From: Methanocalculus chunghsingensis
GTDB taxonomy: Archaea; Halobacteriota; Methanomicrobia; Methanomicrobiales; Methanocorpusculaceae
NCBI RefSeq assembly: GCF_018132105.1
Contig: NZ_JWHL01000003.1
Location: 1 to 64,000, forward strand
Direction of reading: 5' to 3'
DNA length: 64,000 nucleotides
The translations under genes and the position numbers were made by a program. Shown piece after piece: positions 1 through 64,000 of this stretch. The notes under the pieces were generated by a model that saw nothing but the letters and a program-made list of their open reading frames with translations, made no database searches and was not told where the DNA came from. Within the stretch, counting starts at the first letter, position 1, and the number at the start of each line of letters is the position of its first letter.

Positions 1-1
1 A

Positions 2-235
2 CTCGGCACGAACTTCAGGTCGGTTGATCCAGTTATGAGACCTCTTAATGCTGAAGTTATCCGTCAGTTTGTAGCTGATGAGTGCTCGAAGCAGATTATT
101 GATATCGATACCTCTTGTCTTGTGTTTCCTGAAAATATCGCGAAAGTCAAGGGCTTCATACAGCTGATTAACGAGGAAAATAGTACCGATAGGAAAGGAT
201 ATATTCTCATTCGGCGCAATTTCATTTGTTCTTAG
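2..235 (+). CDS. C-terminal fragment of unrecognised protein (5' end outside window)
   Basis: The frame is open from base 2 to a TAG at 233-235, so the methionine codon at 35 is probably internal and this is the tail of a gene that begins upstream of the window. The last 78 residues are mixed charged and hydrophobic, with no membrane segment and no motif I recognise. It reads in the same direction as the Gabija-like pair and lies 300 bp upstream of it, so it may belong to the same accessory island. No function is assigned. Confidence 0.45.
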   Translation, partial: LGTNFRSVDPVMRPLNAEVIRQFVADECSKQIIDIDTSCLVFPENIAKVKGFIQLINEENSTDRKGYILIRRNFICS

Positions 236-324
236 TTTTGTTTGCATTTTGGTCGATTCAAACATCACTAAGAACACATTTATTTCTTGTTAATGGCAAA
301 GTTGGGCTAAAGGAGGTGGATAAG

Positions 325-396
325 ATGAAACTGAGATTGACAAAGACATATATTGTAATACAATGGACATTGGAAAATTCTAACAGGCAAATTTGA
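325..396 (+). CDS. Possible 23-residue peptide with a very strong ribosome binding site
   Basis: An AGGAGGTGGA Shine-Dalgarno match at about 311-320 lies 4 bases before ATG 325, and the frame runs 23 codons to TGA 394-396. The peptide is basic at its start (MKLRLTK) and then hydrophobic. The site is much better than those of neighbouring island genes. It could be a leader peptide for the Gabija pair, a small toxin, or the surviving 5' end of a gene broken by frameshift. The rest of the AT-rich gap 236-547 holds nothing else I can recognise. Confidence 0.3.
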   Translation: MKLRLTKTYIVIQWTLENSNRQI

Positions 397-547
397 TCTG
401 CAATTCAATCTTCATTATTATGTTGTGATGTCTTGGAGAGTTATATGGGGTGGTGTTTACCGTACTAATAATTCCAAATGGATTGAATCATATTTGCCTA
501 TGTGACCGATCAATTAATTCTCACTTTAAAGGAAAAAGGCGGATATA

Positions 548-2443
548 ATGTATCTTTCCGAAATAAAACTTTGGAACTTCAGAAAGTTTGGAATGATTGG
601 GGAGTCGATCGAAAATTCACAACCTGGTTTATCGATCCAATTTAGTGAAGGAATGAACGTTCTTATTGGCGAGAATGATTCGGGTAAGACGGCAATTATT
701 GATGCAATCCGTTACACTCTAGGAACTCAAAGTGGGGATTGGATCCGCTTGAGTGAATCTGATTTTCATATAGAAAGAGGACAAAGGGCGCAAGAATTGC
801 GAATCGAGTGTACTTTCCGCGGTTTTACAGATCAGGAAGCAGGGAGGTTTCTAGAATGGATTGGATATGAGGATGTTGAAGGTTCCAAATATTATGTCCT
901 TAATGTTCGATATACTGCAAGAAATAAGGGAAATCGAATTTTTACAGATTTGCGAGCGGGTCCTGACCAAATTGGAACTTCGATAGATGGTGAGGCAAGA
1001 TCACTTTTACGTATTACTTATCTCAAGCCTCTGCGTGATGCAGATGCAGAATTAACTCCTGGAAGACGTTCACGTTTTGCTCAAATTCTCAAAGCTCACA
1101 CTCTTTTTCAAAAAGATGGATCCAATAGGCATGATCTGGAAGTAATTTTTGACAATGCGAATGAAGCTATCGAAGGTTACTTCCAACAGAACGAAGATGG
1201 TTCTAACGCCAGTGAACTGATGAAACTATTGAATATATATGTGGAAGCATTTTTCCCTCAAAATGAACCTTACGTGCCTTCCGTCACGATTTCTGGGAGT
1301 GATTTGTTTGATATTCTCCAACGCCTCTCATTATCACTTGGTCAAAATCCTTCTGGACTTGGGGCAGCTAACCTCTTGTTTATGGCGACAGAACTGTTAT
1401 TATTACAATCTGAAGAGAATGTCGGCCTGAAACTTGCGCTGATCGAGGAATTAGAAGCTCATTTACATCCACAGGCCCAGCTTCGTCTCATTCATTATCT
1501 AAAAGAAAAATCTACAAAGGGTCAATACATTCTAACCACTCATAGCACCACTTTGGGTTCAAGCATTCCACTTGAGAGCCTGATACTCTGCAAAGAGGGT
1601 AAAGCTTTCCCAATGGGAAGTAATTATACAAAACTTAAGCAAAGAAACTATGATTATCTTTATCGATTCTTGGATGCAACCAAGGCAAACCTGTTTTTCG
1701 CTCGTGGCGTGTTGCTCGTAGAAGGTGATGCTGAAAATCTTCTGATTCCAACCCTCGCTAAAATAATTGATCGGCCGCTGCACCGCTATGGTGTTTCAAT
1801 TGTGAATGTAGGTAGTACAGCATTTTCCCATTTTGTGGAAATCTTTCGTCGTCAAGATGACCAACCAATGGGAATCAAAGTTGCCCTCATCACCGATATG
1901 GATGTTAAACCTTTAGAGTACAACGAAGTATACCGTGAGGAAAAAAAGGAAGAGCAAACCGAATCTGATATAGAATCTGCCAAAGAACAAAGAATATTGA
2001 AACTCTCAATATATACTAATGACGAAATTAAAGTATTTATTTCACCAAACTGGACTTTGGAATACGAATTTGCTCTTTCATCAAAGTTTCAAAAGGATTT
2101 CTATAAATCACTATTATTGGCAGAAAAAATAGCAAACTCACAGAGTGGCATTCCCCAAGAAAGAAAGACTGGGGAAGTCGATGAGATGGTTGAGGTAAAT
2201 TATAATAAATGGTTAGAGGAATGGGATGGCGACCCTCGAATCTATGAAAAAATCGCTTTTGAAATCTACAAAAAGGGGCTGCTTGATAAAGGAATCTCAA
2301 AGGCCATAACCGCCCAAGTATTTGCAGAGACTATAGAGGCTAAATCACCGAAATCCGATCTTCTGGAAGCCAATTCTATTCAATATCTTTTCGATGCCAT
2401 CTACCATGTTACTGAGCCGAGGGAACAATCCAATGTTCATTGA
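548..2443 (+). CDS. gajA: OLD-family ATPase/TOPRIM nuclease, GajA-like (Gabija)
   Basis: A 631-residue protein with an N-terminal ABC-type ATPase and a C-terminal TOPRIM domain, the OLD layout. The Walker A motif GENDSGKT is at residues 41-48. A signature-like glycine-rich stretch and the Walker B/D-loop region (LALIEELEAHLHP) follow near residue 295. TOPRIM motifs are LLVEGD near residue 394 and an acidic LITDMD near 448-453. In Gabija, GajA is a nicking endonuclease held in check by nucleotides and assembled with GajB. Here the next gene is a UvrD-like helicase overlapping by 11 bases, the standard Gabija arrangement. It is somewhat longer than the GajA proteins I know of (about 580). The gene is AT-rich compared with the BREX genes, which suggests transfer. 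A class 2 OLD nuclease outside Gabija is the alternative. Confidence 0.78.
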   Translation: MYLSEIKLWNFRKFGMIGESIENSQPGLSIQFSEGMNVLIGENDSGKTAIIDAIRYTLGTQSGDWIRLSESDFHIERGQRAQELRIECTFRGFTDQEAGRFLEWIGYEDVEGSKYYVLNVRYTARNKGNRIFTDLRAGPDQIGTSIDGEARSLLRITYLKPLRDADAELTPGRRSRFAQILKAHTLFQKDGSNRHDLEVIFDNANEAIEGYFQQNEDGSNASELMKLLNIYVEAFFPQNEPYVPSVTISGSDLFDILQRLSLSLGQNPSGLGAANLLFMATELLLLQSEENVGLKLALIEELEAHLHPQAQLRLIHYLKEKSTKGQYILTTHSTTLGSSIPLESLILCKEGKAFPMGSNYTKLKQRNYDYLYRFLDATKANLFFARGVLLVEGDAENLLIPTLAKIIDRPLHRYGVSIVNVGSTAFSHFVEIFRRQDDQPMGIKVALITDMDVKPLEYNEVYREEKKEEQTESDIESAKEQRILKLSIYTNDEIKVFISPNWTLEYEFALSSKFQKDFYKSLLLAEKIANSQSGIPQERKTGEVDEMVEVNYNKWLEEWDGDPRIYEKIAFEIYKKGLLDKGISKAITAQVFAETIEAKSPKSDLLEANSIQYLFDAIYHVTEPREQSNVH

Positions 2444-4352
2444 GATAACTGAGGATGATATCGTCTATGCGGAGAAATTGCTACTTCCAGCAGGACAGTC
2501 CTTCAATGATGAGCGTAGGGCATTCATTCGCTGCATGGAGTCACGCGATGTCATTGCCTGCCCTGGAAGCGGTAAAACAACCGCGTTACTCGCTAAACTT
2601 GTGATATTGGCAAGAAAGGTGCCATTTGAGGAGAATCGCGGGATCTGTGTCTTAACGCACACGAATGTAGCAATTGATGAGATAAAACGACGAGCGGGTC
2701 ATGCAGCTGATGTATTATTTCAGTACCCTAACTATTTCGGTACAATACAGAGCTTTGTTAACCAGTTTTTGGCAATACCTGGTTATAAATCAGAATTTGG
2801 AAATGCTATTGTTGCAATCGATAACGACCGCTTTTTTTCTATACTGGAAAAAATGTACTTAAGAGGAGACTACGGATTTAAGCGTTGGATGGCAGAAAAA
2901 GGTGGAATAAGCACCCTTGGAAATTACTGGCTTCATCCAGAGACGTTGAAAGTTGGAAGAAGTCTAGATGAACCGATACGTAACCTCGGGGAACATACAC
3001 CAACACATCAAAAAATAACTGATATCAGGATGAAGGTTTTGAAGAGCGGTTTTCTCAGTTTTAATGACGCATATTCTATCGCGTTAAGATATATACATCT
3101 CGTTCCAACAATTCACCAGGCATTTCAAAACCGTTTTTGTATGGTATTCCTTGATGAGGCTCAAGATACATACGAGCATCAGTTTCGGGTTTTGGATGCC
3201 ATTTTTCAATCGGAAAAACTCTTGGTCCAACGCATAGGTGATCCCAATCAGGCCATCTTCAATTCAGATAAGGAGAGTGATAGGGTATGGGAACCACAAT
3301 CTCCGCTTAAATTCTCAGACTCCCACCGTTATGGTGAGACAATTTCCAAGTTGTTGACTTCTGTCCGGTTTTATAACGATATCTCTTTAAGAGGTTTCCA
3401 ATCAAGGATTTCTTATACCCCTCAGTTAATTACTTTTTTACCGGGTGAGGAACATCAAGTTTTACAAGCATTTGTGAAACTGGTTCATAAGTTTGAGTTG
3501 TCTGAAAATCCATGCTATGCAATTGGCTGGATAGGAAAGGACAAAACTGACGAAAATAAACTCTGTATTCCAGCATACTTTCCTCAGTATAATAGATATC
3601 AGAAACAATCTAACATGCATTTTTCCAATTTGATTTCTTATGCCGCGTATGCTATCAAAAATGCAAAAACGGAGTCTTTAAAACACTTTTTTGAAGTCAT
3701 TCTCCAAGGTGTTGCTGATGCGCTTGATGATGCCGGGATTAAAATCGAGGAGTCTAATCGGTCTTATACCCGACATAATGTTGAGAAATTTTTGAAACGG
3801 CAGAATGGGAATGGATATAATGAATTTCGTTCGCAAATCATAGTCCATTACCTCCGGGCTCTTGATTCATGCCTTGGTGCGATTGAACTCAGGGATTTTA
3901 TCAAAGCATCTATTGTGCAAAACTGGTCAATAAATGATACAGAATCATTTCTGATCTCCGATAAGATCGACTTCACAAATCAACCTGATACAAAGGAACC
4001 GATCAATCAGTTTATTTCAGATAGTGGGATAGTAGTGAATGTCGGAACTGTTCACTCTGTTAAAGGCGAGACGCATGCTGCTACGTTATACCTAGAAACA
4101 GATTATTATGGGAAAACGGATGCACAGCGATTAATTAACTTCCTTAAAGGGGAAAGAAATTCGAGTGAATTAAAGAAAAAACGTCATATTTATAACCTAA
4201 AAGTTGTACACGTTGCTTTTAGTCGTCCAAAACATTTGTTAGCCTTTGCATGCCAGGCATTAAATGTTGATGAACATAAAGGAGAATTGAAGAATAATGG
4301 TTGGGAGATTCATTCAGTCTCAGAGCTTATCTGTGATAGAGAGGAAGTATGA
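2433..4352 (+). CDS. gajB: UvrD/PcrA-like superfamily 1 helicase, GajB-like (Gabija)
   Basis: Start chosen at ATG 2433, which overlaps the end of the OLD-family gene; an ATG at 2394 in the same frame lies deeper inside that gene. The product is 639 residues. Walker A is ACPGSGKTT at residues 42-50. The DEAQDT motif II (FLDEAQDT) lies near residue 245, a motif V-like VHSVKGETH near 535, and a motif VI-like VAFSRPKHL near the C-terminus. These are superfamily 1A helicase motifs. In Gabija, GajB binds the GajA tetramer and is proposed to sense DNA ends or nucleotide depletion. At 639 residues it is longer than the roughly 500-residue GajB first described, so the central accessory part is expanded. 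Codon use is AT-rich like its partner, so the two probably moved together. Confidence 0.78.
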   Translation: MFIEITEDDIVYAEKLLLPAGQSFNDERRAFIRCMESRDVIACPGSGKTTALLAKLVILARKVPFEENRGICVLTHTNVAIDEIKRRAGHAADVLFQYPNYFGTIQSFVNQFLAIPGYKSEFGNAIVAIDNDRFFSILEKMYLRGDYGFKRWMAEKGGISTLGNYWLHPETLKVGRSLDEPIRNLGEHTPTHQKITDIRMKVLKSGFLSFNDAYSIALRYIHLVPTIHQAFQNRFCMVFLDEAQDTYEHQFRVLDAIFQSEKLLVQRIGDPNQAIFNSDKESDRVWEPQSPLKFSDSHRYGETISKLLTSVRFYNDISLRGFQSRISYTPQLITFLPGEEHQVLQAFVKLVHKFELSENPCYAIGWIGKDKTDENKLCIPAYFPQYNRYQKQSNMHFSNLISYAAYAIKNAKTESLKHFFEVILQGVADALDDAGIKIEESNRSYTRHNVEKFLKRQNGNGYNEFRSQIIVHYLRALDSCLGAIELRDFIKASIVQNWSINDTESFLISDKIDFTNQPDTKEPINQFISDSGIVVNVGTVHSVKGETHAATLYLETDYYGKTDAQRLINFLKGERNSSELKKKRHIYNLKVVHVAFSRPKHLLAFACQALNVDEHKGELKNNGWEIHSVSELICDREEV

Positions 4353-4422
4353 TGACCTTTACTGGATCAAACACCATTGAGTAAATGAGCCTCAACACTG
4401 TCACCCACCAGCTGCGAAGCAA

Positions 4423-5343
4423 TTGGCCTTCGATCAGGAAAATTCTCTTCGCTGGGGTAATTCACTAGGCGGCGATCTCTATCTCGCTTTATTATTCCCC
4501 TCAAAATCAAATCTAACCCTTTATAAATGTGGAAGGAACATACTTCCTTTTGTGCCAGGAAAAACGCCTAAGGCAGAGAAGAAATCAGACGATATTGGCC
4601 AAGATAGCACTGCAAGTGCCCATACTGGCCGTACCCTGATGTTCAATGAATTATCACACATTCTTGATATTACACCTATTGATTGCTCAATCAGTGAGAT
4701 CAAGCGGTTGGTTTATGAGGAGAATATTCTACAAAAAAGCAGCTTCTCCAGCAGAAAAATGAGTTTTTATCGTTTAAAGCTCCTGTATACTCTCGATATC
4801 CAAAATACCGCCTTTAAAACCCTTCGTTTCTTCTGGAATAAAGCGCCGGATGAGAGGCCGCTAATTGCTCTGGAAGCTGCTCTTGCACGAGATCACATCC
4901 TGCGCTATTCCGCGCAAAAAATTCTCCCTCTTAAATGTGATACGCTGATAACAAAGGAAGAGATGATCAAAAACATCCAGCAGGAATATGGTAAGCTCTA
5001 TACTCAAAACGTACTAGAATCAACTTCCCGCAATCTCCTCTCATCCTGGGTACAATCCGGCCATCTGAGCGGAAGGGTGAAGAAGAGTCGGAGAAAAGCA
5101 ACAGCAGGTCCTGCATCCCTTACATATGCCCTCCTCCTTGGCCAGCTCTCAGGTGTAGAGGGGTCATCACTCTTTGAAACTGTCTTAGTGCATGCACTGG
5201 ATGCAACCGATACCGAGATCCAAGCATACCTCCATGCTGCGATGAGGAAAGGGTGGCTTATGTACCGGAATGCCGGAGGTATCATTGAACTTACAATAAC
5301 ATTGGATCTGAATGGAGAGGTGAAGAAGAATGGGCATGATTGA
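4423..5343 (+). CDS. brxA: BrxA-like protein (DUF1819), first gene of the BREX operon
   Basis: The frame opens with TTG 4423, but the first 72 residues do not look like BrxA and have no good ribosome site. An in-frame ATG at 4639 (MFNELSHIL) would give 234 residues, closer to the usual DUF1819 length. From there the sequence follows the BrxA pattern: a short helix-rich start, NILQKS then RLKLLYTLD, an ALARD segment, and a C-terminal winged-helix-like part ending in a GW-containing turn and IELTI. BrxA is a small DNA-binding BREX component. Its stop overlaps brxB by 14 bases. Assignment rests on position plus these patterns. A short frame-2 ORF (ATG 4385, 27 codons) overlapping the odd N-terminus could mean a frameshift. 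Confidence 0.6.
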   Translation: MAFDQENSLRWGNSLGGDLYLALLFPSKSNLTLYKCGRNILPFVPGKTPKAEKKSDDIGQDSTASAHTGRTLMFNELSHILDITPIDCSISEIKRLVYEENILQKSSFSSRKMSFYRLKLLYTLDIQNTAFKTLRFFWNKAPDERPLIALEAALARDHILRYSAQKILPLKCDTLITKEEMIKNIQQEYGKLYTQNVLESTSRNLLSSWVQSGHLSGRVKKSRRKATAGPASLTYALLLGQLSGVEGSSLFETVLVHALDATDTEIQAYLHAAMRKGWLMYRNAGGIIELTITLDLNGEVKKNGHD

Positions 5344-5875
5344 GAACCTTATTGATGCATATCAGCGGCAGGTATCGCTCCCCTGGGAAGAGATGCTTTC
5401 GGAACAGGAGAAGATCTGGTTCTGTGTCTATGAGCCCCCCTATGAGCGGCGAATAGAGGCACGCCTCGAAGAGTTCAGGATCAAGACTCTTGAATCAGGC
5501 CATTTATGGAGGCATATCAATATTGCAGGGGCATTTGAATCATGGCTGATCGAAAACGAGTATCATGAAGAGTACTTCAGAGTCCCCTCCGATCTCGAAT
5601 ATGATCTTTTGGATTTCATCAGGCACCTCGTTCTTCTTTTGAGGAAGGAGATAGAAGAGACGGATGCGAATACCATTGTTGCAGTCACCGGGATCGGATC
5701 CCTCTACGGGATCGTCCGTGCCAGTGCAGTCATCGATCAGGCGGTCAAAGAGACCCCGATACCAGGGAGGCTGGTATTCTTCTTCCCAGGAGATCGTGAT
5801 GCGAGAAACTACCGTCTCTTAAAAGCCCGGGATGGGTGGAATTATCTTGCGACGCCCATTGAAGCAGAGGAGTGA
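5330..5875 (+). CDS. brxB: BrxB, DUF1788 BREX protein
   Basis: A 181-residue protein with the DUF1788 hallmarks: an N-terminal helical half with WEEML and the YEPPYE segment, and a C-terminal half where IVAVTGIGSLYGIVRAS is followed by RLVFFFPG and a conserved ARDGWNYLATPI ending. BrxB is an essential core protein of type I BREX with no assigned enzyme activity. The C-terminal part has an alpha/beta look. ATG 5330 or ATG 5336 could be the start; both overlap brxA. The stop overlaps the GTG of brxC in a GTGA junction, so translation of the two is probably coupled. Confidence 0.88.
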   Translation: MGMIENLIDAYQRQVSLPWEEMLSEQEKIWFCVYEPPYERRIEARLEEFRIKTLESGHLWRHINIAGAFESWLIENEYHEEYFRVPSDLEYDLLDFIRHLVLLLRKEIEETDANTIVAVTGIGSLYGIVRASAVIDQAVKETPIPGRLVFFFPGDRDARNYRLLKARDGWNYLATPIEAEE

Positions 5876-8800
5876 TACTAGTGAACGAATATGACACAAT
5901 CCTGAATAAACAGGTTTTTTATAGCGATCCGACGAGCTACACCATACCAAATGACGGTGTAACCAAAGTCGGCCCAATCACCGATGAGAATCAGCTTGCA
6001 GTAGCCCGGTACGAACTTGCCAACTTCGTCTGTGAGGGATCATACCATCAGGGGCTCAAGGCGATCCTTGAGTCGTTCCTTGATAATCTCGACAATCCGG
6101 TTCAGCCTGCGGTATGGGTGAGCGGGTTCTTCGGATCAGGCAAATCGCACCTCGTCCGTGTACTTGAGTTCCTCTGGAGTGATCTTCCCTTTCCTGATGG
6201 AGCAACTGCACGGGATATCGCCTCACTCCCGCAGGATATCAAAGATGCTTTAAAGCAACTCACCACCGAGGGGAGAAGAAATGGCGGCATATGGTCTGCG
6301 GCAGGAACCCTGAGTTCCGGGGTTGGAGACAACCCCCGGAACGCCATCCTCCAGGTGGTCCTCCGTGCAGCAGGTCTCCCTGACAACATCGATCTTGCAC
6401 GGATTCATCTCTGGCTTGCTGAGTACGGAATCCTTGAATCAATGCAACAATGTCTCTCTGAACAGGGGAAGCAAAAGGATATGTCACGGCCTTTCGTCTC
6501 AACTGCCTTTGCAGAAGCCCTCATCGCTCTCCATCCTGATTTTACAACCCGTTCCCCCGAAGAGGCACGTGAAGATCTCCGCCGCCAGTTTAAAACCGAT
6601 TTTCATGTGACGAATGCCGTTATGGCAGAGATGCTCAATGAGATCTTTGCCATGAAGAGCACCCAGAAAGGGAAGATGCCGCTCGTCTTAATTGTCCTTG
6701 ACGAGGTCCAGCAGTACCTGACTATCGGTGAGGGTGCAGACCAGCTCCTGGCATTTCAGGGAGTGATCGAAGATATCAGCAGCAGGTTCAGATCACGGCT
6801 ACTGATCGTCGCAACCGGTCAGGAGGCACTCCTGGCAAATAAACTTCTGCAGCGGTTGCAGGGGCGGTTCTCTCAGCGTGTCACTCTCGATTCTAAAGAT
6901 GTCGATGTGGTCCTCCGGCAGACGGTCCTTCGGAAGAAAGAGTCGATGAAGGCACCGCTTGAAGAGATCCTCGACTCGGTCAACGGCGAGATCTCACGCC
7001 ATCTTGACGGATCAAAACTTGCACACCGGTTTGATGATGAACGGGTACTCCCCCTCGATTATCCCCTCCTGCCAAGCAGGAAACGATTCTGGGAGCGGGT
7101 GCTCCATTCGGTGGATACCGGCGGGATGAGCACACAGCTCCGAAACCAGCTCCGTATCACTTTTGATGGGGCGAAGAGGTATGCAGATAAACCACTGGGA
7201 ACAGTAATTCCGGCAGATTTCATCTATTCCCAGCAGAAGACACACCTGATCAGGAATAATATCCTCTCACAGCAGATCTCAGAGAATATCGCAAAAGAGG
7301 ATGATGGAACGCCTGAAGGGGAGCTGAAGTCGCGGATCTGCGCCCTCCTCTTCCTGATACAGCAGATAGACGAGTCTTTTGGACTCCGTGCAACGCCGGA
7401 TACACTGGCCGATCTCCTGATCACCGATCTCGCCAGCGGATCAGAGAACCTCAGGCGGGAGATCCCCGGGCTCCTTGAGGATCTCCATGAGGGCGGTGTC
7501 ATCGCAAAGGTCGGGGATGAGTATCGTATCCAGACTGAAGAGGGGAGTGTCTGGGAGGGCGAGTACCAGAAGCGGAAGACCGATTACAAAGCAGATGACA
7601 CACAGGTGATCTTTAAAAGAAACGAACTCCTGCAGGCACATCTTCGCGACCATCTGGGCAGGATCACAATCACACAGGGGGAGACCAGGACCCCCCGTGA
7701 TATTGACCTCGCCTATTTCTCGTCTCTCAGACCGGAGATCGGATCAAAGATCCCGATCTGGATCAGGCATGGCTGGGAGGTCTCCGAGTCGGCAGTGAAG
7801 GCAGATGCAGCAGCAGAAGGAAATGACAGCCCGCTTGTGATGGCATTTATCCCAAAGAGAGACCATGACGCCTTCAGAGATGAGATCGCAGGGCTCCTTG
7901 CCGCTGAGAATGTGATAGCGGACCGGCCCGCACCGACGACACCGGAGGGTGATCAGGCACGATCAAATATCCAGGCAAAGAAGACCGGGCATATCCAGCG
8001 GATTGAGCGGATCATCGGTACACTACTCTCCAACGCATCGGTCTATCTTGGAGGGGGGATGAAGATCGAGGGTGACTCGTTAGCCGGTGCCATCCAGACA
8101 GCTGCAGCACGTGCGGTCATCCGGATGTACCCCCGCTTCCCTGAAGCCGATACGAAGGGTTGGGATCAGGTGATCACAAGGGTGAAGAGCAGTGATCAGA
8201 CACCCCTGAAGAAGATCGGATATGAGAGGGGACCCGAGGAGCAGCCGGTCTGTAAAGAGATCCTGAAACGGCTGGCGAACCCAAAGAACGGAAATGAATT
8301 GAGAAAGTCTCTTGACCAGCCGCCGTTTGGCTGGCCGCGTGATGCAGTCGATGGTGCGGTGATGGTGCTTGTTGCATCGAACCATCTGAAGGCGAGCATA
8401 AACGGAAAGCCGTTATCGGCAGTGGATCTAGACCGGCAGCAGATTGGAAAAGCAACCTTTGCTGCTGAAAACATTGTCCTGACACAGACCGAGAGGCTGG
8501 CGGCCCGATCATTGTACCGGGAGTTTGGGCTGAGCACTGAGGCGGGCCGGGAGACTGAGGAGGCGATCCGATTCTTAACCGCTCTTGAAACACTTCTTTA
8601 CAAGACCGGTGGTGAGCCTCCGCTTCCGCAGGTAATAAAGCCGGGGTACCTCCCTGAACTTCATGGGTATTCAGGGAATCAGCTTGTCCGGGAGCTGGTG
8701 ATCAGGCAGGATGAGATCAAGGCCGACATAGGGCGCTGGCAGACAGTTGTAACCAGGATTTCGGTTAAGAGACCGGGCTGGGAGGCACTTTGGCACCTGA

Positions 8801-9348
8801 TCGACCATGCCGGAGGGCTGCCTGAACTTGACGAGATCCGATCCGAAGCAGCGGTGATCACAGAATACCGGAGCCTCCTTGCTGATCCCGATCCGGTAGA
8901 GCCGCTACTTTCCGATCTGCGGAACGGGCTCCGGGAAGCGATCAGGGAGGGGAGAGAGCGGGTTGAAGCCGCACGTTCTGGTGTCATGGCCGCACTTAAA
9001 GACGATCCCCTCTGGCTGAAGCTCTCTGATGGTGATCGTGCCGGGCTGATCCGAACCTATACTCTTGAGGAGCTCCCCCCCTTAAAGACAGGAACCGATG
9101 CTGAGATCATCGAGCAGCTGAAGAAGACGCCGCTTCGATCCTTTGATGGGGCTGTCCGGCTTATTGAGGGGGCACTCACCAGTATTAGGGAGAGGGCGGC
9201 ACAGATTCTTGAGCCGAAGACGGTGATGGTTCCTCTTGGGAGATCTCTGACCGTGAAGACAATTGAGGACCTTGATGAGTATTTTGCAGAGGTACGGGGC
9301 AGGGTTCTTGCAGAACTTGAGAAGGGCAATCCGGTGATGCTGAAATGA
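5872..9348 (+). CDS. brxC: BrxC, large P-loop ATPase of BREX
   Basis: 1158 residues, matching the usual 1100-1200 of BrxC/PglY-like proteins (DUF499-related). Walker A GFFGSGKS lies at residues 85-92 and Walker B LVLIVLDE around residues 271-278. The rest is a long alpha-helical body. It starts at GTG 5872 overlapping the brxB stop; a second GTG at 5881 is possible. The end overlaps pglX as ATGA. BrxC is needed for both methylation and phage exclusion and is thought to act as an AAA-type motor with the other Brx proteins. GC content is well above that of the Gabija genes and of the DUF2254 gene, so the BREX backbone seems long resident or comes from a similar-GC donor. Confidence 0.9.
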   Translation: MILVNEYDTILNKQVFYSDPTSYTIPNDGVTKVGPITDENQLAVARYELANFVCEGSYHQGLKAILESFLDNLDNPVQPAVWVSGFFGSGKSHLVRVLEFLWSDLPFPDGATARDIASLPQDIKDALKQLTTEGRRNGGIWSAAGTLSSGVGDNPRNAILQVVLRAAGLPDNIDLARIHLWLAEYGILESMQQCLSEQGKQKDMSRPFVSTAFAEALIALHPDFTTRSPEEAREDLRRQFKTDFHVTNAVMAEMLNEIFAMKSTQKGKMPLVLIVLDEVQQYLTIGEGADQLLAFQGVIEDISSRFRSRLLIVATGQEALLANKLLQRLQGRFSQRVTLDSKDVDVVLRQTVLRKKESMKAPLEEILDSVNGEISRHLDGSKLAHRFDDERVLPLDYPLLPSRKRFWERVLHSVDTGGMSTQLRNQLRITFDGAKRYADKPLGTVIPADFIYSQQKTHLIRNNILSQQISENIAKEDDGTPEGELKSRICALLFLIQQIDESFGLRATPDTLADLLITDLASGSENLRREIPGLLEDLHEGGVIAKVGDEYRIQTEEGSVWEGEYQKRKTDYKADDTQVIFKRNELLQAHLRDHLGRITITQGETRTPRDIDLAYFSSLRPEIGSKIPIWIRHGWEVSESAVKADAAAEGNDSPLVMAFIPKRDHDAFRDEIAGLLAAENVIADRPAPTTPEGDQARSNIQAKKTGHIQRIERIIGTLLSNASVYLGGGMKIEGDSLAGAIQTAAARAVIRMYPRFPEADTKGWDQVITRVKSSDQTPLKKIGYERGPEEQPVCKEILKRLANPKNGNELRKSLDQPPFGWPRDAVDGAVMVLVASNHLKASINGKPLSAVDLDRQQIGKATFAAENIVLTQTERLAARSLYREFGLSTEAGRETEEAIRFLTALETLLYKTGGEPPLPQVIKPGYLPELHGYSGNQLVRELVIRQDEIKADIGRWQTVVTRISVKRPGWEALWHLIDHAGGLPELDEIRSEAAVITEYRSLLADPDPVEPLLSDLRNGLREAIREGRERVEAARSGVMAALKDDPLWLKLSDGDRAGLIRTYTLEELPPLKTGTDAEIIEQLKKTPLRSFDGAVRLIEGALTSIRERAAQILEPKTVMVPLGRSLTVKTIEDLDEYFAEVRGRVLAELEKGNPVMLK

Positions 9349-12300
9349 CCGTCCTCTCCCGTGAGGACCGGGGCGCCCTCGATACCGCCGTCCAGGCGGC
9401 TCGTCGGGTGGCAGAAGCAGGGGCACGAAATGCACTCTCTGTCCTCGGCATCTGTGACGAGAAGAAGCCGCCTCATCTGACTCTGGAGCAGGCAGAACTC
9501 CGGCGGCTGCTCCGGGTAGAACTGAGGCGGCTTGGGGGGGTTAATGCAGAGGGGTTTGAGGCACTCATCCGGGCGGTCGCCTATGAGCAGTGGCACAGGA
9601 TGCTCTTTGCCCGGTTCCTTGCCGAGAACGATCTCCTCTTCCACCCAACATACAAGGTTGCTGTCACACTCGCCGAGTGCGGGGAGATCGCCCGCGAAGA
9701 GAACCGGGATCTCTTTGAGCTTGCGGCAGAGTATGCCGAATGGATGCTCCCCGGCATCTTCAGGCAGGATGATCCGCTCCTTTCGATCCGGTATGCACCC
9801 GAAGATACCGCAGGGCTTCATTCGATCCTCTCCGGGATCTCTGATCTGACTTTCCTTGCCGAGGATGCACTCGGCTGGACGTACCAGTTCTGGCAGACCG
9901 AGAAGAAGAAAGAGGTGAACGTATCTGAGCGGAAGATAGAAGGGTATGATCTCTGTGCTGTCACGCAGCTCTTCACCGAGCCCTATATGGTGCAGTTCCT
10001 CTTAGAGAATACGCTTGGAGCCTGGTGGCTCTCACTCCATCCGGAGAGCAGGCTCCGATCTGAATGGGTCTATTACAAGGAGCAGGTCCAGCACGACTTC
10101 TCGACCTGGCCAACCGCCATCAACGATCTCAGAATCCTTGATCCCTGCTGTGGATCAGGGCATTTTCTGGTCCGGGCGTTCCATATGCTCCTTGCGATGC
10201 GGCAGGAGCTCGGTGAGGATGACGAGTCTGCCATCGCCGCAATCATCGGAAAGAACCTTCACGGCCTCGAACTCGACCCCCGGTGCATCCAGATCGCCAC
10301 CTTCGCCCTCGCCCTTGAGGCATGGAAGGCGGGATTCTCACCGACGAAGTCATACCTGCCGGTACCAAACCTCGCCTGCACCGGTATCCCGATCAAAGCT
10401 GAGAAAGAGGAGTGGCTCCGGCTCGCGGGCGGGGATGGTTCGCTTGAGATAGAGCTTGAGAAGTACTATGAGCTCTTTAAGAATGCCGACACCCTCGGAA
10501 GCCTGATTCAGGTCGATTCCGGCGAGACACTTGCGAACGCCGAAACCCTGAAGAAGGCATTTGAGCGGGCAATTAAGAAGGAGAAGGATGCCGGTGATCC
10601 GGTTGCCGCGATCTTCGGGGAGACGGCACACGGGGTGATGAAGGCGGTGGATCTTCTGTCGCGGAAGTATGACTGTGTCGTGACGAATGTGCCGTATCTC
10701 TCCGGTGGAAAGCATGGGAGTCTCCTGAAGTCATTCTGCCAAGATAATTATTCTGATGCAAAGAATGATATTGCAACGGTCTTTCTCAAACGATGCCTCT
10801 CGTTATGCCGGAGAGGCGGGAAAGTCAGTGCCGTCATGCCGCAGAACTGGCTCTTTCTGAAATCCTATATGAAGTTCCGGGAGGGGTTGCTGAAGCAGGA
10901 GCGGTGGGATCTGCTGGCGAGGCTTGGAGAAGGAGGTTTTCATAGCTCTGCCGCCGCAGGTGCATTTACCATTCTCCTGAGTATCAGCCATACACAGGCA
11001 CCAGAGGGGCATATGCTCTGCGGGCTCGATGTATCGGAGGAGCGTAGCGCGGCGGCGAAGGCCGGGGCTCTCGTTGATGCAGAGATGAAGTGCGTGGAGC
11101 AGAAGGGGCAGTTGGAGAATCCGGATGGAAGAATTGTTTTTGAAATGAATACTAATGAAACATTACTATCTACAATTTCTTACTGCTATCATGGATTAAC
11201 TTCTGGCGATATGCCAAGAATGAAATTCTGTTACTGGGAGATTACTGAATTAATGGATATTTGGATGCCATATCAAGGAACTATCTCAAATCATATTTTT
11301 TTCGGAGGAAATGAATGTTTATTACGATGGGAACACGGTAACGGAGCTATTCGTATATTGCCTGGAGCTCGAAGGGATGGTTTGGAAGCGTGGGGTAAAC
11401 AGGGGGTCTTAATAAGTCAAATGAGAGTTCTTCCATCAACCATCTTTAAAAAAGAGGCATATGATAACAATACTGCAGTTATAGTCCCCCATAACCCCGC
11501 CCACCTCCCTGCCATCTGGTGCTTCTGCTCCTCCCCCGAATACAACACAGCAGTCCGTAAAATCGATCAAAGCCTCAAAGTCACCAACGCTACCCTCGTC
11601 AAAGTCCCCTTCGACATCGACCACTGGACGAAAGTTGCCGAGGAGCAGTACCCTCATGGCCTTCCAGAACCCTATTCAGACGATCCCACCCAGTGGCTCT
11701 TCCACGGCCACCCCTGCGGCTCGGTCATCTGGGACGAAGAGACAAAAAGGCTCACCCACGGGCCGATCAGGACCGATGCAACCGTCCTCCATGTCGCCAT
11801 TGCCCGCCTCCTCGGGTACCGCTGGCCCGCCGAGACCGATCCCGGGATGGAGCTTGCCGCAGAAGCACGGGAATGGGTGAAAAGATGCGATGCCCTCCTC
11901 CCGTTCGCCGATGATGACGGCATCGCCGGTATCCCCTCGCTCCGGGGAGAAGGGCGGCTTGTGGATCGGCTGCGGTCGCTCCTTGCCGCCGCATACGGGA
12001 CTGCGTGGTCGCCTGAGATGGAGAACAAGCTCCTCCGGGCGGCTGGCTATACAAAGAATGACGGACAGCTGAAAGGGGATCTCGAGAGTCTCCTCAGGGA
12101 CGGCTTCTTCGCCTCACACTCACAGCTCTTCCACCACCGCCCCTTCATCTGGCAAATATGGGACGGGAGGCCGGACGGGTTTTCGGTCCTCCTCAACTAT
12201 CATAAACTGGATCGGCGCAACCTTGAGCGGCTCATCTACACCTACCTCGGCGGCTGGATCACCCAGCAGCGATCCGAAGTCGCCGCCGGAAACCCGGGTT

Positions 12301-12626
12301 CAGAAGAGCGGCTGGTTGCCGCCCTCGACCTGAAAGGACGGCTTGAGAAGATACTTGAGGGTGAGAAGCCCTATGATATTTTTATCAGGTGGAAACCGAT
12401 CCATGAACAACCTATCGGCTGGGATCCCGATCTCAATGATGGTATCCGTCTGAATATCCGGCCATTTGTTGAGGCGGGGGTGCTTCGATCCACCCCGAAG
12501 ATCCACTGGAGGACAGACCGGGGGAAAGATCCGGTGCCAAACGCATCCGGGACGATGGAACGGCATAACGACCGGCACTTCAAAATCGATGAGAAGAAGC
12601 AGGCAAGAGTGGATTGGGATCTATAA
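9345..12626 (+). CDS. pglX: PglX, BREX adenine-specific DNA methyltransferase
   Basis: 1093 residues; methylates the non-palindromic BREX site and gives sequence specificity. The SAM-binding motif I DPCCGSG is at residues 266-272. The catalytic motif IV is TNVPYLSGGK, with N448-V-P-Y451 where NPPY is usual; the asparagine and the P-Y are kept. Residues about 596-714 (bases 11131-11486) are encoded by strikingly AT-rich sequence with different codon use, while both flanks are GC-rich: this sits where a target recognition domain would be. The last about 100 codons (12297-12605) are repeated at 14422-14730, and the C-terminus (QARVDWDL) differs from that in the repeat. The start overlaps brxC as ATGA. 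Confidence 0.9.
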   Translation: MTVLSREDRGALDTAVQAARRVAEAGARNALSVLGICDEKKPPHLTLEQAELRRLLRVELRRLGGVNAEGFEALIRAVAYEQWHRMLFARFLAENDLLFHPTYKVAVTLAECGEIAREENRDLFELAAEYAEWMLPGIFRQDDPLLSIRYAPEDTAGLHSILSGISDLTFLAEDALGWTYQFWQTEKKKEVNVSERKIEGYDLCAVTQLFTEPYMVQFLLENTLGAWWLSLHPESRLRSEWVYYKEQVQHDFSTWPTAINDLRILDPCCGSGHFLVRAFHMLLAMRQELGEDDESAIAAIIGKNLHGLELDPRCIQIATFALALEAWKAGFSPTKSYLPVPNLACTGIPIKAEKEEWLRLAGGDGSLEIELEKYYELFKNADTLGSLIQVDSGETLANAETLKKAFERAIKKEKDAGDPVAAIFGETAHGVMKAVDLLSRKYDCVVTNVPYLSGGKHGSLLKSFCQDNYSDAKNDIATVFLKRCLSLCRRGGKVSAVMPQNWLFLKSYMKFREGLLKQERWDLLARLGEGGFHSSAAAGAFTILLSISHTQAPEGHMLCGLDVSEERSAAAKAGALVDAEMKCVEQKGQLENPDGRIVFEMNTNETLLSTISYCYHGLTSGDMPRMKFCYWEITELMDIWMPYQGTISNHIFFGGNECLLRWEHGNGAIRILPGARRDGLEAWGKQGVLISQMRVLPSTIFKKEAYDNNTAVIVPHNPAHLPAIWCFCSSPEYNTAVRKIDQSLKVTNATLVKVPFDIDHWTKVAEEQYPHGLPEPYSDDPTQWLFHGHPCGSVIWDEETKRLTHGPIRTDATVLHVAIARLLGYRWPAETDPGMELAAEAREWVKRCDALLPFADDDGIAGIPSLRGEGRLVDRLRSLLAAAYGTAWSPEMENKLLRAAGYTKNDGQLKGDLESLLRDGFFASHSQLFHHRPFIWQIWDGRPDGFSVLLNYHKLDRRNLERLIYTYLGGWITQQRSEVAAGNPGSEERLVAALDLKGRLEKILEGEKPYDIFIRWKPIHEQPIGWDPDLNDGIRLNIRPFVEAGVLRSTPKIHWRTDRGKDPVPNASGTMERHNDRHFKIDEKKQARVDWDL
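12297..12605 (+). repeat. Direct repeat copy 1: 3' end of pglX
   Basis: 309 bp in the intact pglX that match 14422-14730 without gaps. I count about 27 differences by eye, so about 91 percent identity, with one long identical stretch in the middle. Most differences are at third codon positions, so both copies evolved as coding sequence before they came to lie side by side. Confidence 0.9.
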
Positions 12627-12639
12627 CTATATCACCGTG

Positions 12640-14289
12640 ATGACAATGAGCGATAACCAGTACACAGATCCGCAAGGAAAACCTGGAACGTTTACCAATA
12701 GGGTAAGGCGTACATTTCTCGAGCTTGATGAAAAACATCCAAAGCAGTTCTGGTTTCTATTCTACGCTCTTATATTCTTCATTGCCGCTATTCTAGGAGC
12801 AGGCTTTGGACTCCTATTTCCGTACAAAGCAATCGATGTCAATAGTGCCAGATACATTCTGAGCGCACTTATTCAAAGCCAGGCTGCTGTGATCTCAATT
12901 GTAATATCATTGACATTGATTGCAGTACAATTGACAGCACAAATATATTCACCCCGTATCACTGAATTTTTCAAGAGTCATATCAATATGTGGTGCTTCT
13001 TGGCTAGTTATATTATATCGATAGCATTTAGCTCGTTTTTACTGATACTTCTTGTAGGGACCGATCTCACTAATAGTGCAACTGTAAGGATACTCCTCTA
13101 CTTTTCCCTATTTCTCGCAATTTTTTTGTTTTTTGCTCTAATACCATATATTTACATCACCATGAACCTACTAAATGCCGACACTGTTATTAAACGGCTT
13201 ACAGCTGCTATCCAAATACCTGATAGTCTTGATCCTGAACATGATCCGTTTCAGCCAGTATTTGATGTTATTTATGGTGCAATTAAGCGTTTTGACTTTA
13301 TTGCTATGAGTAATGGATTCACACAAATAGTAAATAACTATGAAAAAATTGTAATGGATAATCGAAAACACGCCCAACTAGAATATATTAATTCTAGATT
13401 TTTTGATGATTTTAAGCGATGTGGTGTTTTACTCATTGAAATACGAGAAGAGAAATTTGTATTTGAGGTTGTCCATAAGCTCTCTCTCATCATCAATTGG
13501 AGTGTTAAAAATGAATTAAAATCATCATTTCATTGGTGTATCATAACTTTATGCGAAATTGGTGTTAAATCCGCAGAAAATGGAATGCGTTCCCCTTTAA
13601 ATGAGACTATAACCTCAATAGATGAAATTATTCAAGACATAGAGCTTGAAGTCGGTCCAAACGATCTGAATATCAACTCTAAGATCTACCAATTGATAAA
13701 GTGTCAGGAGAAGCTAGGAATCACCGCAGTATCGAACAATATTGAGGATTCTGCAAAAAAAGCGGTTGATTCGATTCAAAGCAATATTGAAAGAATTATA
13801 GAATTTAATACAAACAATAATTATGACATCTTTTTGGATTTTTATTTAACCATAGGGAAGGACGCACTAGAGAAGCACTCCGCTCTTGTTATGATTGAAG
13901 TATTGGATTCAATTGAAAAAACTTATAACATAGCCATTACGCATAAAAATATAAAGCTAGCGGATGATTGTCTCCGAACACTCAAATCTCTCGGGCTCAT
14001 CGCTGGAAAACTTGGATTGAAAAAACAAATTAGCAATATTTTAAACAGTATTTTTCATATTACTGTTAAAGCTCGCGATAAGAAACTGGACCAACTTTAT
14101 CGGACAGGTCTTGAACAATTAGCAGAAATACGACTAACGTATCCAGATATCTTTGATAAACACCAATGGCCAGACTATAGGTTTGATGGTATTTCAGATT
14201 TTTATGTAGAAAGGAATTTTGACATAGAAGAAGAAGTCATAATTTTGGATCATCAAATAATTGATGATTGGATAAAAAAAAAGAGATGA
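12640..14289 (+). CDS. DUF2254-type membrane protein inserted in the BREX operon
   Basis: Start chosen at ATG 12640 (or 12646), 13 bases after the pglX stop; the open frame extends further back but only as an overlap of pglX. The product is about 549 residues. Four membrane helices lie in the first 190 residues, and the second is followed by a VISLTLIAVQLTAQIYSPRIT segment (given in parts: SLTLIAVQL, then SPRI) that matches the DUF2254 pattern of an SLTLVALQL helix plus an SPR turn. The remainder is a long soluble helical domain facing the cytoplasm by the positive-inside rule. The gene is very AT-rich, unlike the flanking BREX genes, and lies exactly between two copies of the pglX 3' end, so it arrived by recombination. 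DUF2254 has no settled function; a membrane effector role is a guess. Confidence 0.65.
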   Translation: MTMSDNQYTDPQGKPGTFTNRVRRTFLELDEKHPKQFWFLFYALIFFIAAILGAGFGLLFPYKAIDVNSARYILSALIQSQAAVISIVISLTLIAVQLTAQIYSPRITEFFKSHINMWCFLASYIISIAFSSFLLILLVGTDLTNSATVRILLYFSLFLAIFLFFALIPYIYITMNLLNADTVIKRLTAAIQIPDSLDPEHDPFQPVFDVIYGAIKRFDFIAMSNGFTQIVNNYEKIVMDNRKHAQLEYINSRFFDDFKRCGVLLIEIREEKFVFEVVHKLSLIINWSVKNELKSSFHWCIITLCEIGVKSAENGMRSPLNETITSIDEIIQDIELEVGPNDLNINSKIYQLIKCQEKLGITAVSNNIEDSAKKAVDSIQSNIERIIEFNTNNNYDIFLDFYLTIGKDALEKHSALVMIEVLDSIEKTYNIAITHKNIKLADDCLRTLKSLGLIAGKLGLKKQISNILNSIFHITVKARDKKLDQLYRTGLEQLAEIRLTYPDIFDKHQWPDYRFDGISDFYVERNFDIEEEVIILDHQIIDDWIKKKR

Positions 14290-14322
14290 TTATATCAATC
14301 ACTTAAGGAAAATGGAGATTAT

Positions 14323-14760
14323 ATGATCCAAAAAGTCTTAGAATCTGTCGCATTGGTTAGACAGAAAACAATTAGATGCCATAAATTTGAAGATATCAAC
14401 CCCTTCGTTGCTGCCACCCCCGGTTCAGAAGAGCGGCTTGTTGCCGCCCTTGACCTGAAAACACGGCTTAAGAAGATACTTGAGGGTGAAGACCCCTATG
14501 ATATTTTTATCAGGTGGAAACCCCTGCATGAGCAACCGATCGGATGGGACCCGGATCTTAATGATGGCATCCGGTTGAATATCCGGCCATTTGTTGAGGC
14601 GGGGGTGCTTCGATCCACCCCGAAGATCCACTGGAGGACAGACCGTGGCAAAGATCCGGTGCCGAATGCATCCGGGACGGTGGAGCGGCATAACGACCGG
14701 CACTTCAAAATCGATGAAAAGAAGCAGGCACGGGAAAGAGCGAAAGGAGAAGAGAAATGA
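14323..14760 (+). pseudogene. pglX: Displaced 3' fragment of pglX
   Basis: From about 14422 the frame encodes the last about 110 residues of a PglX, near-identical in protein to the C-terminus of the upstream pglX but ending in KKQARERAKGEEK. The first about 33 codons of the open frame (from ATG 14323) have no PglX similarity and are AT-rich. No methyltransferase domain is present. The stop overlaps the ATG of the following ATPase gene as ATGA, which is how the other BREX genes are joined, so this is probably the original operon's pglX end, cut off when the DUF2254 gene and a second pglX end came in. It may still be translated and couple ribosomes to the downstream genes. Confidence 0.8.
14422..14730 (+). 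repeat. Direct repeat copy 2: 3' end of pglX
   Basis: Gap-free partner of 12297-12605. The left edge near 14415-14422 is sharp: upstream AT-rich sequence switches to GC-rich PglX coding sequence. Together with copy 1 it brackets the DUF2254 gene. Confidence 0.9.
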
Positions 14761-15854
14761 GGAAACTGGATACGATCCATATTTCGGGTTTTAAATCGAT
14801 AAAGAACCTGGATGTCACCTTACACGATCTCAATGTCATGATCGGTGCAAATGGTGCCGGAAAGACCAATTTTATCTCCATCTTCCGGCTCCTGAACGAG
14901 ATGGTTGAGGGGAGGCTCCAGTTCGCAGTGGCAAAAGCAGGAGGGGTCCGCTCACTCCTGCATTATGGTCCAAAGACCACAAAGAAGATCGAGGTCAATC
15001 TCCGTTTCGGAAAGAATGGATACTCCTGCATCTGGGATAGTGCAGGGGATGAAGGTCTTATCTTCCAACGAGAAGAAACAGAGTTCTATGGTCATGGACC
15101 GGATGCAACCCCGTACTATGATCTGGTTGAAACAGGTCATCGGGAGACAAAGCTGAATAATTATGCAAAATTACCTGGTCACCAGGTATCGCGTTTTGTT
15201 CTTGAGAGCCTGAAGAGTTGGCGGGTCTATCATTTTCATGATACCAGCAATGAATCCCCGATAAAAGCGATAGAACAGATCAATGACAATATGTACTTCA
15301 GGTACAATGCATCGAATCTTGCTCCATTTCTCTACTACCTACAAAAAATCCATGAAAAAAACTATAATGATATAAGAGATATGGTTCGGCTTGCCGCACC
15401 GTTCTTCGATGATTTTATCCTCAGACCACTCCCAGAGAACAATGACCTGATAAAGCTTGAATGGAAGGAGAAAAACTCAGACTACCCATTCCTTGCCCAC
15501 CACCTTTCAGACGGGACACTCCGGTTCATCTGCCTTGCAACACTCCTCCTCCAGCCGGATCTCCCGGAGTTAATCCTCATTGACGAGCCGGAACTTGGCC
15601 TGCATCCGTATGCCCTGAATATCGTTGCAGACCTGATCATGAGTGCATCAAAACGCTCACAGATCATCCTCTCAACACAGTCTGTCAGTCTGATCAACCA
15701 GTTTGAACCTGAAGATATCCTTGTCGTTGACCGCCATGATGGAGAGACGACGATCAAACGGCTTGTTCCAGAAGATCTCGAAGACTGGCTCTCTGACTAC
15801 TCTCTTGGCGAGCTCTGGGAGATGAACATCCTCGGCGGAAAACCCCAGCGGTGA
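14757..15854 (+). CDS. ABC-class ATPase (AAA_21 type) paired with DUF4276, copy 1
   Basis: 365 residues. Begins with the SMC/RecF-like signature GFKSIKNLDV followed by Walker A GANGAGKT at residues 30-37. The ABC signature region is LSDGTLRFI near residue 246. Walker B is LILIDEPELGLHP, with D276-E277. A switch-histidine-like region reads STQSVSLINQF, and the C-terminus ends WLSDYSLGELWEMN. This is the COG4637-like single-gene ATPase typically followed by DUF4276. It overlaps the pglX fragment by ATGA and precedes the DUF4276 gene by 4 bases. Together the two genes split the ATPase and TOPRIM parts that OLD proteins hold in one chain, as in the PARIS system. Its place between pglX and pglZ suggests co-expression with BREX. 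A close paralogue lies at 24943. Confidence 0.8.
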   Translation: MRKLDTIHISGFKSIKNLDVTLHDLNVMIGANGAGKTNFISIFRLLNEMVEGRLQFAVAKAGGVRSLLHYGPKTTKKIEVNLRFGKNGYSCIWDSAGDEGLIFQREETEFYGHGPDATPYYDLVETGHRETKLNNYAKLPGHQVSRFVLESLKSWRVYHFHDTSNESPIKAIEQINDNMYFRYNASNLAPFLYYLQKIHEKNYNDIRDMVRLAAPFFDDFILRPLPENNDLIKLEWKEKNSDYPFLAHHLSDGTLRFICLATLLLQPDLPELILIDEPELGLHPYALNIVADLIMSASKRSQIILSTQSVSLINQFEPEDILVVDRHDGETTIKRLVPEDLEDWLSDYSLGELWEMNILGGKPQR

Positions 15855-15858
15855 TTGC

Positions 15859-16533
15859 ATGATCAGGTTAAAGATCATCTGTGAAGGTCAGACCGAAGAA
15901 AGTTTTATCAAAGAAGTAGTAACGCTCTATCTCAAAAAGTTCCAGATTGAGGTCATAGCGATCATCCTCCCCACATCGATCAGAGAGAGGACATATCGCG
16001 GAGGAATTGGACCCTATTCTCGTGTAAGAAAAGATATTCTCCGATCTTTTGAGAGGGATGGGGCCTATGTCACAACCATGTTTGACCTCTATAAATTGCA
16101 TCATTCATTTCCCGGGAAGGGTGAGTCAGAAAAAATTTCGGATATCTATGAACGTGTCAGGGTGATTGAAGAGGCACTTATGGCGGATATTAACAACCGC
16201 TTCTTCATCCCCTATATCCAGCTCCATGAGTTTGAAGCTCTCCTATTCTCAGACATCTCTACCATTGATGAACTATTGATACCCAGCTCTCAATCCAAGA
16301 TCCCAGAGTTAGAAACCATTATCCGAAACCATCCAAATGGTCCGGAATCGATTAATGATGGTGAAGAGACAGCCCCATCAAAAAGGCTTCTGAAATTGTA
16401 CCCCTCATACAAGAAGAGAACACGAGGCATTCAGATTGCAATGAGAATACCTCTTGAAATTATGCGGGAACAGTGCCCGCACTTTGATGCCTGGCTCATG
16501 AAAATTGAGCAGCTCTCCGGAGACAGAGCATGA
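15859..16533 (+). CDS. DUF4276 protein (TOPRIM-like), copy 1
   Basis: 224 residues. The N-terminal strand and turn LKIICEGQTEE (EGQTE at residues 9-13) is a TOPRIM-type acidic motif. A second acidic site follows in TTMFDLYKL, then the family signature FIPYIQLHEFEALLFSD, an INDGEETAPSKR segment and a CPHFDAWL ending. This is the complete DUF4276 pattern. TOPRIM nucleases use such acidic residues to bind Mg2+, so a nuclease or RNase effector released by the ATPase is a reasonable inference but is unproven. The stop overlaps the pglZ ATG, which puts the gene inside the BREX transcription unit. The paralogue at 26093 keeps all these motifs. Confidence 0.8.
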   Translation: MIRLKIICEGQTEESFIKEVVTLYLKKFQIEVIAIILPTSIRERTYRGGIGPYSRVRKDILRSFERDGAYVTTMFDLYKLHHSFPGKGESEKISDIYERVRVIEEALMADINNRFFIPYIQLHEFEALLFSDISTIDELLIPSSQSKIPELETIIRNHPNGPESINDGEETAPSKRLLKLYPSYKKRTRGIQIAMRIPLEIMREQCPHFDAWLMKIEQLSGDRA

Positions 16534-18827
16534 AAACCACATTCCTTGAAACAGTTCACAACGCCCTGAAGAACGCGACAACTGAGTATAATCGCAACGA
16601 TGCCGCACCCCCCGTTGCCCTGCTCTGGACAGATCCCACAGAGGAGTGGCGACCAGTCGTTTCGCTCTTAAAGAAGACATTTCAGATGCCGATCATGACG
16701 CTTGGCTCTTATGATCCGGACTCATGGCAGGGTCCCGCCATCTATCTCAGGTGTCTCCTTGAAGAAACAATCCCAGACACTACATTCCCAAAAGGTGACT
16801 GTCCTATCATCTACCTTCCGGGGTATTCGCGAGATGCATTTAGGAATAGCCGGGACTGTCCGGATATGATCAAGCCACTCATTGAGCTCCAGTACCGTGG
16901 CTTGCTCTGGTCGCACAAGAACGGGAGGGACTGGACGATTGCAGGCTTTCTTCAGGCAAACTATAGTATCGAAACACAGCCGGATCAGGCGACAAAAGAT
17001 GCACTCAGAAGCTCGATAGAGAAACTCTGCCAGGAGACGATACAGACACTCAGATCAAACCAGCCACTCAAAGCCGGTTTCTTCACCAGCCTCACTCATC
17101 CTGATGAAAAGAAACAGATACTTCTCTGGATGAATGCTCCTGAAGAGGAGCGGGGAAAGATGTCGCAAGGTGATTGGACATCCTTCCGTTTTATCTGTAA
17201 AAGTGATTATAAATTTGATCCCCAGATCGATGGCGTGGCAACCGCAGCTGAGAAACTCGCATCCCAGGAGGAGAGGAGATGGCAACAAATATGGGAGCGT
17301 TTTATCGAGACGCCTGAGAGGTTTCCTGATATACCTAATCTTCTTAGAAACCTTGTCCGACCTTCATTTATCGTCTTTAAGGATTCGTGGCCCCAGATCA
17401 ATGATGAAGAGGAAAAGAAACTTCATACTGACCTCCTCGCACTTGAGCAGGTATCTGCAAGGGAAGCTGCTGAAACAATTCAAAGGCTTGAAAAAGCCCA
17501 TGCCGAACGGCGGAGCTGGGTCTGGGCAGCAGTAGGGGAGAGTCCCCTTGCGATGGCATTACAACCATTGAACGAACTTGCAGAGCTTTCTGCACATTAT
17601 ACCTTTGGCGGAACGTTGGATGAGCAGGCGAGACGCTATACCGAGACGCTCTATATGGCAGACAATGCCATCCTGCGTAGTCTTGAGTATGCAACCGATG
17701 CCGATACAACGAAAGCAGTAACCACTGCTATCAGAGCAGTTGCTCTCAACTGGCTCTCTGCACGTGCAGAGGAGTTCCAGAAAGCATGGTGCTCATCTCC
17801 GCCCGAGCAGATGAAACAAACAAGTCCTCCCGTTGTGGGAGAGGTGCTCCTCTTTGTTGATGGCCTTCGTATGGACTGCGGTCACCGGCTCAAAAAAATC
17901 CTCGGGGATGCAGGGGAGGAATGCAGCCTTTCATACAGGTATTCGGTGCTCCCGACCCTGACCGAGACGGCAAAGCCCGCTGTGATGCCCATAGCCGGAG
18001 AGCTTGCATCAGGAGAAGGGCTTACCCCATGCACGCAGAGCGGTGCTGCAGCAGAGATCCAGGCACTCAGACGGCTCCTTGAGGCACATTCGTATCAGGT
18101 CCTGAAAGAAGGAGAGTATGGTGATCCTGCAGGTTCGGCATGGACCGAGATCGGCAACATCGATCATAGCGGCCATGACAGAGGGATCGCCCTTGCCTCA
18201 ACCCTTGATCACGAACTCTCGCTCATCGGGAATCGGGTACACTCTCTCCTTCAGTCAGGATGGTCACAGGTTCGGATCGTCACCGATCACGGCTGGGTCC
18301 TTATCCCTGGAGGCCTGCAGAAGACTGATCTCCCCCCGGCTTATACAGTTGTCAAAAAGGGGAGATGTGCCCGACTCCATCCGGATGTTCAGGTCTCCTA
18401 TCCTGTGCTTCCGTGGTTCTGGGATCGGAACGTTCGGATCGCCCTTGCTCCTGGTATCACCTGTTTTGAAGCTGGAAAGGAATTTGATCATGGGGGATTG
18501 AGCCCTGAAGAGGCCGTTGTTCCCGAGATCATTGTCAGGAGGGGTGGGGGTGTTCAGTCTGTGATAGAGGTCGAACCTCCGGTTTGGAGAGGTTTGCGCC
18601 TCTCGGTAGATACGAGTGGTGCAGAAGGATCTCGAATTGATATCCGTGAGAAACCCGGAGATCCGGCAACCAGTCTCTTAGAGGCGAGCAAGACGATCCC
18701 CGCAGATGGAAAGGTATCGCTGGTCATACCGGATGATCGTTTCGAAGGAACAGAAGCGTTCATCGTAATTCTGGATGATAATGGCAATCCATCTGCCCAG
18801 AGAAAGGTGATTATTGGAGGAGAATGA
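16530..18827 (+). CDS. pglZ: PglZ, BREX alkaline-phosphatase-superfamily protein
   Basis: 765 residues, slightly shorter than the usual about 850. The C-terminal half carries the phosphatase-fold metal motifs: VDGLRMD with D444, TDHGW at 585-589, and FDHGGLSPEE with D653-H654. The N-terminal half is a helical BREX-specific region. PglZ is a core BREX protein; metal-dependent nuclease or phosphodiesterase activity has been reported for family members. It overlaps DUF4276 upstream by ATGA, and its own stop lies 4 bases before the chosen brxL start, with the brxL ribosome site inside pglZ. Confidence 0.9.
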   Translation: MKTTFLETVHNALKNATTEYNRNDAAPPVALLWTDPTEEWRPVVSLLKKTFQMPIMTLGSYDPDSWQGPAIYLRCLLEETIPDTTFPKGDCPIIYLPGYSRDAFRNSRDCPDMIKPLIELQYRGLLWSHKNGRDWTIAGFLQANYSIETQPDQATKDALRSSIEKLCQETIQTLRSNQPLKAGFFTSLTHPDEKKQILLWMNAPEEERGKMSQGDWTSFRFICKSDYKFDPQIDGVATAAEKLASQEERRWQQIWERFIETPERFPDIPNLLRNLVRPSFIVFKDSWPQINDEEEKKLHTDLLALEQVSAREAAETIQRLEKAHAERRSWVWAAVGESPLAMALQPLNELAELSAHYTFGGTLDEQARRYTETLYMADNAILRSLEYATDADTTKAVTTAIRAVALNWLSARAEEFQKAWCSSPPEQMKQTSPPVVGEVLLFVDGLRMDCGHRLKKILGDAGEECSLSYRYSVLPTLTETAKPAVMPIAGELASGEGLTPCTQSGAAAEIQALRRLLEAHSYQVLKEGEYGDPAGSAWTEIGNIDHSGHDRGIALASTLDHELSLIGNRVHSLLQSGWSQVRIVTDHGWVLIPGGLQKTDLPPAYTVVKKGRCARLHPDVQVSYPVLPWFWDRNVRIALAPGITCFEAGKEFDHGGLSPEEAVVPEIIVRRGGGVQSVIEVEPPVWRGLRLSVDTSGAEGSRIDIREKPGDPATSLLEASKTIPADGKVSLVIPDDRFEGTEAFIVILDDNGNPSAQRKVIIGGE

Positions 18828-18831
18828 GAAT

Positions 18832-20868
18832 ATGCCAGCATTGGATCAACTCGATCAGCTCGTCACAAAAGCTTTTGACGGCTATGTCGTCCGGAAGGAT
18901 CTCGCACAGAAGTTCAAAGGTAACTATGCGGTTCCAACCTATGTAGCCGAGTTTCTCATCGGCAAATACTGTGCCACCACCGATGAAGAGGAGATTAAGG
19001 AAGGGCTTGAGATCGTACAGCGCCAGTTAAGCGAGCGGATTGTCAGGGCAGGGGAGCAGGAACTCTATAAGGCTAATGCGAAGGTGCACGGAACCGTCAA
19101 GGTGATCGATCTTATCACGGCACGTCTGGATGTAAAGAGCGATACTTTTCTGGCGACTATCCCCTCTCTTCTCTTAAATGATGTCCATATCTCTTCTGAT
19201 CTTGTCTATGAACATGAGCGAATGCTGACGGGTGGGTTCTATGCAGAGGTAGAAATTGCGTATGGCGACCCGGAGAGCAACCGTCCGTTCTCCCTCGAAC
19301 GCCTCCGTCCAATCCAGCTCTCAAAACGCGGTGTTCTTCAGGATGTTGCACGTGGCCGTGAAGAGATGACGACACAGGAGTGGAAGGACTTTCTTATCCG
19401 GAGTGTTGGCATTGAGCCATCCTCACTCTCAGCTCGTGCACAGGATGTCCTCTTCCTCCGAATGGTTCCCTTCGTCGAGAAAGGGTACAATATGATAGAG
19501 CTTGGCCCGAGGGGTACCGGGAAAAGTTACCTCTATCAGCAGATCAGTCCTTACTCACACCTGGTATCCGGAGGGAAAGCAACGGTTGCCAAGATGTTTG
19601 TGAATAACGCAAACGGGCAGAGAGGCCTTGTCTGCCAGTATGATGTCGTCTGTTTTGATGAAGTATCCGGGATCAGCTTCGACCAGAAAGACGGCGTCAA
19701 TATTATGAAGGGATACATGGAGAGCGGCGAGTTCTCACGAGGCAGAGAGAGTATCCGGGCTGAAGGCGGCATCGTCATGCTCGGCAACTTCGATGTCGAT
19801 GTTGAGCATCAGCAGAGGATCGGCCATCTCTTTGGTCCCATGCCAAAGGAGATCCGTGACGATACGGCATTTATGGATAGAATCCATTCCTATGTTCCGG
19901 GATGGGACTATCCGAAGATCCACCCTGACATGATGACAGAGCATTACGGATTGGTCAGTGACTTTCTGAGTGAAGCCTGGCGACAGCTCAGGGGTGAAAG
20001 CCGCCTCCATCTCATCAATGATCGGATCTTCTTCGGGGATGCACTCAGTGGTCGTGATCGGCGTGCGGTGAATAAGACGGTGAATGGTCTTCTCAAGATT
20101 CTTTACCCCTCTTCAGAGATGGAGATTGAAGATGATCAACTTGAATGGGTTGTCAGGATTGCACTTGAATGCCGCCGGAGAGTAAAGGAACAGCAGAAAC
20201 GGATCGGATCAGCAGAGTTTCGGAATACGATGTTCAGTTACCGGCTCGGAATTGATGGAATCGAGCAGTATGTCTCGACCCCCGAGCTCCATAGTGACAG
20301 CGAGATATCGCCGGATCCCCTCCCTCCGGGACAGGTCTGGGCTATTGGACCGGGTGAAGCAAATGAAGGGAGTGGCCTTTATAAGATTGAAGTGACTGTC
20401 ACACCAGGTTCCTCCATCCGGCTTGTGAATGTCCGTGCACCATATGGTCTGAAAGAGAGTCTCCGTGCAGCAGAGCAGGTGCTCTACACGCAGAACAAAC
20501 TGCTGATAGGGGATCGTGATCCCCATGGAAATGAATATTCCGTACAGGTCAGAGCGCTGAGTGCTGCAAAGGGAGCATCCTCAATAGGAATACCAATTCT
20601 CCTTGCCCTTTCATCAGCAGCACTGGGACGTAGTCTCAAAGGAGGAGTGGTGATAGCCGGGACGATGAGTGTTGGTGGAACCATTGAACCCGTCTATAAT
20701 GGACTTGATATGGCAGAGATGGCAGCAGATAATGGTGCATCAGCCATATTACTACCGGTATCAAGCAGGAAACAACTGAATGATATGTCCGATGATCTCG
20801 CTTCAAGACTGATGGTGATCTATTACAAAGATGCCCGGGATGCTCTCTACAAAGTGCTTGGAGATTGA
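18832..20868 (+). CDS. brxL: BrxL, AAA+ protein with Lon-like C-terminal domain
   Basis: ATG 18832 is chosen because a GGAGG lies at 18816-18820; an in-frame TTG at 18814 is less likely. 678 residues. Walker A GPRGTGKS is at 225-232 and Walker B CFDEVSG at about 274-280. A Lon-protease-like C-terminal domain contains KGASSIG (580-586), then a VGGTIEPVYNG segment where Lon proteases have their catalytic lysine; I see asparagine there, so proteolysis is doubtful. BrxL forms ring complexes on DNA and is required for exclusion but not methylation. It is the last gene of the BREX operon, and its presence with PglX, PglZ and BrxA-C makes this a type I system. Confidence 0.9.
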   Translation: MPALDQLDQLVTKAFDGYVVRKDLAQKFKGNYAVPTYVAEFLIGKYCATTDEEEIKEGLEIVQRQLSERIVRAGEQELYKANAKVHGTVKVIDLITARLDVKSDTFLATIPSLLLNDVHISSDLVYEHERMLTGGFYAEVEIAYGDPESNRPFSLERLRPIQLSKRGVLQDVARGREEMTTQEWKDFLIRSVGIEPSSLSARAQDVLFLRMVPFVEKGYNMIELGPRGTGKSYLYQQISPYSHLVSGGKATVAKMFVNNANGQRGLVCQYDVVCFDEVSGISFDQKDGVNIMKGYMESGEFSRGRESIRAEGGIVMLGNFDVDVEHQQRIGHLFGPMPKEIRDDTAFMDRIHSYVPGWDYPKIHPDMMTEHYGLVSDFLSEAWRQLRGESRLHLINDRIFFGDALSGRDRRAVNKTVNGLLKILYPSSEMEIEDDQLEWVVRIALECRRRVKEQQKRIGSAEFRNTMFSYRLGIDGIEQYVSTPELHSDSEISPDPLPPGQVWAIGPGEANEGSGLYKIEVTVTPGSSIRLVNVRAPYGLKESLRAAEQVLYTQNKLLIGDRDPHGNEYSVQVRALSAAKGASSIGIPILLALSSAALGRSLKGGVVIAGTMSVGGTIEPVYNGLDMAEMAADNGASAILLPVSSRKQLNDMSDDLASRLMVIYYKDARDALYKVLGD

Positions 20869-20944
20869 AAACAAGTGACCGGTGAGTAGGTCAACACATT
20901 ATTATCCTGCAACCTTTATCCTCTCCCCCCTCGAACTCCCCTTC

Positions 20945-21382
20945 ATGACGTACTGGTTCGCCTCCTCCAACCGTGACAACTGGGAGATCATCCGGCAGAA
21001 GAACATCTGGGGCATCCCGAAGCGGAACAAATCGATCATCGATCGGGTGACGCCCGGCGACGCCATCCTCATTTATGTCGCCCAGCAGAAGGATGGCGAT
21101 GAGATCCTCCCATCTGCCGTCGCCGGTGCATTCGAGGTCGTATCGGATGGATATGAGGATTCGGCGCCGCTCTTCATAACCCCGGAGCGGATGGGGGATG
21201 AGGTCTTTCCATATAGGATGAAGCTGAAGCCGATCAAGGTCTTCAAGGAGCCGGTTGCGTTCAAGCCGCTCATCCCGGCACTCTCCTTTATCAAGAACAA
21301 GACGATGTGGACCGGTCACATCCGGGTGGCGATGCGGGAGATCCCGGAGGAGGATTATCGGCTGATCCTCAGCAAGGGGTGA
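20945..21382 (+). CDS. EVE-domain protein (PUA-like fold)
   Basis: Start at ATG 20945; the frame is open from GTG 20882 but the upstream residues are not family-like. 145 residues covering a single EVE domain: YWFASSNRDNWE at the start, WGIPKRN, then TPGDAILIYV and a hydrophobic core ending WTGHIRVAMREI. EVE domains bind modified bases in DNA or RNA and are often fused to or placed near restriction enzymes. Its place just after brxL suggests a role in sensing modified DNA, but no nuclease is fused to it here. The DUF365 gene follows after 7 bases. Confidence 0.85.
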   Translation: MTYWFASSNRDNWEIIRQKNIWGIPKRNKSIIDRVTPGDAILIYVAQQKDGDEILPSAVAGAFEVVSDGYEDSAPLFITPERMGDEVFPYRMKLKPIKVFKEPVAFKPLIPALSFIKNKTMWTGHIRVAMREIPEEDYRLILSKG

Positions 21383-21389
21383 AGATAGC

Positions 21390-21854
21390 ATGACGACACC
21401 TCTACCAGTCACCGGCGTCACCTTCCCCGTCCCAAAACAGTACATGCACCGCTTCTTCAAAGAAGGTAAAACCGTCTTTGTCAAACCGACGACCGTCTTC
21501 AAGGAGCTGCGGCGGGGGATGCGGCTCGTCTTCTACCAGTCGCACGAAGATACCGGGTATGTGGGAGAGGCGACGATCAGGCGGATACTGATCGCAGCAG
21601 ATCCCCTCACCTTCTATGACACCTATGGCGATGCCGTCTTCCTCACACGGGATGAGATGATCGCATATCTCGGGAACCAGGAGCGGTGGAAGGCCGTCCG
21701 GGTCAGGAAGGGGAAGGAGAATGAGAATGGGAGTGAGAATAAGAGCCGGAAGCGGGACTGGATGGCACTTGAACTTGAGGATATCCGGGCGTATGGGGCG
21801 GTGCAGAAGCCGGAGCGGTTTGTACCGGTTGGTGGGCAGTATCTAAGGGATTGA
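21390..21854 (+). CDS. DUF365 family protein, copy 1
   Basis: 154 residues. Matches the archaeal DUF365 pattern: TFPVPKQYMHRFF, VFVKPTTVFKELR, GMRLVFYQSHEDTG, then GEATIRRI and a C-terminal basic stretch with MALELEDIRAYG. The predicted fold is ASCH/PUA-like, so nucleic-acid or modified-base binding is plausible; no enzyme motif is visible. A near-identical paralogue is at 24339, differing mainly in the N-terminus and in a short asparagine/glutamate-rich insertion here. It lies 54 bases upstream of the TBP relic, mirroring the DUF365-to-TBP association of the second cassette. Confidence 0.75.
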   Translation: MTTPLPVTGVTFPVPKQYMHRFFKEGKTVFVKPTTVFKELRRGMRLVFYQSHEDTGYVGEATIRRILIAADPLTFYDTYGDAVFLTRDEMIAYLGNQERWKAVRVRKGKENENGSENKSRKRDWMALELEDIRAYGAVQKPERFVPVGGQYLRD

Positions 21855-21908
21855 AATCAATAGAGTACTACAAGTGAGACCAGAGACTCAGGGATTTAAA
21901 GACATTGA

Positions 21909-21990
21909 ATGAAGATCATGAATATCGTCTGCCCCGGCGACCCCCAATAGTTCCTCCCCTTTCAGCGGATGGAGGAAAATCCCTTCCCTC
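21909..21990 (+). pseudogene. Relic of a TATA-binding protein gene
   Basis: The sequence from ATG 21909 aligns base for base with the start of the intact TBP at 26804 (MKIxNIVCxGD) for about 75 bp. An in-frame TAG stands at 21948-21950, after which the similarity resumes (PFQRMEE versus PFQRLEE) and then fades. The remaining about 430 bp of the gene are absent. The stretch 21990-22143 holds nothing else recognised. The relic implies a second copy of the TBP-bearing cassette once stood here. Confidence 0.75.
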
Positions 21991-22143
21991 ACCCTATCGT
22001 TGCATTGGCAGAGCAGGTTCTCTTCCCGGCCCTTCTCTCTTTTGATTTCGAATCCATCTGGAAAAAGAAGCTGGTACTATATCAAAGTATGATCTTTCAT
22101 CATATCCTTCTCCCCCATGGTATCCGGATTCATGTCTGAGTTA

Positions 22144-23169
22144 TCAGATCTCATCCTCCAGCAGTTTTGCAATCTCTTCAGGCCCCGGCAGCTGGCCTTG
22201 AAGCTCAGAGGGGAGCTCACTTACAATCCTGTATGTAGCAACTCCGATAGGTGTTGTGGAAGACTGAAGGGCATATTCAACTACAGTACGGTTCTTCTCC
22301 TTACACAGAATAATGCCTATGGAAGCATGTTCATTGTTCTCACGTACCTGCTGGTCAAGAGCCGTCAGATAAAACTGCATCTTACCTACAAATTCTGGCT
22401 GAAACTCACCGACTTTAAGTTCGACTGCAACAAGACAACAAAGCCTGCGGTGAAAGAGAAGAAGGTCAATAAAATACTCCTTATCACCCACTTCAAGCCT
22501 GAACTGGCTGCCTAAAAAGGCAAAGACCCCGCCCATTGCACGAAGAAAATCTTCAATCCGGTTTATCAGTGCTCGTTCAAGTTCCCTTTCGGAATGTTCC
22601 TCTCCAAGTTCAAGAAAATCAAAAATGTATTCGTCTCTTAAAGCCAGTTTTGCCTGTGCCCTTATCTCCGGCGTAAGCTCCGTATCAAAATTATTCTGAC
22701 CGGAAAGCATCTTCTCATATGAATGGTTCTCTATCTGGTGAATCAAAACGTTCTTTGACCAGCCAAATTTCCGGGTCATTCGAATATAGAATTCACGTTG
22801 CAGAGGATCTTTGCAGCGTGACATTATAACGATATTATGACTCCAGCTAATTTCTCCAACCAATGGCTGGATTTTTTCACTCGTGCAATACTCCAGGTAA
22901 AACTGGCGCATATACCATAGATTCTGAACTGAGAAGCCTTTTATACCCGGAAATTCGCGTTTTAGATCATCTGATAGTTGTTGGACTACAGATTTCCCAT
23001 AGCCCTGTTCAATCTGTCTGCTGGCAATAATACTGCCAATATCCTAGTAAAGGCCGACAAGCTCTTTGTTAACGGCACGAAGTGCTGTATACTGTGCTTC
23101 TCTTAACCGGTCTTTTACCTTTGAAAGTAAGACATTGTATCCTTCCGGAAGGCCGGATGTATCCATCAT
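22144..23169 (-). pseudogene. YhcG/DUF1016 PDDEXK nuclease interrupted by an in-frame amber codon
   Basis: Reading from ATG at 23169 the frame encodes a full-length DUF1016 protein (341 codons) except for one TAG at 23046-23044, in the motif LVGLY-stop-DIGS where the family has tryptophan (LYWxIG). A single G-to-A change of TGG would make it. The C-terminal domain is intact, with the PDDEXK core FIDLLLFHRR then VAVELKVGEF. The 255-residue open frame 22144-22911 is the part downstream of the stop that retains an ATG. YhcG-type nucleases occur in defence islands and near type I restriction systems. The gene is more AT-rich than its paralogue at 23429. Readthrough or pyrrolysine use is possible in principle, but no Pyl genes are seen here. 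Confidence 0.8.
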
Positions 23170-23236
23170 AATTCTCCCTATCTGATATTTCAGAGAAGAT
23201 ATACCCTGCTATTTGCTACAAGATAAATCCCCTCAG

Positions 23237-23347
23237 CTCATCATTATTGATGATCCTGAGCCTGGATCCCATCATCCACACTCCAAGGTAGTGGCATACC
23301 TGATCGGTGGTACACCACACCGTGAGTCAGATCGTGGAGTCTTTTGA
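23237..23347 (+). pseudogene. Relic of the AAA_21 ATPase gene (Walker B region)
   Basis: The frame from 23237 reads LIIIDDPEPGSHHPH and then VVAYLIGGTPHRESD before TGA 23345. The intact ATPase at 24943 reads LIIIDEPELGLHPSA and then VLAALIGSASHRTHV in the same region, so about 36 codons align without gaps, with the Walker B glutamate now aspartate. No other part of the ATPase is seen nearby. It is the second trace, with the TBP relic at 21909, of a decayed cassette. Confidence 0.65.
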
Positions 23348-23428
23348 ATAATCTCTCCATATACTCCTCTCCTCATGCAGATCCTCTTAAGATCGTTACC
23401 TTACCCGGTACAGACGCCCCCTCCCCAT

Positions 23429-24345
23429 TCAGCCCTCTCTCCGCCCCAGCTCCTCTTCCAGTTCATCCACCGTCGGCAGTCTCCCCCGCAAATCCTCGGG
23501 AAGGTGAGTTGTCAGTTCATATCCGGCGACGCCAATCGGCTTCTCCATATCCCTGAGGGCATACTCAGCAATGATGCGGTTCTGTGACTTGCAGAGGATG
23601 ATCCCAATGCTTGGGCTATCATCAGGGTGGCGGAGGAGATCATCAACCGCTGAGAGGTAGAAGTTCATCTTCCCGGCATACTCCGGGATGAACTCTCCAA
23701 TTTTCAATTCGATCACCACGTATGACCGAAGTTTGAGATGGTAGAAGAGGAGATCAATAGAGAATTCTCTCCCTCCAATAGAGAGCCTGTACTGATTCCC
23801 GATGAACGCAAAACCTACCCCGAGCTCCAGAAGGAAATCGCGGATATGTTCGATCAACGCCCGCTCCAGCTCCCTCTCGGCTGCATCCTCCCCGATCCCG
23901 AGGAAATCAAAGATATAGGGATCTTTGAGTACCGATCGTGCAAGATCTGACTGAGGTGCAGGAAGTGCTGATGAAAAGTTCGTCACCGCCCGCCCCTCGC
24001 GTCTGATAAGCCCACTCTCGATCTGATGCACGAGAACGTTCCTTGACCACCCGTTCGCAATTGTTCTCTGGATATACCACTCCCTCGCTGCCCGTTCAGA
24101 TATTTTGTCAAGGATTACGCAATTATGAAACCAGGGTATTTGTGCAGCAGCCCGCTGCACAAATTCAGGATCGGGCCATGCCCCTGCAAACGAGCGCATA
24201 TACTTCAGGTTTCGGGGAGAGAAACCCCGTACCTCCGGAAACTCCTTTCTGAGATCGTCTGAGAGCCGGTTGATCACCTTTGATCCATACACGTTCTCCT
24301 CGTTCACCACACAATAGCCTTTAAGACCATCGATACCAATGGATC
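23429..24345 (-). pseudogene. YhcG/DUF1016 PDDEXK nuclease, 5'-truncated copy
   Basis: Homology to DUF1016 starts near residue GYCVVNEENVYGSKVINRL and continues to the end, with the PDDEXK core FSIDLLFYHLK then VVIELKIGEF intact. The N-terminal helical segment that should precede it, including the LYWxIG motif present in the neighbouring copy, is missing. In its place the frame runs into the antisense strand of the DUF365 gene at 24339. So the 5' end was replaced at a junction near 24345-24375. An ATG at 24351 could still start a shortened protein of about 307 residues, so a partial nuclease may be made. Composition is GC-rich, unlike the copy at 22144. Confidence 0.7.
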
Positions 24346-24794
24346 GATTCATGGAGAGCGAAGAAACGACCATCACCGGCGTCACCTTCCCCGTCCCAAA
24401 ACAGTACATGCACCGCTTCTTCAAAGAAGGTAAAACCATCTTCGTCAAACCGGCGACCGTCTTTAAGGAGCTGCGGCGGGGGATGCGGCTCGTCTTCTAC
24501 CAGTCGCATGAAGATACCGGATATGCGGGAGAGGCGACGATCAGGCGGATACTGATCGCACAAGATCCCCTCACCTTCTTTGACACCTATGGCGATGCCG
24601 TCTTCCTCACACGGGATGAGATGATCGCATATCTCGGGAACCAGGAGCGGTGGAAGGCCGTCCGGGTCCGGAAGGGGAATGAGAGCCGGAAGCGGGACTG
24701 GATGGCACTTGAGCTTGAGGATATCCGGGCGTATGGGGCGGTGCAGAAGCCGGAGCGGTTTGTGCCGGTCGGAGGACGATATTTAAGGGAATAA
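24339..24794 (+). CDS. DUF365 family protein, copy 2
   Basis: 151 residues, nearly identical to the copy at 21390 from TGVTFPVPKQYMHRFF onward, but its first about 12 residues (MDRFMESEETTI) are encoded by sequence that, on the other strand, belongs to the truncated DUF1016 gene. The real start may therefore have been lost and replaced by a chance ATG at 24339 or 24351. It lies 148 bases upstream of the second ATPase/DUF4276 pair and reads in the same direction. An ASCH/PUA-like nucleic-acid-binding role is inferred only from the fold family. Confidence 0.7.
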   Translation: MDRFMESEETTITGVTFPVPKQYMHRFFKEGKTIFVKPATVFKELRRGMRLVFYQSHEDTGYAGEATIRRILIAQDPLTFFDTYGDAVFLTRDEMIAYLGNQERWKAVRVRKGNESRKRDWMALELEDIRAYGAVQKPERFVPVGGRYLRE

Positions 24795-24942
24795 TGCCAA
24801 CTATCTTCAATTGCCATGAAGGTGTAAAACGTTCATCTGCTGCCTTCCCTACATTCCGGGCAGGGAAGCACCCGCTAAGAGATGCAGCAAAGAGATGGAT
24901 GAACAAGATGCATGAAAGAGATGCAGCAGAAGGAGAGGAGAG

Positions 24943-26088
24943 ATGGAGAACCTGTACAGCATCAGAATTCAGGGGTACAAATCAATTCGGGATCTCACAC
25001 TTGACATCAGGGCGATTACCATCCTGATTGGAGCAAACAGCTCCGGCAAGAGCAATATCCTGAGCATCTTCAAACTACTCAATGCAATCGCCAAAGGAAG
25101 GCTCAAACTAGCCATGAGCAGGGGCGGTGGCGCATCCTCAACACTTCACTATGGACAGAAGCGAACAGGTGAGATGGCCATAGAAGTCAAACTTGGACCT
25201 CACCAGTATCAGTGTGTCCTTGCTCCTGCACAAGATGGGCATCTCATCTTCACTGAAGAAAGACCGGGGATTCATCTGGATCTTCAGCCGTCATTTGTCA
25301 GGGATCAGGGGACCTCTGCTGGCGTTGAGGGGAAAGGCCGATCAAACTGGCATCGTTCAATTGATGCAGGCGGCAATTGGGAGAGTTCCCTCTCAAAACT
25401 GGCAGAAAAGGGAGATCCTGCATCAAGGCAGATCCTCAGGACCTTCAATGATCTCCGGGTATATCATTTCCAGGATACATCAGATACTGCTGATGTGAAA
25501 GGGATACAGCAGATCAATGATAACCTCTACCTCCGGGAGGATGGAGGAAACCTGGCCCCTTTTCTCTATGCACTTTCCCATACACACCCCGATCATTATA
25601 CGAGAATTGTTGAGACAATACAGCTTGTTATCCCGGGTTTCGATGACTTTACCCTTCGCCCAATGGTGGAAAATACCAATATGATGCGACTTGAATGGAG
25701 AGAGATCGACTCGGATTACCTATTTCTTGCGCATCAGCTATCGGATGGAACCCTCAGATTCATCTGCCTTGCAACTCTTCTCCTCCAACCGGATCCACCT
25801 GATCTGATCATCATTGATGAGCCGGAACTTGGTCTCCATCCATCTGCCATCCAGGTTCTGGCAGCACTGATCGGGAGTGCATCACATCGGACACACGTGA
25901 TTGTAGCAACACAATCAGCGATGCTTGTTGATCTTTTTGAACCAGAGGATGTTGTTGTTGTCGATCGGCTGCAAGGAGAAACAACCGCAAGAAGACTCAA
26001 TCAAGAAGAACTGGAGTCATGGCTCTCAGAGTATTCACTGAGCGAGCTCTGGGAGATGAACATCCTTGGCGGCAAACCCGTCTGGTGA
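24943..26088 (+). CDS. ABC-class ATPase (AAA_21 type) paired with DUF4276, copy 2
   Basis: 381 residues, clearly paralogous to 14757. RIQGYKSIRDL leads into Walker A GANSSGKS at residues 30-37. LSDGTLRFICLATLLLQP is shared almost exactly with copy 1, and Walker B is LIIIDEPELGLHP with D292-E293. The C-terminus WLSEYSLSELWEMN is also shared. A good ribosome site (GGAGAGGAG) precedes ATG 24943. The main divergence is in residues about 80-150, likely the part that contacts partner or trigger. DUF4276 follows 4 bases after the stop. Unlike copy 1 it is outside BREX and is followed by a TBP gene. Confidence 0.8.
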   Translation: MENLYSIRIQGYKSIRDLTLDIRAITILIGANSSGKSNILSIFKLLNAIAKGRLKLAMSRGGGASSTLHYGQKRTGEMAIEVKLGPHQYQCVLAPAQDGHLIFTEERPGIHLDLQPSFVRDQGTSAGVEGKGRSNWHRSIDAGGNWESSLSKLAEKGDPASRQILRTFNDLRVYHFQDTSDTADVKGIQQINDNLYLREDGGNLAPFLYALSHTHPDHYTRIVETIQLVIPGFDDFTLRPMVENTNMMRLEWREIDSDYLFLAHQLSDGTLRFICLATLLLQPDPPDLIIIDEPELGLHPSAIQVLAALIGSASHRTHVIVATQSAMLVDLFEPEDVVVVDRLQGETTARRLNQEELESWLSEYSLSELWEMNILGGKPVW

Positions 26089-26092
26089 TTTG

Positions 26093-26770
26093 ATGATAAG
26101 GCTGAAGATCATAACCGAGGGTCAGACCGAAGAGTCTTTTGTACGATCCCTCCTTGCTCCTCATCTTGCAGGACATCAGATCATTGCAATTCCAATTACC
26201 ATACCAACAGCAGTTGGAAAGAGGACTCACCGTGGAGGAATTGGAAGCTACACTCGTATGAGAAGATTAATTCTCGGATCTTTTGAACGGACTGGAGCAT
26301 ATATCACCACGATGATTGATCTGTACAAACTACCAGAGTCATTTCCGGGCATGCAGGAGGCTGCACCTATCACCGATCCTTATCAGCGGATTCAGTTGCT
26401 TGAGGAGGCTCTGCGTCTGGATATTGACAATCGTTTTTTCCTCCCTTATATCCAGCTTCATGAATTTGAAACACTCCTCTTCTCTGATATTGAGGGTATT
26501 GATGCGCATATGAGAGTCTACACCCGCTCCCGGCTCCGTGATCTCAGAAATATTCTGAGAGACTATCCTGGCGGACCCGAATATATTAACGATGGGGAGA
26601 TGACTGCCCCCTCAAAACGACTTTTAAAAGTCTATCCCTCCTACCGAAAAGTGCTCGATGGTAGTCAGATTGCAAAACGAATCAGCCTTGGTCCCATGCG
26701 GGAGAAGTGCCCGCATTTTAATTCCTGGATCTCCGGACTTGAAGAGCTCTCCAGAAGGGAACCTATCTGA
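26093..26770 (+). CDS. DUF4276 protein (TOPRIM-like), copy 2
   Basis: Start ATG 26093, 4 bases after the ATPase stop; 225 residues. Shows the same motifs as copy 1: LKIITEGQTEESF at the N-terminus, TTMIDLYKLPESFPG, FLPYIQLHEFETLLFSD, INDGEMTAPSKR and CPHFNSWI. All probable acidic metal ligands are kept, so this copy should be as active as the first. The TBP gene follows after 33 bases on the same strand. The probable role is the effector half of an ATPase-gated defence pair; this is inference from the OLD and PARIS analogues. Confidence 0.8.
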   Translation: MIRLKIITEGQTEESFVRSLLAPHLAGHQIIAIPITIPTAVGKRTHRGGIGSYTRMRRLILGSFERTGAYITTMIDLYKLPESFPGMQEAAPITDPYQRIQLLEEALRLDIDNRFFLPYIQLHEFETLLFSDIEGIDAHMRVYTRSRLRDLRNILRDYPGGPEYINDGEMTAPSKRLLKVYPSYRKVLDGSQIAKRISLGPMREKCPHFNSWISGLEELSRREPI

Positions 26771-26803
26771 GGAAGAAGCACCAACACTCTCCCCAGACCT
26801 CCG

Positions 26804-27319
26804 ATGAAGATCATCAATATCGTCTGCTCCGGGGACCTCCGTCAGGCCATCCCGTTCCAGCGGCTGGAGGAGCTCCCATCCGCATCATACCGCTATGACC
26901 CCGAACAGTACCATGGGGCGTATATCCTCATCTCCACCGGCAAAGTCACCCTGTATAAAAGCGGGAAGTATATCATCTACGGCCTCAAATCCCTCGATCA
27001 GATCGACGGAGCCTACCAGGAGTTCCTCGCCATCATCTCCCCGATCATCGACCCTGCAGCCGCCTCGCCGCCGAAGGTCCAGAATATCGTCGGGATGGAG
27101 GACTTCGGGATGGCGATCAACCTCTCCCGGTTCGTCATCGCCGAGGGGATGGAACGGGTCGAGTACGAACCCGAGCAGTTCCCGGGCGTCGTCTACCGGG
27201 GGGAGACGGGGACCGCCCTCCTCTTCTCATCAGGGAAGGTGATCTTCCCGGGATTCAAAGATCCGGAGACGATGGAGGCGTTTGCGGCAGAGCTGAAGGA
27301 GAGGACGAGCAGGATATGA
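26804..27319 (+). CDS. Divergent TATA-box-binding protein in the defence cassette
   Basis: 171 residues with the two direct repeats of TBP. Repeat 1 starts KIINIVCSGDL and repeat 2 QNIVGMEDFGMAINL, followed by the typical YEPEQFPGVVYR and SGKVIFPGFKD segments. Repeat 1 is degenerate (YHGAYILISTGK in place of FPGLVYR), so it is not an ordinary housekeeping TBP. In archaea TBP recruits RNA polymerase with TFB; paralogues can select promoters. Here it follows the ATPase/DUF4276 pair by 33 bases and is not near basal transcription genes, so a dedicated role in the cassette is likely. A relic of a second copy is at 21909. Confidence 0.85.
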   Translation: MKIINIVCSGDLRQAIPFQRLEELPSASYRYDPEQYHGAYILISTGKVTLYKSGKYIIYGLKSLDQIDGAYQEFLAIISPIIDPAAASPPKVQNIVGMEDFGMAINLSRFVIAEGMERVEYEPEQFPGVVYRGETGTALLFSSGKVIFPGFKDPETMEAFAAELKERTSRI

Positions 27320-27572
27320 AGTAAATATCATTGCTTCCTCACACAAATTCATCTCCGATGCTGATATGATGTGCCCGTCGGGAATAATGTGGGATGGCAA
27401 AAAGGCTCTCCTTCCGGCCGTTGTCGCCTCAAAGAACGAAGTCACGTACCAGAGATTGCGAGCAGGTGGCCGGGGAGCACGGTCCAATCGCCATAGCTGA
27501 GTGTCGCAAGTGAGTATGAACAATCCACTATGGACTGGTAATGACAGGTTATTCTTATGCATATGTGCTCTT

Positions 27573-27899
27573 TTATAGGATGCTATTGATTTTATCTTCT
27601 AAATCTGGTATCTCATGCGTAAGAATATTCCAGACTATTCTCCAGTCTATATCAAAATAGGCATGAATCATCTTATCACGTGAACCTGCGATCAGTTTCC
27701 ATGGAATGTCAGGATGTTCATCTTTCAACTCTTGGGAGAGATTCTTTGTTGCTTCTCCAATTATCTCGATAGAACGGATAATAGCACGTTGACGAATTTG
27801 ATCGTCTATTAGCTTATCATACGTTAACCCCTTACCAGCTAACCTGAGAAAAGCAATCTCCTCCAGGATATGTCCGAGGAATAGATCATCACGCTTCAC
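27573..27899 (-). CDS. hepT: HEPN-domain toxin of the HepT/DUF86 family
   Basis: Start taken at GTG 27899 (VKRDDLFLGHIL), which overlaps the MNT gene by 11 bases; an ATG at 27920 lies further inside that gene. About 108 residues, all helical. The HEPN active-site motif R-x4-H-x-Y is present as RDKMIHAY near residue 80. HepT-type toxins are RNases kept inactive by AMP addition or binding by the partner nucleotidyltransferase. The pair is complete and in the usual order (MNT then HEPN). Confidence 0.88.
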   Translation of the reverse strand: MKRDDLFLGHILEEIAFLRLAGKGLTYDKLIDDQIRQRAIIRSIEIIGEATKNLSQELKDEHPDIPWKLIAGSRDKMIHAYFDIDWRIVWNILTHEIPDLEDKINSIL

Positions 27900-28209
27900 A
27901 CCAGACAACCTCCTTCTCAACAGTGTGCCGGATATAGTTGCTTAATCCCTGATCGGTAACAAGATCTACATTGCGGCCAAAGAGATCTTCGAGATAATAG
28001 ACCAGCTCCATGAAATTTCGAAAGGTTGCCTCTCCAGGTGCAAACTCAACCAGCAGATCGACATCACTATCCGGGCGATCTTCTCCCCGCACTACCGAGC
28101 CGAAGAATCCGATTCTGGCAACACCATAACGCTTTCTGAGATGGGGAACGACTGCTTCAAGCTGACTGATGATGGAATCGTTCCTTCCCCGGGATGCCTG
28201 AACACTCAT
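27889..28209 (-). CDS. mntA: MNT-type nucleotidyltransferase antitoxin
   Basis: ATG 28209 gives 106 residues; an earlier ATG in frame overlaps the divergent gene. Polymerase-beta-like minimal nucleotidyltransferase: GFFGSVVRGEDRPDSDVDLLVEF contains the G-S-x-x-R-G motif and the D-x-D metal site (SDVDLLV). The family inactivates HepT by transferring AMP to its tyrosine. It is transcribed away from the transporter at 28344, with 134 bases between the two starts. Confidence 0.88.
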   Translation of the reverse strand: MSVQASRGRNDSIISQLEAVVPHLRKRYGVARIGFFGSVVRGEDRPDSDVDLLVEFAPGEATFRNFMELVYYLEDLFGRNVDLVTDQGLSNYIRHTVEKEVVWCEA

Positions 28210-28343
28210 AATAGGAAGAGCACCTCCTGATGTTATCTCTGTGTGAGATGATGATGAAGTTTTGCCCATTTTCTCTGCATCCCTCCACCCCCAACCCCCT
28301 GTCGATCCACAACCAATATCTCCCCGGAGATCCATCCACCTTC

Positions 28344-29669
28344 ATGGAGCTCTGGTCATCCCGCCTCGGCTTTATCCTTGCTGCAATCGGATCAGCCGTC
28401 GGCATCGGGAACATCTGGCGTTTCTCAACAGTCGTCGGTCAGAACGGCGGCGGCGCCTACCTCATCCCCTACCTCACCGCCGTCCTCCTCGTCGGCCTCC
28501 CGCTGATGATCCTTGAGATGCAGGCGGGCCAGCGGACCCGGAGCACCGTCATCGCCGCCTTCAACAAAGCCGGAGGGCTGGGTGGAAGGAAGGACGGCGA
28601 CACATCCCGGTCGCCGATCAGGTTCGCCGGCTGGATTATCTGCATCGTGATGACCGGGATCTTTTCGTACTATCTGGTCATCACCGGCTGGACATTCGGG
28701 TACCTTGCCTTCTCTGTCACCGGAACCATTGCACCATTCTCGGAGTTCACGGGATCCTATCTCCCGATCCTCTTCTTCGTCCTCTCGGCAGTTATCTGCG
28801 GGATCATCATATCCTCGGGCGTCCGAAGAGGGATCGAACGCACGACGACACTCCTCGTTCCGATCATCTTCGTCCTCCTCGCTGCGATGATCATCGTCGC
28901 CGTCCGCCTCCCCGGGGCAGGTGCAGGACTTGCCTTCCTCTTCACCCCTGACTTCTCGGTCCTCTCCGATCCCCTCATCTGGGCAGCAGCCCTCGGCCAG
29001 GCCTTCTTCTCGCTCTCGGTCGGGTACGGGACCCTCCTCACCTATGGTGCATACCTCGGATCTGCCGAGAAGATCCCGGCATCCGCTGCAATCGTTACCA
29101 TCGCGGATGTCTGCGTCTCCCTTCTGGCCGGGATCGTCATCTTCTCGATCGTCTTTGCCTTTGGTCTTGAACCGGCAGCAGGCCCGGAGCTCGTCTTCAC
29201 CACCCTTCCGTACGCCTTTGAGATGATGCCGCTTGGGGCAGTCGCCGCCGTCTTCTTCTTTGCAATCGTCTTCTTTGCCGCGATAAGCTCGGGAATCTCC
29301 TTCATCGAGGTCCCGACCGCCGCCCTGGCAGAGACGTTTGGGCAGTCGCGGAAGAAGATGGCGGCCCTTGTCACCGGTATTGCCATCCTCGCAGGGCTTC
29401 CCGCCGCTGCAAGCTATAGCCCGCTTGCCCTCTCCATTGCGGGCATCCCCGTCCTTGACCTGATGGATGAGATCTTCGGGACAATCGGCCTCTCTGTCAC
29501 CTCCCTCCTCATCGCGGTCACCTTCTCCTGGTTCTTCGATCCCAAAGCCCTCTGGGGCGACCTCTCAGGCAGGCATCCCCTCGTCCGGGCACTCCCCCCG
29601 CTCTGCAGGTATCTCATCCCGGTCGCCCTCCTCATCACCACGACGTTTCGGATCGCCGCCCTCTTCTGA
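28344..29669 (+). CDS. Sodium-dependent transporter of the NSS/SNF family
   Basis: Start at ATG 28344 (MELWSSRLGFILAAIG), since the family begins exactly here; the earlier in-frame ATG at 28230 adds a non-family proline-rich stretch. 441 residues, 11-12 membrane helices. The first helix carries the NSS signature AAIGSAVGIGNIWRF with the sodium/substrate-binding unwound GNIWRFP-like site. Substrate is probably an amino acid (family members carry leucine, tyrosine or similar) and cannot be decided from sequence. It marks the right edge of the accessory island; GC content from here on is uniform. Confidence 0.9.
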   Translation: MELWSSRLGFILAAIGSAVGIGNIWRFSTVVGQNGGGAYLIPYLTAVLLVGLPLMILEMQAGQRTRSTVIAAFNKAGGLGGRKDGDTSRSPIRFAGWIICIVMTGIFSYYLVITGWTFGYLAFSVTGTIAPFSEFTGSYLPILFFVLSAVICGIIISSGVRRGIERTTTLLVPIIFVLLAAMIIVAVRLPGAGAGLAFLFTPDFSVLSDPLIWAAALGQAFFSLSVGYGTLLTYGAYLGSAEKIPASAAIVTIADVCVSLLAGIVIFSIVFAFGLEPAAGPELVFTTLPYAFEMMPLGAVAAVFFFAIVFFAAISSGISFIEVPTAALAETFGQSRKKMAALVTGIAILAGLPAAASYSPLALSIAGIPVLDLMDEIFGTIGLSVTSLLIAVTFSWFFDPKALWGDLSGRHPLVRALPPLCRYLIPVALLITTTFRIAALF

Positions 29670-29704
29670 AAGGTGCTATCCGAACTCCCCCCTTTTGAAG
29701 AGGT

Positions 29705-29722
29705 GGATATCCATCGATATCC
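29705..29722. terminator. Hairpin between convergent genes
   Basis: Perfect inverted repeat GGATATC, loop CATC, GATATCC between the end of the transporter gene and the end of the zinc-finger gene on the other strand. Being symmetrical it could serve both strands. There is no long T-run beside it, so termination is tentative. Confidence 0.35.
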
Positions 29723-29764
29723 CATCTCTGGTGGTAGAGAAGACCATCACCGGCTGGTATACTC

Positions 29765-30004
29765 TCAACAGGTTACAGAACCTGGAACATATCTGCGGAC
29801 ACTGATACACATACCATTCCGAGCCATCTGCTCAGCCAGCAGCATGATCTCATGGGTGATCGACGCATCCACGTAATCTTCCCCGCAGTTCATGCAGATC
29901 TCTGCCGGGACCTCCTTCACCACCAGAAGAACCCCCTCCCGCTCGAAGGTGATCGTGGTCGTACCGTGCTGCCTCTCTCCACTCCTGCAAACTACACAGA
30001 TCAT
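29765..30004 (-). CDS. YgiT-type (MqsA-like) zinc-finger protein
   Basis: 79 residues. Two CxxC pairs, C3-x2-C6 and C37-x2-C40, flank a TITFEREGVLLVVKEVPAEIC segment, seen here as ITFERE, LVVKEVP and ICMNCG, followed by DYVD; this is the YgiT/MqsA N-terminal zinc domain. In toxin-antitoxin pairs it is preceded by an MqsR or DUF4258 toxin; here no toxin is found and the gene instead overlaps the polymerase stop by 4 bases. The helix-turn-helix C-terminal domain of MqsA is lacking. The last about 15 residues look non-native, so the gene may have lost its end. Confidence 0.7.
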   Translation of the reverse strand: MICVVCRSGERQHGTTTITFEREGVLLVVKEVPAEICMNCGEDYVDASITHEIMLLAEQMARNGMCISVRRYVPGSVTC

Positions 30005-31956
30005 CCTCTTCTCTCTCCATTATCATCTCCCCTCCTCGGAGAAAAAACAGGTGCCACCTCCTCCAGTGCCCGTTCAAGGAGCACCTGGTAGTACTGCAGA
30101 TCTGCCGTTGTTGCCTCCCAGGGGGGATCGACGAGGAGCCGCTTCCCGTCCCGGACCACATACCCGATCTCCATCCCCGCCTCAACCGGGACACCCGCCA
30201 TTCCATAGGCACGGATTGCAGATGCCTCGAGGCAGCGGCGGGTATACTCGGTCCTGCTCACCCGCCGGGTGATGACGAGATCCTCCATCGCAGCAGCCGG
30301 GAGGCCACGTATCGCATCATGGAGCATCCGGCGTGCCTCCCCGGCAAGCCCGGGCAGATCACCCGCAGACCCTGCCCTCTCAAGGATGGCAAACAGCCCC
30401 TCCTGGAAGGATCGAACATACGGGGGGGTATCCCTCCGGCGGGCGGCAACTCCCCGGATCTTCATCCCCCCTCCCCTCAGCCGTCCGAAGTACCGGTTAT
30501 ATGCCCCGGTCCCGTCTGCCATCGGGAGGAACGCAATCCAGTGATATTCCTCAGACTCGGTCGCAATCCCCGTCTCCCTCTCCGTCTCCCTGATAAACGT
30601 CTCACTATCGCCCCCGGTTACCCAGAGCGAATCGACGATCCCATGAAGGACGGTGCACCCCGCATCCTCGGCGATCTCCTTTGCCCGGATCAGAATCTCG
30701 CGTGCATGCCGTGTCACCGCCTCATGCACCTCGATCCGCCCGAACTTCGCGTTTCGATACCCGGTATAGCCAAAACTTGTCACCAGCATCCATTTCAGCA
30801 GGCTGTCCATCCCCGCATACCGGGGCTCCTCCTTCTTCAGCCCCTTCGTCCTGATCCGGAGTGCAAGCACCGGAGCAAGGACCGAGGCGAGGAACCCCTC
30901 ACCTGTTGACCCAGTCACCGTCTCGGGGGAGAGGTTCTGGCCGACGATGATCGAGGGGTACATCGAGGTGAAATCGACCTGCAGCAGATCATCATAGACC
31001 CCCGGAACCGGCTGGAAGATCATCCCTCCCTTATCTGCCTCCCGGAGCATCGAGATCGGACGCGACCCTTCCGCATCCCATTTCCGGTACGGCACCGCGA
31101 TGCCACGCCGGATCGCCTCATAGTTCTCATAGGAGGAGATGAGGGTCCCCGGCGTAAACCGTGCCGTCAGGTTTGGGGAGAGGCCGGTCAGGCGTGCTGC
31201 AAAGAGCACCCCCGCAAGGCCGCACTCACGGTACGTAAAGCTCCGGTCCGTATCGATGAGGCACCGCCCCTCCGGGATCACCGCCCCTTCGCGGTGGACC
31301 ATCTGCCCGTAGCTCCAGTATGACCGTGCAGAGAGGCGGCTGTACCTCCCCGTCCTGCTGATCGGAACGATCACCCCCTCTCTCTCCGCCTTGTCGATGA
31401 GGATCGGCATCCAGTAATCTGCATGGGGGAAGAGGATCAGATCCGGATCAACATCATCTATCAGCCCGGCAAGCCGGTCGATCACCGGCCCGGTGATCGC
31501 GTCTCCATCAACCGTGATACCATGCACCCGGCGGCTTCGGTACGGGGGATCAGAGACCTCGATCTCCATCGTCGCCAGGGTCCGGTCAAAGACGGGGCTG
31601 AACCGGTCCTCTCCCGGTACAGCGCAGAAGGTGATCCCTGCTTCTGCAAGAAACCGCTGATCAGCCCTGAGATCAAGATTATAGATCCGGGCGGTATGGC
31701 CGCTCTGCTCCTCGATCAGCCCTGCAACCCGGCGTGACGCAACGATGCTGTACCCATCCTCGACCCCGAAGATCGTCTCTATCCGGCATTCGGAGAGGCC
31801 ATACCGGTCATCCAGGGCATCGAGCATCTCACGGTGGCGGTGGGGATCCTCGATGACAAACGAGAAGGCCGGGGTATAGGTGACCCGCCTCCTCTCCCCG
31901 CCCCGGCCGAAGAACCGGATCGAACCCCCGTCTATGGCAGCATCAAGGATCCACAT
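30001..31956 (-). CDS. Family B DNA polymerase, PolB2-like with altered catalytic site
   Basis: 651 residues, shorter than replicative PolB (about 780). Motif [11 protein letters not shown] is intact with D328. Motif B region is [14 protein letters not shown]. Motif C is HGIVDS at 438-443 in place of YGDTDS, so the first catalytic aspartate is isoleucine while D442 remains. The exonuclease I site reads EIE rather than DIE, and no clear Exo II NxxxFD is seen, so proofreading is probably lost. These are features of archaeal PolB2, thought weakly active or inactive and perhaps used in damage tolerance. It overlaps the small gene upstream by 14 bases and belongs to an operon with the ORF at 32170. 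Confidence 0.8.
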
Positions 31957-32170
31957 CGCGTTCCTTCACCAGTTCGAGGAGGACCGAGAAGACCGCCGCC
32001 TCAAGGGGATCATCGAAGGCATAGAATCCCTCCCCGGTATGTGCCCGTGCCATCTCAGCCAGCCGGGCGGCATACGGCCGGTCCTCCTTCCGTAATGCCC
32101 GGCCTGCCCGTTCCCACCGGCGTGCAGTCTCATTGACCCCCTGCCGGACGCTCTCGATACTCCGGCCCAT
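31943..32170 (-). CDS. Small helical protein in the PolB2 operon
   Basis: 75 residues, ATG 32170, overlapping the start of the polymerase gene by 14 bases and touching the stop of the upstream gene by one base. Composition is helical and charged: RRWERAGRALRK, then a FYAFDDPLEAAVFSVLLELVK helix given here only in part. No enzyme motif. Tight overlap on both sides argues that it is a real gene acting with the polymerase, perhaps as a small subunit. I do not recognise a named family. Confidence 0.7.
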   Translation of the reverse strand: MGRSIESVRQGVNETARRWERAGRALRKEDRPYAARLAEMARAHTGEGFYAFDDPLEAAVFSVLLELVKERDVDP

Positions 32171-32679
32171 CAGAACGCCCCCAGCGAGACCTGGCCGGCC
32201 GGCCTCTCACGCGGCCCTTTTCCTCCTTTCGGCTCTTCCTTCTGCTCAGGTGCAAGCGTGACGATCCGATCGGCATAGTCGGCGAGTGTTCCAAATGTCC
32301 GATCAGGAACCGGGGTGTACAGAATAACAATCGAACCCGCCGCCATCTCCTGGATCGTCCGTCCAACAGTGGTGATCAGGTGAGCGGGTACTCCATCGAA
32401 GAGGGTCGGATCATGCTCGATGAAGACGATCGTATGTGCAGCCTCACGGAGGATGGTCAGGAGCTGGTGGGTGGTGAACGCCCGCCTGACATCAAACCGT
32501 GCCCTCCGGTCCCCGACCCGTGAGAGGAGCCGGGAATAGTTCCCGGAGATGTACAGAAAGAGGTATCGCCTCAGCTCCTCCCGCCGTGTCAGCAGGCGGA
32601 CCATCTCCTCCTCAGACGAGACGATTGCAGAGAATGTTCCGGTTGTGAGGGTGATCCAGGGTGTCAGTCGCATCTCCAT
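32170..32679 (-). CDS. RecA-fold-like protein without visible Walker A, PolB2 operon
   Basis: Start at ATG 32679 (MEMRLTPWITL) gives 169 residues; the frame stays open far upstream, but that part is antisense to the STAS gene and is not coding. A hydrophobic strand plus acidic end, HTIVFIEHD, resembles a Walker B strand, and SIVILYTPVPD a further core strand, but there is no GxxxxGKT. It could be an inactivated RecA/RadA-type ATPase; literature on archaeal PolB2 describes such neighbours, which would fit, but I cannot confirm homology here. The C-terminus is a lysine/proline-rich tail. Confidence 0.6.
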   Translation of the reverse strand: MEMRLTPWITLTTGTFSAIVSSEEEMVRLLTRREELRRYLFLYISGNYSRLLSRVGDRRARFDVRRAFTTHQLLTILREAAHTIVFIEHDPTLFDGVPAHLITTVGRTIQEMAAGSIVILYTPVPDRTFGTLADYADRIVTLAPEQKEEPKGGKGPRERPAGQVSLGAF

Positions 32680-32742
32680 ACCATCAGTATGGATGAGCCG
32701 GGTATTGATGATCAGCGTGCGGGGTGCGAAAGTGAACGGGAG

Positions 32743-32752
32743 ATATATATCT
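32743..32752 (+). promoter_or_regulatory. Probable TATA box of the STAS gene
   Basis: ATATATATCT at 32743-32752, centred about 30 bases before ATG 32777. There is no Shine-Dalgarno match between the two, so the transcript is probably leaderless or nearly so. Confidence 0.45.
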
Positions 32753-32776
32753 CTACCTCTCCAAGCTACCTGTATC

Positions 32777-34075
32777 ATGCAGATAACAGTTACGCGAAAC
32801 GATGGTATCCTGGTCTTTCTCCTGGACGGGCGGCTCGACGGCCATGGAGCCGGTATCCTTGAGGAGGCCATCAGGTCCGCGTTCCATGATGACGACACCG
32901 CTGCAACCGTCGATATGTCCTCTGTCGGGTACCTTTCAAGCGCAGGAATCCGTACCCTCCTCACCCTTGCAAAGGAGGTGAAACGGCGTGGCGGGGTGAT
33001 GGCACTCGCGGGTGTCCAGGAGTACCCCCTGAAGGTGCTGAAGATGGCAGGGTTCCAGTCGATCTTCTCGATCGTTCCGACGGTTGGGGAGGCGATCCGG
33101 ATCTGCGGGAAAGGAGATGTCACCCTCTCCCTCATCGATGAACTCTCCCTCCCCTCGGTCACGAAGGATGGTGTACGGTACCAGACCGAGGTTGCAGAGG
33201 TTGCCCCTGCCGGGCTGAAGGTCCGGGGCAGCCTTGATACCCTTCTCCATGCCAGGATCACACAGGATGACCTCAAAGAGGCGTCTTTTTCATCCATTGA
33301 GTACTCGTTTGGCCTTGGGGCGCTCGGGCCGGATGCCGCGTCCTCCCTCCCGCTCCTCGGTGAGATGATCACCCTCCATGGAACGATGATCTGGCTCCCG
33401 ACCGATGGCAACGACACCCCGGACTTCCTTGCACCTGCAGGAGATACGATGGATATCCCGGTCTATACCGCCTTCAATGTCACACTTGAAGGGCCATTCC
33501 ATGAGTATGTCTCCTTTGAATCCGATGATCCCGCCGGGGTTTCCCTCGCCGATCTCTACCGTCAGATCATCTCGGCCGCCCGCGTCAGGCGCAGGGACTT
33601 CAAAGGGATCATCGCACTTGCCATCGCCGGGGTCAGTGCGGGAGTCACCGGATCAAGCATCACCCGGGCACCGCTGAAAGAGTACTCCGGTGGCCTCAGC
33701 GGGACCATCATGGAGGGTGATGCATCCGGCGACTGGATATCGACCAACGAGTATCCCCTCTACCAGGGGGACACCCTCGTCTCGTTTGGAGTCGGGGTCG
33801 ATATGACGGCCGACCTCTCGGCCTATGATCCCGCTGCCCTCCACGCCCTCGCCTCAACCCACCCGGCAAAGAGAGGGGAGGAGGATCTCAGCCTCCATAA
33901 CCACGGCGTCATCTTCAAGGGGAAGCCCTGGGACCGAAACGCCGACCTCGGACGACAGATCCAGGCCCTCATCGATACCGGCGAGGTGACTGATATCCGC
34001 CACCTGAGCGATACGACCCGTCTCCGGCGCGGAAAGATCGGGGTCGCCTATATCGGTGCGGTCGTCGAGGAGTAG
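32777..34075 (+). CDS. STAS-domain protein with large unrecognised C-terminal domain
   Basis: ATG 32777 is chosen because the STAS domain begins exactly there (MQITVTRNDGILVFLLDGRL); the open frame upstream is not coding. 432 residues. Residues 1-105 form a STAS fold of the anti-sigma-antagonist type: the loop VDMSSVGYLSSAGIRTLL contains the serine pair that is phosphorylated in SpoIIAA relatives. Residues about 120-432 are a separate domain with several glycine-rich strands and a NHGVIFKGKPWDRN segment, unknown to me. Archaea lack sigma factors, so a partner-switching signal role is inferred. CorA starts 9 bases after the stop. Confidence 0.75.
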   Translation: MQITVTRNDGILVFLLDGRLDGHGAGILEEAIRSAFHDDDTAATVDMSSVGYLSSAGIRTLLTLAKEVKRRGGVMALAGVQEYPLKVLKMAGFQSIFSIVPTVGEAIRICGKGDVTLSLIDELSLPSVTKDGVRYQTEVAEVAPAGLKVRGSLDTLLHARITQDDLKEASFSSIEYSFGLGALGPDAASSLPLLGEMITLHGTMIWLPTDGNDTPDFLAPAGDTMDIPVYTAFNVTLEGPFHEYVSFESDDPAGVSLADLYRQIISAARVRRRDFKGIIALAIAGVSAGVTGSSITRAPLKEYSGGLSGTIMEGDASGDWISTNEYPLYQGDTLVSFGVGVDMTADLSAYDPAALHALASTHPAKRGEEDLSLHNHGVIFKGKPWDRNADLGRQIQALIDTGEVTDIRHLSDTTRLRRGKIGVAYIGAVVEE

Positions 34076-34083
34076 GCAGGCGT

Positions 34084-35145
34084 ATGTTCCCACACCGGTT
34101 TATCAAGCCATCCAGAAAGGCGGGCCTCCCGCCCGGCTCCCTCGTTCATATCGGGGAGAAGCCCGGTGAGCCTGTCTCGATAACGGTGATGGATTATGAT
34201 GCCGGTGATTCATTTCGGGAACTCTGCCTCCTTGATCCGGATACCATCAGCCAGTACCGGGACAGCCAGTCAACGACCTGGATCAATATCAACGGCATTC
34301 ATGATACTGATGTGATCAGGATGATCGGATCGCTCTTCTCGATCCATCCGCTCACCCTCGAAGATCTGATGAATACCACCCAGCGGCCGAAGCTTGAGGA
34401 GTTCCCCTCCTACCTCTTCATCGTTCTGCGGATGCTCTCGCGTCAGGACGGCGAGATCCGTTCGGAACAGGTGAGCCTGATCCTCACAGAAAACTGCGTC
34501 ATCTCCCTCCAGGAACGTGCAGGCGATGTCTTTGATCCCATCCGCACCCGGATCCGGAATAAAGGGCGGATCAGATCCTATGGATCAGATTTCCTCTGCT
34601 ACTCGCTCATCGATACCATCGTCGATGCATACTTCGGTATCCTTGAGTCACTCGGCGATGATATCGAGACGCTTGAAACAACCCTTCTGACGGATCCAAA
34701 TCCCGAAACCGTCCAGACGATCCGGAGTTTCAAACGGGATCTCATCATGCTTCGAAAGGCGATATGGCCGCTTCGTGAGGTCCTCTCCGCCATCGAGCGG
34801 ACAGAAACCCCGCTCATCTCAGCAAAGACCGGGATCTATTTCCGTGACATCTATGATCACACCATCCAGGTGATCGATGCCATCGAGTCGCTCCGCGATA
34901 TCACTGCGGGGATGCTTGATCTCTACCTCTCAACCATATCGTTTAAGATGAACGAGGTGATGAAGGTCCTGACCATCATCGCCACCATCTTCATCCCCCT
35001 CACCTTCATCGCCGGTGTCTATGGGATGAACTTTGCGTACATGCCCGAGCTGGAATGGACTCTCGCCTACCCGGCCGTCCTCGCCCTGATGCTTGGCATC
35101 TCCCTTCTGATGCTTGCTTACTTCCGGAAGAAACGCTGGATATAG
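34084..35145 (+). CDS. corA: CorA-family magnesium/divalent cation transporter
   Basis: 353 residues. A large soluble N-terminal domain is followed by a long stalk helix and two C-terminal membrane helices; the pore signature YGMNF lies between them (VYGMNFAYMPELEW) and the protein ends in a basic RKKRW tail, all as in CorA. Forms pentameric channels for Mg2+, sometimes Co2+ or Ni2+. It follows the STAS gene by 8 bases, so the two are probably one transcript. The last 28 bases overlap the convergent gene at 35118. Confidence 0.93.
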   Translation: MFPHRFIKPSRKAGLPPGSLVHIGEKPGEPVSITVMDYDAGDSFRELCLLDPDTISQYRDSQSTTWININGIHDTDVIRMIGSLFSIHPLTLEDLMNTTQRPKLEEFPSYLFIVLRMLSRQDGEIRSEQVSLILTENCVISLQERAGDVFDPIRTRIRNKGRIRSYGSDFLCYSLIDTIVDAYFGILESLGDDIETLETTLLTDPNPETVQTIRSFKRDLIMLRKAIWPLREVLSAIERTETPLISAKTGIYFRDIYDHTIQVIDAIESLRDITAGMLDLYLSTISFKMNEVMKVLTIIATIFIPLTFIAGVYGMNFAYMPELEWTLAYPAVLALMLGISLLMLAYFRKKRWI

Positions 35146-35825
35146 GAGAAGAAACCCTCCTCCACTCTCTCTTTTCTGAGGATTGCGGCCCCATCCGTCA
35201 CCTTCGGATGCGGGATCGGCCGCCTCTTCCTCCTCGGTGCTGTCAGCGTCCCGGCGACCTCCTCCCTGAGAGCAGGGAGATCCGGCCTGATGATCGGGTA
35301 TCCCCCCTCCGCAAAGAGGGGGCCAAGTACATCGGGTGGAGGGGATGGAGAGAGATAGAGGAAGATGATCTCCCTCCCCGCTGCAAGATCCGAGAGGAGC
35401 GCCTTCTTCTCCCTCACCTCGCTGATGAACGAGGCAGGTGGGGGAGCAATCGTCGCCTCCCCAAAGAAGATCCGCCCCCGGGCATCTGAGAAGAGGAGAT
35501 CGATCTCTGCAGCGATAGCCCCGTCCCGGCAGATCCGGATATTTCCGTCACGGGTGTAGCGGATCCCGTTCTTCGATCCGCTCTCCTCCGGCACATCCGC
35601 ACCAAAGGCTGCTATGGCTGTGATCAGGGGGCTCTCTGCTCCGGCTTTCCTGAGGAGTTCATAGATGATCGCCTCAAAAAATCTCCCCTCGGATCGCCGC
35701 CTCGTCTCATGATCCTCTGCAGCAAGCCCCTGCCGGATCGGTAGCGGAAGATGGCGGAGTGCCGCGACGGCATCGGCTCTCTGCACAGATGCCTCTCTCA
35801 GGAGGGAAACAACCGGATCATCCAT
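35118..35825 (-). CDS. Unrecognised protein, possible PDDEXK-like fold
   Basis: 235 residues from ATG 35825, which lies 9 bases after the gltX stop with a T6 run between. The centre has the order seen in PDDEXK nucleases: an acidic strand AAEIDLLF, a turn, and RIFFGEATIAPP where an E-x-K would be expected but E-A-T is found, then a helix with EVREKK. So a degenerate or unusual nuclease-like fold is possible. The C-terminus is basic (PRRKRRPIPHP) and overlaps the end of corA by 28 bases on the opposite strand. No named family is assigned. Confidence 0.6.
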   Translation of the reverse strand: MDDPVVSLLREASVQRADAVAALRHLPLPIRQGLAAEDHETRRRSEGRFFEAIIYELLRKAGAESPLITAIAAFGADVPEESGSKNGIRYTRDGNIRICRDGAIAAEIDLLFSDARGRIFFGEATIAPPPASFISEVREKKALLSDLAAGREIIFLYLSPSPPPDVLGPLFAEGGYPIIRPDLPALREEVAGTLTAPRRKRRPIPHPKVTDGAAILRKERVEEGFFSYIQRFFRK

Positions 35826-35834
35826 AAAAAAGTG

Positions 35835-37511
35835 TTATCTGTGGGTGAAGTATGCGGTGACGCATCCATCGGCGACGGCATCAATCCTGACAAAGCCGAA
35901 CCGCTCAAACTGGATCGTCTCGCCGACACACCCGGCAACCCCGGCTTCACAGACGCCGCTGATGATCCCCTCCGGTGTCAGGATACGGCAGGGAACTGTC
36001 TGATCCGGCGGGAGCCACTGGATGATTGGGCCTTTCGCAGCCCGTATCTCGGTGAGGGAGTCGCCTGCATAGACTGCGGTATTCTCGCCCGTCACCCTGA
36101 TATTGAAGAGATCCTTCAGCCGGATCAGATCATTTCCTTCCATCTCTTTTCCAGGGATGAGTATCTCCCCGTTGAAGGTGATCGTCCGGTACCCACGCTC
36201 CTCATCACCCGGATAGAGGGGTGCATGCGCCGTCTGTTCCGGCCCGTCTTTCACCGTGAGATGAACCGGATCCTGGACGAAGAAGTACCGGTCTGATCCT
36301 TTATCGATCAGCTCCCGGTTCTTTGCAAAGAGATTATCCCATGAAAACGAGATATCGGTCCCGCCACAGCCGATCTCGATGACCGCTGCCCGGACCGCCT
36401 CAGGCCGGATACCCCGGCGGGCCATGGCACGGAGTGTTCCCAGCCTGATATCATCCCACCCGGTGAAGGTGCCGTCTGCGATCCCCTGATGCATGGAGGA
36501 GGTCGAGAGGACGAGCCCTTCGATGGACATCCTCCCGTAATGGAGATAGTGGGGGGGCTTCCATCCGAAGTAATCGAAGATGTACTTCTGCCTCCGGGTA
36601 TTGGCGATATGATCCTTTCCCCTGATCACATGGGTCATCCCGAGGAGATGATCATCAATTGCAACCGAGAAGTTCATCAGCGGATAGACGGTTGCATCGA
36701 CACGGGGATGGAGTGTGGTATTGACGATCCGCATCGCCGAGAAGTCACGGATTGCCGGGTCCGGGTGATCGATCTCGGTCCTGATCCGAACGGTCGCCTC
36801 CCCTTCGATGAAGGTCCCGTCGAGCATCTGCTCCCAGCGGAGAAGATTCTCTTCAACAGTAAGATCCCGGCATGGACATGCCTTCTTTGCAAGCTTCAGC
36901 TCACGGAACCTCTCTGCCTCACAGGTACAGACATAGGCACCGCCGATCCCGATGATCCGGCGTGCATACTCATAGTAGATCCCGAGACGGTCGCTCTGGT
37001 ACACAATATCAGAGATCGCAATCCCGAGCCATTCGAGATCCTCGCGGACCATCTCATATGCCTCCGGAACGACCCTCTTCGGATCGGTATCTTCGATCCG
37101 GTAGATGTAGGATCCGCCGTACCGCCGGACATAATAGTCATTTAAGATGGATGCACGGGCATGGCCCAGATGCAGGGGACCGGATGGATTTGGGGCAAAC
37201 CGCATCACAACCCCGCCTTCTGCATCAGGGAGCGGAGGGAGATCTGATGACTTCTCCCTCTTCTCATGCATCGAGGCGATGAGATCCGGCGCAATCTCTG
37301 CAAGCCTCGCCTCCCGCTCCTCATGGGTGAGGGCTTCGACTCCGGCAAGGACTGACCCGATGATGGCGTTCAACTCCTTCGCCCTGCTTCGAAGCTCTGC
37401 GTGCTTCCCAAGGATGGCGCCGATCACAGCCCCGGCACGGGGGACGTCCTGATGCTTTACTGCATTCTGGAGTGCGTACTGCTCAAGGATCGTCCGGATC
37501 TCATCACCCAT
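35835..37511 (-). CDS. gltX: Glutamyl-tRNA synthetase, archaeal type
   Basis: 558 residues; charges tRNA-Glu (and in many archaea tRNA-Gln, later amidated). The class I HIGH-type motif is PLHLGHA at residues 112-118 after RFAPNPSG. The second signature lies in LSTSSMHQGI near residue 340, the KMSKS-equivalent region. The C-terminal half is the beta-barrel anticodon domain of the archaeal/GlnRS type. The first about 100 residues are the helical extension typical of archaeal forms. Last gene of the large minus-strand operon; the prenyl synthase stop lies one base upstream. Confidence 0.95.
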   Translation of the reverse strand: MGDEIRTILEQYALQNAVKHQDVPRAGAVIGAILGKHAELRSRAKELNAIIGSVLAGVEALTHEEREARLAEIAPDLIASMHEKREKSSDLPPLPDAEGGVVMRFAPNPSGPLHLGHARASILNDYYVRRYGGSYIYRIEDTDPKRVVPEAYEMVREDLEWLGIAISDIVYQSDRLGIYYEYARRIIGIGGAYVCTCEAERFRELKLAKKACPCRDLTVEENLLRWEQMLDGTFIEGEATVRIRTEIDHPDPAIRDFSAMRIVNTTLHPRVDATVYPLMNFSVAIDDHLLGMTHVIRGKDHIANTRRQKYIFDYFGWKPPHYLHYGRMSIEGLVLSTSSMHQGIADGTFTGWDDIRLGTLRAMARRGIRPEAVRAAVIEIGCGGTDISFSWDNLFAKNRELIDKGSDRYFFVQDPVHLTVKDGPEQTAHAPLYPGDEERGYRTITFNGEILIPGKEMEGNDLIRLKDLFNIRVTGENTAVYAGDSLTEIRAAKGPIIQWLPPDQTVPCRILTPEGIISGVCEAGVAGCVGETIQFERFGFVRIDAVADGCVTAYFTHR

Positions 37512-37512
37512 C

Positions 37513-38475
37513 TCAGAACCCCCTCGTCACGAAGAAATCGACCATCTCATTGATCAGTCGCTTCTCTTCGGACTCGGGAATGACGGAGAGGCCTTTCTTG
37601 GCATTCACTACAAGATCATGGGCAATCTTTTTGACTTCATCGATGACTCCCGCATCCTGCAGCTCGGTGATGATAGCATCGATCTCGTCATCGGTGAGAT
37701 CCTTCCGGTATGGTGCAAGATCGATCCCCTTCTCCCGTGCGACGATGGCGATCAGGGTCTGTTTCCCTGCTCTGAGATCAGATGCCCGGTCTTTCCCGCT
37801 CCCGTCCCGTGATGAAAGGAGATCGATGAGATCATCCTGGATCTGAAATCCGATACCTGTCGTCATTCCGAGGTTATAGAGTGCCTCTGCCTGTGGTGGA
37901 CTCGCTCCTGCAAGGATCGCACCGATTCCGGCGGCGGCCGCATACAATGCCCCGGTCTTCTTTCGTACCATCTCCAGGTACTCGCCACGGGAGACATCGT
38001 CCCTCTTCTCAAAGGACATGTCATCTGACTGTCCCTGGCAGATCTCTGCACAGGCGTTGGCAAGCATCGAGACGGCACGCACCTGTGCGGCGGGCTCGGC
38101 CGTTGCCTTACAGATCAGGTCAAAAGCCCGTGCATACAGGACATCTCCTGCGAGGATTGCGGTCGCCTCATCCCAGATGGTATGGACGGTCGGAACCCCC
38201 CTCCGGAGCGAATCCTTATCCATGATGTCATCATGGACGAGGGTGAAGGTATGGGTCATCTCAAGTGCCAGTGCTGCCGGAAAGATCCGGTCTGGTGCCT
38301 TTTTGTCGATGGCACCGGCTGCAAGCATCACCAATGCCGGGCGGAGGCGCTTTCCCCCGGCGAGCAGGAGGTGGGCGCTTGCCTTGTTCAGGTCTCCCGG
38401 AGCATCTCCAAGGAAGCGAAAAAGTGTCTTGTCGACGAGATTTTCAACATTTGACAGATATTCTTTCAGATCCAT
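37513..38475 (-). CDS. idsA: Polyprenyl (geranylgeranyl/farnesyl) diphosphate synthase
   Basis: 320 residues. First aspartate-rich motif HDDIMDKDSLRRG (D82-D86) and second motif QDDLIDLL near residue 212, both DDxxD as required for Mg-diphosphate binding. FLAGGKRLRPAL-type region lies near residues 39-48. Makes the C15/C20 chain for archaeal ether lipids from the IPP and DMAPP supplied by the neighbouring kinase and isomerase genes. Chain length cannot be settled from sequence alone. Confidence 0.93.
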   Translation of the reverse strand: MDLKEYLSNVENLVDKTLFRFLGDAPGDLNKASAHLLLAGGKRLRPALVMLAAGAIDKKAPDRIFPAALALEMTHTFTLVHDDIMDKDSLRRGVPTVHTIWDEATAILAGDVLYARAFDLICKATAEPAAQVRAVSMLANACAEICQGQSDDMSFEKRDDVSRGEYLEMVRKKTGALYAAAAGIGAILAGASPPQAEALYNLGMTTGIGFQIQDDLIDLLSSRDGSGKDRASDLRAGKQTLIAIVAREKGIDLAPYRKDLTDDEIDAIITELQDAGVIDEVKKIAHDLVVNAKKGLSVIPESEEKRLINEMVDFFVTRGF

Positions 38476-38488
38476 GATTGTTCCCTCT

Positions 38489-39841
38489 CTATTTCTGTAT
38501 CAGAATCCTCTGACCATTGCTCATCAGGTGGACATCCTTGTGGAGTGTGTATCCGAGCTCGGCTGCAAATGCCGCATATGCCCCGGACATATCCAGGCCT
38601 CCGTGCGATGGGATGATATGCTGGGGATTGAGCATATGCACAAAGTCATAGTGATCCTCCCGGTAGGCATGGCCGGTCACATGCAGTTCATCAAAGATAC
38701 GGGCCCCCCTCATCGCAAGCCTCGTCTCGGTGAGATACCGCTGCCCGTAGTTCATCGGGTTTGGGATCACCTTTGCGGAGAAGAGGACCTTGTCCCCTTT
38801 CTCGATCTGATAGGGTGTATCTCCCTGGGCAATCCTGGTCAGGACCGATCCCGGCTCACCCTGGTGACCGGTGATGATCGGCATGAACTTCTCCTTCCCC
38901 TCCTTCATCATCCGCCGGAAGATCCGATCCACGGTTCTCCGGTTCCCAAAGACCGAGGTGGATCTGGGGAATGCGACAAGTTTCATCTGTTCTGCCGTTG
39001 TCGAGTACCGTTCCATCGACCGGCCGAGGAGCACAGGTTTTCTCCCGATCTCATGAGCCGCTTCCGTCAGTGTCTTCAGACGGGCGACATGAGATGAAAA
39101 CGTCGTCACAAGGATCGCGTTTTTGTCATCCTCAAAGCTGGTGATGACATCACGGACGAGATCCCGTGCGATCCTCTCGCTTGGTGCTCTCCCCTTCGAA
39201 TCGATATTGACGCACTCTGTGATGAGACAGAGAACGCCCTCCTTCCCGATCTGGGTGAGACGCTTAAAGTCCGGAGGCTCTCCGATCACCGGCGTACGGT
39301 CCAGTTTAAAGTCATTTGCATAGATGACCGCACCGTGAGGTGTGTGGAGAACCGCCATGACGGTATCGATGATCGAGTGCTGGGTTCTGACAAACTCAAG
39401 CGTCAGGTTCTGCGAGATGGTGTACTTGCCACCTGCCTTCAGGGCAAAGAGTTTGTTATTCACTCCGAACTTCTGCTCACCCGCAATCTGCTGCCTGATC
39501 AGCTCGGTTGTATATGGTGTCGAGATGATGGGTGCATTATATCTGTGGGCGAGTTTTGGGAGTGCCCCGATATGGTCGAGATGCCCGTGCGTACAGACGA
39601 TTGCCTTGACTGTTCCCTCGATCCCGTTCATCACGGTATCATCAGGGATGGCCTTCATCTGGATCAGATCGAGGGAATGCATGTTCTCGACCTCGGCATC
39701 CTCATGGATCATAATCCGATCGAGGCGCAGGCCCATGTCAAAAATGACGATATCTTTACCGCAGCGGACGGCGGTCATATTCCGACCGACTTCTTCATAT
39801 CCGCCGACGGCTATTACTTCTATCTCCATAGTGTTTTTCAC
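38489..39841 (-). CDS. rnj: RNase J family ribonuclease (metallo-beta-lactamase/beta-CASP)
   Basis: 450 residues. The zinc motif HGHLDH is at 85-90, followed by beta-CASP motifs, including a TTFSSHVARL region and, near the end, a HVTGHAYREDHYDF segment and IPSHGG. Archaeal RNase J acts as a 5'-3' exoribonuclease. The N-terminal MEIEVIAVGGYEEVGRNM is the family start, so ATG 39829 is an equally good start. It overlaps the end of the isomerase gene by 47 bases (or 35). It sits inside the isoprenoid operon as in many methanogens. Confidence 0.92.
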   Translation of the reverse strand: MKNTMEIEVIAVGGYEEVGRNMTAVRCGKDIVIFDMGLRLDRIMIHEDAEVENMHSLDLIQMKAIPDDTVMNGIEGTVKAIVCTHGHLDHIGALPKLAHRYNAPIISTPYTTELIRQQIAGEQKFGVNNKLFALKAGGKYTISQNLTLEFVRTQHSIIDTVMAVLHTPHGAVIYANDFKLDRTPVIGEPPDFKRLTQIGKEGVLCLITECVNIDSKGRAPSERIARDLVRDVITSFEDDKNAILVTTFSSHVARLKTLTEAAHEIGRKPVLLGRSMERYSTTAEQMKLVAFPRSTSVFGNRRTVDRIFRRMMKEGKEKFMPIITGHQGEPGSVLTRIAQGDTPYQIEKGDKVLFSAKVIPNPMNYGQRYLTETRLAMRGARIFDELHVTGHAYREDHYDFVHMLNPQHIIPSHGGLDMSGAYAAFAAELGYTLHKDVHLMSNGQRILIQK

Positions 39842-40901
39842 ATCCTGGTTCTTGTATCATATCGCGCGTATCTCCGGTTATATACGTCCGGACTCTTCGC
39901 ATATCGCGTATCGTCGCGGCTCCCGAGAGGAACATCGCTACTGTTAGTTCTCTGTGTATCTCTTCGATTTTTGAATTGAGAGCTGCATCGCTCTCCATCG
40001 CTGGTGCAAGGAGCGGAAGTGCCATCCCTGCCATATCAGCACCGAGTGCGAGGGCCTTTGCAATATCGAGGCCGTTACGGAGACCTCCTGTTGCAATAAC
40101 CGGCCCTCCGGTCTCTCTGACTTCCATCAGGCTCACCACTGTCGGGATCCCCCAGCTCTGGAAGTCGTCACCGAGGCGTCTCTGTACCGGGTCACCTGCC
40201 TCGTCGGCCCGGACCCCTTCGACACGGGCCCACGATGTCCCCCCGTATCCTCCGATATCTATCGCCTGGACTCCGGCGTTCCAGAGGTTGCGGGCTGTCT
40301 CCCGAGAGATGCCTGACCCCGTCTCTTTTGCGATCACCGGAAATGAGACGCGAGAGCAGAGCTCTTCTATCGCCTTGAGACATCCGGTTGCATCATGATC
40401 GCCTTCAGGCTGGATCGCTTCCTGGAGTGGATTTAAATGGATTGCTATAGCATCTGCCTCGATCATCGAGACAGCCTCCTCAGCCCAGGCAGGACCATGA
40501 TCACGGAGCTGTATCGCCCCTATATTTGCAACAATGAACGCAGTCGGGGCCTCTTCCCTGACAACAGAGAATGAGTGTCTGAGATCAGAGCGCTCAAGTG
40601 CTGCCCGTTGTGAGCCGACACCGATTGCACACCCAAACCGCTCAGCCGCACGTCCAAGACGGCGGTTCACCTCGGTTGTTCCGGGATGGCCACCGGTCAT
40701 CGCGGCGATGAAGAGAGGGGATGAGAGAGTAGTATTGAGGAACCGGCAGGAGAGATCGATATGATCCATATCTGCCTCTGGAAGTGCGGAATGAACGATC
40801 CGTACATCGGAAAATCCCGAACACCCTGTTTCAATCTCCTTCTCACTGCAGATGCGAAGGTGATCGAGTTTGCGTGATGTCGTCTGTTCAGGCAGGGTCA
40901 T
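39795..40901 (-). CDS. fni: Type 2 isopentenyl-diphosphate isomerase (FMN-dependent)
   Basis: 368 residues. Contains the type 2 IDI features: early SxRKLDHLRI (TSRKLDHLRIC), the glycine-rich SPLFIAAMTGGHP segment, an NIGAIQL strand, KETGSGISRETA and the FMN phosphate site IATGGLRNGLDIAKALALGAD (seen as ATGGLRNG then LGADMAG). Interconverts IPP and DMAPP. The start overlaps the kinase stop by 4 bases. The C-terminal about 15 residues extend into the RNase J gene and may be an unusual tail. Confidence 0.93.
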   Translation of the reverse strand: MTLPEQTTSRKLDHLRICSEKEIETGCSGFSDVRIVHSALPEADMDHIDLSCRFLNTTLSSPLFIAAMTGGHPGTTEVNRRLGRAAERFGCAIGVGSQRAALERSDLRHSFSVVREEAPTAFIVANIGAIQLRDHGPAWAEEAVSMIEADAIAIHLNPLQEAIQPEGDHDATGCLKAIEELCSRVSFPVIAKETGSGISRETARNLWNAGVQAIDIGGYGGTSWARVEGVRADEAGDPVQRRLGDDFQSWGIPTVVSLMEVRETGGPVIATGGLRNGLDIAKALALGADMAGMALPLLAPAMESDAALNSKIEEIHRELTVAMFLSGAATIRDMRRVRTYITGDTRDMIQEPGCEKHYGDRSNSRRRI

Positions 40902-41659
40902 AACTGCTCCATGACGATCTCGGTTCCGCCGTGATCGTCTCCGGCGAGAAAGTCTCCAAGCCGCTCAATATGAAATATAGATGACATGATGCCCGTATCC
41001 GCGAGGGCGAGGAGCTCCTGAACCTTCCCCCGCATTCCTCCGGTTACATCCATCTTCTCCGAGTCTCCGAGATCGACAGCATCTGCTGTTGACCTTGTCA
41101 TCATCCTGACCACCTCTCCTTCGGAGAGAACACCCGCCACATCGGTGGCAAGGCCGACACGTTCTGCCCGGACTCCCTCTGCAATTCTGAGGACGAGCTG
41201 ATCCCCGGAGATGATGCAGCCCCCCCGTTTTCTGTCCATAACGACGTCACCATGGAGGACCGGCACGATACCAAGATCTGCCATCATTGCAAGCTGCCTG
41301 GTCTCAAAAGAGATGAGCCGCCCCTCCTCTGCAAATGAACCGCAGAGAGGATGTACGCCGACGGCATCGATACCGGCATCCCGGAGTATCGAAACAACAG
41401 TACTGTTGAGACCTGCAACGGCACGGTGCGTCTCTCCGATACCTGCCGCATTCTCCCGGCCGACGCCGTCAGGAATTCTGTACTGGTGGGCTTCGGGGTG
41501 ACCGCAGGATCCTGCTCCATGGACGATGATGAGGGGGAGATCCCGATGGTGAGCGATAGTCTCCGCTATCGCCTGGAGCCGGGTGGTGTGTATCACCCCC
41601 GGATTCTGTTTCTCGGTGATCACGGATCCCCCGAGCTTGAGTACAATCGTCTTACTCAT
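40898..41659 (-). CDS. ipk: Isopentenyl phosphate kinase
   Basis: ATG 41659 (MSKTIVLKLGGS) is chosen because the amino-acid-kinase fold begins there; the open frame upstream is antisense noise over the mevalonate kinase gene. 253 residues. HGAGSCGHPEAHQY includes the substrate-binding histidine and glycine loop, and SEKMDVTGGM is the C-terminal kinase loop. Phosphorylates isopentenyl phosphate to IPP in the archaeal mevalonate route. Overlaps the mevalonate kinase stop by 8 bases. Confidence 0.93.
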   Translation of the reverse strand: MSKTIVLKLGGSVITEKQNPGVIHTTRLQAIAETIAHHRDLPLIIVHGAGSCGHPEAHQYRIPDGVGRENAAGIGETHRAVAGLNSTVVSILRDAGIDAVGVHPLCGSFAEEGRLISFETRQLAMMADLGIVPVLHGDVVMDRKRGGCIISGDQLVLRIAEGVRAERVGLATDVAGVLSEGEVVRMMTRSTADAVDLGDSEKMDVTGGMRGKVQELLALADTGIMSSIFHIERLGDFLAGDDHGGTEIVMEQL

Positions 41660-42521
41660 CCTTCTCTTTCCGGACACCCTGGGTGTCGATGGTGGTGATG
41701 ATTGCCCGTGCATCGCATGCCTCAATCGCACCGGCGACACGGGTTTTGGCACTCTTTGAACAGAGTGCAAACATGCATCCGCCGCCTCCGGCCCCTGTCA
41801 CCTTTGCCCCGAGTGCTCCGGCTGCCCGTGCTGCCAGGACGAGACGGGATATCTGGGGATGGCCGACTCCGAGGGCATCAAGGAGTGCATGATTCATATT
41901 CATCAGATTGCCGAGTTCACGCGGATTGTTGAAATGGTGCATCGAACATCTGGTGACTGCGGCGATGGCATCGATGATCGGATCAGCTATCTGAGGCCGT
42001 GTCCTCTTCAGCTCGGCGACCTTGCCGACCATCTCAGATGTATTGTGATGGGTGAGGCTGTTTCCGATGACGAGCTGAATTGGTTGTGGGGGAAGGCGTC
42101 TCTTTGTGTTGCCGGTGATGAGTACCATCCCCCCGACGGTTGAGACATATGTATCTGTTGCACTTGCCCGCCCCTTCTGAACATTCTTCTCAACAATATG
42201 AGCAAGAGATGATAGCTCTTCCGGACTTTTCCCGATATCAAACTCATCATTTATCGCAAAGAGGGTTGCAACAGTTACTGCCGCCGAGGATCCAAGCCCT
42301 GATGAGCTTGGAAGCTGGGACCGGACATAGACCGATCCGGAAACCCCCATCTGCCGGAAACATTCGGCAATATAGGATGAGTTTGGTTTCTTCTGTCGTT
42401 TGGCTTTCCGGACAGTGACCATAACCCTTGGTTTGATCGCCATTGCAATACCGGGCTTGCCATATACGACAGCATGTTCACCAAAGAGGAAGATCTTTCC
42501 CGGAGCACTCCATGTTGCCAC
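41652..42521 (-). CDS. mvk: Mevalonate kinase (GHMP family)
   Basis: No ATG fits the family start; GTG 42521 (VATWSAPGKIFLFGEHAVVYG) places the GHMP N-terminus correctly and lies one base after the MEMO stop. 289 residues. The ATP loop is PSSSGLGSSAAV and the C-terminal GHMP motif is KVTGAGGGGCMFAL. Phosphorylates mevalonate, the first kinase of the archaeal isoprenoid route carried further by the two adjacent genes. Confidence 0.93.
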   Translation of the reverse strand: MATWSAPGKIFLFGEHAVVYGKPGIAMAIKPRVMVTVRKAKRQKKPNSSYIAECFRQMGVSGSVYVRSQLPSSSGLGSSAAVTVATLFAINDEFDIGKSPEELSSLAHIVEKNVQKGRASATDTYVSTVGGMVLITGNTKRRLPPQPIQLVIGNSLTHHNTSEMVGKVAELKRTRPQIADPIIDAIAAVTRCSMHHFNNPRELGNLMNMNHALLDALGVGHPQISRLVLAARAAGALGAKVTGAGGGGCMFALCSKSAKTRVAGAIEACDARAIITTIDTQGVRKEKDE

Positions 42522-42522
42522 C

Positions 42523-43311
42523 CTACACCACCGCAATGGCCGCATACCCGACGACATCCGGATCTCCGGTGATATCGCCGCTTGTCATATAGGTAAGAAG
42601 AATTCCCTTTTCAGCACCGAGATCGGCTGTTGCACGGAGCATGGTTGCGATAGGGCCAACACCACAGGCCGATACCCGAAGTGTCCTGATTTTGTGATAA
42701 AACTCACTGGTGTCAAGCGAGAGGATAGGTTTAATCGCTTCAGCATCGATCTTCTCAGCAGTATTCTTTGGTATGTAATGTGAGAAGTCACTTGATGCAA
42801 CGATGATAACGTCCCTTTTTGTCCTCGAAACTGCACGGATGATCTGAGCTGAAAGACGTTCCGCCTCTTCCGGGGACTGATCGCCCATCAGGATCGGTGT
42901 GATCCTGGCTCGTGGGAACCGGTATTTGATAAGAGGCATCTGCGTCTCAAGTGAGTTCTCATCATCCTGATGTGCAGCCTCATCAACAGGAAGGTCAAGT
43001 GCCAGTGAGAGTTCCTCATCATTTGTGATGATCCCAAGCGGCGTCTCCCAGGGGAGTGCAGAGACACATGTCCTGTATCCGCGATGACTTGGGCCGATGA
43101 TGATGAATGTCCCGGAGAATCCGGGATCAACGGTGCTGTATCCGCGGGCGGCAACAGCACCGGAGTATGGATACCCGGCATGCGGAACAATGATGCCAAG
43201 GGGGTGAAGCTGCTCCCCCTGTTTTTTGAAGAACATCTCAAGCACCTGCTCAAGGTGCCCAGGTTCTCCGGGATAAAACATCCCTGCCACAGTACACCGT
43301 CGGATCTCCAT
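42523..43311 (-). CDS. MEMO1 family protein (AmmeMemoRadiSam system protein B)
   Basis: 262 residues. Family marks: AGMFYPGEPGHLEQ, IVPHAGYPYSGAVAA with the conserved histidine, IIIGPSHRG, and VIIVASSDFSHYIP. The fold is related to class III extradiol dioxygenases, but the biochemical role in archaea is not settled. Its ATG lies 35 bases downstream of a good box A, so it probably heads a sub-operon with the isoprenoid genes; this coupling is common in euryarchaea. Confidence 0.93.
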   Translation of the reverse strand: MEIRRCTVAGMFYPGEPGHLEQVLEMFFKKQGEQLHPLGIIVPHAGYPYSGAVAARGYSTVDPGFSGTFIIIGPSHRGYRTCVSALPWETPLGIITNDEELSLALDLPVDEAAHQDDENSLETQMPLIKYRFPRARITPILMGDQSPEEAERLSAQIIRAVSRTKRDVIIVASSDFSHYIPKNTAEKIDAEAIKPILSLDTSEFYHKIRTLRVSACGVGPIATMLRATADLGAEKGILLTYMTSGDITGDPDVVGYAAIAVV

Positions 43312-43345
43312 AGGTTCGCACCTCTTCTGGCAGTTGTTCTTCTGA

Positions 43346-43355
43346 CTATTTAAAG
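43346..43355 (-). promoter_or_regulatory. Probable internal box A before the MEMO/isoprenoid genes
   Basis: On the minus strand CTTTAAATAG lies 35-44 bases upstream of the MEMO ATG at 43311 and overlaps the end of rpsB. Spacing and sequence fit an archaeal TATA element, so the isoprenoid genes could be expressed apart from the ribosomal genes. Confidence 0.4.
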
Positions 43356-43973
43356 ATCGGTCTCGAAGTCTTCAGGGGTGAGTGAGGTTGTAATACCACG
43401 GATTCTGAGCATCTCTTTTGTCAGGAGATAGTAGATCATGGAGAGAGCCTTCCGCCCCTTGTTGTTCGTCGGGATGACGAGATCGATGTTCTTTGTATTG
43501 TTGTTCGTGTCACAGAGGGCAATGACGGGAATACCGTTTAAGACCGCCTCGCGCACAACCTGGGCATCGCCGATCGGATCAGTGACGATGACGACATCGG
43601 GCTCGATGTACTTCTGGAGGGATGTCTGATTCAGGGCAGGATTTGTAAGGGTTCCTGGGATGAACCGTCCGGTTGTTGCCATTGCTCCAATCGTCTCTGC
43701 AAACTTCCTGGCAGGATACTGACCGTACTGACGTGATGTGACGGCAAGAATTTTTGGAGCCTCAAAACCGGAGAGGAACTTTGCAACCTGCTTGATCCGC
43801 TCATCAGTCTTTCTGATATCGATGATATAGAGACCATCTCCGCGGACGCGGTAGATGAAATTCATCATCTCATTGCTCTTCTGCTGCGTTCCGATGTGAA
43901 CACCTGCTGCAAGGTACTCCTCGACGGGGACGAGGGGTTCGTTCAGTTCGATATCAAGTTCTGTCTCGCTCAT
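43350..43973 (-). CDS. rpsB: Ribosomal protein S2 (archaeal/eukaryotic SA type)
   Basis: 207 residues, without the long C-terminal extension of bacterial S2. [17 protein letters not shown] near the start and [19 protein letters not shown]-type region near the end (seen as [10 protein letters not shown]) identify it. The ATG overlaps the enolase stop by 4 bases, so the two are translationally linked. Confidence 0.96.
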
Positions 43974-45160
43974 GCGAAATTCTCCGAAATACGAATTAAT
44001 TCATTTAATTTTGCTATTCTTTCGCCACCAACAATACCACATTTGAGATAGATGCATCCAAATGCTGTTGCCAGGTGGGCGATGGTTGTATCTGTCGTCT
44101 CTCCGGATCGGTGGCTCATCACCGTCTCCATACCTGTTCTGTGTGAGAGGCTCACGGCTTCGAAGGTATCCGTCAGGGTTCCGATCTGGTTGGGCTTGAT
44201 CAGGACCGCAGTTGCAGAGGAGAGTTCAACTCCTCTCTGGATACGCTCAGGATTTGTGACGAAGAGGTCATCGCCACAGATGAGGCAGTTATCAGGGATC
44301 TGACTGGTGAGGGTTGAAAACCCTTCGAAATCCTCTTCATGGAGTGGATCCTCAACATAGATGAGGCCGTAGGTGTCGACGAGATCGGCGATATATGCAA
44401 TCTGATCTTCAGTTGTGCGGCTGATATCACGGTATGCATACCGCTCACCGTCCCAGAGCTCGCTTGAGGCGACATCCAGACCGATTCCGACGGTGACACC
44501 GGTCTCGTCGGTGACGGTATCAATCGCCTCTCCGATAATACCAAGCGCATCAATATCGCTGATCTGTGGTGCCCAGCCACCCTCATCTCCCTTACCGCAG
44601 GTGATGCCCCGTCCGGTCAGAAGTTTTTTTACTTCCTTGTGGACGAGTGCATTGGTAAAGACCGCCTCTTCTGTTGATGAGGCACCGGTAGGTACGATAA
44701 GAAACTCCTGAATCTCGGTCGCTCCGGGTGCATGAGCGCCTCCTCCGATGACATTACCAAGCGGCAACGGAGCTTCATCAGCATAGACTCCACCAAGATA
44801 GGTGTAGAGTTCTATACCGATCGCTGATGCTGCTGCCTTTGCGTTTGCAAGTGAGAGAGCAACAGCGATGTTAGCCCCGATTCCTTCAAAGGTTCCGGTT
44901 CCATCGATCTCATGGAGGATTCGATCAAAGGTAACCTGGTCACGGGAGTCGAGACCGACCAGTTGAGGGATGACCGTATTGTATGCATATGGTATCGCCT
45001 CTTGTGGAGGTCTGACGACCGCCTCGTATCTTCCTGTGCTGGCTCCGCTTGGAGCTGCAGCACGTCCGTACCCGCCGTTGACAATCACATCGGCCTCAAC
45101 CGTGGGATTCCCACGGCTATCGAGGATGGTCCTGAGTGTCACTGCTTCAATCGATGTCAT
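43970..45160 (-). CDS. eno: Enolase
   Basis: 396 residues, slightly shorter than bacterial enolase (about 430). [14 protein letters not shown] at the start, [10 protein letters not shown] with the catalytic glutamate region, metal-ligand strands [11 protein letters not shown] and GDDLFVTNP, the catalytic-lysine strand [10 protein letters not shown], and the signature SHRSGETTD. Converts 2-phosphoglycerate to PEP; the matching ApgM lies at 60166. The ATG overlaps the RpoK stop by 4 bases. Confidence 0.97.
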
Positions 45161-45360
45161 GCCACCACGACTTCCAGATCCCCGAAATGACGCTTGACGG
45201 TGATGGGTACAAGACCTTTATCAAACTCCTCAAGTGCTATCTCCAGCGGATCGATTCGTACGGTTTTAAAAAGCACCGGGGCTCCCATCGATATCTGCAA
45301 CGCTCTGGCTCCGATGATCCTGGCTCGTTCGTATCGAGTGTAGGATATCATAGTAATCAC
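45157..45360 (-). CDS. rpoK: RNA polymerase subunit K (Rpb6 homologue)
   Basis: 67 residues. [20 protein letters not shown] is the highly conserved Rpb6/RpoK/omega core, followed by [13 protein letters not shown] and PITVKRHF. Two in-frame ATGs (45360, 45351) are possible; the second is closer to the usual family start. It lies between tRNA-Pro and enolase, the standard euryarchaeal order. Confidence 0.96.
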
Positions 45361-45382
45361 TCCGTAAAATTTTGAACAGAAA

Positions 45383-45457
45383 TGGGGTCGCTGAGATTCG
45401 AACTCAGGTCACTGCGTCCCGAACGCAATAGGATAGTCCAGGCTACCCCACGACCCC
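45383..45457 (-). tRNA. tRNA-Pro (anticodon CGG)
   Basis: 75 nt on the minus strand. Acceptor stem GGGGTCG pairs with CGACCCC, discriminator A and no encoded CCA. The anticodon stem TTGCG/CGCAG encloses the loop TTCGGGA, giving anticodon CGG. The T loop is GTTCGAATC. It is embedded between rpoN and rpoK, directly abutting the rpoN stop, so it must be processed out of the operon transcript. Confidence 0.95.
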
Positions 45458-45646
45458 TCACTGATAGGGATACTGTTCATCAATAATCTCCTTATGTGAG
45501 AGGAGCATCCTTCTGCAACAGTACCGCTCTAAACCGAGGGAGTCGAGGATCTCTTTTGGATCCTCACCTGCCGCTTTCCGCTCCTTGAACTCATCCCATG
45601 CCGTGGAAACAACTTTTCCACAGGTGAAACATCGTACAGGTATCAT
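45458..45646 (-). CDS. rpoN: RNA polymerase subunit N (Rpb10 homologue)
   Basis: 62 residues. Starts [13 protein letters not shown] with the CxxC zinc pair and has the second pair in RYCCRRML, the invariant Rpb10 pattern. The stop touches tRNA-Pro. Confidence 0.97.
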
Positions 45647-45678
45647 TTGTCCTCGATTCCTTATTATCCTGCCTGTAT

Positions 45679-46080
45679 TTAACGGTATGACTTCTGGAAC
45701 TTCTTCCGGGCACCACGGCCGTGCGGCTTCTTCGCCTCTTTCTGGCGCGAGTCATTGACGAGGAGCGTCCTGTCGTATCCAAGATATATCTCTTTGATAG
45801 CAGGATCATTCGTCCAGCCCAGAAGGCCTCGTCCAAGTGCCGTCCGGATTGCCTCAGCCTGACCGATGATACCGCCCCCACTGACATTGATCTCGATATC
45901 AATCGAGTCATTGACGCCAGGTGCAAGGGCGAGTGCCTCGCTGATCTTCATTCTGATAAGTTCAGATCCATAGATCTCAAGAGGTACCGAGTTAATTCTG
46001 ATCCTGCCCTTCCCTTCCCTGAGGGTTGCGCGGGCGACGGCTGTCTTTCTCTTTCCACTTGTATTGATAATTTTTGCCAT
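45679..46080 (-). CDS. rpsI: Ribosomal protein S9 (uS9)
   Basis: ATG 46080 chosen ([19 protein letters not shown]), the family start; the longer open frame from 46131 runs into the L13 gene. 133 residues, with [20 protein letters not shown] in the centre (seen as [11 protein letters not shown]) and the basic C-terminus [11 protein letters not shown] that reaches the P-site tRNA. Confidence 0.97.
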
Positions 46081-46093
46081 ATCTCGATCCCTC

Positions 46094-46522
46094 TTAGAAC
46101 TTTGCACCAAGGTTCTGGCTGACTGTACCAAGCGTTACGTACATGGGCTTGTTCAGCCTGTTACGGTGCGCTTCGTCGATGATCTCCATCTCCTGGCCTG
46201 CAAACTCGTCCGGAACTCCGACATATGCCTTGACACGGCGGAGCGCATCTGCACCCGGGCCGGTCTTGTACGGGATCATTCCGCGGATTGTCCGCTTCAT
46301 GATATCATCCGGACGGCGGGGGAAGAACGGACCTCCCTCGACAGATCCACGGGTTCTCTTCTCATGGTATTTGGTCAGAACATGTGCCCTGCTTCCTGAG
46401 ATGATCGCCTTCTCTACATTAACGATGGCGATCTCTTCACCTTTGATGACCCGCTTTGCAACGATGCTTGCAAGTCTTCCGAGGAGGAGATTTTCTGCAT
46501 TGATGATTGTTGTCATCGCCAT
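46094..46522 (-). CDS. rplM: Ribosomal protein L13 (uL13)
   Basis: 142 residues. [20 protein letters not shown] near the N-terminus (core LGRLAS) and [17 protein letters not shown] are uL13 features. ATG 46522 or 46516 may start it. The L18e stop is adjacent upstream. Confidence 0.97.
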
Positions 46523-46885
46523 TCACCTCAGTATCCTGACCCGGCTGCCAGCAGGATTTGCCGAGACGAGCTCTTCGATCGTCATACAATCTCCCTCAGC
46601 CTGCACAATCTTCTCACGGGCTGAGTCGGAGAAGTGAAGTGCCGCTACCCTGACGGACTGATCAAGTATACCGCTTCCGAGGACCTTCCCCGGGACGAGA
46701 ATGATCTCGCCTGCCTGAGCATAGCGGTTGATCTTGCCGATATTGACTTCGGCATAATTACTACTGGACGTGTCGAGCCTCCGTGCAATCTCACGCCAGA
46801 TACTCGCCTCGTTCTCATGGGATGCGGACTTGAGCATCCTGATGAGGTTGACGAGGCGCGGGTTTGTTTTGCCCGATCTCTTCAT
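46523..46885 (-). CDS. rpl18e: Ribosomal protein L18e
   Basis: 120 residues, an archaeal/eukaryotic protein related to bacterial L15. Features: KTNPRLVNLIRML, IWREIARRLD, and GKVLGSGILDQSVRVAALHFS (core GKVLGSG). Directly between RpoD and L13, as in other euryarchaea. Confidence 0.97.
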   Translation of the reverse strand: MKRSGKTNPRLVNLIRMLKSASHENEASIWREIARRLDTSSSNYAEVNIGKINRYAQAGEIILVPGKVLGSGILDQSVRVAALHFSDSAREKIVQAEGDCMTIEELVSANPAGSRVRILR

Positions 46886-47713
46886 CTACAGTCCCTCCGT
46901 GGATATTTCCTGTAACGCTTCTACCAGGGTGTCTGACCTGGATCTGATATATCGTAGCCCCTCTTCGACGATCTGTTGTGCGGATAGGGATCCGTCACCT
47001 TCGACGACAAAGAGGAACTTTGTCTCATCTGTATCTATTTTGATGGCAGATTCTTCCCCGATACCGGTTCCTATGCATGCCTTCTCACAGAGGCGGCAGA
47101 GTGAACAGGCTTCGAGTTTACCGTCAACGACACGCACGGTCTGCCCTTTGACTTCAAGGACATTCCGGGGGCACTCATCGACACACATCCCGCATCCGTC
47201 ACATTGATCGGTGATCTCGATTACGGGATACTCTTTATACCCGCAGGCGATTGTCGGTTGCCACTTTGCATGTTCGGTTCCGATATTCAGAACTGCCACA
47301 GCTTCAAGAACGAGTTTCTGATCTTCCCAGAGCTTGACAATGGGAATATTCGCTTCGACAGGCCCGGTCATCGGGTCATCAGATATCATGTCACCTGAAA
47401 AGACCGTTGTTGGTCCTTCAATGGTGATGGTGAATGTGACCTGGCAGTGGGGGCAACCTGCACCCTCACAGGTGCAGTCTTCCTTCCTCACAAATCGGGA
47501 CAGGTCTGTCTTCAGCGGGATCATACCGATACGGTGGGCGAGCATCTCGTCAAAGAGGACGCTTGTGTTATCATAGATCCTGATATCTTCGATGGCGAGT
47601 GTCGGAACCTCACCCATCATCGCCCGCCTGAGGCTGTTTGCAAATGCCACTGACGACGAACTGAGGGTGAACTGTGCAACTCTCTCGTCAAGCCTGCCGA
47701 ATACGATCTCCAT
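46886..47713 (-). CDS. rpoD: RNA polymerase subunit D (Rpb3 homologue) with two ferredoxin-type clusters
   Basis: 275 residues. The Rpb3 dimerisation domain has FANSLRRAMMGEVP near residue 28 and RIGMIPLK. An inserted domain at about residues 160-220 carries CDGCGMCVDECP and CSLCRLCEKAC, both CxxCxxCxxxC, enough for two 4Fe-4S clusters; a C-rich EDCTCEGAGCPHC segment lies near residue 80. Methanogen RpoD proteins with two clusters are known; the clusters help assembly with subunit L and may sense oxygen. Confidence 0.97.
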   Translation of the reverse strand: MEIVFGRLDERVAQFTLSSSSVAFANSLRRAMMGEVPTLAIEDIRIYDNTSVLFDEMLAHRIGMIPLKTDLSRFVRKEDCTCEGAGCPHCQVTFTITIEGPTTVFSGDMISDDPMTGPVEANIPIVKLWEDQKLVLEAVAVLNIGTEHAKWQPTIACGYKEYPVIEITDQCDGCGMCVDECPRNVLEVKGQTVRVVDGKLEACSLCRLCEKACIGTGIGEESAIKIDTDETKFLFVVEGDGSLSAQQIVEEGLRYIRSRSDTLVEALQEISTEGL

Positions 47714-48108
47714 CAGACTCTCCTTCCCCGCCTGCCACCCTTGGTCCGGATACTGTCATGTGAGACCGGGGTGACATCTTCGATTCTGCCGATACGGACA
47801 CCTGCGCGGGCAAGAGCCCGGATGGCCGCCTGAGCGCCGGGACCCGGGCTTCTCTGCTTTCCGCGGCCTGGTGCACGCACCTTCACATGCAGACCGACGA
47901 ATCCCTTGTCACGAGCTGCATGGGCAATGTTTGTTGCCATCTGCATTGCGGCATAGGGCGAGCTCTCGTTTCGTGCCTGTTTCACAACCATGCCACCACT
48001 GCTCTTACAGATCGTCTCAGCTCCTGAGAGATCTGTGACGGTGATGATGGTGTTGTTGAATGATGCAAATATGTGGGCAATACCCCACTTATCCTTCTCA
48101 GATGCCAT
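47713..48108 (-). CDS. rpsK: Ribosomal protein S11 (uS11)
   Basis: 131 residues. [22 protein letters not shown] (core FASFNNT), the [20 protein letters not shown] loop (core PGPGAQAA) and the [18 protein letters not shown] end are the archaeal uS11 pattern. It shares its last base region with rpoD and starts 2 bases after the S4 stop. Confidence 0.98.
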
Positions 48109-48110
48109 GG

Positions 48111-48656
48111 TTATGCCCTTACATTATTGATTCGGCCGCGTTCAGGGTTACTCTCGCTTGAGAGCGGCGACGTCTGGTAGTAGCCAATCTGCTCTTCTTC
48201 AGCCCGTGTGACCATATAGCCCGGAACTGAGACACGTCTGCCGTTGATGGCAATGTGGCCGTGGCCGATGAGCTGGCGTGCCTGTTTTGGTGAGCGTGCA
48301 AGACCCTTTCTGTAGACGATGGTCTGGAGACGGCGTTCAAGGATCTGATTCACCGTCAGCGACAGGACATCATCGATCGTTGCCCCTGCACCGATGATAG
48401 CGTACCGCTGCAGGTGCTGGAGGAGCTCCTCACGCCGGTCATCGATCCGCTCTTCATCGATACCGCCGGAGATCATCGCAAGGATGTTCCGTGCACCCTG
48501 GCGGTGGCGACGAAGAATATGGGTTGCCTTCCAGATCTCCTTCTTATTCCGGAGACCAAAGTCTATCGCGATCTTACGCTCATCGGTGATCCGACCCTTC
48601 TCAAAACGGCGTTTCGGCGACTGGTACTGCTTGTGGTTCTTTCCTGGGTATCCCAT
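48111..48656 (-). CDS. rpsD: Ribosomal protein S4 (uS4)
   Basis: 181 residues. The S4 RNA-binding domain reads [19 protein letters not shown] (core [10 protein letters not shown]) then [11 protein letters not shown]. The N-terminus [16 protein letters not shown] is archaeal. It lies 12 bases after the S13 stop. Confidence 0.98.
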
Positions 48657-48668
48657 TCAAATCACCGC

Positions 48669-49115
48669 TCACTTCTTCTTCTTGGAGACACCGACGGTTG
48701 TGCCGGTTCTGCCTGTGGACTTTGTCCGCTGGCCACGTACTTTCTGTCCGGTCTCGTGTCTGATACCACGGTAGCACCGCATCTTCTTCATGATGTTTAA
48801 GTCCTCTTCACGTATGAGAGCGACATCAACACCGATGATGTGGCGGGCTTTCCCTGTATAGAGATCTTTTGGGCGGTTCATCATCCAGGTGGGAGCTGTC
48901 TCTACGTACTCATCCACGACGGTGCGGATTCGGTCAACCTCTTCATCTGAGAGTTTTCCCATTAATGCATGGGTGTTGACGTCTGCCTTCCGTGCAAGGA
49001 TGAGCGCGGTGTGGAGCCCCACGCCCTTGATGCCCGTCAGAGAGATCTGGACCGACTGTGTGCCGTCGAGATCTGTGTTACTGACGCGTACGAAGTAATT
49101 CAGTTCTTCTTCCAT
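48669..49115 (-). CDS. rpsM: Ribosomal protein S13 (uS13)
   Basis: ATG 49115 ([18 protein letters not shown]) chosen; the open frame continues upstream only through the tRNA-Ser gene. 148 residues, with [17 protein letters not shown] (core GIKGVG) and the [21 protein letters not shown] tail (core VRGQRT). First protein gene of the superoperon. Confidence 0.97.
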
Positions 49116-49143
49116 GGATTTTCCTCTTATCTTCTCCTTGGAG

Positions 49144-49228
49144 CGCTGAGGGAGGGATTTGAACCCTCGAGTCCCAGGGGGACACAGGTTTAGCAAACCT
49201 GCGCCATACCAGGCTTGGCTACCTCAAC
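49144..49228 (-). tRNA. tRNA-Ser (anticodon GCT)
   Basis: 85 nt, class II, minus strand. Acceptor GTTGAGG pairs with CCTCAGC (one G-T pair), discriminator G. Anticodon stem CAGGT/ACCTG encloses TTGCTAA, anticodon GCT for AGC/AGT codons. A long variable arm (about CCCCCTGGGA) and T loop GTTCAAATC follow. It heads the ribosomal operon, 28 bases upstream of the S13 start. Confidence 0.95.
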
Positions 49229-49334
49229 AGAGATATGTCGCATCTTTCGACACTCGCAGTGCACTTTGAATCACTGCTCCATGAATTGAGTGCTCTAATA
49301 GATTGGTGCAAAAGAGTATTAATGGTTGTGGCTG

Positions 49335-50321
49335 TCAGCCACGATCTGCCCGCTGGATCCCTGAGGATACGAGGGCAGAGGTCATCAGAGGAATGGCAAT
49401 CGTCGCATCGCAGAAACACTGGACTCTCGGGCAGGTGATCGTCTCCTTGCCCCAGCTGATCGCTTCCTCGAAGGTGCATCCCGAGAGACCTCCCCAGTGC
49501 GGGGCATCGGTTGTGAACTGGATGGCATAGGCATGCCCTCCGAGATCACTGTCATGGATGGATGCGATCACCTGCGTCTGCTGGATGAAGTTCTTCGGCA
49601 CTCCTCCCCCGATATAGATGACTCCGGTCTTTGGCGCCTTCTCAACGATCACTGTTATCTCATCGGCATCGCTGATCTGATCGATCTGTACATCGGTCCC
49701 CTCACGCCGGGCCATCACGAGGCTGATCCCGATGGAGGAGTCGGCGAGGGCAGGAACAAAGATTGGGATTCCCTCAGTGGCACAGGTGGCGGTGAGCGAC
49801 CGTCCTTCCGGCCGGACCTCTATGAGCCACTCTCCAAGCCTCTTGATCAGTTCACGGCTTGATCCGTGAAAGGGTGCGATACTGGCGATGAAGTCGGCAA
49901 CCTGCTGATCGACACTCCGGAACTGCTCTTCATAGGCGAAGACATCATAGATCCGGTCGATCCCCTTCTCAAAGAGGGCGGCATCATCGGCATGATGATG
50001 GCCCCGGTAGTGCCTGATGCCGAGGTGTTCACAGATGTCATGAAAGATATTTGCGCCGGTTGAGACGATGGCATCCATATAGTGCCGTTCTGCGAGGCTG
50101 ATTAAGCATTCCTGCATCCCGGCAGGGACCATTGCACCGGAGAGGCCAAGAAGAATGGCACAGTCCGGATCCCGAATCATCTCCTTCCAGATGATATATG
50201 CCTCACCGAGTTTTCGCCCCTGAAAACCGGTTCTGCTCATAGCCTCAAGGAGATCTGAGACTCGCTCAGTCGGTTTGACAGGGGTTGTAGGGGTCAGATC
50301 CATGGCAAGTATGTTTCTCAT
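49335..50321 (-). CDS. dys: Deoxyhypusine synthase
   Basis: ATG 50321 or 50303 (MDLTPTTPV) are both possible starts; the longer frame from 50354 is unlikely. About 328 residues. Features: GANIFHDICEHLG, the NAD-site strand VIYIGGGVPKNFIQQ (core GGGVPKNF), and the active-site lysine region EEAISWGKE that forms the enzyme-spermidine intermediate. Makes the hypusine precursor on aIF5A. The gene lies downstream of a convergent-free gap after tRNA-Ser and is transcribed on the same strand as the CBS cluster upstream. Confidence 0.94.
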   Translation of the reverse strand: MRNILAMDLTPTTPVKPTERVSDLLEAMSRTGFQGRKLGEAYIIWKEMIRDPDCAILLGLSGAMVPAGMQECLISLAERHYMDAIVSTGANIFHDICEHLGIRHYRGHHHADDAALFEKGIDRIYDVFAYEEQFRSVDQQVADFIASIAPFHGSSRELIKRLGEWLIEVRPEGRSLTATCATEGIPIFVPALADSSIGISLVMARREGTDVQIDQISDADEITVIVEKAPKTGVIYIGGGVPKNFIQQTQVIASIHDSDLGGHAYAIQFTTDAPHWGGLSGCTFEEAISWGKETITCPRVQCFCDATIAIPLMTSALVSSGIQRADRG

Positions 50322-50389
50322 AGACGGTATTAAATGAGATGATGCAGACGGCATACTGCCCCTATCTGCGGGAAAAAAAGTGTGGTTTA

Positions 50390-51166
50390 TCAGAGCGCGT
50401 TGATGAGCGATCTGCGGGTGACAAGGCCGACCGGCTTTGTATCGTTTGTTACAAGGACGGTGCTGATGTTCTTCTCTTCCATCAGGGCGATAACATCATC
50501 GACGGTCTTGCCTTTCTCAACGGAGGTGACCGGGGTGCTCATGATATCCTGTGCAATCAGATTCCTGATACGGTTATCATGGTGTTTCACCTCGACAAGC
50601 TCTTTGAGCTTCATAATAGCCTGGGCGAGGTCGGTCTCGGTGACAATACCAAGAACCCTGCTATTGTCGGCAACGATGAATCGTGTTGCCGAGTCATCGA
50701 CCATCCTCCTGTGAAGGTGAACAATCCGATCCTCGGGTGTGATCTTCGGTGCAAGCTCGATGACGTCTTCAAGCGGGCAGTCAGGTTTCATCACTCTGAG
50801 GAGATCGCCCATTGTCACCATGCCGATGAGCTTGTGCTCTGCATCCAGCACGACGACGATCTTATAGCTCTGGAGGAGGGGGATGAGGATGTCAATATCC
50901 TGATCATGGTAGGCGAAGGTGTAGTCTTCTTTGGTGACGTTCGCTACATGAATCTGCGTCGGGGGAATGGGCCCACTCCTTATGCTACCGATCTTTTCGG
51001 CAATAGTGCGCCGGGATGCAGTCCCTACGACCTGATTGTTGTGCGTGACGATGATCGGATCGACTCCCTCATCGAGCATGCGTTCGAGTGCCTCGGTGAT
51101 GAGTGAGGATTTTGCGATACTGACGGGCTTTGACATGACGTCTTTGATGGTGATCTGTGTTGTCAT
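50390..51166 (-). CDS. Four-CBS-domain protein
   Basis: 258 residues made of four CBS domains (two Bateman modules). Recognisable units: IKDVMSKPVSIAKSS, the LLQSYKIVVVLDAEHK unit, RFIVADNSRVLGIVTETDL and IMSTPVTSVEKGK ending in GLVTRRSLI. No catalytic domain is attached. CBS pairs bind adenine nucleotides or SAM as energy or ligand sensors. ATG overlaps the stop of the next gene upstream by 4 bases. Confidence 0.92.
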   Translation of the reverse strand: MTTQITIKDVMSKPVSIAKSSLITEALERMLDEGVDPIIVTHNNQVVGTASRRTIAEKIGSIRSGPIPPTQIHVANVTKEDYTFAYHDQDIDILIPLLQSYKIVVVLDAEHKLIGMVTMGDLLRVMKPDCPLEDVIELAPKITPEDRIVHLHRRMVDDSATRFIVADNSRVLGIVTETDLAQAIMKLKELVEVKHHDNRIRNLIAQDIMSTPVTSVEKGKTVDDVIALMEEKNISTVLVTNDTKPVGLVTRRSLINAL

Positions 51167-52008
51167 TGTGCTACCTCTTTCAGTATGTCGTCTCGTTTTA
51201 ATATTCCTTTGATGTCGGTGCCCTCAACAGCGATGATACTGTTGATATTGTGCTTGCGCATCAGTGCGATCGCGCCAGCGACAGACTCGGACGGGCTGAT
51301 GGTGATCACGGGCCGTGACATGACATCCTCTGCGATTGCTGAAACGCTCCTGACATGTCGCAGGCTCTTTCTCCCCCCGCTCTCTTCACGCCGCAGATGC
51401 ATAATCTCCTTTTCAGGAACTCCGTTTTCAAAGATATACCCGTAGAATGCAATATTTGACTCGGTGATGACACCTGCAAGCGTGCCGTCATTATTGACGA
51501 CAAGGAGCTTGTCGTTTCGTTCCCGTATCACATCGATGACATGGCTGAGTGAGTGGTACCGGGAGATCGTCACCACATCCTCCATGATATCAGCAACTGT
51601 CGCCTTGATCTTCTCGACATCGGGTGCAGCCATAATATCCGTCTTTGTGATGATCCCAACCACGGTACCAAGATCGGTCACCGGAAGACTGCTGATATCA
51701 TGCATCATCATCATACGTGCTGCCTCTTTGAGATCAGCCTCCGGTGAAATCGTCATCGGATCCTTCTTCATCATCACCTCGACCGGAATATTATCGATCG
51801 GGCGTCTCCTCCAGAGAGGATCGCTCTGCCGGAAACCATGGGCAATATCCTTCTTGGTGATGATACCTGTGAGATTCTCTCTATCCATTACCAGAAGCCG
51901 TGAGATATGGTGCTTCAGTAACAGGTTGCGTGCATACGCAATGTTCTCTGTTTTGCTCACGACATAAACCGGGGATGACATCATCTCTCTGACAATCATG
52001 GCTCTCAC
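51163..52008 (-). CDS. Four-CBS-domain protein
   Basis: 281 residues, four CBS domains: REMMSSPVYVVSKTE, VEVMMKKDPMTISPEA, VADIMEDVVTISRYHS and EDVMSRPVITISPSESV, each followed by a GIIT- or GVIT-type strand. It overlaps genes on both sides by ATGA, so the cluster is one operon. The lack of an output domain suggests it acts on a partner protein. Confidence 0.92.
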   Translation of the reverse strand: MRAMIVREMMSSPVYVVSKTENIAYARNLLLKHHISRLLVMDRENLTGIITKKDIAHGFRQSDPLWRRRPIDNIPVEVMMKKDPMTISPEADLKEAARMMMMHDISSLPVTDLGTVVGIITKTDIMAAPDVEKIKATVADIMEDVVTISRYHSLSHVIDVIRERNDKLLVVNNDGTLAGVITESNIAFYGYIFENGVPEKEIMHLRREESGGRKSLRHVRSVSAIAEDVMSRPVITISPSESVAGAIALMRKHNINSIIAVEGTDIKGILKRDDILKEVAQ

Positions 52009-52946
52009 CTCTGTGCGAGTGCTTTAACAAGATCATATTCTGTTATCATTCCGATAAGGCGCGCATCTTCTGTGACCGGAAACGCACCAATCTGCTTCTG
52101 AATCATCTCACGTGCGATCTCGTGTATGTCCTTCTGAGGGGTGGTTGTGTAAAGATTGCCGGAGATGATCGATCGAATCGGGCGTGCCGTCACTTCTGCA
52201 ACCTCGCCCGTCTGCATCGATCGGAACACTTCTCCGGAGCCGACATATTTCATGATGTCTGTTGCGGTGACGATGCCAAAGAGCACATCATCGGAGACGA
52301 CCGGAAGTCTCCTGAAATGATATTTGTTCATCTGTTTTGCAACTTCAGCAATTGAACAGTCAGGGTAGGTTACCCGCGGTGAATAGGACATCACGTCCTC
52401 AACAGTCAGCTGGCTCTGTTCGATGGAGAGCGATTTCAGGAGATCATATTCGGTGACGATACCAACGACATGCTCATCATTATCGATGATCGGAACCCCG
52501 CCATGCCTCTTTTCGACGATGATCTCGACTGCAGCCTGCATATCGTCGTTTGTATGGAGGGTCATCACATTCTCGGTCATGATGGATCTGAGATTCTCGT
52601 TGATGGCAGAGAGGAAGTTACCCTGGTGTTTGTTCCTCACCAGATTGTGCCGGTCCCCACCCCCCATGAAATCAACGATGTCAGTAACGGTGATAATGCC
52701 ACGCAGCTTCCGACTTCCTGCATCTGCTATCGGCAGCCTGCGGAATCCCTCGCGGGTCATCGTCTCGACGCCATCGCAGATGCTCATCGTGGGAGGGACG
52801 CATACAACATCGCTGACTCCGATGTTCATTACTCCGCCCTGACGATCAGCCGGGCGTGACCTGAACTCAATGGGTCCACGATCCTGCTTACCGGCTCTCA
52901 TTAGATAGCGCTCACCTTTGTTATGGCCTGAATTATTATCGTGCAT
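52005..52946 (-). CDS. Four-CBS-domain protein
   Basis: 313 residues; about 40 polar residues (HDNNSGHNKGERY) precede four CBS domains: VSDVVCVPPTMSICDG, SIMTENVMTLHTNDD, VEDVMSYSPRVTYPD and a last unit ending GMITEYDLVKAL. The N-terminal stretch is not CBS-like and may be an artefact of start choice; an in-frame ATG at about 52901 is an alternative. The stop overlaps the downstream gene by ATGA. Confidence 0.9.
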   Translation of the reverse strand: MHDNNSGHNKGERYLMRAGKQDRGPIEFRSRPADRQGGVMNIGVSDVVCVPPTMSICDGVETMTREGFRRLPIADAGSRKLRGIITVTDIVDFMGGGDRHNLVRNKHQGNFLSAINENLRSIMTENVMTLHTNDDMQAAVEIIVEKRHGGVPIIDNDEHVVGIVTEYDLLKSLSIEQSQLTVEDVMSYSPRVTYPDCSIAEVAKQMNKYHFRRLPVVSDDVLFGIVTATDIMKYVGSGEVFRSMQTGEVAEVTARPIRSIISGNLYTTTPQKDIHEIAREMIQKQIGAFPVTEDARLIGMITEYDLVKALAQR

Positions 52947-52955
52947 GGTGGTTCC

Positions 52956-53714
52956 TTACGCCTTTTTGACTATGGTTCTCAGGACATCATGGCGATCCAG
53001 GATGCCAACGACAGTTCCCTCAGAAACAACCGGCATGCGGCTGATATCATGAGATACGAGGAGGTGTGATGCTTCGGACACCGGCATATCCGGTGTTGCC
53101 GTGATGACCGGGGTGGTCATCACCTTGCCAATCCGGGTATTTGAGCTGTTCCCAAGTGATCGCCTGATACCGCCGTTTTCCACAAGATCCCGGCGTGATA
53201 TCACTCCGAGAAGCTCCTTCCCCTTGACAATGGGGAGAGATGCATATCCGGTATCGGTGATAAGGGAGTAGACCTTCTGAATGGTGTCTTCAGTATCACA
53301 GCAGACGACATCTCCTGTCATAACGTCCTTGACATTTCCGGTGATCTCATGGCGTGAGACCAGTATCGGAAAGAGATCGCGAAGAAGGATGGATCCGACA
53401 AACTTCCCGTTCCCTGCGGATACCGGAATGCTGTCGGTTCCTGTCTTCAGAATGGTAAGGGCGGCATCCTCAAGTGGTGTATCCAGAGAGATACCTGGTA
53501 CATCACGGATGAACCCTGCAATGGTGACATTTGATCGTGTGTCTGGTACCCTGAGGACATCGGTGATATCGATCATCCCGCTCAGGTGTCCCTGATCATC
53601 TGTGATGTAGATCTCTCGGTAGACATCATCACGAAGAATCTGCCGTGCTCTGGTGACATACTCGTTCTTTTTAAGAGATGTCACCTCTATCATCAGGTCA
53701 CGTGCAACTTTCAT
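52956..53714 (-). CDS. Four-CBS-domain protein
   Basis: 252 residues, four CBS domains: ARDLMIEVTSLKKNE, AGFIRDVPGISLDTP, VKDVMTGDVVCCDTED and IGKVMTTPVITATPDM, ending VGILDRHDVL. It overlaps the zinc-ribbon CBS gene by 4 bases and lies 9 bases upstream of the next CBS gene. Confidence 0.92.
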   Translation of the reverse strand: MKVARDLMIEVTSLKKNEYVTRARQILRDDVYREIYITDDQGHLSGMIDITDVLRVPDTRSNVTIAGFIRDVPGISLDTPLEDAALTILKTGTDSIPVSAGNGKFVGSILLRDLFPILVSRHEITGNVKDVMTGDVVCCDTEDTIQKVYSLITDTGYASLPIVKGKELLGVISRRDLVENGGIRRSLGNSSNTRIGKVMTTPVITATPDMPVSEASHLLVSHDISRMPVVSEGTVVGILDRHDVLRTIVKKA

Positions 53715-54274
53715 ACGATTGACTCCTCATCACGGCATATCGGGCAGAGGTTCTGGTTGTCGATGTATCTGAGCTCATCTGATAGGCTTCCGCATCGGTC
53801 GCAGACGCCGTCATTGTAGTCCTGCACCCGGTTAATCACAATCAGGTCGCTCATGATCTCATTCATCTCGGTCGCAATGCTGAGGATATCACGTACTGTG
53901 ATGATCCCGATGACCTTCTGATCTCCATTGACGACCGGGAGTCTTCGGACACGACTTTGTGACATCATCCGTGCAGCTTCTGCAATGGTTGCATCAGCCC
54001 CGATGGTGATGAGGGGCGTGCTCATTACTTCCTTAACAAATACCTCTCCAGGTTTTTTGTCGAGTGCCATTATCTTGCAGTTAAAATCCTCCTCGGTTAC
54101 AATACCAATTGGAAGGTTATTCTGCAGAACGATGCAGCTGCCAACCTCATCGCGGCACATCGCCAGTGCTGCCTCGGCAGTTGTTGCATGTGCATCAATT
54201 GTGGTCGGATGAAGTTTCATTACTTCGCGAACCGGAATGCGTGTTTCGAAATCCATGTTGTCACTTTGTTTCAT
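53711..54274 (-). CDS. Two-CBS-domain protein with C-terminal zinc ribbon
   Basis: 187 residues: two CBS domains (VREVMKLHPTTIDAH and VKEVMSTPLITIGADA) and a zinc-ribbon-like tail CDRCG then CPICRDE, two CxxC pairs. The tail may bind nucleic acid or protein, so this member is the best candidate for the output protein of the cluster. First gene of the five-gene operon. ATG 54274 or 54256. Confidence 0.9.
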   Translation of the reverse strand: MKQSDNMDFETRIPVREVMKLHPTTIDAHATTAEAALAMCRDEVGSCIVLQNNLPIGIVTEEDFNCKIMALDKKPGEVFVKEVMSTPLITIGADATIAEAARMMSQSRVRRLPVVNGDQKVIGIITVRDILSIATEMNEIMSDLIVINRVQDYNDGVCDRCGSLSDELRYIDNQNLCPICRDEESIV

Positions 54275-54330
54275 CTCTCTTCACCTCCTTTCTCTTTTCC
54301 GCTGATGACATCTTCTACTATGCAATACCC

Positions 54331-54340
54331 CTATTAAAAG
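54331..54340 (-). promoter_or_regulatory. Probable box A of the CBS operon
   Basis: On the minus strand CTTTTAATAG stands 57-66 bases upstream of ATG 54274, an archaeal TATA-like element at a distance that allows a leader with a ribosome site (GGAGGTGAAG region near the ATG). Confidence 0.4.
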
Positions 54341-54452
54341 GATTCGTAACCGGAATGGAGACCTGTTGAACTCCTTCAGGGAAGGAATTAAACGCCAATC
54401 CGGGCGATGATGAGGAGGGTAGTATTATTAGGAATCGGGAAGAGAGTACAAT

Positions 54453-54465
54453 AACTATCATAGTT
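54453..54465. promoter_or_regulatory. 13-bp palindrome before the GTPase gene
   Basis: AACTAT-C-ATAGTT is a perfect inverted repeat in the divergent intergenic region, 30 bases before ATG 54495. Its size and position fit a repressor operator, but no regulator is known. Confidence 0.3.
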
Positions 54466-54494
54466 GCAATAATTTTTCATGAAGGGGTTGACAG

Positions 54495-55136
54495 ATGGGT
54501 ATGTTTGACCGGGCTAAAAAGAGGTTCAGGAGATTTCTTCAGATATTATTTCGGAGGAAACGATCCCGTATAGGGATTTATGGTCCGCCGAATGCGGGGA
54601 AGACGACGCTCGCAAATCGAATCGTGAGAGACTGTTCAGGTGACGCCATAGGTCCTGTCTCTGAGATTCCGCATGAGACCCGGAGGGCACGACGGCGTGA
54701 GGATGTTGTGATCACCGGAGCAAATGGAAATACACTGACGCTGGATATCGTCGACACTCCGGGCGTAACGACAAAGATCGATTATCATGAGTTTCTGGAG
54801 TACGGCCTTGAACAGAATGAGGCGATCTCGCGTGCACGTGAGGCGACTGAAGGTGTTGCCGAAGCGATGCACTGGCTTCGGGAGGATATCAACGGCGTCA
54901 TCTATGTGATGGACAGCACTCTGGATCCATTTATGCAGGTGAATATCATGATGGTCGGGATCATTGAGAGCCGGGATCTTCCGGTCGTCATTGTCGCTAA
55001 TAAAACCGATCTGCCTGATGCCGCGCCTTCCCGGATTAAGAGCGCATTTCCGCAGCATCCGGTCATCATGGTCTCCGGACTTGAAGGCACGAATATGTCA
55101 GAGCTCTATGATATAATGACAGAGCACTTTGGGTGA
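54495..55136 (+). CDS. Era/Der-like small GTPase (archaeal)
   Basis: 213 residues. G1 GPPNAGKT at 30-37, G3 DTPGV beginning at D87, G4 NKTD at 169-172. A basic N-terminal helix (AKKRFRRFLQILFRRKRSR) could contact rRNA or membrane. The conserved three-gene group GTPase, DUF2073 and zinc-ribbon protein follows in order with spacings of 6 and 7 bases, indicating one operon, but the process it serves is not established. Confidence 0.9.
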   Translation: MGMFDRAKKRFRRFLQILFRRKRSRIGIYGPPNAGKTTLANRIVRDCSGDAIGPVSEIPHETRRARRREDVVITGANGNTLTLDIVDTPGVTTKIDYHEFLEYGLEQNEAISRAREATEGVAEAMHWLREDINGVIYVMDSTLDPFMQVNIMMVGIIESRDLPVVIVANKTDLPDAAPSRIKSAFPQHPVIMVSGLEGTNMSELYDIMTEHFG

Positions 55137-55142
55137 TACGCG

Positions 55143-55520
55143 ATGATACAGGGAGTACAGATAGAACTCATCTCTGCGGATCGCCTTTCAAGTCTCACAA
55201 CACTTGAAAAGATCCGGACAATCCTTGACTCGGTCATGCTTGGGAATATCGTTGTACTTGAGCGTGGCCTGAGTCCGGATGAACAGAGTATGCTTGTCGA
55301 GGTAACGATGAGGGAGATACAGCCAGGTGGTTTTTCAGGGATTGAGATGGAGACGTACCCTGGAAAGGACGCTGCAAAAGGAGGATTCTTTGCACGGCTT
55401 TTCCAGGGAAAAGGACCTGAAGGGAGGATGACGGTCATCGGCCCTGCCGGCCAGCTGAAGATGCTGAAGATAGAGAGGGACCGCCTGGTTGCCTGGGCTT
55501 CCCTCTCTTCAGGGAGGTGA
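55143..55520 (+). CDS. DUF2073 protein
   Basis: 125 residues. MIQGVQIELISADRLSSL at the start (core VQIELIS), KIRTILDSVMLGNIVVLERGL (core KIRTILD), EVTMREIQPGGFSGIEMETY and a C-terminal MTVIGPAGQLKMLK are the DUF2073 pattern of euryarchaea. The function is unknown; the fixed neighbourhood with the GTPase suggests a partner or regulator of it. Confidence 0.88.
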   Translation: MIQGVQIELISADRLSSLTTLEKIRTILDSVMLGNIVVLERGLSPDEQSMLVEVTMREIQPGGFSGIEMETYPGKDAAKGGFFARLFQGKGPEGRMTVIGPAGQLKMLKIERDRLVAWASLSSGR

Positions 55521-55527
55521 GGATCCA

Positions 55528-55914
55528 ATGCCTCACAAATGTACACAGTGCGGACGGGAATTTCGGGATGGCTCAACCGAAATTCTCAGGGGGTGTCCAA
55601 GCTGTGATGGCAAGAAGTTCCTCTACGTCAGTGAGAGGGTGAGGCATCAGGATGTCCTGAATGAGAAGACGATTGAGGAGATCGCCAGTGAAACGAATGA
55701 AGAAGTTCTTGAGGTCAGGACTCCTGAGAAGAAACATGCCGATTCATATGAGCGGGTCGAGAGTGTCAGGATTGTCGGACCCGGCACGTATGAACTCAAT
55801 ATTGAAAAGCTTGCCTCAACCGACGAGCGGGTGATCGGCGTCGGGAAAGACGGGAGTTACGTCGTCGATCTCATCTCGATGTCGAAGGTCAAAGGAAAGA
55901 AACTGAAGCGTTAA
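55528..55914 (+). CDS. Zn-ribbon-containing protein of the GTPase/DUF2073 operon
   Basis: ATG 55528 (MPHKCTQCGREF) chosen over 55489, which overlaps DUF2073; a GAGGTGAGGATC ribosome site lies just before it. 128 residues. The zinc ribbon is CTQCG then GCPSCDGKKF. A central acidic linker precedes a C-terminal domain with GPGTYELNIEKL and GSYVVDLISM. An RNA-binding role is often suggested for this family, unproven. Confidence 0.88.
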   Translation: MPHKCTQCGREFRDGSTEILRGCPSCDGKKFLYVSERVRHQDVLNEKTIEEIASETNEEVLEVRTPEKKHADSYERVESVRIVGPGTYELNIEKLASTDERVIGVGKDGSYVVDLISMSKVKGKKLKR

Positions 55915-55916
55915 AT

Positions 55917-55957
55917 CCTTTTATTTTTGGATATTTTTTCTTTTCAACCCCTTTTTG
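55917..55957 (+). terminator. T-rich terminator after the GTPase operon
   Basis: Immediately after the TAA at 55912 come several T-runs (TTTTATTTTT, ATTTTTTC, CTTTTT) on the coding strand without a hairpin, the usual archaeal intrinsic terminator form. Confidence 0.6.
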
Positions 55958-55984
55958 GTCTTCTCTCCCTTTCTTCGGGTATGA

Positions 55985-55993
55985 TTTATATAT
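55985..55993 (+). promoter_or_regulatory. Probable TATA box of the aminomutase-like gene
   Basis: TTTATATAT at 55985-55993 lies about 150 bases before GTG 56142. If used, it gives an untranslated leader of about 120-125 nt, long for an archaeon; a GTACC/GGTAC inverted repeat lies at about 56096-56112 in that leader. Confidence 0.5.
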
Positions 55994-56141
55994 CTGAATG
56001 ACCTAGTATCTGTCAGAATTTTCAACGGTTTAAGACCCGTCTCTGTTCATGCACTCTTTGTCGTGTATTCTGCCAGAGCCGGGTATTTCCTCTCTGTACC
56101 ACAACCTGGTACATGACGATACCTGTTCCGGAGGTGATCCT

Positions 56142-57308
56142 GTGAAGACACACTATCTGACATCCGTATCCCAAATCATAGGCCTTTCGCCAGAAGAGCG
56201 GAAGGAGATCGCTGAAACTGAGAAATGGTTCTCATTCAGAGCGACCGACTATTATCTGAACCTGATCGACTGGTCTGATCCGTTTGATCCGATCCGCAGG
56301 ATCATTGTTCCTGATATTGCTGAACTGGAAAAAGATGGCGATCTCGATCCATCCTCTGAATCCTCCTACACGATGGCTCCCGGCCTCCAGCATAAATATG
56401 CACGTACGGGTCTGCTGCTTGTCTCTGATCAGTGTGGCGGGCTCTGCCGGTACTGTTTCAGGAAGCGACTCTTCGTTGATAACGCCGATGAGGTTGTCCC
56501 GGATGTCTCTTTGGGAATTGAGTATATACGCAATCATCCTGAAATAACAAACGTCCTCCTCACCGGCGGCGATCCCCTGATGCTTCCGACCCGGGAACTC
56601 AGAAAGATCATCGAAGAGATCAGGGATATTGAGCATGTAAAGATCATCCGCATCGGGAGCAAGATGCCGGCATATTATCCGATGAGGATCTCAGGGGATC
56701 AGGAGCTCCTCGATCTCCTGGCCGAATATAGTCTTCCCGAGAAGCGGATCTATCTGATGAGCCAGTTCACGCATCCGAGGGAGATTACTCCTGAGGCGAT
56801 GGAAGCGGTCACCGCCCTCCTTGATCATGGTGTGATGATCCTCAATCAGACACCGGTACTCAGGGGGATCAATGACTCTGCCGAGGTGCTTGGTGAGCTC
56901 TTCCGGACCCTCTCGTTCATCGGGGTCTCTCCTTACTACATCTTCCAGTGCCGCCCGACACGTGGTAACAGAACCTATGCCGTCCCGATTGAGGAAGGAT
57001 ACCGTATCTTTGAGGAAGCACGTGCAACAGCTTCAGGAATAGCCAAGCGTGCCCGCTTTGTGATGTCGCATGCGACAGGAAAGATTGAGGTGGCTGCCTG
57101 TACGAAGGAGTACATCGTCATGAAGTATCATCAGGCGGCAGATCCCGAAGAGATGGGGAAGGTTCTCGTCTTCCGAAGAGATCCCTCGGCGTACTGGCTG
57201 GATGATTATTCTGTTCCTGTTGACAGCTGCGATGTAACTGACCTTAATAATCATAGATCGTCTCATACTATGCGGCAATCAAATGAAGCGGACACCCTTT
57301 CGGAGTAG
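56142..57308 (+). CDS. Lysine 2,3-aminomutase-like radical SAM enzyme (KamA family)
   Basis: GTG 56142 is preferred: a nearly ideal Shine-Dalgarno GGAGGTGATC lies at 56130-56139; the open frame from ATG 56049 has no such site. 388 residues. Radical SAM motif C98-x3-C102-x2-C105 (CGGLCRYC) followed by FRKR, and LLTGGDPLMLP is the SAM-binding GGD-type loop. PLP-binding features follow the family pattern but I cannot be sure of the lysine. In methanogens such enzymes make beta-lysine for the osmolyte N-acetyl-beta-lysine, but no acetyltransferase is adjacent here, so the substrate is open. Confidence 0.8.
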   Translation: MKTHYLTSVSQIIGLSPEERKEIAETEKWFSFRATDYYLNLIDWSDPFDPIRRIIVPDIAELEKDGDLDPSSESSYTMAPGLQHKYARTGLLLVSDQCGGLCRYCFRKRLFVDNADEVVPDVSLGIEYIRNHPEITNVLLTGGDPLMLPTRELRKIIEEIRDIEHVKIIRIGSKMPAYYPMRISGDQELLDLLAEYSLPEKRIYLMSQFTHPREITPEAMEAVTALLDHGVMILNQTPVLRGINDSAEVLGELFRTLSFIGVSPYYIFQCRPTRGNRTYAVPIEEGYRIFEEARATASGIAKRARFVMSHATGKIEVAACTKEYIVMKYHQAADPEEMGKVLVFRRDPSAYWLDDYSVPVDSCDVTDLNNHRSSHTMRQSNEADTLSE

Positions 57309-57375
57309 TGGGATTCCCCTTCCCCTCCGATACCCTTAATCCCTCTTCTGATCAACATAGTATCTGCACATCATG

Positions 57376-57525
57376 TGCTGGCTGAGGTAAGTCCGACGTG
57401 CTCAAGTAGCACTGCCCTGTATGTGGGCTTGGGATTGCGGCGAGTCAGATACGGCTCTTTTCGTGACTTACGGTGAACGGTATGACCGGACACATCTGCT
57501 GTAACCAGCAGGCAGCTAAAAAATT
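57376..57525 (+). ncRNA. Candidate structured RNA upstream of rpsO
   Basis: A non-coding stretch of about 150 nt before S15 contains: a hairpin GTGCT-CAAGT-AGCAC (57398-57412); a long-range pairing GTAAGTC (57387-57393) with GACTTAC (57465-57471) that encloses it; and a perfect 3' hairpin CTGCTG-TAAC-CAGCAG (57496-57511) followed by an A-rich stretch. GC content is high and no frame fits a protein. It could be an independent small RNA (for example an H/ACA-type guide; ACA follows CCGG at 57490-57494) or an autoregulatory leader of S15. I do not recognise a named family. Confidence 0.45.
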
Positions 57526-57537
57526 TCGAGGTACCAT

Positions 57538-57996
57538 ATGGCACGAATGTATGCACGACGGAAGGGATCGTCCGGCTCCGTCCGTCCCCACAGGAAGGAT
57601 GTTCCGGAATGGTTCAATACCGATCTCGCTGAGATCGAGAAGCTGGTCGTCGATATGAGAAAGGAAGGTCTTTCAACAGCCGTCATCGGGACGATTCTCC
57701 GTGATAAATACGGCGTTCCTGATGTAAAACTTGCAACAGGGAAGCGTGTTGGTGCAATCCTTGCAGAGCACGACATGACCTCTGATATCCCTGAGGATCT
57801 CAGAAACCTGATGCAGAAGGCTCTTGGACTCCGCAAGCATCTTGCAGAGAATAAGAAGGATGTTCATAACAAACGGCAGCTTCAGCTGACCGAATCGAAG
57901 GTCCGGCGTCTCGTCAAATATTATCGGAAGGCAGGCAAACTCCCACAGGAGTGGGTCTACAAACCGGAGACCGCAGAGATTCTCCTCTCAAGATAA
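57538..57996 (+). CDS. rpsO: Ribosomal protein S15 (uS15, archaeal)
   Basis: 152 residues, with the archaeal/eukaryotic N-terminal extension MARMYARRKGSSGS and KDVPEWF, then the uS15 core LGLRKHLAENKKDVHNKRQL (core RKHLAENKKD) and VRRLVKYYR. ATG 57538 has a GAGGT ribosome site just before it. First gene of a plus-strand operon with the DHH exonuclease, Pcc1 and S3Ae. Confidence 0.97.
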   Translation: MARMYARRKGSSGSVRPHRKDVPEWFNTDLAEIEKLVVDMRKEGLSTAVIGTILRDKYGVPDVKLATGKRVGAILAEHDMTSDIPEDLRNLMQKALGLRKHLAENKKDVHNKRQLQLTESKVRRLVKYYRKAGKLPQEWVYKPETAEILLSR

Positions 57997-57999
57997 ACC

Positions 58000-59214
58000 A
58001 TGCCCCTTTCGCCGTCAGCAGAAAAGCTCGCAGATCATCTGCAGTCCCTCGACTTTGTGGAGGTCTATGCCCACCATGATGCCGATGGTATCGCAGCTGC
58101 GTCTATACTCTGTACGGCGTTATCCCGGTGTCATATTCCGTTTCATCTGCGGATCCTCCCGACAATAACTGCTGACCAGGTTCCCTCCGATCGCCCGGTG
58201 CTCCTCTGTGATTTCGGTTCGTCATTCCATGATCTGGGTGACTCTGTGATGGTCATCGATCACCATATCCCTCTTTTTACCGGAGAATTCCATGTAAATC
58301 CGAGGCTTCATGGGATCGATGGAGATCGTGAACTCTCAACCTCAGGAGCGGCGTACTTTGTTGCAGAGAAGATGGGTGACAATCGTGATCTCGCGGGCCT
58401 TGCTCTCCTTGGAGTGATCGGGGATCGCCAGGAATATTCAGGCCTCAACCGTGAGATTTTGAATCAGGGTATCGGACATGGGATCATCTCGACGAGAAGG
58501 GGTTGTACCCTTCCCGGAAGGGAGCTCTTTGAGCGTCTCTTCCTCTCGACAGATCCGTATCTTCCATCCGTTACCGGTTCTGAAGCAGTCTGCAGGGAAC
58601 TTGCGGCATCTCTTGATGCGGATGCATCTGTTGAGGAGGATCCGCTCTTCCTCTCACGCCTCGTCCTCTCGGTCGGGGATGATGCCTCTGCTGATGCAAT
58701 CCTCCGGATATATGGAGATGTCTATGCTCTTGAGCGCGAGGTGGTCCCTGATGCACCATCGCTTGCAGCAGTCGTCGATGCCTGCGGAAAGTCAGGCCAT
58801 GGCGGGCTTGCGGCATCGCTCTGTCTCGGGGACTCCTCCGGCATCTCTGATGCATGGGATCATTTCAGGACATTTCGGGAGCGGGTTATCCAGGGTCTTC
58901 AATCCGTCGCCTCTCTCGGCGGTGGATGGTATCGCCTGGATGATTCGGTGGTGGCATCCGACATCGCCGATATCCTCTCTCATGATCGTCCTTATCATGA
59001 TCCCGTCTTTGTTCTCGTTGATGATGGCGCGATCTGCAGAGTATCTGCTCGTGCCCCACCTGAGAACGGTATCAATCTTGGTGAGATCGTGAAAGATGCA
59101 GCAACGTTTGTTGGAGGGAGTGGCGGTGGCCACAACCGGAGGGCCGGAGCGACGATACCGCAAAACAGTGTTGATGCCTTCAGGGAGGCGGTCAGGGAGG
59201 CGAGCCTCTCATGA
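58000..59214 (+). CDS. DHH-family single-strand exonuclease (archaeal RecJ/GAN-like)
   Basis: 404 residues. DHH motifs: AHHDADGIAAAS (HDADG), LLCDFGSS, MVIDHHIP, and a C-terminal DHHA1 loop GGSGGGHNRRAGATI. These bind two metal ions. Archaeal members act in replication/repair with GINS or in RNA 5'-3' decay. It starts 3 bases after the S15 stop and overlaps Pcc1 by 4 bases, an arrangement kept across euryarchaea. Confidence 0.92.
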   Translation: MPLSPSAEKLADHLQSLDFVEVYAHHDADGIAAASILCTALSRCHIPFHLRILPTITADQVPSDRPVLLCDFGSSFHDLGDSVMVIDHHIPLFTGEFHVNPRLHGIDGDRELSTSGAAYFVAEKMGDNRDLAGLALLGVIGDRQEYSGLNREILNQGIGHGIISTRRGCTLPGRELFERLFLSTDPYLPSVTGSEAVCRELAASLDADASVEEDPLFLSRLVLSVGDDASADAILRIYGDVYALEREVVPDAPSLAAVVDACGKSGHGGLAASLCLGDSSGISDAWDHFRTFRERVIQGLQSVASLGGGWYRLDDSVVASDIADILSHDRPYHDPVFVLVDDGAICRVSARAPPENGINLGEIVKDAATFVGGSGGGHNRRAGATIPQNSVDAFREAVREASLS

Positions 59215-59483
59215 TACGTGGAAGCGGGAGGATCAGATCCCATCATTCGGATCCTGATACTGTTGCTGGCAGTCTCTCCCCTGACAATCTCCTTGGTATG
59301 GAGACGATGGTGGATGGAGAGTATGTCGAGACGATGATCGTGGAGAAGCCGATCCGGTCTCTCCTCGCTTCAGTGGATGATTATCTGATGAACCTCTCCA
59401 TAGCAGATGCACTCTCTGATGAGAAGATGAATAGATTGACAGCGGGAAATGGCACGGATCTTTTGAATGATGAAGAAGATTAG
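59211..59483 (+). CDS. pcc1: KEOPS complex subunit Pcc1
   Basis: 90 residues. SGRIRSHHSDPDTVAGSLSPDN (core DPDTVAGSLSPDN) and MRSLLASVDDYL-like helix (seen as RSLLASVDDYLMNL) are typical of Pcc1, the dimerising subunit of the KEOPS complex that makes t6A37 in tRNA. ATG overlaps the exonuclease stop. Confidence 0.9.
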   Translation: MIRGSGRIRSHHSDPDTVAGSLSPDNLLGMETMVDGEYVETMIVEKPIRSLLASVDDYLMNLSIADALSDEKMNRLTAGNGTDLLNDEED

Positions 59484-59491
59484 GTGATACG

Positions 59492-60106
59492 ATGGCAAAG
59501 AAGAAGCAGGTTGGACGAAGGGTTGAAGGCTGGAAGGCGAAGAGCTGGTATAAAGTCTACACCCCGGAAGTCTTTGGAAAAGTGTATATCGGTGATGTAG
59601 TATCTGCAGACACCGCAAACATGATCGGGCGTGTTATGCAGGTCTCATACGGTGAGATCGCACAGGATTACTCAAAACAGCATATAAAGATGCAGTTTCG
59701 GATCAACAATGTCGCCGGTGACTCGGCATATACCGAGTTTGTCGGCCATGAAGTGACCCGTGACTATCTCCGTTCCCATGTGAAACGGCGGACCTCACGG
59801 ATTGATGCCACGGTGACCCTGAAGGTACAGGGCGGCCGTGATATCCAGGTGACACTCACCTGTTTCACCTTAAACCGCGCAAAGGTTTCACAGATACATG
59901 CGATCCGTGGAAAGATGGTCGAGGTTGTCCGGCGGCTTGCTGGTGAGATGGATTATGACTCCTTCGCAAAGGCAGCCGTAAACGGCGATATCTCCCGCGA
60001 GATCTTCAAAGAGTCAAAGACGATCTTCCCGATCCGAAGGATCGATGTGATCAAGACTGAAGCGGTCAGAACTGCTGCTGAGAAAGCTGCGGCAATCGCC
60101 GCATAA
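59492..60106 (+). CDS. rps3ae: Ribosomal protein S3Ae (eS1)
   Basis: 204 residues; archaeal/eukaryotic only. Features: WKAKSWYKVYTPEVFG, the FVGHEVTRDYLRSHVKRR (core EVTRDYLRS) RNA-binding region, and IFPIRRIDVIKTE near the end. A ribosome site GGTGAT precedes ATG 59492. Confidence 0.97.
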   Translation: MAKKKQVGRRVEGWKAKSWYKVYTPEVFGKVYIGDVVSADTANMIGRVMQVSYGEIAQDYSKQHIKMQFRINNVAGDSAYTEFVGHEVTRDYLRSHVKRRTSRIDATVTLKVQGGRDIQVTLTCFTLNRAKVSQIHAIRGKMVEVVRRLAGEMDYDSFAKAAVNGDISREIFKESKTIFPIRRIDVIKTEAVRTAAEKAAAIAA

Positions 60107-60120
60107 TTTTTTCCTTTTTT
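60107..60120 (+). terminator. Poly-T terminator after S3Ae
   Basis: TTTTTTCCTTTTTT begins directly after the S3Ae stop codon; a T-run of this kind is the common archaeal terminator. Confidence 0.6.
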
Positions 60121-60165
60121 GAAGGGGCATCCTCATAAGAGATCGAGGTGTACCATCTATGCAGG

Positions 60166-61401
60166 ATGACTGCACAGAAGATACTTCTCGTGATTCTTGA
60201 TGGGATCGCAGATCGCCCATGTGATGCACTTGATGGCAGGACACCCCTCCAGGCGGCAGCGACACCTGTGCTGGATCGCCTCGCATCAGAGGGTATCTGT
60301 GGTATAATGGATACAATAGCTCCCGGCATCAGGCCGGGTTCGGATACCGCACATTTAAGCCTCCTCGGATACCCGCCGGAACGGTACTATACCGGTCGCG
60401 GTCCCCTTGAGGCAGAAGGGTGCGGGATTCGGATGGAGCCGGGGATGATCGGCTTCCGGGCAAATTTTGCGACAATCGATGAAAACGGTGCGATCAGTGA
60501 TCGCCGGGCCGGCCGAATTCCGTCTACTACCCCGCTCTGTGAAGCGATCAGGGATGGTGTGGATCTCAGAACGTTTGGTGTGGAGATCTTCTTCGAACCG
60601 GGGGCAGGACACCGCGCTGCCCTTGCTCTTCGGGGTGACGGGCTTGGTGCAAATGTGACATCAAATGATCCAAAGCATGAGGGGTTCCCGCCGCTTCAGA
60701 TCAGACCGATGACCGAGGCCGGCTCCGATCAGCATACAGCTGATGTTGCAAACGAGTTCCTTCGCCAGTCCCAGGAGATTCTTCTTGATCACCCGCTGAA
60801 CAGAGAACGGAAACTATCCGGACTCGCCCCTGCAAACGCCGTTCTGATACGGGGTGCCGGGTTGATGGGCCGGTTTGAACCCTTCTCTGAGAAGTGGAAG
60901 ATGACAGGGAGTGTTATATCCGCAGCGGCGCTTATATCAGGTATCGGATCTGCAGTCGGTCTTGAACATATTGATATTCCCGGTATCACCGGGTCTGCCG
61001 ATTCGGATCTGGGAGCAAAGATCTCCCGCGCAGAGTCCGAGCTCGAACGCAAGGACTTCGTTCTTATGAACATCAAAGGTGCAGATGAGTTTGGTCATGA
61101 TGGTATGGCAGAAGGGAAGCGTGACTTCATCGAGGTTATCGATGGAGCCCTCACCCCTCTGCTTGCACGAACCGATATCATGATCGCTATATGCAGTGAT
61201 CATACGACCCCTTGTTCGGTGAAGGATCACTCGGGGGATCCCGTCCCTCTGCTTATCCGGGGACCTGATGTCAGGGTCGATTCAGTCACTGCATTTGATG
61301 AGATCTCTGTTGCATCAGGAGGTCTCCTGAGAGTTCGAGGCGGAGATCTTATGCCGATCCTCGTCGATCTCATTAATAGATCCCAGAAGTACGGTGCCTG
61401 A
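60166..61401 (+). CDS. apgM: Cofactor-independent phosphoglycerate mutase, archaeal ApgM type
   Basis: ATG 60166 (MTAQKILLVILDGIADRP) chosen over 60148. 411 residues, alkaline-phosphatase superfamily: ILDGIADRP holds the first metal aspartate, GSDTAHLSLLGYPP the nucleophile region, NIKGADEFGHDG and CSDHTTPCSVKDHSGD the later metal histidines and aspartates. Interconverts 3- and 2-phosphoglycerate, upstream of enolase (44 kb region). Confidence 0.95.
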   Translation: MTAQKILLVILDGIADRPCDALDGRTPLQAAATPVLDRLASEGICGIMDTIAPGIRPGSDTAHLSLLGYPPERYYTGRGPLEAEGCGIRMEPGMIGFRANFATIDENGAISDRRAGRIPSTTPLCEAIRDGVDLRTFGVEIFFEPGAGHRAALALRGDGLGANVTSNDPKHEGFPPLQIRPMTEAGSDQHTADVANEFLRQSQEILLDHPLNRERKLSGLAPANAVLIRGAGLMGRFEPFSEKWKMTGSVISAAALISGIGSAVGLEHIDIPGITGSADSDLGAKISRAESELERKDFVLMNIKGADEFGHDGMAEGKRDFIEVIDGALTPLLARTDIMIAICSDHTTPCSVKDHSGDPVPLLIRGPDVRVDSVTAFDEISVASGGLLRVRGGDLMPILVDLINRSQKYGA

Positions 61402-61413
61402 GGAGCAGATTGC

Positions 61414-62259
61414 ATGGAGAACGAGATCACGACTGAGGAGCAGGCTGTTCTGAAAGGGTGCATTCTCCCGGATGGAACAGAACTTCAGGAACGGATCTTA
61501 AAGGCTCCGGGAGACGTGATCATCGGTGAACATTCGCGGATAGAGTACGGGATCTCAGGAGACGAGATCTTCATCGCCGACTCATGCTCTCTGCAAGGTG
61601 ATATAAAAGCAGAAGGCGATCTCCGGATTGGGAACTTCTGTGAGATCGACGGAAACATCATCGCTGAAACTGATGCTTTTATCGGTGAAGGGGTTGTGAT
61701 CCGGGGAAAGCTGACCGTTACCGGGAATCTTGATATCGGCGATAATGTCACGATAGAAAAGGGTTTTGAGGCACTGGGTGAGATTGCGGTCAGGAATCCG
61801 ATGCCGGTGATCCTCTATATCATCCTCTATGTCATGACGATGCTTCGGATTGACCATGAGGAGGAGATTGACCGGTTCATGGAAGAGCTCTCTTCTTATG
61901 ATGACCGGCCGCTTATCCTGCCTCCCCGCACCATTCTTGACCAATCCCGGCTCATCGTTCTGATGCCCGTTCAGATCGGATCATCATGCCGGCTTCATGG
62001 ACTGATCCAGGGATCAGAGATGACGGTGGGATCGAAGACGACGGTCTTTGGGAGTATTCGGGGTGATGATTCGGTACGTGTCTCATCCGGTGCGATGATC
62101 CATGGTAATGTCGAAGCGAAGAATGAGGTCTTCATCGAAGAGGATGTCCGTATCCTCGGCAATGTCGAAGGCACGCGGGTGACGATGGATGAGAATGCCA
62201 CCGTTGAGGGGGTTATCCGGTCAACCGGCGGCCTGACGATCAGGAGAAAGAAAAAATGA
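61414..62259 (+). CDS. Bactofilin-like polymer-forming protein with central hydrophobic helix
   Basis: 281 residues. Two beta-helical regions of short repeats with the G-x-I/V-x-G rhythm (residues about 30-125, for example GDIKAEGDLRIGNF, and about 168-275, for example VFGSIRGDDSVRVSSG) are separated by a hydrophobic helix ILYIILYVMTML near residue 134. This is the bactofilin/DUF583 pattern, doubled, with a possible membrane anchor between. Archaeal members are uncharacterised; a scaffold at the membrane is a fair inference. It starts 12 bases after apgM and overlaps the next gene by ATGA. Confidence 0.75.
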   Translation: MENEITTEEQAVLKGCILPDGTELQERILKAPGDVIIGEHSRIEYGISGDEIFIADSCSLQGDIKAEGDLRIGNFCEIDGNIIAETDAFIGEGVVIRGKLTVTGNLDIGDNVTIEKGFEALGEIAVRNPMPVILYIILYVMTMLRIDHEEEIDRFMEELSSYDDRPLILPPRTILDQSRLIVLMPVQIGSSCRLHGLIQGSEMTVGSKTTVFGSIRGDDSVRVSSGAMIHGNVEAKNEVFIEEDVRILGNVEGTRVTMDENATVEGVIRSTGGLTIRRKKK

Positions 62260-63092
62260 ATGTTGCAGAGATTTTAGAGGTCCCGGCAGTATCGTTTGTC
62301 GAACCTTCATTTGGATATCTTGCCGGGACGGAGGCACTCTCTGATCTCTTCTCCCTTTCGGCGGTTGAGGGTTCAGCCCGTCTTCTCATCGATACCGAGG
62401 ATGAGCCGATGGCGCTTGCCCTCTCGGCAGATGGTTTGACATGGTGGGCGACTGCCTGCCTGTACCGGGATCTGACTGCTGCGGAGGTGGACTGCTTCGA
62501 TACCGTCGGGGGAGATCTCTACCAGGTCGAACGGAAGATCTTTGAACGGGCTCTCCGACGATCATTTTCGGAAGAGATCACGACAACCGTCCTTCCTGCA
62601 TTTGAGGATCTTCCTCCTGATCGGATCGGAAAGCTTGAGTCACTTATTCACGAGGTCTTTGGATCAACCGGGAGCGGTCCCTGCATCGACTGCTGCTGTG
62701 GATCCGGCATTGGATCTGCAATCCTCAGTTCAATGGGGATGGAACCTCTTGCTTATGACAATGACCCCGCACTCATCGCCCGTGGACTCCTCTCCGGACG
62801 GCTTGACCCCGAGGGGACACTTCTGATTGATGGACGGTCCGCAGATCTCTTCCTTCCTCAGACGAGTCGCGGCCTTGGAATTATGCTTGGTGAGATCCAC
62901 TCATTTGAATCAGTCCTCTGGGAGGAGATCGTCAGTGTGCTCTTTGATCTCTGTGATGAGGTGCTGATCACCGTCGGGACGGAGCGGGAGTCACGGCTCA
63001 TTGTCGAATGGGGTGATGCCTTTGACCGGACGATCGAGGTCTTTGAGAACGAACGTGACCCGATCTATGATCGATGGGTCTGTGTCGGGTAA
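62256..63092 (+). CDS. Methyltransferase-like protein of unknown substrate
   Basis: 278 residues. The second half has a Rossmann SAM-binding look: DCCCGSGIGSA near residue 145 (motif I), PLAYDNDPALIARG (motif II, acidic end of strand 2) and a later VLITVGTERESRL strand. The N-terminal about 120 residues are a separate alpha/beta part. No NPPY-like catalytic motif is visible, so target type is open. It overlaps the bactofilin-like gene by 4 bases, suggesting a joint role. Confidence 0.65.
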   Translation: MNVAEILEVPAVSFVEPSFGYLAGTEALSDLFSLSAVEGSARLLIDTEDEPMALALSADGLTWWATACLYRDLTAAEVDCFDTVGGDLYQVERKIFERALRRSFSEEITTTVLPAFEDLPPDRIGKLESLIHEVFGSTGSGPCIDCCCGSGIGSAILSSMGMEPLAYDNDPALIARGLLSGRLDPEGTLLIDGRSADLFLPQTSRGLGIMLGEIHSFESVLWEEIVSVLFDLCDEVLITVGTERESRLIVEWGDAFDRTIEVFENERDPIYDRWVCVG

Positions 63093-63204
63093 GGTATCCC
63101 CGGAACATCACCTTTTTTGCATTCGGCTCTTCAGTCTTTCCTGATTTGTTTTCAGGATCGCAATCTATATCTTCTGTACCGCCACGAATAAGATCAGAGG
63201 GAGC

Positions 63205-64000
63205 ATGGGTTTGGAATGGAATGATACCGTGAAGAGAGCAACGGATCCACCCCGTCTCATCTCCTGGAATATCACTCTCAGATGCCCGCTGAAGTGTCCC
63301 CACTGCTATGTGGATGCCGGTGCGGCTGAACCCGATGATCTCCTCTCAACAGTCGAGGCAGAAGGTGTCATCGACCAGATCTGTGAGGTTGGATCTCCGA
63401 TCCTGATCCTGAGCGGAGGTGAACCACTCCTCCGGCCGGATATCCTCAGGATCATCAGATACGGAACCGGGAGAGGCCTCAGGATGGTCATGGGAACCTC
63501 CGGGTATGGGCTGGATCCACAGATGGCCCAGGATCTGAATGAAGCAGGACTGAAGGCGGCCGCGATCAGCATCGACTCGACAGATCCTTCTGTCCACGAT
63601 GCGTTCCGCGGGGTGGAAGGTGCCTGGGAGCAGGCGGTTGCAGCAATACGGAACTGCCGTGATGCCGGGATCGGTGTTCAGATCAATATGACGGTGATGC
63701 GGCCTTCGATGCATGAGGTAGATGCCGTCATCAGGATGGGGAGAGAGATGGGGGTCACCGATTATCATATCTTCTTCCCTGTGCATACCGGGCGTGGTGA
63801 GGAGATCGCGCCACTGAACCCTCCGGAGTATGAATCTCTGATAGCTGAAATCCTCAGGATATATGAGAAGACCGGCCTCTCGGTCAGGCCGACATGTGCC
63901 CCACAGTTTCGGCGTATCGCAGATGAGTATGGTATCAGTGATGGTGGATGGGGGCGTGGCTGCCTGGCCGGGATCTCGTACTGCAGGATCTATGCGACCG
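63205..64000 (+). CDS. Radical SAM/SPASM enzyme, AhbC/AhbD/NirJ-like (3' end outside window)
   Basis: Starts at ATG 63205 and runs off the window after 265 codons. Radical SAM motif C27-x3-C31-x2-C34 (CPLKCPHCYVD), preceded by PRLISWNITLR. ILILSGGEPLLRPD is the GGE motif. The C-terminal part TCAPQFRRIADEYGI and GCLAGISYC enters a SPASM-type cysteine cluster and resembles the haem-pathway enzymes AhbC, AhbD and NirJ. Related enzymes mature peptides or other cofactors, so the substrate is not fixed. No siroheme gene is next to it in the window. Confidence 0.75.
   Translation, partial: MGLEWNDTVKRATDPPRLISWNITLRCPLKCPHCYVDAGAAEPDDLLSTVEAEGVIDQICEVGSPILILSGGEPLLRPDILRIIRYGTGRGLRMVMGTSGYGLDPQMAQDLNEAGLKAAAISIDSTDPSVHDAFRGVEGAWEQAVAAIRNCRDAGIGVQINMTVMRPSMHEVDAVIRMGREMGVTDYHIFFPVHTGRGEEIAPLNPPEYESLIAEILRIYEKTGLSVRPTCAPQFRRIADEYGISDGGWGRGCLAGISYCRIYAT

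What the first reader, a model, noticed from the sequence alone, without database searches (positions are those of the whole stretch)
11131..11486. AT-rich segment inside pglX suggests a swapped target recognition domain
About 355 bp in the middle of GC-rich pglX are abruptly AT-rich with different codon choice, and the reading frame is preserved across both edges. The position (residues 596-714, well after the NVPY motif) is where a specificity domain should lie. This looks like in-frame replacement of the recognition domain, giving a new methylation site while keeping the BREX backbone.
Basis: partly seen in the sequence, partly recalled or inferred. Interest (0 to 1): 0.72.

Follow-up and report, generated by a model that had tools for sequence, protein, structure and literature searches.

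The report
Swapped DNA-recognition domain in archaeal BREX PglX
In this methane-making archaeon's BREX antiviral system, the part of the methyltransferase that chooses which DNA word to mark has been exchanged in frame for an unrelated AT-rich version, and comparison with archaea and bacteria (including E. coli) shows that this is how the whole family routinely changes its target.

Summary
The block lies in the target recognition domain (TRD) of a type I BREX PglX. Congeneric PglX proteins are about 90% identical outside it and about 30% inside. The TRD tree rejects the congeners as a clade (AU p=5e-5), while the backbone supports them (99). The closest TRD found is bacterial (Desulfotignum, 56-60%). 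(1) AT-richness does not mark this strain: 64 of 66 relatives across phyla have an AT-shifted TRD, and 10 E. coli pglX alleles show the same (flanks 90-100% identical, middle about 30%). TRD divergence is uncoupled from backbone divergence (r=0.05 over 2145 pairs). (2) The composition edge understates the exchangeable unit: a second, GC-normal patch (aa about 527-545) aligns with the E. coli BrxX loop that reads the sixth base and differs in kind among the three congeners; the base-4 residue (about 745) lies outside the block. No second TRD copy was found, which argues against phase-variable shuffling. Known kind of event, new archaeal example, quantified generality. The changed methylation site is inferred; no methylome was available.

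The parts
9345..12626 (+). pglX (brxX), type I BREX adenine methyltransferase and specificity factor, 1093 aa
   Evidence: PADLOC PglX model PDLC02528, 1396 bits over aa 1-1088; Eco57I/MmeI methylase domains; AlphaFold model pLDDT 88.6, best PDB matches all PglX/BrxX
11129..11485 (+). AT-rich exchanged TRD block (aa 596-714), containing the positions aligned with the base-reading residues for sites 1-3 (and G785) of E. coli BrxX
   Evidence: GC change-point; about 30% identity to congeners against about 90% in flanks, dN 0.8-0.9 and saturated dS; profile mapping to E. coli HS BrxX
11115..11621 (+). whole TRD as mapped from E. coli BrxX 651-837 (aa 591-759); the part after aa 714 is GC-normal here
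   Evidence: hhalign profile-profile mapping; domain limits from PMC11842806
10923..10979 (+). second divergent patch, MTase specificity loop (aa about 527-545, SSAAA class), aligned with E. coli BrxX loop 587-601 that reads the last base
   Evidence: nt identity to L002/L003 falls to 45-53% next to stretches of 89-96% upstream; three loop classes in the family, one per congener
10686..10697 (+). catalytic motif IV NVPY (aa 448-451)
   Evidence: aligned with NPPY 508-511 of E. coli HS BrxX
4423..9348 (+). brxA, brxB, brxC of the same BREX operon
   Evidence: PADLOC BrxA/BrxB/BrxC models
16530..20868 (+). pglZ and brxL of the same operon
   Evidence: PADLOC PglZ 845 bits, BrxL 936 bits

Best explanation
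PglX here is a conserved BREX methyltransferase backbone whose target recognition domain has been exchanged in frame for a distantly related, AT-rich TRD taken from an outside pool. The most likely route is homologous recombination: conserved coding stretches on either side (NPPY and the following MTase core or QLENPD upstream; about aa 715-757, ending in KVPFD, downstream) provide homology, and a donor TRD between them replaces the resident one without breaking the frame. Because PglX sets both host methylation and phage targeting, the exchange would change the BREX site of the cell in one step while BrxA/B/C/PglZ/BrxL stay the same. Shown: location, sharp homology edges, frame preservation, conflict of TRD and backbone history, generality. 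Inferred: the recombination route, the donor lineage, and that the methylated motif changed.
For: Congeners L002/L003: backbone 88-91% aa, block 30-31%; dN 0.06-0.07 in the N-terminal part against 0.82-0.92 in the block, dS 0.5-0.65 against saturated. Homology returns at aa about 712-715 for L003/L004/L005, the same place as the composition edge. Backbone tree: Methanomicrobiales one clade (99); TRD tree: the same label needs 8 changes, as in shuffles, and the congener clade is rejected (AU p=5e-5). Across 66 PglX, TRD and backbone identity are uncorrelated (r 0.05; windows well outside the TRD region 0.5-0.78), and a similarly variable control (aa 385-420) keeps r 0.54. Nearest TRD is bacterial: Desulfotignum 56-60% against 30-48% for any other of 232 genomes of the order. 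E. coli: 353 of 5426 genomes carry a match to one pglX allele, but only 1 covers at least 80% of it; nearly all listed others match in two pieces (mostly 94-97% nt) with the middle missing; 10 alleles differ (about 30% aa) between flanks 90-100% identical. The model superposes on DNA-bound E. coli BrxX, TM 0.74. PglX/BrxX TRD mutations change methylated motif and phage range (PMC11341690, PMC11842806).
Against: No close donor was found: the best TRD is only about 58% identical, so the event itself or its source is old or unsampled. The window comes from a 51-contig assembly. Low GC is family-wide and cannot by itself date or prove a swap. TRD alignment with E. coli BrxX is at about 23% overall identity, and near aa 615-619 it may be one residue out of register. 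The TRD tree rests on 120 columns.
Confidence: 0.92

Rival explanations
1. The domain was never replaced; it evolves very fast in place under diversifying selection from phages, which produces low identity among relatives.
For: TRDs contact DNA and are expected to be under diversifying selection; the block is hypervariable in all relatives.
Against: Synonymous sites are saturated only in the block and fourfold sites change from 0.72 to 0.14 GC, which selection on amino acids does not explain; pairs with 98% identical backbones have 30% identical TRDs; TRDs can match between distant hosts better than between neighbours (Escherichia/Desulfobulbaceae TRD 72%, backbone 56%).
Confidence: 0.04
2. 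Phase-variable shuffling: silent TRD cassettes and an invertase or recombinase swap the domain within one genome, as for HsdS in Streptococcus.
For: Phase variation is reported for pglX genes (statement in PMC11341690).
Against: Only one TRD copy in the own genome; no long inverted repeats flank the block (best 31 nt at 71%); the only long repeat is the pglX 3' end, outside the TRD. The genome is in 51 contigs, so a missing copy is not fully excluded.
Confidence: 0.03
3. AT-richness is an intrinsic, selected feature of PglX TRD codons (for example slow translation at a domain border) and says nothing about origin. This is a rival for the composition only, and is compatible with replacement.
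For: GC3 is lower in the TRD than in the own backbone in 65 of 66 genes, in AT-rich hosts only slightly; inside aa 596-714 the size of the dip is unrelated to the measured decoupling of the TRD (rho 0.01).
Against: In aa 460-591 the dip is larger where that stretch is decoupled from the backbone (rho -0.42, p 0.0015) and small in the window, L004 and L005, where it is not. It does not explain the tree conflict.
Confidence: 0.2
4. Assembly chimera: the AT-rich piece belongs to another organism of the sample.
For: The genome is in 51 contigs.
Against: Frame and family-invariant TRD residues (G617, D622, G655, G687) are kept; the same pattern is in single-contig genomes (G036, G066, G033, G058) and complete E. 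coli genomes.
Confidence: 0.02

Closest known systems
E. coli HS BrxX and Salmonella PglX (type I BREX; PDB 9ewz, 8c45, 8q56)
   Same: Same fold over the full length (TM 0.74/0.69), same order NTD-MTase-TRD-CTD, loop plus TRD read the site
   Different: About 23% sequence identity; different family of PglX, archaeal host; motif unknown. TRD divergence between E. coli HS and Salmonella pglX was noted before (PMC9009780)
TRD exchange in Type I HsdS and other methyltransferases (Helicobacter pylori: PMC3983042, PMC3077401)
   Same: Same kind of event: movement of recognition domains on a conserved methyltransferase backbone changes specificity
   Different: There shown within one species with methylomes, partly by movement between positions of one gene; here in BREX PglX, between archaea and bacteria, one TRD position, no methylome
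Type IIL enzymes MmeI and DrdV
   Same: MTase and TRD are homologous to those of BrxX (PMC11842806); weaker structural match here (TM 0.34-0.38)
   Different: MmeI-type enzymes carry a nuclease domain (own knowledge); PglX works with the BREX complex and no nuclease domain was found in it here

Membership tests
Type I BREX PglX/BrxX | m6A methyltransferase motifs with NPPY-type motif IV | tested here: met
   NVPY aa 448-451 aligned with NPPY 508-511; Eco57I and MmeI_Mtase Pfam hits above cut-off
Type I BREX PglX/BrxX | Four-domain BrxX fold including CTD beyond the TRD | tested here: met
   Full-length match to 9ewz_C, TM 0.74, pLDDT 88.6
Type I BREX PglX/BrxX | Operon brxA-brxB-brxC-pglX-pglZ-brxL | tested here: met
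   PADLOC hits in that order 4423-20868, with extra genes between pglX and pglZ
Type I BREX PglX/BrxX | Methylates a 6-base non-palindromic site and excludes phage | not testable with these tools
   No methylome or phage assay available
Horizontally exchanged TRD | Hypervariable block confined to the specificity parts between conserved flanks in close relatives | tested here: met
Horizontally exchanged TRD | TRD history in conflict with backbone history | tested here: met
   AU p=5e-5 for congeners; r 0.05 over 2145 pairs
Horizontally exchanged TRD | Near-identical donor TRD on another backbone (strongest form of proof, not strictly defining) | tested here: inconclusive
   Best 58-60% aa in Desulfotignum; nothing closer in 232 genomes of the order, 292 of the Desulfotignum order, plasmids, or IMG/VR; sampling is incomplete
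Horizontally exchanged TRD | Changed methylation motif | not testable with these tools
   Needs nanopore or PacBio data
Phase-variable TRD cassette system | Silent TRD copies or inverted repeats and a recombinase at the locus | tested here: not met
   Single TRD copy in G000; no long flanking inverted repeats

The most novel reading that the evidence does not exclude
PglX specificity is carried by a cross-domain (archaea and bacteria) mobile pool of AT-biased TRD cassettes, together with a second, separately exchanged MTase-loop cassette for the last base, so that TRD and backbone evolve as independent entities; the archaeon of this window received both parts separately.
Probability: 0.5. Interest if true: 0.6.

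Novelty: new member of a known kind. Interest (0 to 1): 0.46.

Why it matters
It shows that BREX, like restriction-modification systems, renews its target by swapping one domain, and that this happens in archaea and across the archaea-bacteria border. The near-zero correlation between TRD and backbone means that PglX family or backbone similarity should not be used to predict BREX motifs; the TRD and the MTase loop should be. The natural set of compatible TRDs on near-identical backbones (10 E. coli alleles here) is ready material for domain-swap tests of BREX specificity in laboratory strains.

Tried and rejected
Donor search with the TRD alone in plasmids (7 hits, at most 34%), phages (full PglX, no TRD donor), IMG/VR (none), the whole order (232 genomes, at most 48%) and the order of Desulfotignum (292 genomes, none above 45% but the known one): no close donor. 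The first relative alignment had three loci on the wrong strand, redone. Test of recent versus old exchange from the size of the GC dip inside the TRD: no relation. The N-terminal probe was typed partly from the alignment and partly from recall; it was used only to reach an annotated record, and all conclusions use fetched sequence. GC dip as proof of recent transfer was considered and dropped, because nearly all relatives show it.

Full report
Observation. The pglX gene (9345-12626) has one strongly AT-rich segment. A change-point scan places it at 11129-11485, 35.6% GC against 58.1% in the rest of the gene; the likelihood ratio (32.7) is far above codon shuffles of the same gene (at most 9.0) and above any other gene tested in the window (at most 6.7). 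The shift is in codon choice: GC at fourfold-degenerate third positions is 0.14 in the block and 0.72 in the backbone. The frame is open throughout.

Setting. The window belongs to a 2.13-Mb genome in 51 contigs; the nearest named relative met is Methanocorpusculaceae archaeon UBA456. pglX lies in a type I BREX operon: brxA, brxB, brxC, pglX, (DUF2254 gene, HEC-01A-like ATPase, a 224-aa ORF), pglZ, brxL, with Gabija genes gajA/gajB upstream.

What the block is. An AlphaFold model from 53 aligned sequences (pLDDT 88.6) matches solved PglX/BrxX structures first, TM 0.74 to DNA-bound E. coli BrxX 9ewz. In that structure the TRD is 651-837, bases are read by K681, D684, R751, Q784 and N823, and a loop of the MTase domain, 587-601, reads the last base (PMC11842806). 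Fetching E. coli HS pglX and aligning profiles maps the TRD to aa 591-759 here, K681/D684 to about 615-619, R751 to 677, Q784/G785 to 708/709, N823 to 745 and the loop to 527-541. So the AT-rich block carries the positions for bases 1-3 and part of 4; N823's equivalent and the loop lie outside it. Near 615-619 the register may be off by one.

Was it replaced? Two congeneric species (L002, L003) are 88-91% identical to the window in the backbone and 30-31% in the block; dN is 0.06-0.07 in the N-terminal part and 0.82-0.92 in the block, with dS saturated there. Species of another family (L004, L005; 74-75% backbone) drop at the same places, and homology returns at aa 712-715, where the composition edge lies. 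The backbone tree holds all nine Methanomicrobiales together (99); on the TRD tree the same label needs eight changes, as many as in shuffles, and the congener clade is rejected (AU p=5e-5). The closest TRD found is from a bacterium, Desulfotignum (56-60%), where archaeal TRDs are at 30-48%. The own genome has a single TRD copy and no long flanking inverted repeats.

How general is it? In 66 full-length PglX from many phyla, TRD and backbone identity are uncorrelated (r 0.05; Mantel p 0.13), whereas windows well outside the TRD region reach 0.5-0.78 and a similarly variable control stretch (aa 385-420) 0.54. Pairs with 92-98% identical backbones have 25-35% identical TRDs; an Escherichia and a Desulfobulbaceae PglX share 72% of the TRD and 56% of the backbone. 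GC3 of the TRD is below that of the own backbone in 65 of 66 genes, mean 0.43 against 0.66, and fourfold-site GC in 64 of 66. The E. coli collection is an independent test: one allele matches 353 genomes, but only one over at least 80% of its length; nearly all the listed others match in two flanking pieces (mostly 94-97% nt) with the middle missing. Ten alleles are 90-100% identical in mean up to aa 520 and from 961, mostly about 30% between, with GC 0.28-0.38 there and 0.42-0.61 in the flanks. The AT-rich hypervariable TRD is thus a family rule, and the low GC here does not by itself show that the swap was recent.

A second exchanged part. Between the MTase core and the TRD, aa 526-540 is an island of divergence: nt identity to L002 is 89% before, 53% in, 71% after; to L003 96%, 45%, 51%. 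It aligns with the E. coli loop that reads base six. The family has three main loop types, AFETISGE-like, FQTPMWD-like and FxSSAAA/FxSxQAA-like; the window has the third, L002 the first, L003 the second. Three congeners therefore carry three loops and three TRDs on about 90% identical backbones. Variable extent of exchange is also seen upstream: in L006-L009 and L032 the divergent AT-rich stretch begins at about aa 450, right after NPPY, and in that stretch the GC dip is larger where divergence is decoupled from the backbone (rho -0.42, p 0.0015).

Mechanism. Best-supported: homologous recombination in conserved coding stretches on either side brings in a TRD from another PglX; BREX keeps its other subunits and acquires a new site. 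Replacement and its generality are shown; route, donor and new motif are inferred. That TRD residues set motif and phage range is established for Salmonella PglX and E. coli BrxX (PMC11341690, PMC11842806). Divergence between E. coli HS and Salmonella pglX, read as variable TRDs, was remarked on before (PMC9009780), and TRD movement is well known in H. pylori methyltransferases (PMC3983042, PMC3077401; abstracts). In the library searched I found no account of family-wide uncoupling or AT bias of PglX TRDs, but subscription papers are missing there and I read only parts of the papers.

Verdict. The finding is real and correctly read in its main point. It is an instance of a known kind of event; the added value is the archaeal example with a TRD whose nearest relative is bacterial, the second exchanged loop, and the measured generality.

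Noticed in passing
window 12627-14404 and 14405-14733: An AT-rich DUF2254 membrane-protein gene sits between pglX and a 330-bp second copy of the pglX 3' end (89% nt identical). In congener G007 (L122) the BREX operon is colinear without this insert, and the downstream copy keeps the tail that joins the native downstream sequence: it looks like insertion by recombination at the pglX 3' end.
   Followed up: partly
window 10923-10979: The MTase loop aligned with the base-six reader of E. coli BrxX is exchanged separately from the TRD and falls into three classes across the family.
   Followed up: yes
L071 2438-5971 and 5992-9459: Two full-length pglX genes appear close together in Botrimarina hoheduenensis, a possible tandem pglX pair; the ORF limits overlap or abut and were not examined.
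   Followed up: no
window 548-4352 and 14757-15854: Gabija gajA/gajB directly upstream of BREX and a HEC-01A-like ATPase between pglX and pglZ: a defence island.
   Followed up: no
window 11425-11800: GC skew flips sharply from +0.39 to -0.42 at the 3' edge of the block and stays negative for about 300 bases in a stretch shared with congeners.
   Followed up: no
E. coli collection, pglX loci (L128-L136, L138): Among 353 E. coli genomes matching one pglX allele, only one matches over at least 80% of the gene; the AT-rich middle (aa about 521-955) is allele-specific.
   Followed up: partly

Follow-up and report, generated by a model that had tools for sequence, protein, structure and literature searches.

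The divergent TATA-binding protein (TBP) encoded at 26804..27319 (+) in the 64,000-nucleotide stretch of Methanocalculus chunghsingensis DNA analysed here (the window) belongs to a euryarchaeal lineage of TBPs that accompany defence systems based on DNA modification. That this TBP clade is associated with restriction-modification (R-M) and BREX systems is almost certain. Ancestrally, the TBP was partnered with the DUF365 protein, and not with the ATPase/DUF4276 pair that now lies between the two genes in the window.

Results

The 171-aa TBP, which is of the TBPx/TbpC type, matched PF00352 with 102 bits, above the Pfam cut-off and over two repeats, and its AF2 model (pLDDT 92.4) gave TM scores of 0.89-0.91 against several DNA-bound TBPs, so that the two repeats and the saddle fold of a TBP are both present. 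Alignments revealed a departure from the canonical set of four intercalating phenylalanines: the N-terminal pair is Tyr36/Tyr51, while the C-terminal pair, Phe126/Phe141, is kept. The protein also carries the TFB stirrup EYEPEQFPG, a predicted TFB contact. Judged by its sequence, it is a TBP variant and not a standard TBP. It is not the housekeeping TBP, since two further TBPs are encoded in the genome, one intact (contig C24) and one with an in-frame TAG (contig C15). The genome contains a single TFB gene, which rules out a dedicated TFB partner for TBPx. The possibility that the TBP is a virus gene was discarded, because a scan of virus contigs gave no relative.

The TBP gene starts 33 bp after an ATPase/DUF4276 pair (24943-26770) that PADLOC labels HEC-01, a label that does not include the TBP. 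In this pair, a HEC-01A ATPase (24943..26088, +; HEC-01A 443 bits, AAA_21 102 bits) adjoins HEC-01B, a DUF4276 TOPRIM-like protein (26093..26770, +; HEC-01B 254 bits, PF14103 169 bits), whose gene, to judge from the sequence, probably starts at ATG 26093 rather than at TTG 26066. Upstream of the pair lies DUF365b (24339..24794, +; PF04033, 111 bits), a small PUA/ASCH-like protein with an AF2 model closest to AF2351 (2kku), ASCH domains and the McrB N-domain. All four genes were found at the place and on the strand given in the original prediction, in the Pfam families named there and well above cut-off, and the 33 bp gap was exact. The open reading frame of a YhcG/DUF1016 PD-(D/E)XK nuclease identified with Pfam (23429..24448, -), divergent from DUF365b, overlaps the latter, and its true start is probably near 24353. 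The genome has two DUF365 genes, both inside the window and about 90-96% identical in DNA. The other copy, DUF365a (21390..21854, +; PF04033), is located directly 3' of BrxL and of an EVE-domain protein belonging to a modified-base reader family (20882..21382, +; PF01878, 88 bits). Between both DUF365 units, a second, truncated YhcG copy (22144..22911, -) was recognised by Pfam and sequence comparison.

The interpretation of the locus was changed by a complete BREX operon at 4423..20868 (+), absent from the earlier entry and identified here with Pfam, PADLOC and a profile map. Its composition is that of type 1, with brxA (4423), brxB (5330), brxC (5872), pglX (9345), pglZ (16530) and brxL (18814) in one operon, together with a DUF2254 gene (12466), all on the + strand. 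BrxL reached 936 bits in PADLOC; BrxA and PglZ scored under their Pfam cut-offs but have the right position and resemble their relatives. A second HEC-01-type pair (14757-16533, +) is located inside this operon, without an adjoining TBP.

Sequence comparison uncovered the relic of a TBP gene start at 21911..21976 (+), about 60 bp past DUF365a (64% amino acid identity over 25 residues, 78-81% in DNA), which is common to the sister genomes G012 and G014, as well as remnants of HEC-01A, from its Walker B region, and of the beginning of HEC-01B at about 23201..23358 (+). Such relics had been taken as a sign that TBP and ATPase became linked to DUF365 more than once. The TBP relic does adjoin DUF365a and the ATPase/DUF4276 pieces are real, but the ATPase relic is 1.3-1.5 kb away from DUF365a, beyond a YhcG gene. 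The ancestral unit in the window is BrxL-EVE-DUF365-TBP; after its duplication the first TBP decayed, and HEC-01 became inserted into the second copy, between DUF365 and TBP.

We surveyed gene order in 232 genomes of Methanomicrobiales with about 60 DUF4276 loci. If DUF365, the HEC-01 ATPase/DUF4276 pair and the TBP formed one system, with the TBP redirecting polymerase or serving as the sensor that the ATPase guards, this would agree with the order and spacing in the window and with the same order in the 98%-identical sister G012. Such a system is, however, extremely unlikely, as these two are the only ones of the ~60 DUF4276 loci that this TBP adjoins, HEC-01 was not found between DUF365 and TBP in any other relative, and the HEC-01 pair of the BREX operon has no TBP. 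In G013, another sister, DUF365 abuts the TBP with no intervening HEC-01, and in G016 an ATPase gene is located after the TBP. The survey thus rules out HEC-01 as the core TBP partner; elsewhere in the order, sister G012 apart, HEC-01 occurs without TBP, and the arrangement in the window is a local insertion in a TBP module. The predicted four-gene cassette was consequently abandoned and its guarded sensor found no support, while a TBP that redirects RNA polymerase is possible, towards the BREX or R-M operon. The predicted partnership with DUF365 was borne out: among 14 relatives, 8 have DUF365 as the immediate upstream neighbour of the TBP, and in most relatives about 20 bp separates the two. 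Across Methanomicrobiales, an EVE-(NucS-like nuclease)-DUF365-TBP module, the nuclease of which has an invariant GRID...EYK motif, is attached to BREX or R-M operons.

In a tree of 132 archaeal TBPs, the divergent TBPs of methanogens form a clade (support 100/99), which together with divergent TBPs of haloarchaea makes up a larger clade of 39 members (support 100/100). The second N-terminal position is Tyr in all 39 members, 33 of which are YYFF, whereas 89 of the 93 TBPs outside the clade are FFFF. The C-terminal Phe pair and the stirrup are kept across the clade over large distances, and by sequence its most conserved block is the surface expected to bind TFB (the EPEQFPG stirrup). Public records give several of the haloarchaeal proteins the name 'TATA-box-binding protein C'. 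Haloarchaeal TbpC, according to the available text of Becker et al. (2014, PMC4230888), has likewise lost the N-terminal and kept the C-terminal Phe pair, and the proteins with this combination share a common clade in our own tree. From signature and place, not from the gene name, we infer that the TBP on pNRC100 of Halobacterium NRC-1 is tbpC itself.

R-M, BREX, EVE, DUF365 or NucS genes were located within 5 kb of 41/46 TBPs with an altered pair and of 1/99 Phe-Phe TBPs (p = 2e-29, uncorrected for phylogeny), in agreement with the claim that the presence of a divergent TBP in a defence locus is not due to chance. None of 16 canonical TBPs from the same genomes was near such genes. Since genes adjoining some TBPx loci had served to build the haloarchaeal methylase and helicase profiles, with a risk of circularity, the test was repeated with methanogen-seed profiles only (33/46 altered versus 1/99 Phe-Phe TBPs, p = 7e-21, likewise uncorrected) and on genomes fetched afterwards. 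In these later haloarchaeal genomes, 28 of 30 altered TBPs were associated, one miss lying on a 3-kb contig, as against 1 of 13 Phe-Phe TBPs, an FFHF protein beside two altered ones, and 0 of 12 FFFF TBPs. Genus g38 provides the exceptions, four TBPs with an altered pair (L301, L304, L306 and L309) but no R-M genes by the profiles used.

The partner systems comprise BREX, type I R-M, Eco57I/TaqI-like methylases with an SNF2 helicase, and DUF499-type systems. In methanogens the link to defence runs via EVE and DUF365, and in haloarchaea directly through methylase, helicase or HsdMSR genes. Associated TBPs were found on Halobacterium NRC-1 pNRC100, in Halorubrum lacusprofundi and Halobacterium sp. 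DL1, and beside DUF499 in Halorientalis litorea. As in the window, where the operon is of type 1, several relatives have the TBP inside or beside BREX, and so do Haloarcula halophila (within the operon) and, with BREX-5, Halococcus dombrowskii and Halanaeroarchaeum. At 38 of the 39 loci the TBP gene is co-directional with or divergent from the defence genes, often at ≤50 bp or overlapping; it is head-to-head with the defence operon at 11 loci and on the same strand downstream of the defence genes at 23. Many altered-TBP copies are on plasmids.

Divergent TBPs might be non-functional or selfish genes that accumulate on plasmids and in defence islands while contributing nothing to the systems there. 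Relics and in-frame stops do occur; relics and shortened TBPs are common among methanogens, where the TBP is thus dispensable, and TbpC is described in the available text of PMC4230888 as easily knocked out and without a transcript detected in the laboratory, which also counts against a role as promoter factor. Mere hitchhiking is nevertheless improbable given the tight co-directional spacing, the overlapping starts, the non-convergent orientation at 38/39 loci, the conserved C-terminal Phe pair and stirrup, and an association that persists when the type of partner system changes.

Discussion

We consider the chances about even that TBPx is a dedicated TBP using the host TFB to set the expression of its own defence operon, a proposed role as promoter factor. 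Gene geometry and conserved surfaces would support such a controller of R-M and BREX systems, and the conservation of the TFB-stirrup block across the clade fits a role in transcription. The host's single TFB would be bound by the C-terminal half, in which Phe pair and stirrup are intact; the N-terminal half, altered to Tyr-Tyr, would bend DNA less strongly or change the choice of promoters, and mainly the TBP's own defence operon would be switched on or limited. In methanogens the TBP probably shares a transcript with EVE and DUF365, and the reading of modified bases by these two could, speculatively, couple expression to the methylation of host or invading DNA. No common promoter motif was seen by eye in methanogen intergenic regions. 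Two haloarchaeal methylase-helicase-TBP operons are preceded by the same 20-bp inverted repeat, AGTCTAAGTAAAGACTATAT, and a third by a similar one. The first gene of these operons is small and AbrB-looking; its product is an equally good candidate reader of the repeat as the TBP and could be the real regulator.

The main rival to a promoter factor is a DNA-binding/bending subunit, or loader, of the restriction/BREX effector complex, which would recognise promoter DNA that is bent, mismatched or under active transcription and bring the helicase or nuclease to it. The 23 of 39 TBPs downstream on the same strand are as compatible with a subunit as with a regulator. Moreover, the TBP gene often overlaps or nearly touches a helicase, HsdR, HsdM or methylase gene, the methanogen TBP is co-operonic with EVE, DUF365 (PUA/ASCH-like) and the GRID...EYK nuclease, and bacteria, which do without TBP-based transcription, also have TBPs in defence operons (TOTE, TALON; PMC12458937). 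The clade is, however, most strongly conserved in the presumed TFB-binding surface, for which a pure subunit would have no need, and the pairing of one TBP type with unrelated enzyme systems is better explained by a shared regulator. We regard a subunit role as possible but less likely.

The TBP could also act as a decoy or competitor, occupying the promoters of viruses or plasmids and preventing their transcription in infection, as a separate layer beside R-M/BREX. An altered N-terminal stirrup could give abnormal complexes and many copies are plasmid-borne, but a decoy, which is very unlikely, would not account for the link with modification systems in preference to other kinds of defence.

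In bacteria, C proteins and BrxR are HTH/WYL repressors or activators that control R-M and BREX systems. Like TBPx, they are encoded by small DNA-binding genes in or head-to-head with a defence operon; unlike them, TBPx is a general transcription factor in variant form. As a promoter factor, TBPx would be their archaeal counterpart. The bacterial TOTE and TALON systems likewise have a TBP gene within a defence operon, but they are described with TPR and OB or cold-shock partners and effector genes (PMC12458937), none of which was found beside the annotated archaeal TBPs; TPR and OB partners with an effector were absent from the annotated neighbours in the window and at the other loci.

No account of a link between this TBP clade and R-M/BREX was found in the literature searched, and the text of a BREX survey (PMC12839542) does not contain TBP, TATA or DUF365. 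The multiple TBPs of haloarchaea and methanogens have so far been interpreted as a diversification of global regulation, and TbpC is called possibly non-functional or specialised, with no genomic context given, in the available text of PMC4230888; relative to that account, the family is here extended to methanogens and tied to R-M/BREX. With its members located in R-M, BREX and related operons, the clade acquires a concrete role that can be tested, and since Halobacterium NRC-1 is a genetic model, the question can be addressed directly. The altered N-terminal Phe pair, usually Tyr-Tyr, is a marker for R-M/BREX loci in archaea. With moderate confidence, TBPx/TbpC may be an integral and dedicated component of many archaeal modification-based immune systems that couples transcription initiation to restriction, either as an immunity-specific initiation factor acting with the host TFB or as a marker of invader promoters for the restriction machinery. 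Archaeal immunity gains a candidate class of regulators recruited from the basal transcription apparatus, and a TBP family found almost only in R-M/BREX clusters of methanogens and salt-loving archaea suggests that archaeal defences carry their own promoter-binding factor.

Gene layout and local history

The window, contig C33 of a 2.13-Mb genome of the order Methanomicrobiales, contains the four genes of the original prediction where they had been described: DUF365b (24339-24794), the HEC-01A ATPase, the HEC-01B DUF4276 protein and a TBP (26804-27319, plus strand). An upstream BREX operon of type-1 composition, brxA-brxB-brxC-pglX-(DUF2254)-(HEC-01 pair)-pglZ-brxL, is followed right after brxL by EVE and DUF365a (21390-21854), then by a TBP relic, a truncated YhcG, ATPase/DUF4276 relics and a second YhcG, 3' of which lies DUF365b-HEC-01A-HEC-01B-TBP. 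The TBP relic 3' of DUF365a is common to the sister species G012 and G014. Since an intact TBP directly follows an intact DUF365 in G013, the order in G016 is DUF365-TBP-ATPase, and HEC-01 separates DUF365 from TBP only in the window's genome and G012, the simplest reading has DUF365-TBP as the ancestral pair, beside EVE at the BREX end; the four genes, previously read as one cassette, are a later composite.

The HEC-01 pair within the BREX operon (14757-16533) is likewise placed between pglX and pglZ in the sister G012 and in G197, and lies before pglZ in G014 (loci L109, L126 and L071 for this set). The inserted DUF2254 membrane-protein gene is flanked by two copies of the pglX 3' end (about 12293-12605 and 14417-14729; 313 bp, 91% identical). 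A Gabija-like pair, an OLD-like TOPRIM ATPase and then a UvrD-like helicase, directly precedes brxA (548-4352), and a HepT/MNT toxin-antitoxin pair follows the TBP on the minus strand (27573-28335). The genome's third TBP (L108:8230-8799, contig C15) has a mid-gene in-frame TAG, which may reflect a pseudogene, a sequencing error or readthrough.

TBP relatives and their neighbors

The 232 genomes of the order yielded 14 near-full-length TBP relatives, counting the window's own, and these were aligned (40-98% identity). Their genes are found as BrxL-EVE-NucS-DUF365-TBP and, head-to-head with HsdM/S/R, as EVE-NucS-TBP (both G088). Head-to-head arrangements are also formed by EVE-DUF365-TBP and either a PLD-helicase/type IIG pair (G077) or brxABC (G048, G091), and by EVE-NucS-DUF365-TBP and a UvrD/Cas4 helicase plus N4/N6 methylase (G085). 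Further arrangements are EVE-NucS-TBP next to a helicase and an ATPase (G084), HD-(239 aa)-TBP-pglZ-brxL-EVE-DUF365 (G201) and a TBP between HsdR and HsdS/M (G199). G068, a fragment, has pglZ-brxL-TBP. The NucS partner (304 aa) resembles NucS_C/DUF5655 and carries an invariant GRID...EYK motif. DUF365 is predicted from models to adopt a PUA/ASCH-like fold, with AF2351 as the nearest structure, followed by ASCH domains and the N-domain of McrB. One Methanomicrobiales genus (G212, G217) carries tandem multi-TBP arrays (L302, L303, L304), and for some of its TBPs, which have altered Phe pairs, the profiles used detected no neighboring R-M genes.

A maximum-likelihood tree built from 132 TBPs places the methanogen group (support 100/99) and 24 haloarchaeal TBPs in one clade (100/100), although branches are long and long-branch attraction is possible. 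The N-terminal intercalating pair, canonically Phe-Phe, is Tyr-Tyr in 34/39 clade members and His-Tyr or Phe-Tyr in 5/39, whereas 89 of the 93 TBPs outside have Phe at all four positions (FFFF). This common change lends the clade additional support. The C-terminal Phe pair is retained in 37/39 members. The alignments also show a conserved EYEPEQFPG block, which we take, from TBP-TFIIB structures, to carry the TFB contacts, and the window TBP is modeled as a normal TBP saddle.

Association with R-M and BREX systems

All full-length unique TBPs (n = 145) were selected by TBP sequence, never by context, and 5 kb around each was scored. R-M/BREX genes or genes of the EVE-(NucS-like nuclease)-DUF365-TBP module lay within this distance for 41/46 TBPs with an altered N-terminal pair versus 1/99 with Phe-Phe (p = 2e-29), and for 33/46 versus 1/99 with methanogen-protein-only profiles (p = 7e-21); because TBPs from a single clade are not independent of one another, these p-values exaggerate how many events there were. 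The stronger argument is that the partner system changes within the clade (type I, methylase-helicase, BREX 1, BREX 5, DUF499). One altered TBP scored as a miss (L270) directly follows a PglZ gene according to Pfam. None of 16 canonical TBPs from the same haloarchaeal genomes had an R-M/BREX or module neighbor.

With one divergent TBP (TBPx) as query against 295 haloarchaeal genomes, 40 new stretches were obtained and scored with the existing profiles. R-M/BREX genes were near 28/30 altered TBPs, the two misses being a TBP on a contig of 3 kb and one with the AFFY signature, and near 1/13 Phe-Phe TBPs, an FFHF copy adjoining two altered ones (FFFF, 0/12). At L315, a type IIG-like methylase is surrounded by three TBP genes; in one of them (FFHF) the altered Phe pair is the C-terminal and not the N-terminal one.

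Relative to the nearest defense gene, the TBP at 39 loci is downstream and co-directional (23), head-to-head (11), upstream and co-directional (4) or convergent (1), many gaps being below 50 bp or negative. On two plasmids, pNRC100 of Halobacterium NRC-1 and pHLAC01 of Halorubrum lacusprofundi, the public records show a 4-bp overlap between the start of the TBP gene and the stop of the helicase gene. Genes annotated as TbpC adjoin HsdR in Halobacterium sp. DL1 and DUF1156/DUF499 in Halorientalis litorea and lie within BREX-5 in Halococcus dombrowskii; unlettered TBPs occur in BREX-5 of Halanaeroarchaeum and within a brxC...pglZ-brxL operon of Haloarcula halophila. At three loci, a methylase-helicase-TBPx operon with a small AbrB-looking first gene is preceded by an inverted repeat of 20 bp that leads into a TATA-like stretch (AGTCTAAGTAAAGACTATAT). 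The repeat is the same at L156:1865 and L157:2286, has three mismatches at L174:2684, and is not found in control loci.

Possible role of TBPx

Becker et al. (2014; PMC4230888) describe TbpC as having lost the N-terminal Phe pair, with its role unknown. Surveys of archaeal R-M (PMC10609329), BREX (PMC12839542) and EVE (PMC7641849) do not mention a link between TBP and R-M/BREX, and no paper tying archaeal TBPs to these systems was found among the open-licence literature, so novelty is provisional.

The fold of TBPx is predicted to be that of TBP. Its N-terminal half is altered, its C-terminal half and stirrup are conserved, and it shows dedicated genomic linkage and operon-like coupling. It may serve as a subunit of the defense enzymes, a role compatible with its close coupling to their genes and with the precedent of bacterial TOTE/TALON (PMC12458937). 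The conserved TFB surface favors a role in transcription, in which TBPx would bind TFB and promoters and may regulate the associated defense genes.

Follow-up and report, generated by a model that had tools for sequence, protein, structure and literature searches.

A conserved arm downstream of the S15-Methanomicrobia leader may compete for its protein-binding junction and form a two-state switch

What lies between the radical-SAM gene that ends at 57308 and the ribosomal protein S15 gene in Methanocalculus chunghsingensis, and does a long-range pairing noticed there have a function? The window analysed here is a 64,000-nt stretch of contig NZ_JWHL01000003.1, for which a preliminary description had singled out a 150-nt non-coding segment (57376-57525) as a candidate structured RNA. 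The hairpins and the complementary strands GTAAGTC (57387-57393) and GACTTAC (57465-57471) are present as described, and the S15 gene placed downstream does start at 57538 (57538-57996; Pfam PF08069 and PF00312; forward strand, as are all features of the leader). The segment had also been called GC-rich, which at 52.7% versus 51.8% for the whole window it hardly is. The S15 gene is followed by a gene for a DHH/DHHA1 protein and then by S3Ae; PMC7247131 lists the S15 leader with the same downstream genes (often recJ and rps3ae). From reading of the sequence, a TATA-like CTTAAT at 57335-57340 is the probable promoter element of the S15 transcript, from which transcription would begin close to the first hairpin of the leader, and a Shine-Dalgarno-like GAGGT is found at 57528-57532. 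TATA-like motifs were seen upstream of 139 of 150 leaders, at variable positions. Elsewhere in the window, a 90-aa ORF of the S15 operon (59211-59483, forward strand), located after the gene for the DHH protein and before S3Ae, gave no Pfam match at E 0.001, and four adjacent ORFs on the reverse strand (51163-54274) resemble tandem CBS-domain proteins when their translations are inspected by eye.

One half of the answer is a known RNA. Positions 57365-57438 (forward strand) matched the covariance model of the S15-Methanomicrobia leader, RF03137, with 70.9 bits against a gathering cut-off of 42.2, and the match covered model positions 1 to 74 of 74, comprising a 5' hairpin and a junction with two hairpins. 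The view that the segment resembles no RNA family is thereby overturned, while the accompanying guess of an S15 autoregulatory leader was right and had already been catalogued, the family having been defined by Eckert & Weinberg 2020 (PMC7247131). The 5' limit of the element is approximately 11 nt upstream of the first position originally proposed, and the leader stands directly upstream of the S15 gene, as expected for RF03137. Its predicted function is to bind S15 and to lower S15 expression. The leader and the genome's own 16S rRNA have CTTGGGA and TCCGAC in common, the letters of the 16S site for S15, which fits binding of S15 at the junction as proposed in PMC7247131. RF03137 was detected in 57 of 61 relatives (45/45 among the more complete ones). 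Across the phylum 82 of 392 genomes had it, every one of them from the window's own order, of which one listed genome lacked a match.

The position of the long-range pairing relative to this model is what raises the question of a second state. In the Rfam fold, GTAAGTC is part of a strand, GUAAGUCC (57387-57394), that pairs with GGGAUUGC (57431-57438) and so closes the S15-binding junction. GACTTAC lies approximately 26 nt beyond the 3' end of the model, within a distal arm, UGACUUAC (57464-57471), that carries seven of the eight letters of GGACUUAC. The arm competes for the very strand with which the junction is closed, so only one of the two folds can form at a time: GUAAGUCC is unable to pair with GGGAUUAC and GGACUUAC simultaneously. 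The preliminary description thus saw an extension of a known leader, lying partly outside the 74-nt model. The competing arm, together with a helix P0 and a hairpin before a U-tract (both described below), is absent from the Rfam model and new relative to the catalogued leader. By sequence and predicted folding, one strand has two conserved partners with which it cannot pair simultaneously, the arrangement expected of a two-state attenuator.

Taken as a single sequence, the 7-bp pairing is at chance level: inverted repeats of at least 7 bp arose in 29.5% of 200 mononucleotide shuffles, and in comparison with shuffles the 150-nt segment folded slightly better (z -2.2) and 57365-57471 alone did not (z -0.4). 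The claim is upheld by comparison across the Methanomicrobiales. Among 57 leaders found with the Rfam model, 54, from six families of the order, had at least seven of the eight letters of GGACTTAC downstream, and 51 had in addition a U4 run within 14 nt before the arm. The three leaders below seven letters were L009 and L051, with six of eight letters, and L039, which has a U-tract and no arm. Of 193 pooled loci 192 could be placed (L039 failed the pattern), and merging identical leaders left 150. An arm of at least 7/8 was present in 140 of these (3.0% of shuffles) and an arm of 8/8 in 64 (0.1% of shuffles). The pooled loci were partly picked by a pattern fixing GTAAGTCC; the less biased count is that of the 57 model-found leaders, which share genomes with the pooled set. 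Similarly, the invariance of GUAAGUCC in 150 of 150 distinct leaders is partly given by construction of the set. A looser arm test, allowing G-U pairs and any downstream position, discriminated poorly (7/8 in 35% of shuffles); shuffles were mononucleotide except in the analysis containing this test, from which the invariance of the shared strand was also taken. We judge the long-range pairing to be real across Methanomicrobiales on account of this comparative evidence, not of single-sequence statistics.

Predicted folding agrees with a hand-over of the shared strand. For this purpose 147 leaders were used, i.e. the 150 minus L043, L057 and L182, in which the pattern found no U-tract. For RNA ending at the U-tract, 127 of 147 leaders had the closing pairs of the junction predicted at P>0.5 (median 0.86). 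Once the arm was included, the junction exceeded this value in 2 leaders (median 0.001) and the distal helix did so in 134 (median 0.98). The arm contributed -5.1 kcal/mol, compared to -1.5 for shuffled arms, and with both folds imposed the distal fold was lower in energy in 146/147 leaders, the junction register being fixed and the energies rough. In the window's own leader (L013) the junction dropped from 0.52 to 0.05 on adding the arm, with the distal helix at 0.89, and the gain from the arm was just -1.6 kcal/mol.

The arm comes last in the following layout: junction, (A)GUCAG, a hairpin abutting the U-tract, CUUUU and arm. The U4 tract lies at 57458-57461, and in L013 the hairpin is predicted at 57442-57457 (GAGUC/GGCUC). 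In 97 of 100 distinct segments such a hairpin ended no more than 2 nt from the U-tract. U-tract and arm were separated by 3 nt in 101 of 147 leaders (range 1-12), while leader and U-tract were 11-75 nt apart and arm and start codon 18-217 nt. This tight spacing of U-tract and arm and loose spacing to the start codon points to a joint action of U-tract and arm rather than to a masked ribosome site. Between the distal arm and the ribosome site the window has two further hairpins (57473-57511), a separate addition that could be aligned within the genus only; across eight Methanocalculus leaders their pairs changed on both sides, e.g. C-G to U-A and U-A to C-G. In Methanocorpusculum leaders (e.g. 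L008, L010, L017) GAGTCAG and CTCTTTTC are separated by a long insert with structure, and the sequence 3' of the arm is likewise long and structured.

Comparison also brought out P0, a putative helix outside the Rfam pairs, in which CUGGC (57378-57382) pairs with GUCAG (57444-57448). RNAalifold on 49 leaders gave GCUGRC with GUCAGY, the outermost pair being absent in the window. This alignment, thinned to under 88% likeness and confined to short spacers, so that leaders with long inserts are absent, also underlies the column-wise covariation test and the P0 pair counts given here. P0 cells were 97.6% paired, and at most 48.5% when the strands were slid; the P0 covariation score was reached by 3 of 500 shuffles, and its variable pair was G-U in 27, A-U in 18 and G-C in 4 leaders. 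AGUCAG (57443-57448) appears to have two roles, as P0 partner and as the 5' side of the U-tract hairpin. In 4 of 144 placed leaders AGCC or AGCU stands in its place and both partners have G, few events that make weak evidence. Unconstrained folding of RNA ending at the U-tract predicted P0 with P>0.5 in 31 of 142 leaders (median 0.035). On visual inspection we also considered, and discarded, a kink-turn lying between the junction and P0.

What P0 would do to the U-tract was evaluated with the folds imposed, long leaders being omitted (145 leaders used without P0, 142 with it). Imposing junction and P0 opened the U-tract by >0.2 relative to the distal fold in 111 of 142 leaders, and the reverse held in 9; the hairpin before the U-tract was mostly lost, its median pairing being 0.44 compared to 0.99 in the distal fold. 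Without P0 the openness of the U-tract was the same in both folds and the hairpin differed little (145 leaders). The difference between the folds at the U-tract thus depends on P0.

Together, these data lead us to favour, with moderate confidence, a model in which the RF03137 leader and the conserved part downstream of it form a two-state switch. The nascent RNA would fold the 16S-like junction first. S15 in excess would bind and hold the junction before the arm emerges, and S15 expression would fall. Without S15, the arm would take GUAAGUCC, abolishing the S15 site and committing the transcript to expression. Archaeal S15 leaders have so far been predicted protein-binding pieces without a worked-out output; a second conserved partner of the junction strand would turn this one into a concrete, testable expression platform, and the catalogued RF03137 model appears to stop short of the likely functional element.

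The output is the least certain step. Our favoured candidate is that archaeal RNA polymerase terminates at the U-tract with the help of aCPSF1/FttA, the tract being open in the S15-held fold and, in the other fold, enclosed between hairpin and distal helix. Given the footprint of the polymerase, cutting by FttA may coincide approximately with the exit from the polymerase of the arm, 3 nt past the U-tract. FttA cleaves approximately 15-25 nt behind the RNA 3' end (PMC11616081), and archaeal terminators have U4 runs as their core motif, those of Methanococcus being bound by aCPSF1 (PMC8716108). Efficient aCPSF1 binding in Methanococcus needed two U4 tracts (PMC8716108), compared to one in the window's leader. 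Against termination as the output speak three distinct leaders that keep the arm without a U4 tract (L043, L057 and L182, the first two with an 8/8 arm) and the finding that the state of the U-tract differs between the folds only when P0 is imposed. Should termination be the output, the leader would link ribosomal autoregulation to archaeal factor-dependent termination.

A more specific proposal, which we advance tentatively and consider rather doubtful as a whole, is a transcription switch by double strand swap throughout Methanomicrobiales. S15 would hold GUAAGUCC in the junction and AGUCAG in P0, so that aCPSF1/FttA would find the U-tract exposed; in the absence of S15 the two strands would move, to the distal helix and the U-tract hairpin respectively, and enclose the U-tract. 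Halobacteria, whose own distal arm precedes the start codon, would have a related design with translational output. If true, this would be a protein-sensing attenuator in archaea.

Among other explanations, translational control stands best, even if we regard it as rather unlikely: S15 on the leader would hinder ribosome loading at the S15 start, and the arm would reset the fold of unbound messages. Indeed, 23 of 145 leaders had a ribosome-site stretch that was more open by >0.2 in the distal fold and none showed the opposite, and in Halobacteria the distal arm sits right before the start codon. However, accessibility was nearly unchanged in 122 of 145 leaders (for the start codon the counts were 20 versus 8), and the arm, which is tightly coupled to the U-tract, lies anywhere from 18 to 217 nt from the start codon.

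It is improbable, and more so than translational control, that the leader is the ordinary Rfam S15 leader, with GGACUUAC conserved for another reason (recognition by a protein or RNA, or an mRNA cleavage site) and its match to GUAAGUCC incidental. The complementary strand is invariant and would be kept anyway by 16S mimicry, and column-wise covariation of the distal helix in the 49 thinned leaders was not above shuffles (67/500). The preliminary description had named the lack of both covariation and conservation in relatives as refuting its RNA; this outcome was not seen, as the pairing is conserved through the order, although it shows little covariation, because the shared strand is invariant and variation in the core is possible on the arm only. 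On the arm, variants that keep pairing through G-U are GGATTTAC (19 of 147 leaders), GGATTTGC (2), CGACTTGC (1) and CGGCTTAC (1), while internal variants that break a pair were rare (TGACTTCC, GGACTTTC and GAACTTAC, one each in the 147 leaders). Such variants, and a complementarity of 7-8 bp in 54/57 leaders of six families, argue against an incidental match. So do the flanks: in the Methanoculleus group GGACUUA(A/G)CAUAG stands opposite CUAUG-GUAAGUCC, with one pair lost and a flanking run gained. When partners were swapped (85 distinct flank pairs, reduced to 64 representatives), native partners paired better, with -14.26 versus -13.28 (sd 0.22; 0 of 5000 swaps as low), relatedness not being fully removed. 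The flanks thus support the distal helix without proving it.

An H/ACA-type guide, also suggested in the preliminary description, or another independent small RNA is scarcely credible: hairpins and an ACA triplet (57490-57494) can be read in the sequence, but when 57250-57700 was scanned permissively (up to E 10) with 4227 Rfam families, the sole hits were RF03137 and, on the opposite strand, a hammerhead match at chance level, which speaks against H/ACA or another known RNA. In addition, position and conservation link the segment to the S15 leader, and the downstream pair of hairpins occurred in only eight genomes, all of the genus.

With respect to known systems, the closest relative is RF03137 as catalogued (PMC7247131), with a full match at 57365-57438 and the same gene context; the difference is that the 74-nt model ends before AGUCAG, the hairpin, the U-tract and the distal arm. 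Poly-U stretches just after these leaders were noted as possible terminators in PMC7247131. Its main text contains none of the terms alternative, antiterminator, mutually exclusive, long-range or switch, and does not appear to describe the competing arm, P0 or the U-tract hairpin. Nor is such a switch described in the open-licence literature on the RF03137 family, archaeal S15 autoregulation and leader attenuation, as far as its available portions extend. Bacterial S15 leaders, of several types, likewise place a 16S-mimicking S15 site before the S15 gene, while their structures are unrelated (PMC7247131).

The S15-Halobacteria leader RF03143, found in 192 of 194 genomes of class Halobacteria, belongs to the same clan and also has a 16S-like junction and a far-downstream strand complementary to its 5' part. 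It differs in having another fold and an arm directly before the start codon, and its inner junction and arm are predicted to be able to coexist. The strand, of GCGGUCnGUGCnGUUCC type and mostly 15-18 nt before the start codon (L227-L236, L247-L316), is complementary to GGGAAC.GCACGGCCGC in the 5' part of the leader, a sequence that RF03143 leaves partly unpaired. For 67 distinct pairs the native duplex scored -24.9 versus -24.1 for permuted partners (sd 0.23; 1 of 3000 as low) and -13.4 for shuffled arms. The set comprised 72 distinct leaders, 7 being missed by patterns that fix the gene's first letters. Considered as a switch, the Halobacteria leaders were set aside, as predicted start-codon accessibility, computed for 66 of the 72, was not switch-like. 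A separate observation is that codons 2-3 of the Halobacteria S15 gene are GCA CGA in 77 of 77 distinct genes (scanned with an Ala-Arg-Met start required and the third letters of codons 2-3 free), although elsewhere in these genes GCA makes up 27% of Ala and CGA 8% of Arg codons. The hexamer GCACGA is similar to GCACG of the leader, and pairing of it with the distal arm would be possible.

Bacterial riboswitch and leader attenuators choose between terminator and antiterminator, two exclusive folds that share a strand near a U-tract. The S15 leader of Methanomicrobiales resembles them in that a strand near a U-tract is common to two folds predicted to be exclusive. It differs in that the second partner lies 3' of the U-tract, and in that archaeal termination is not strictly hairpin-dependent (PMC8716108).
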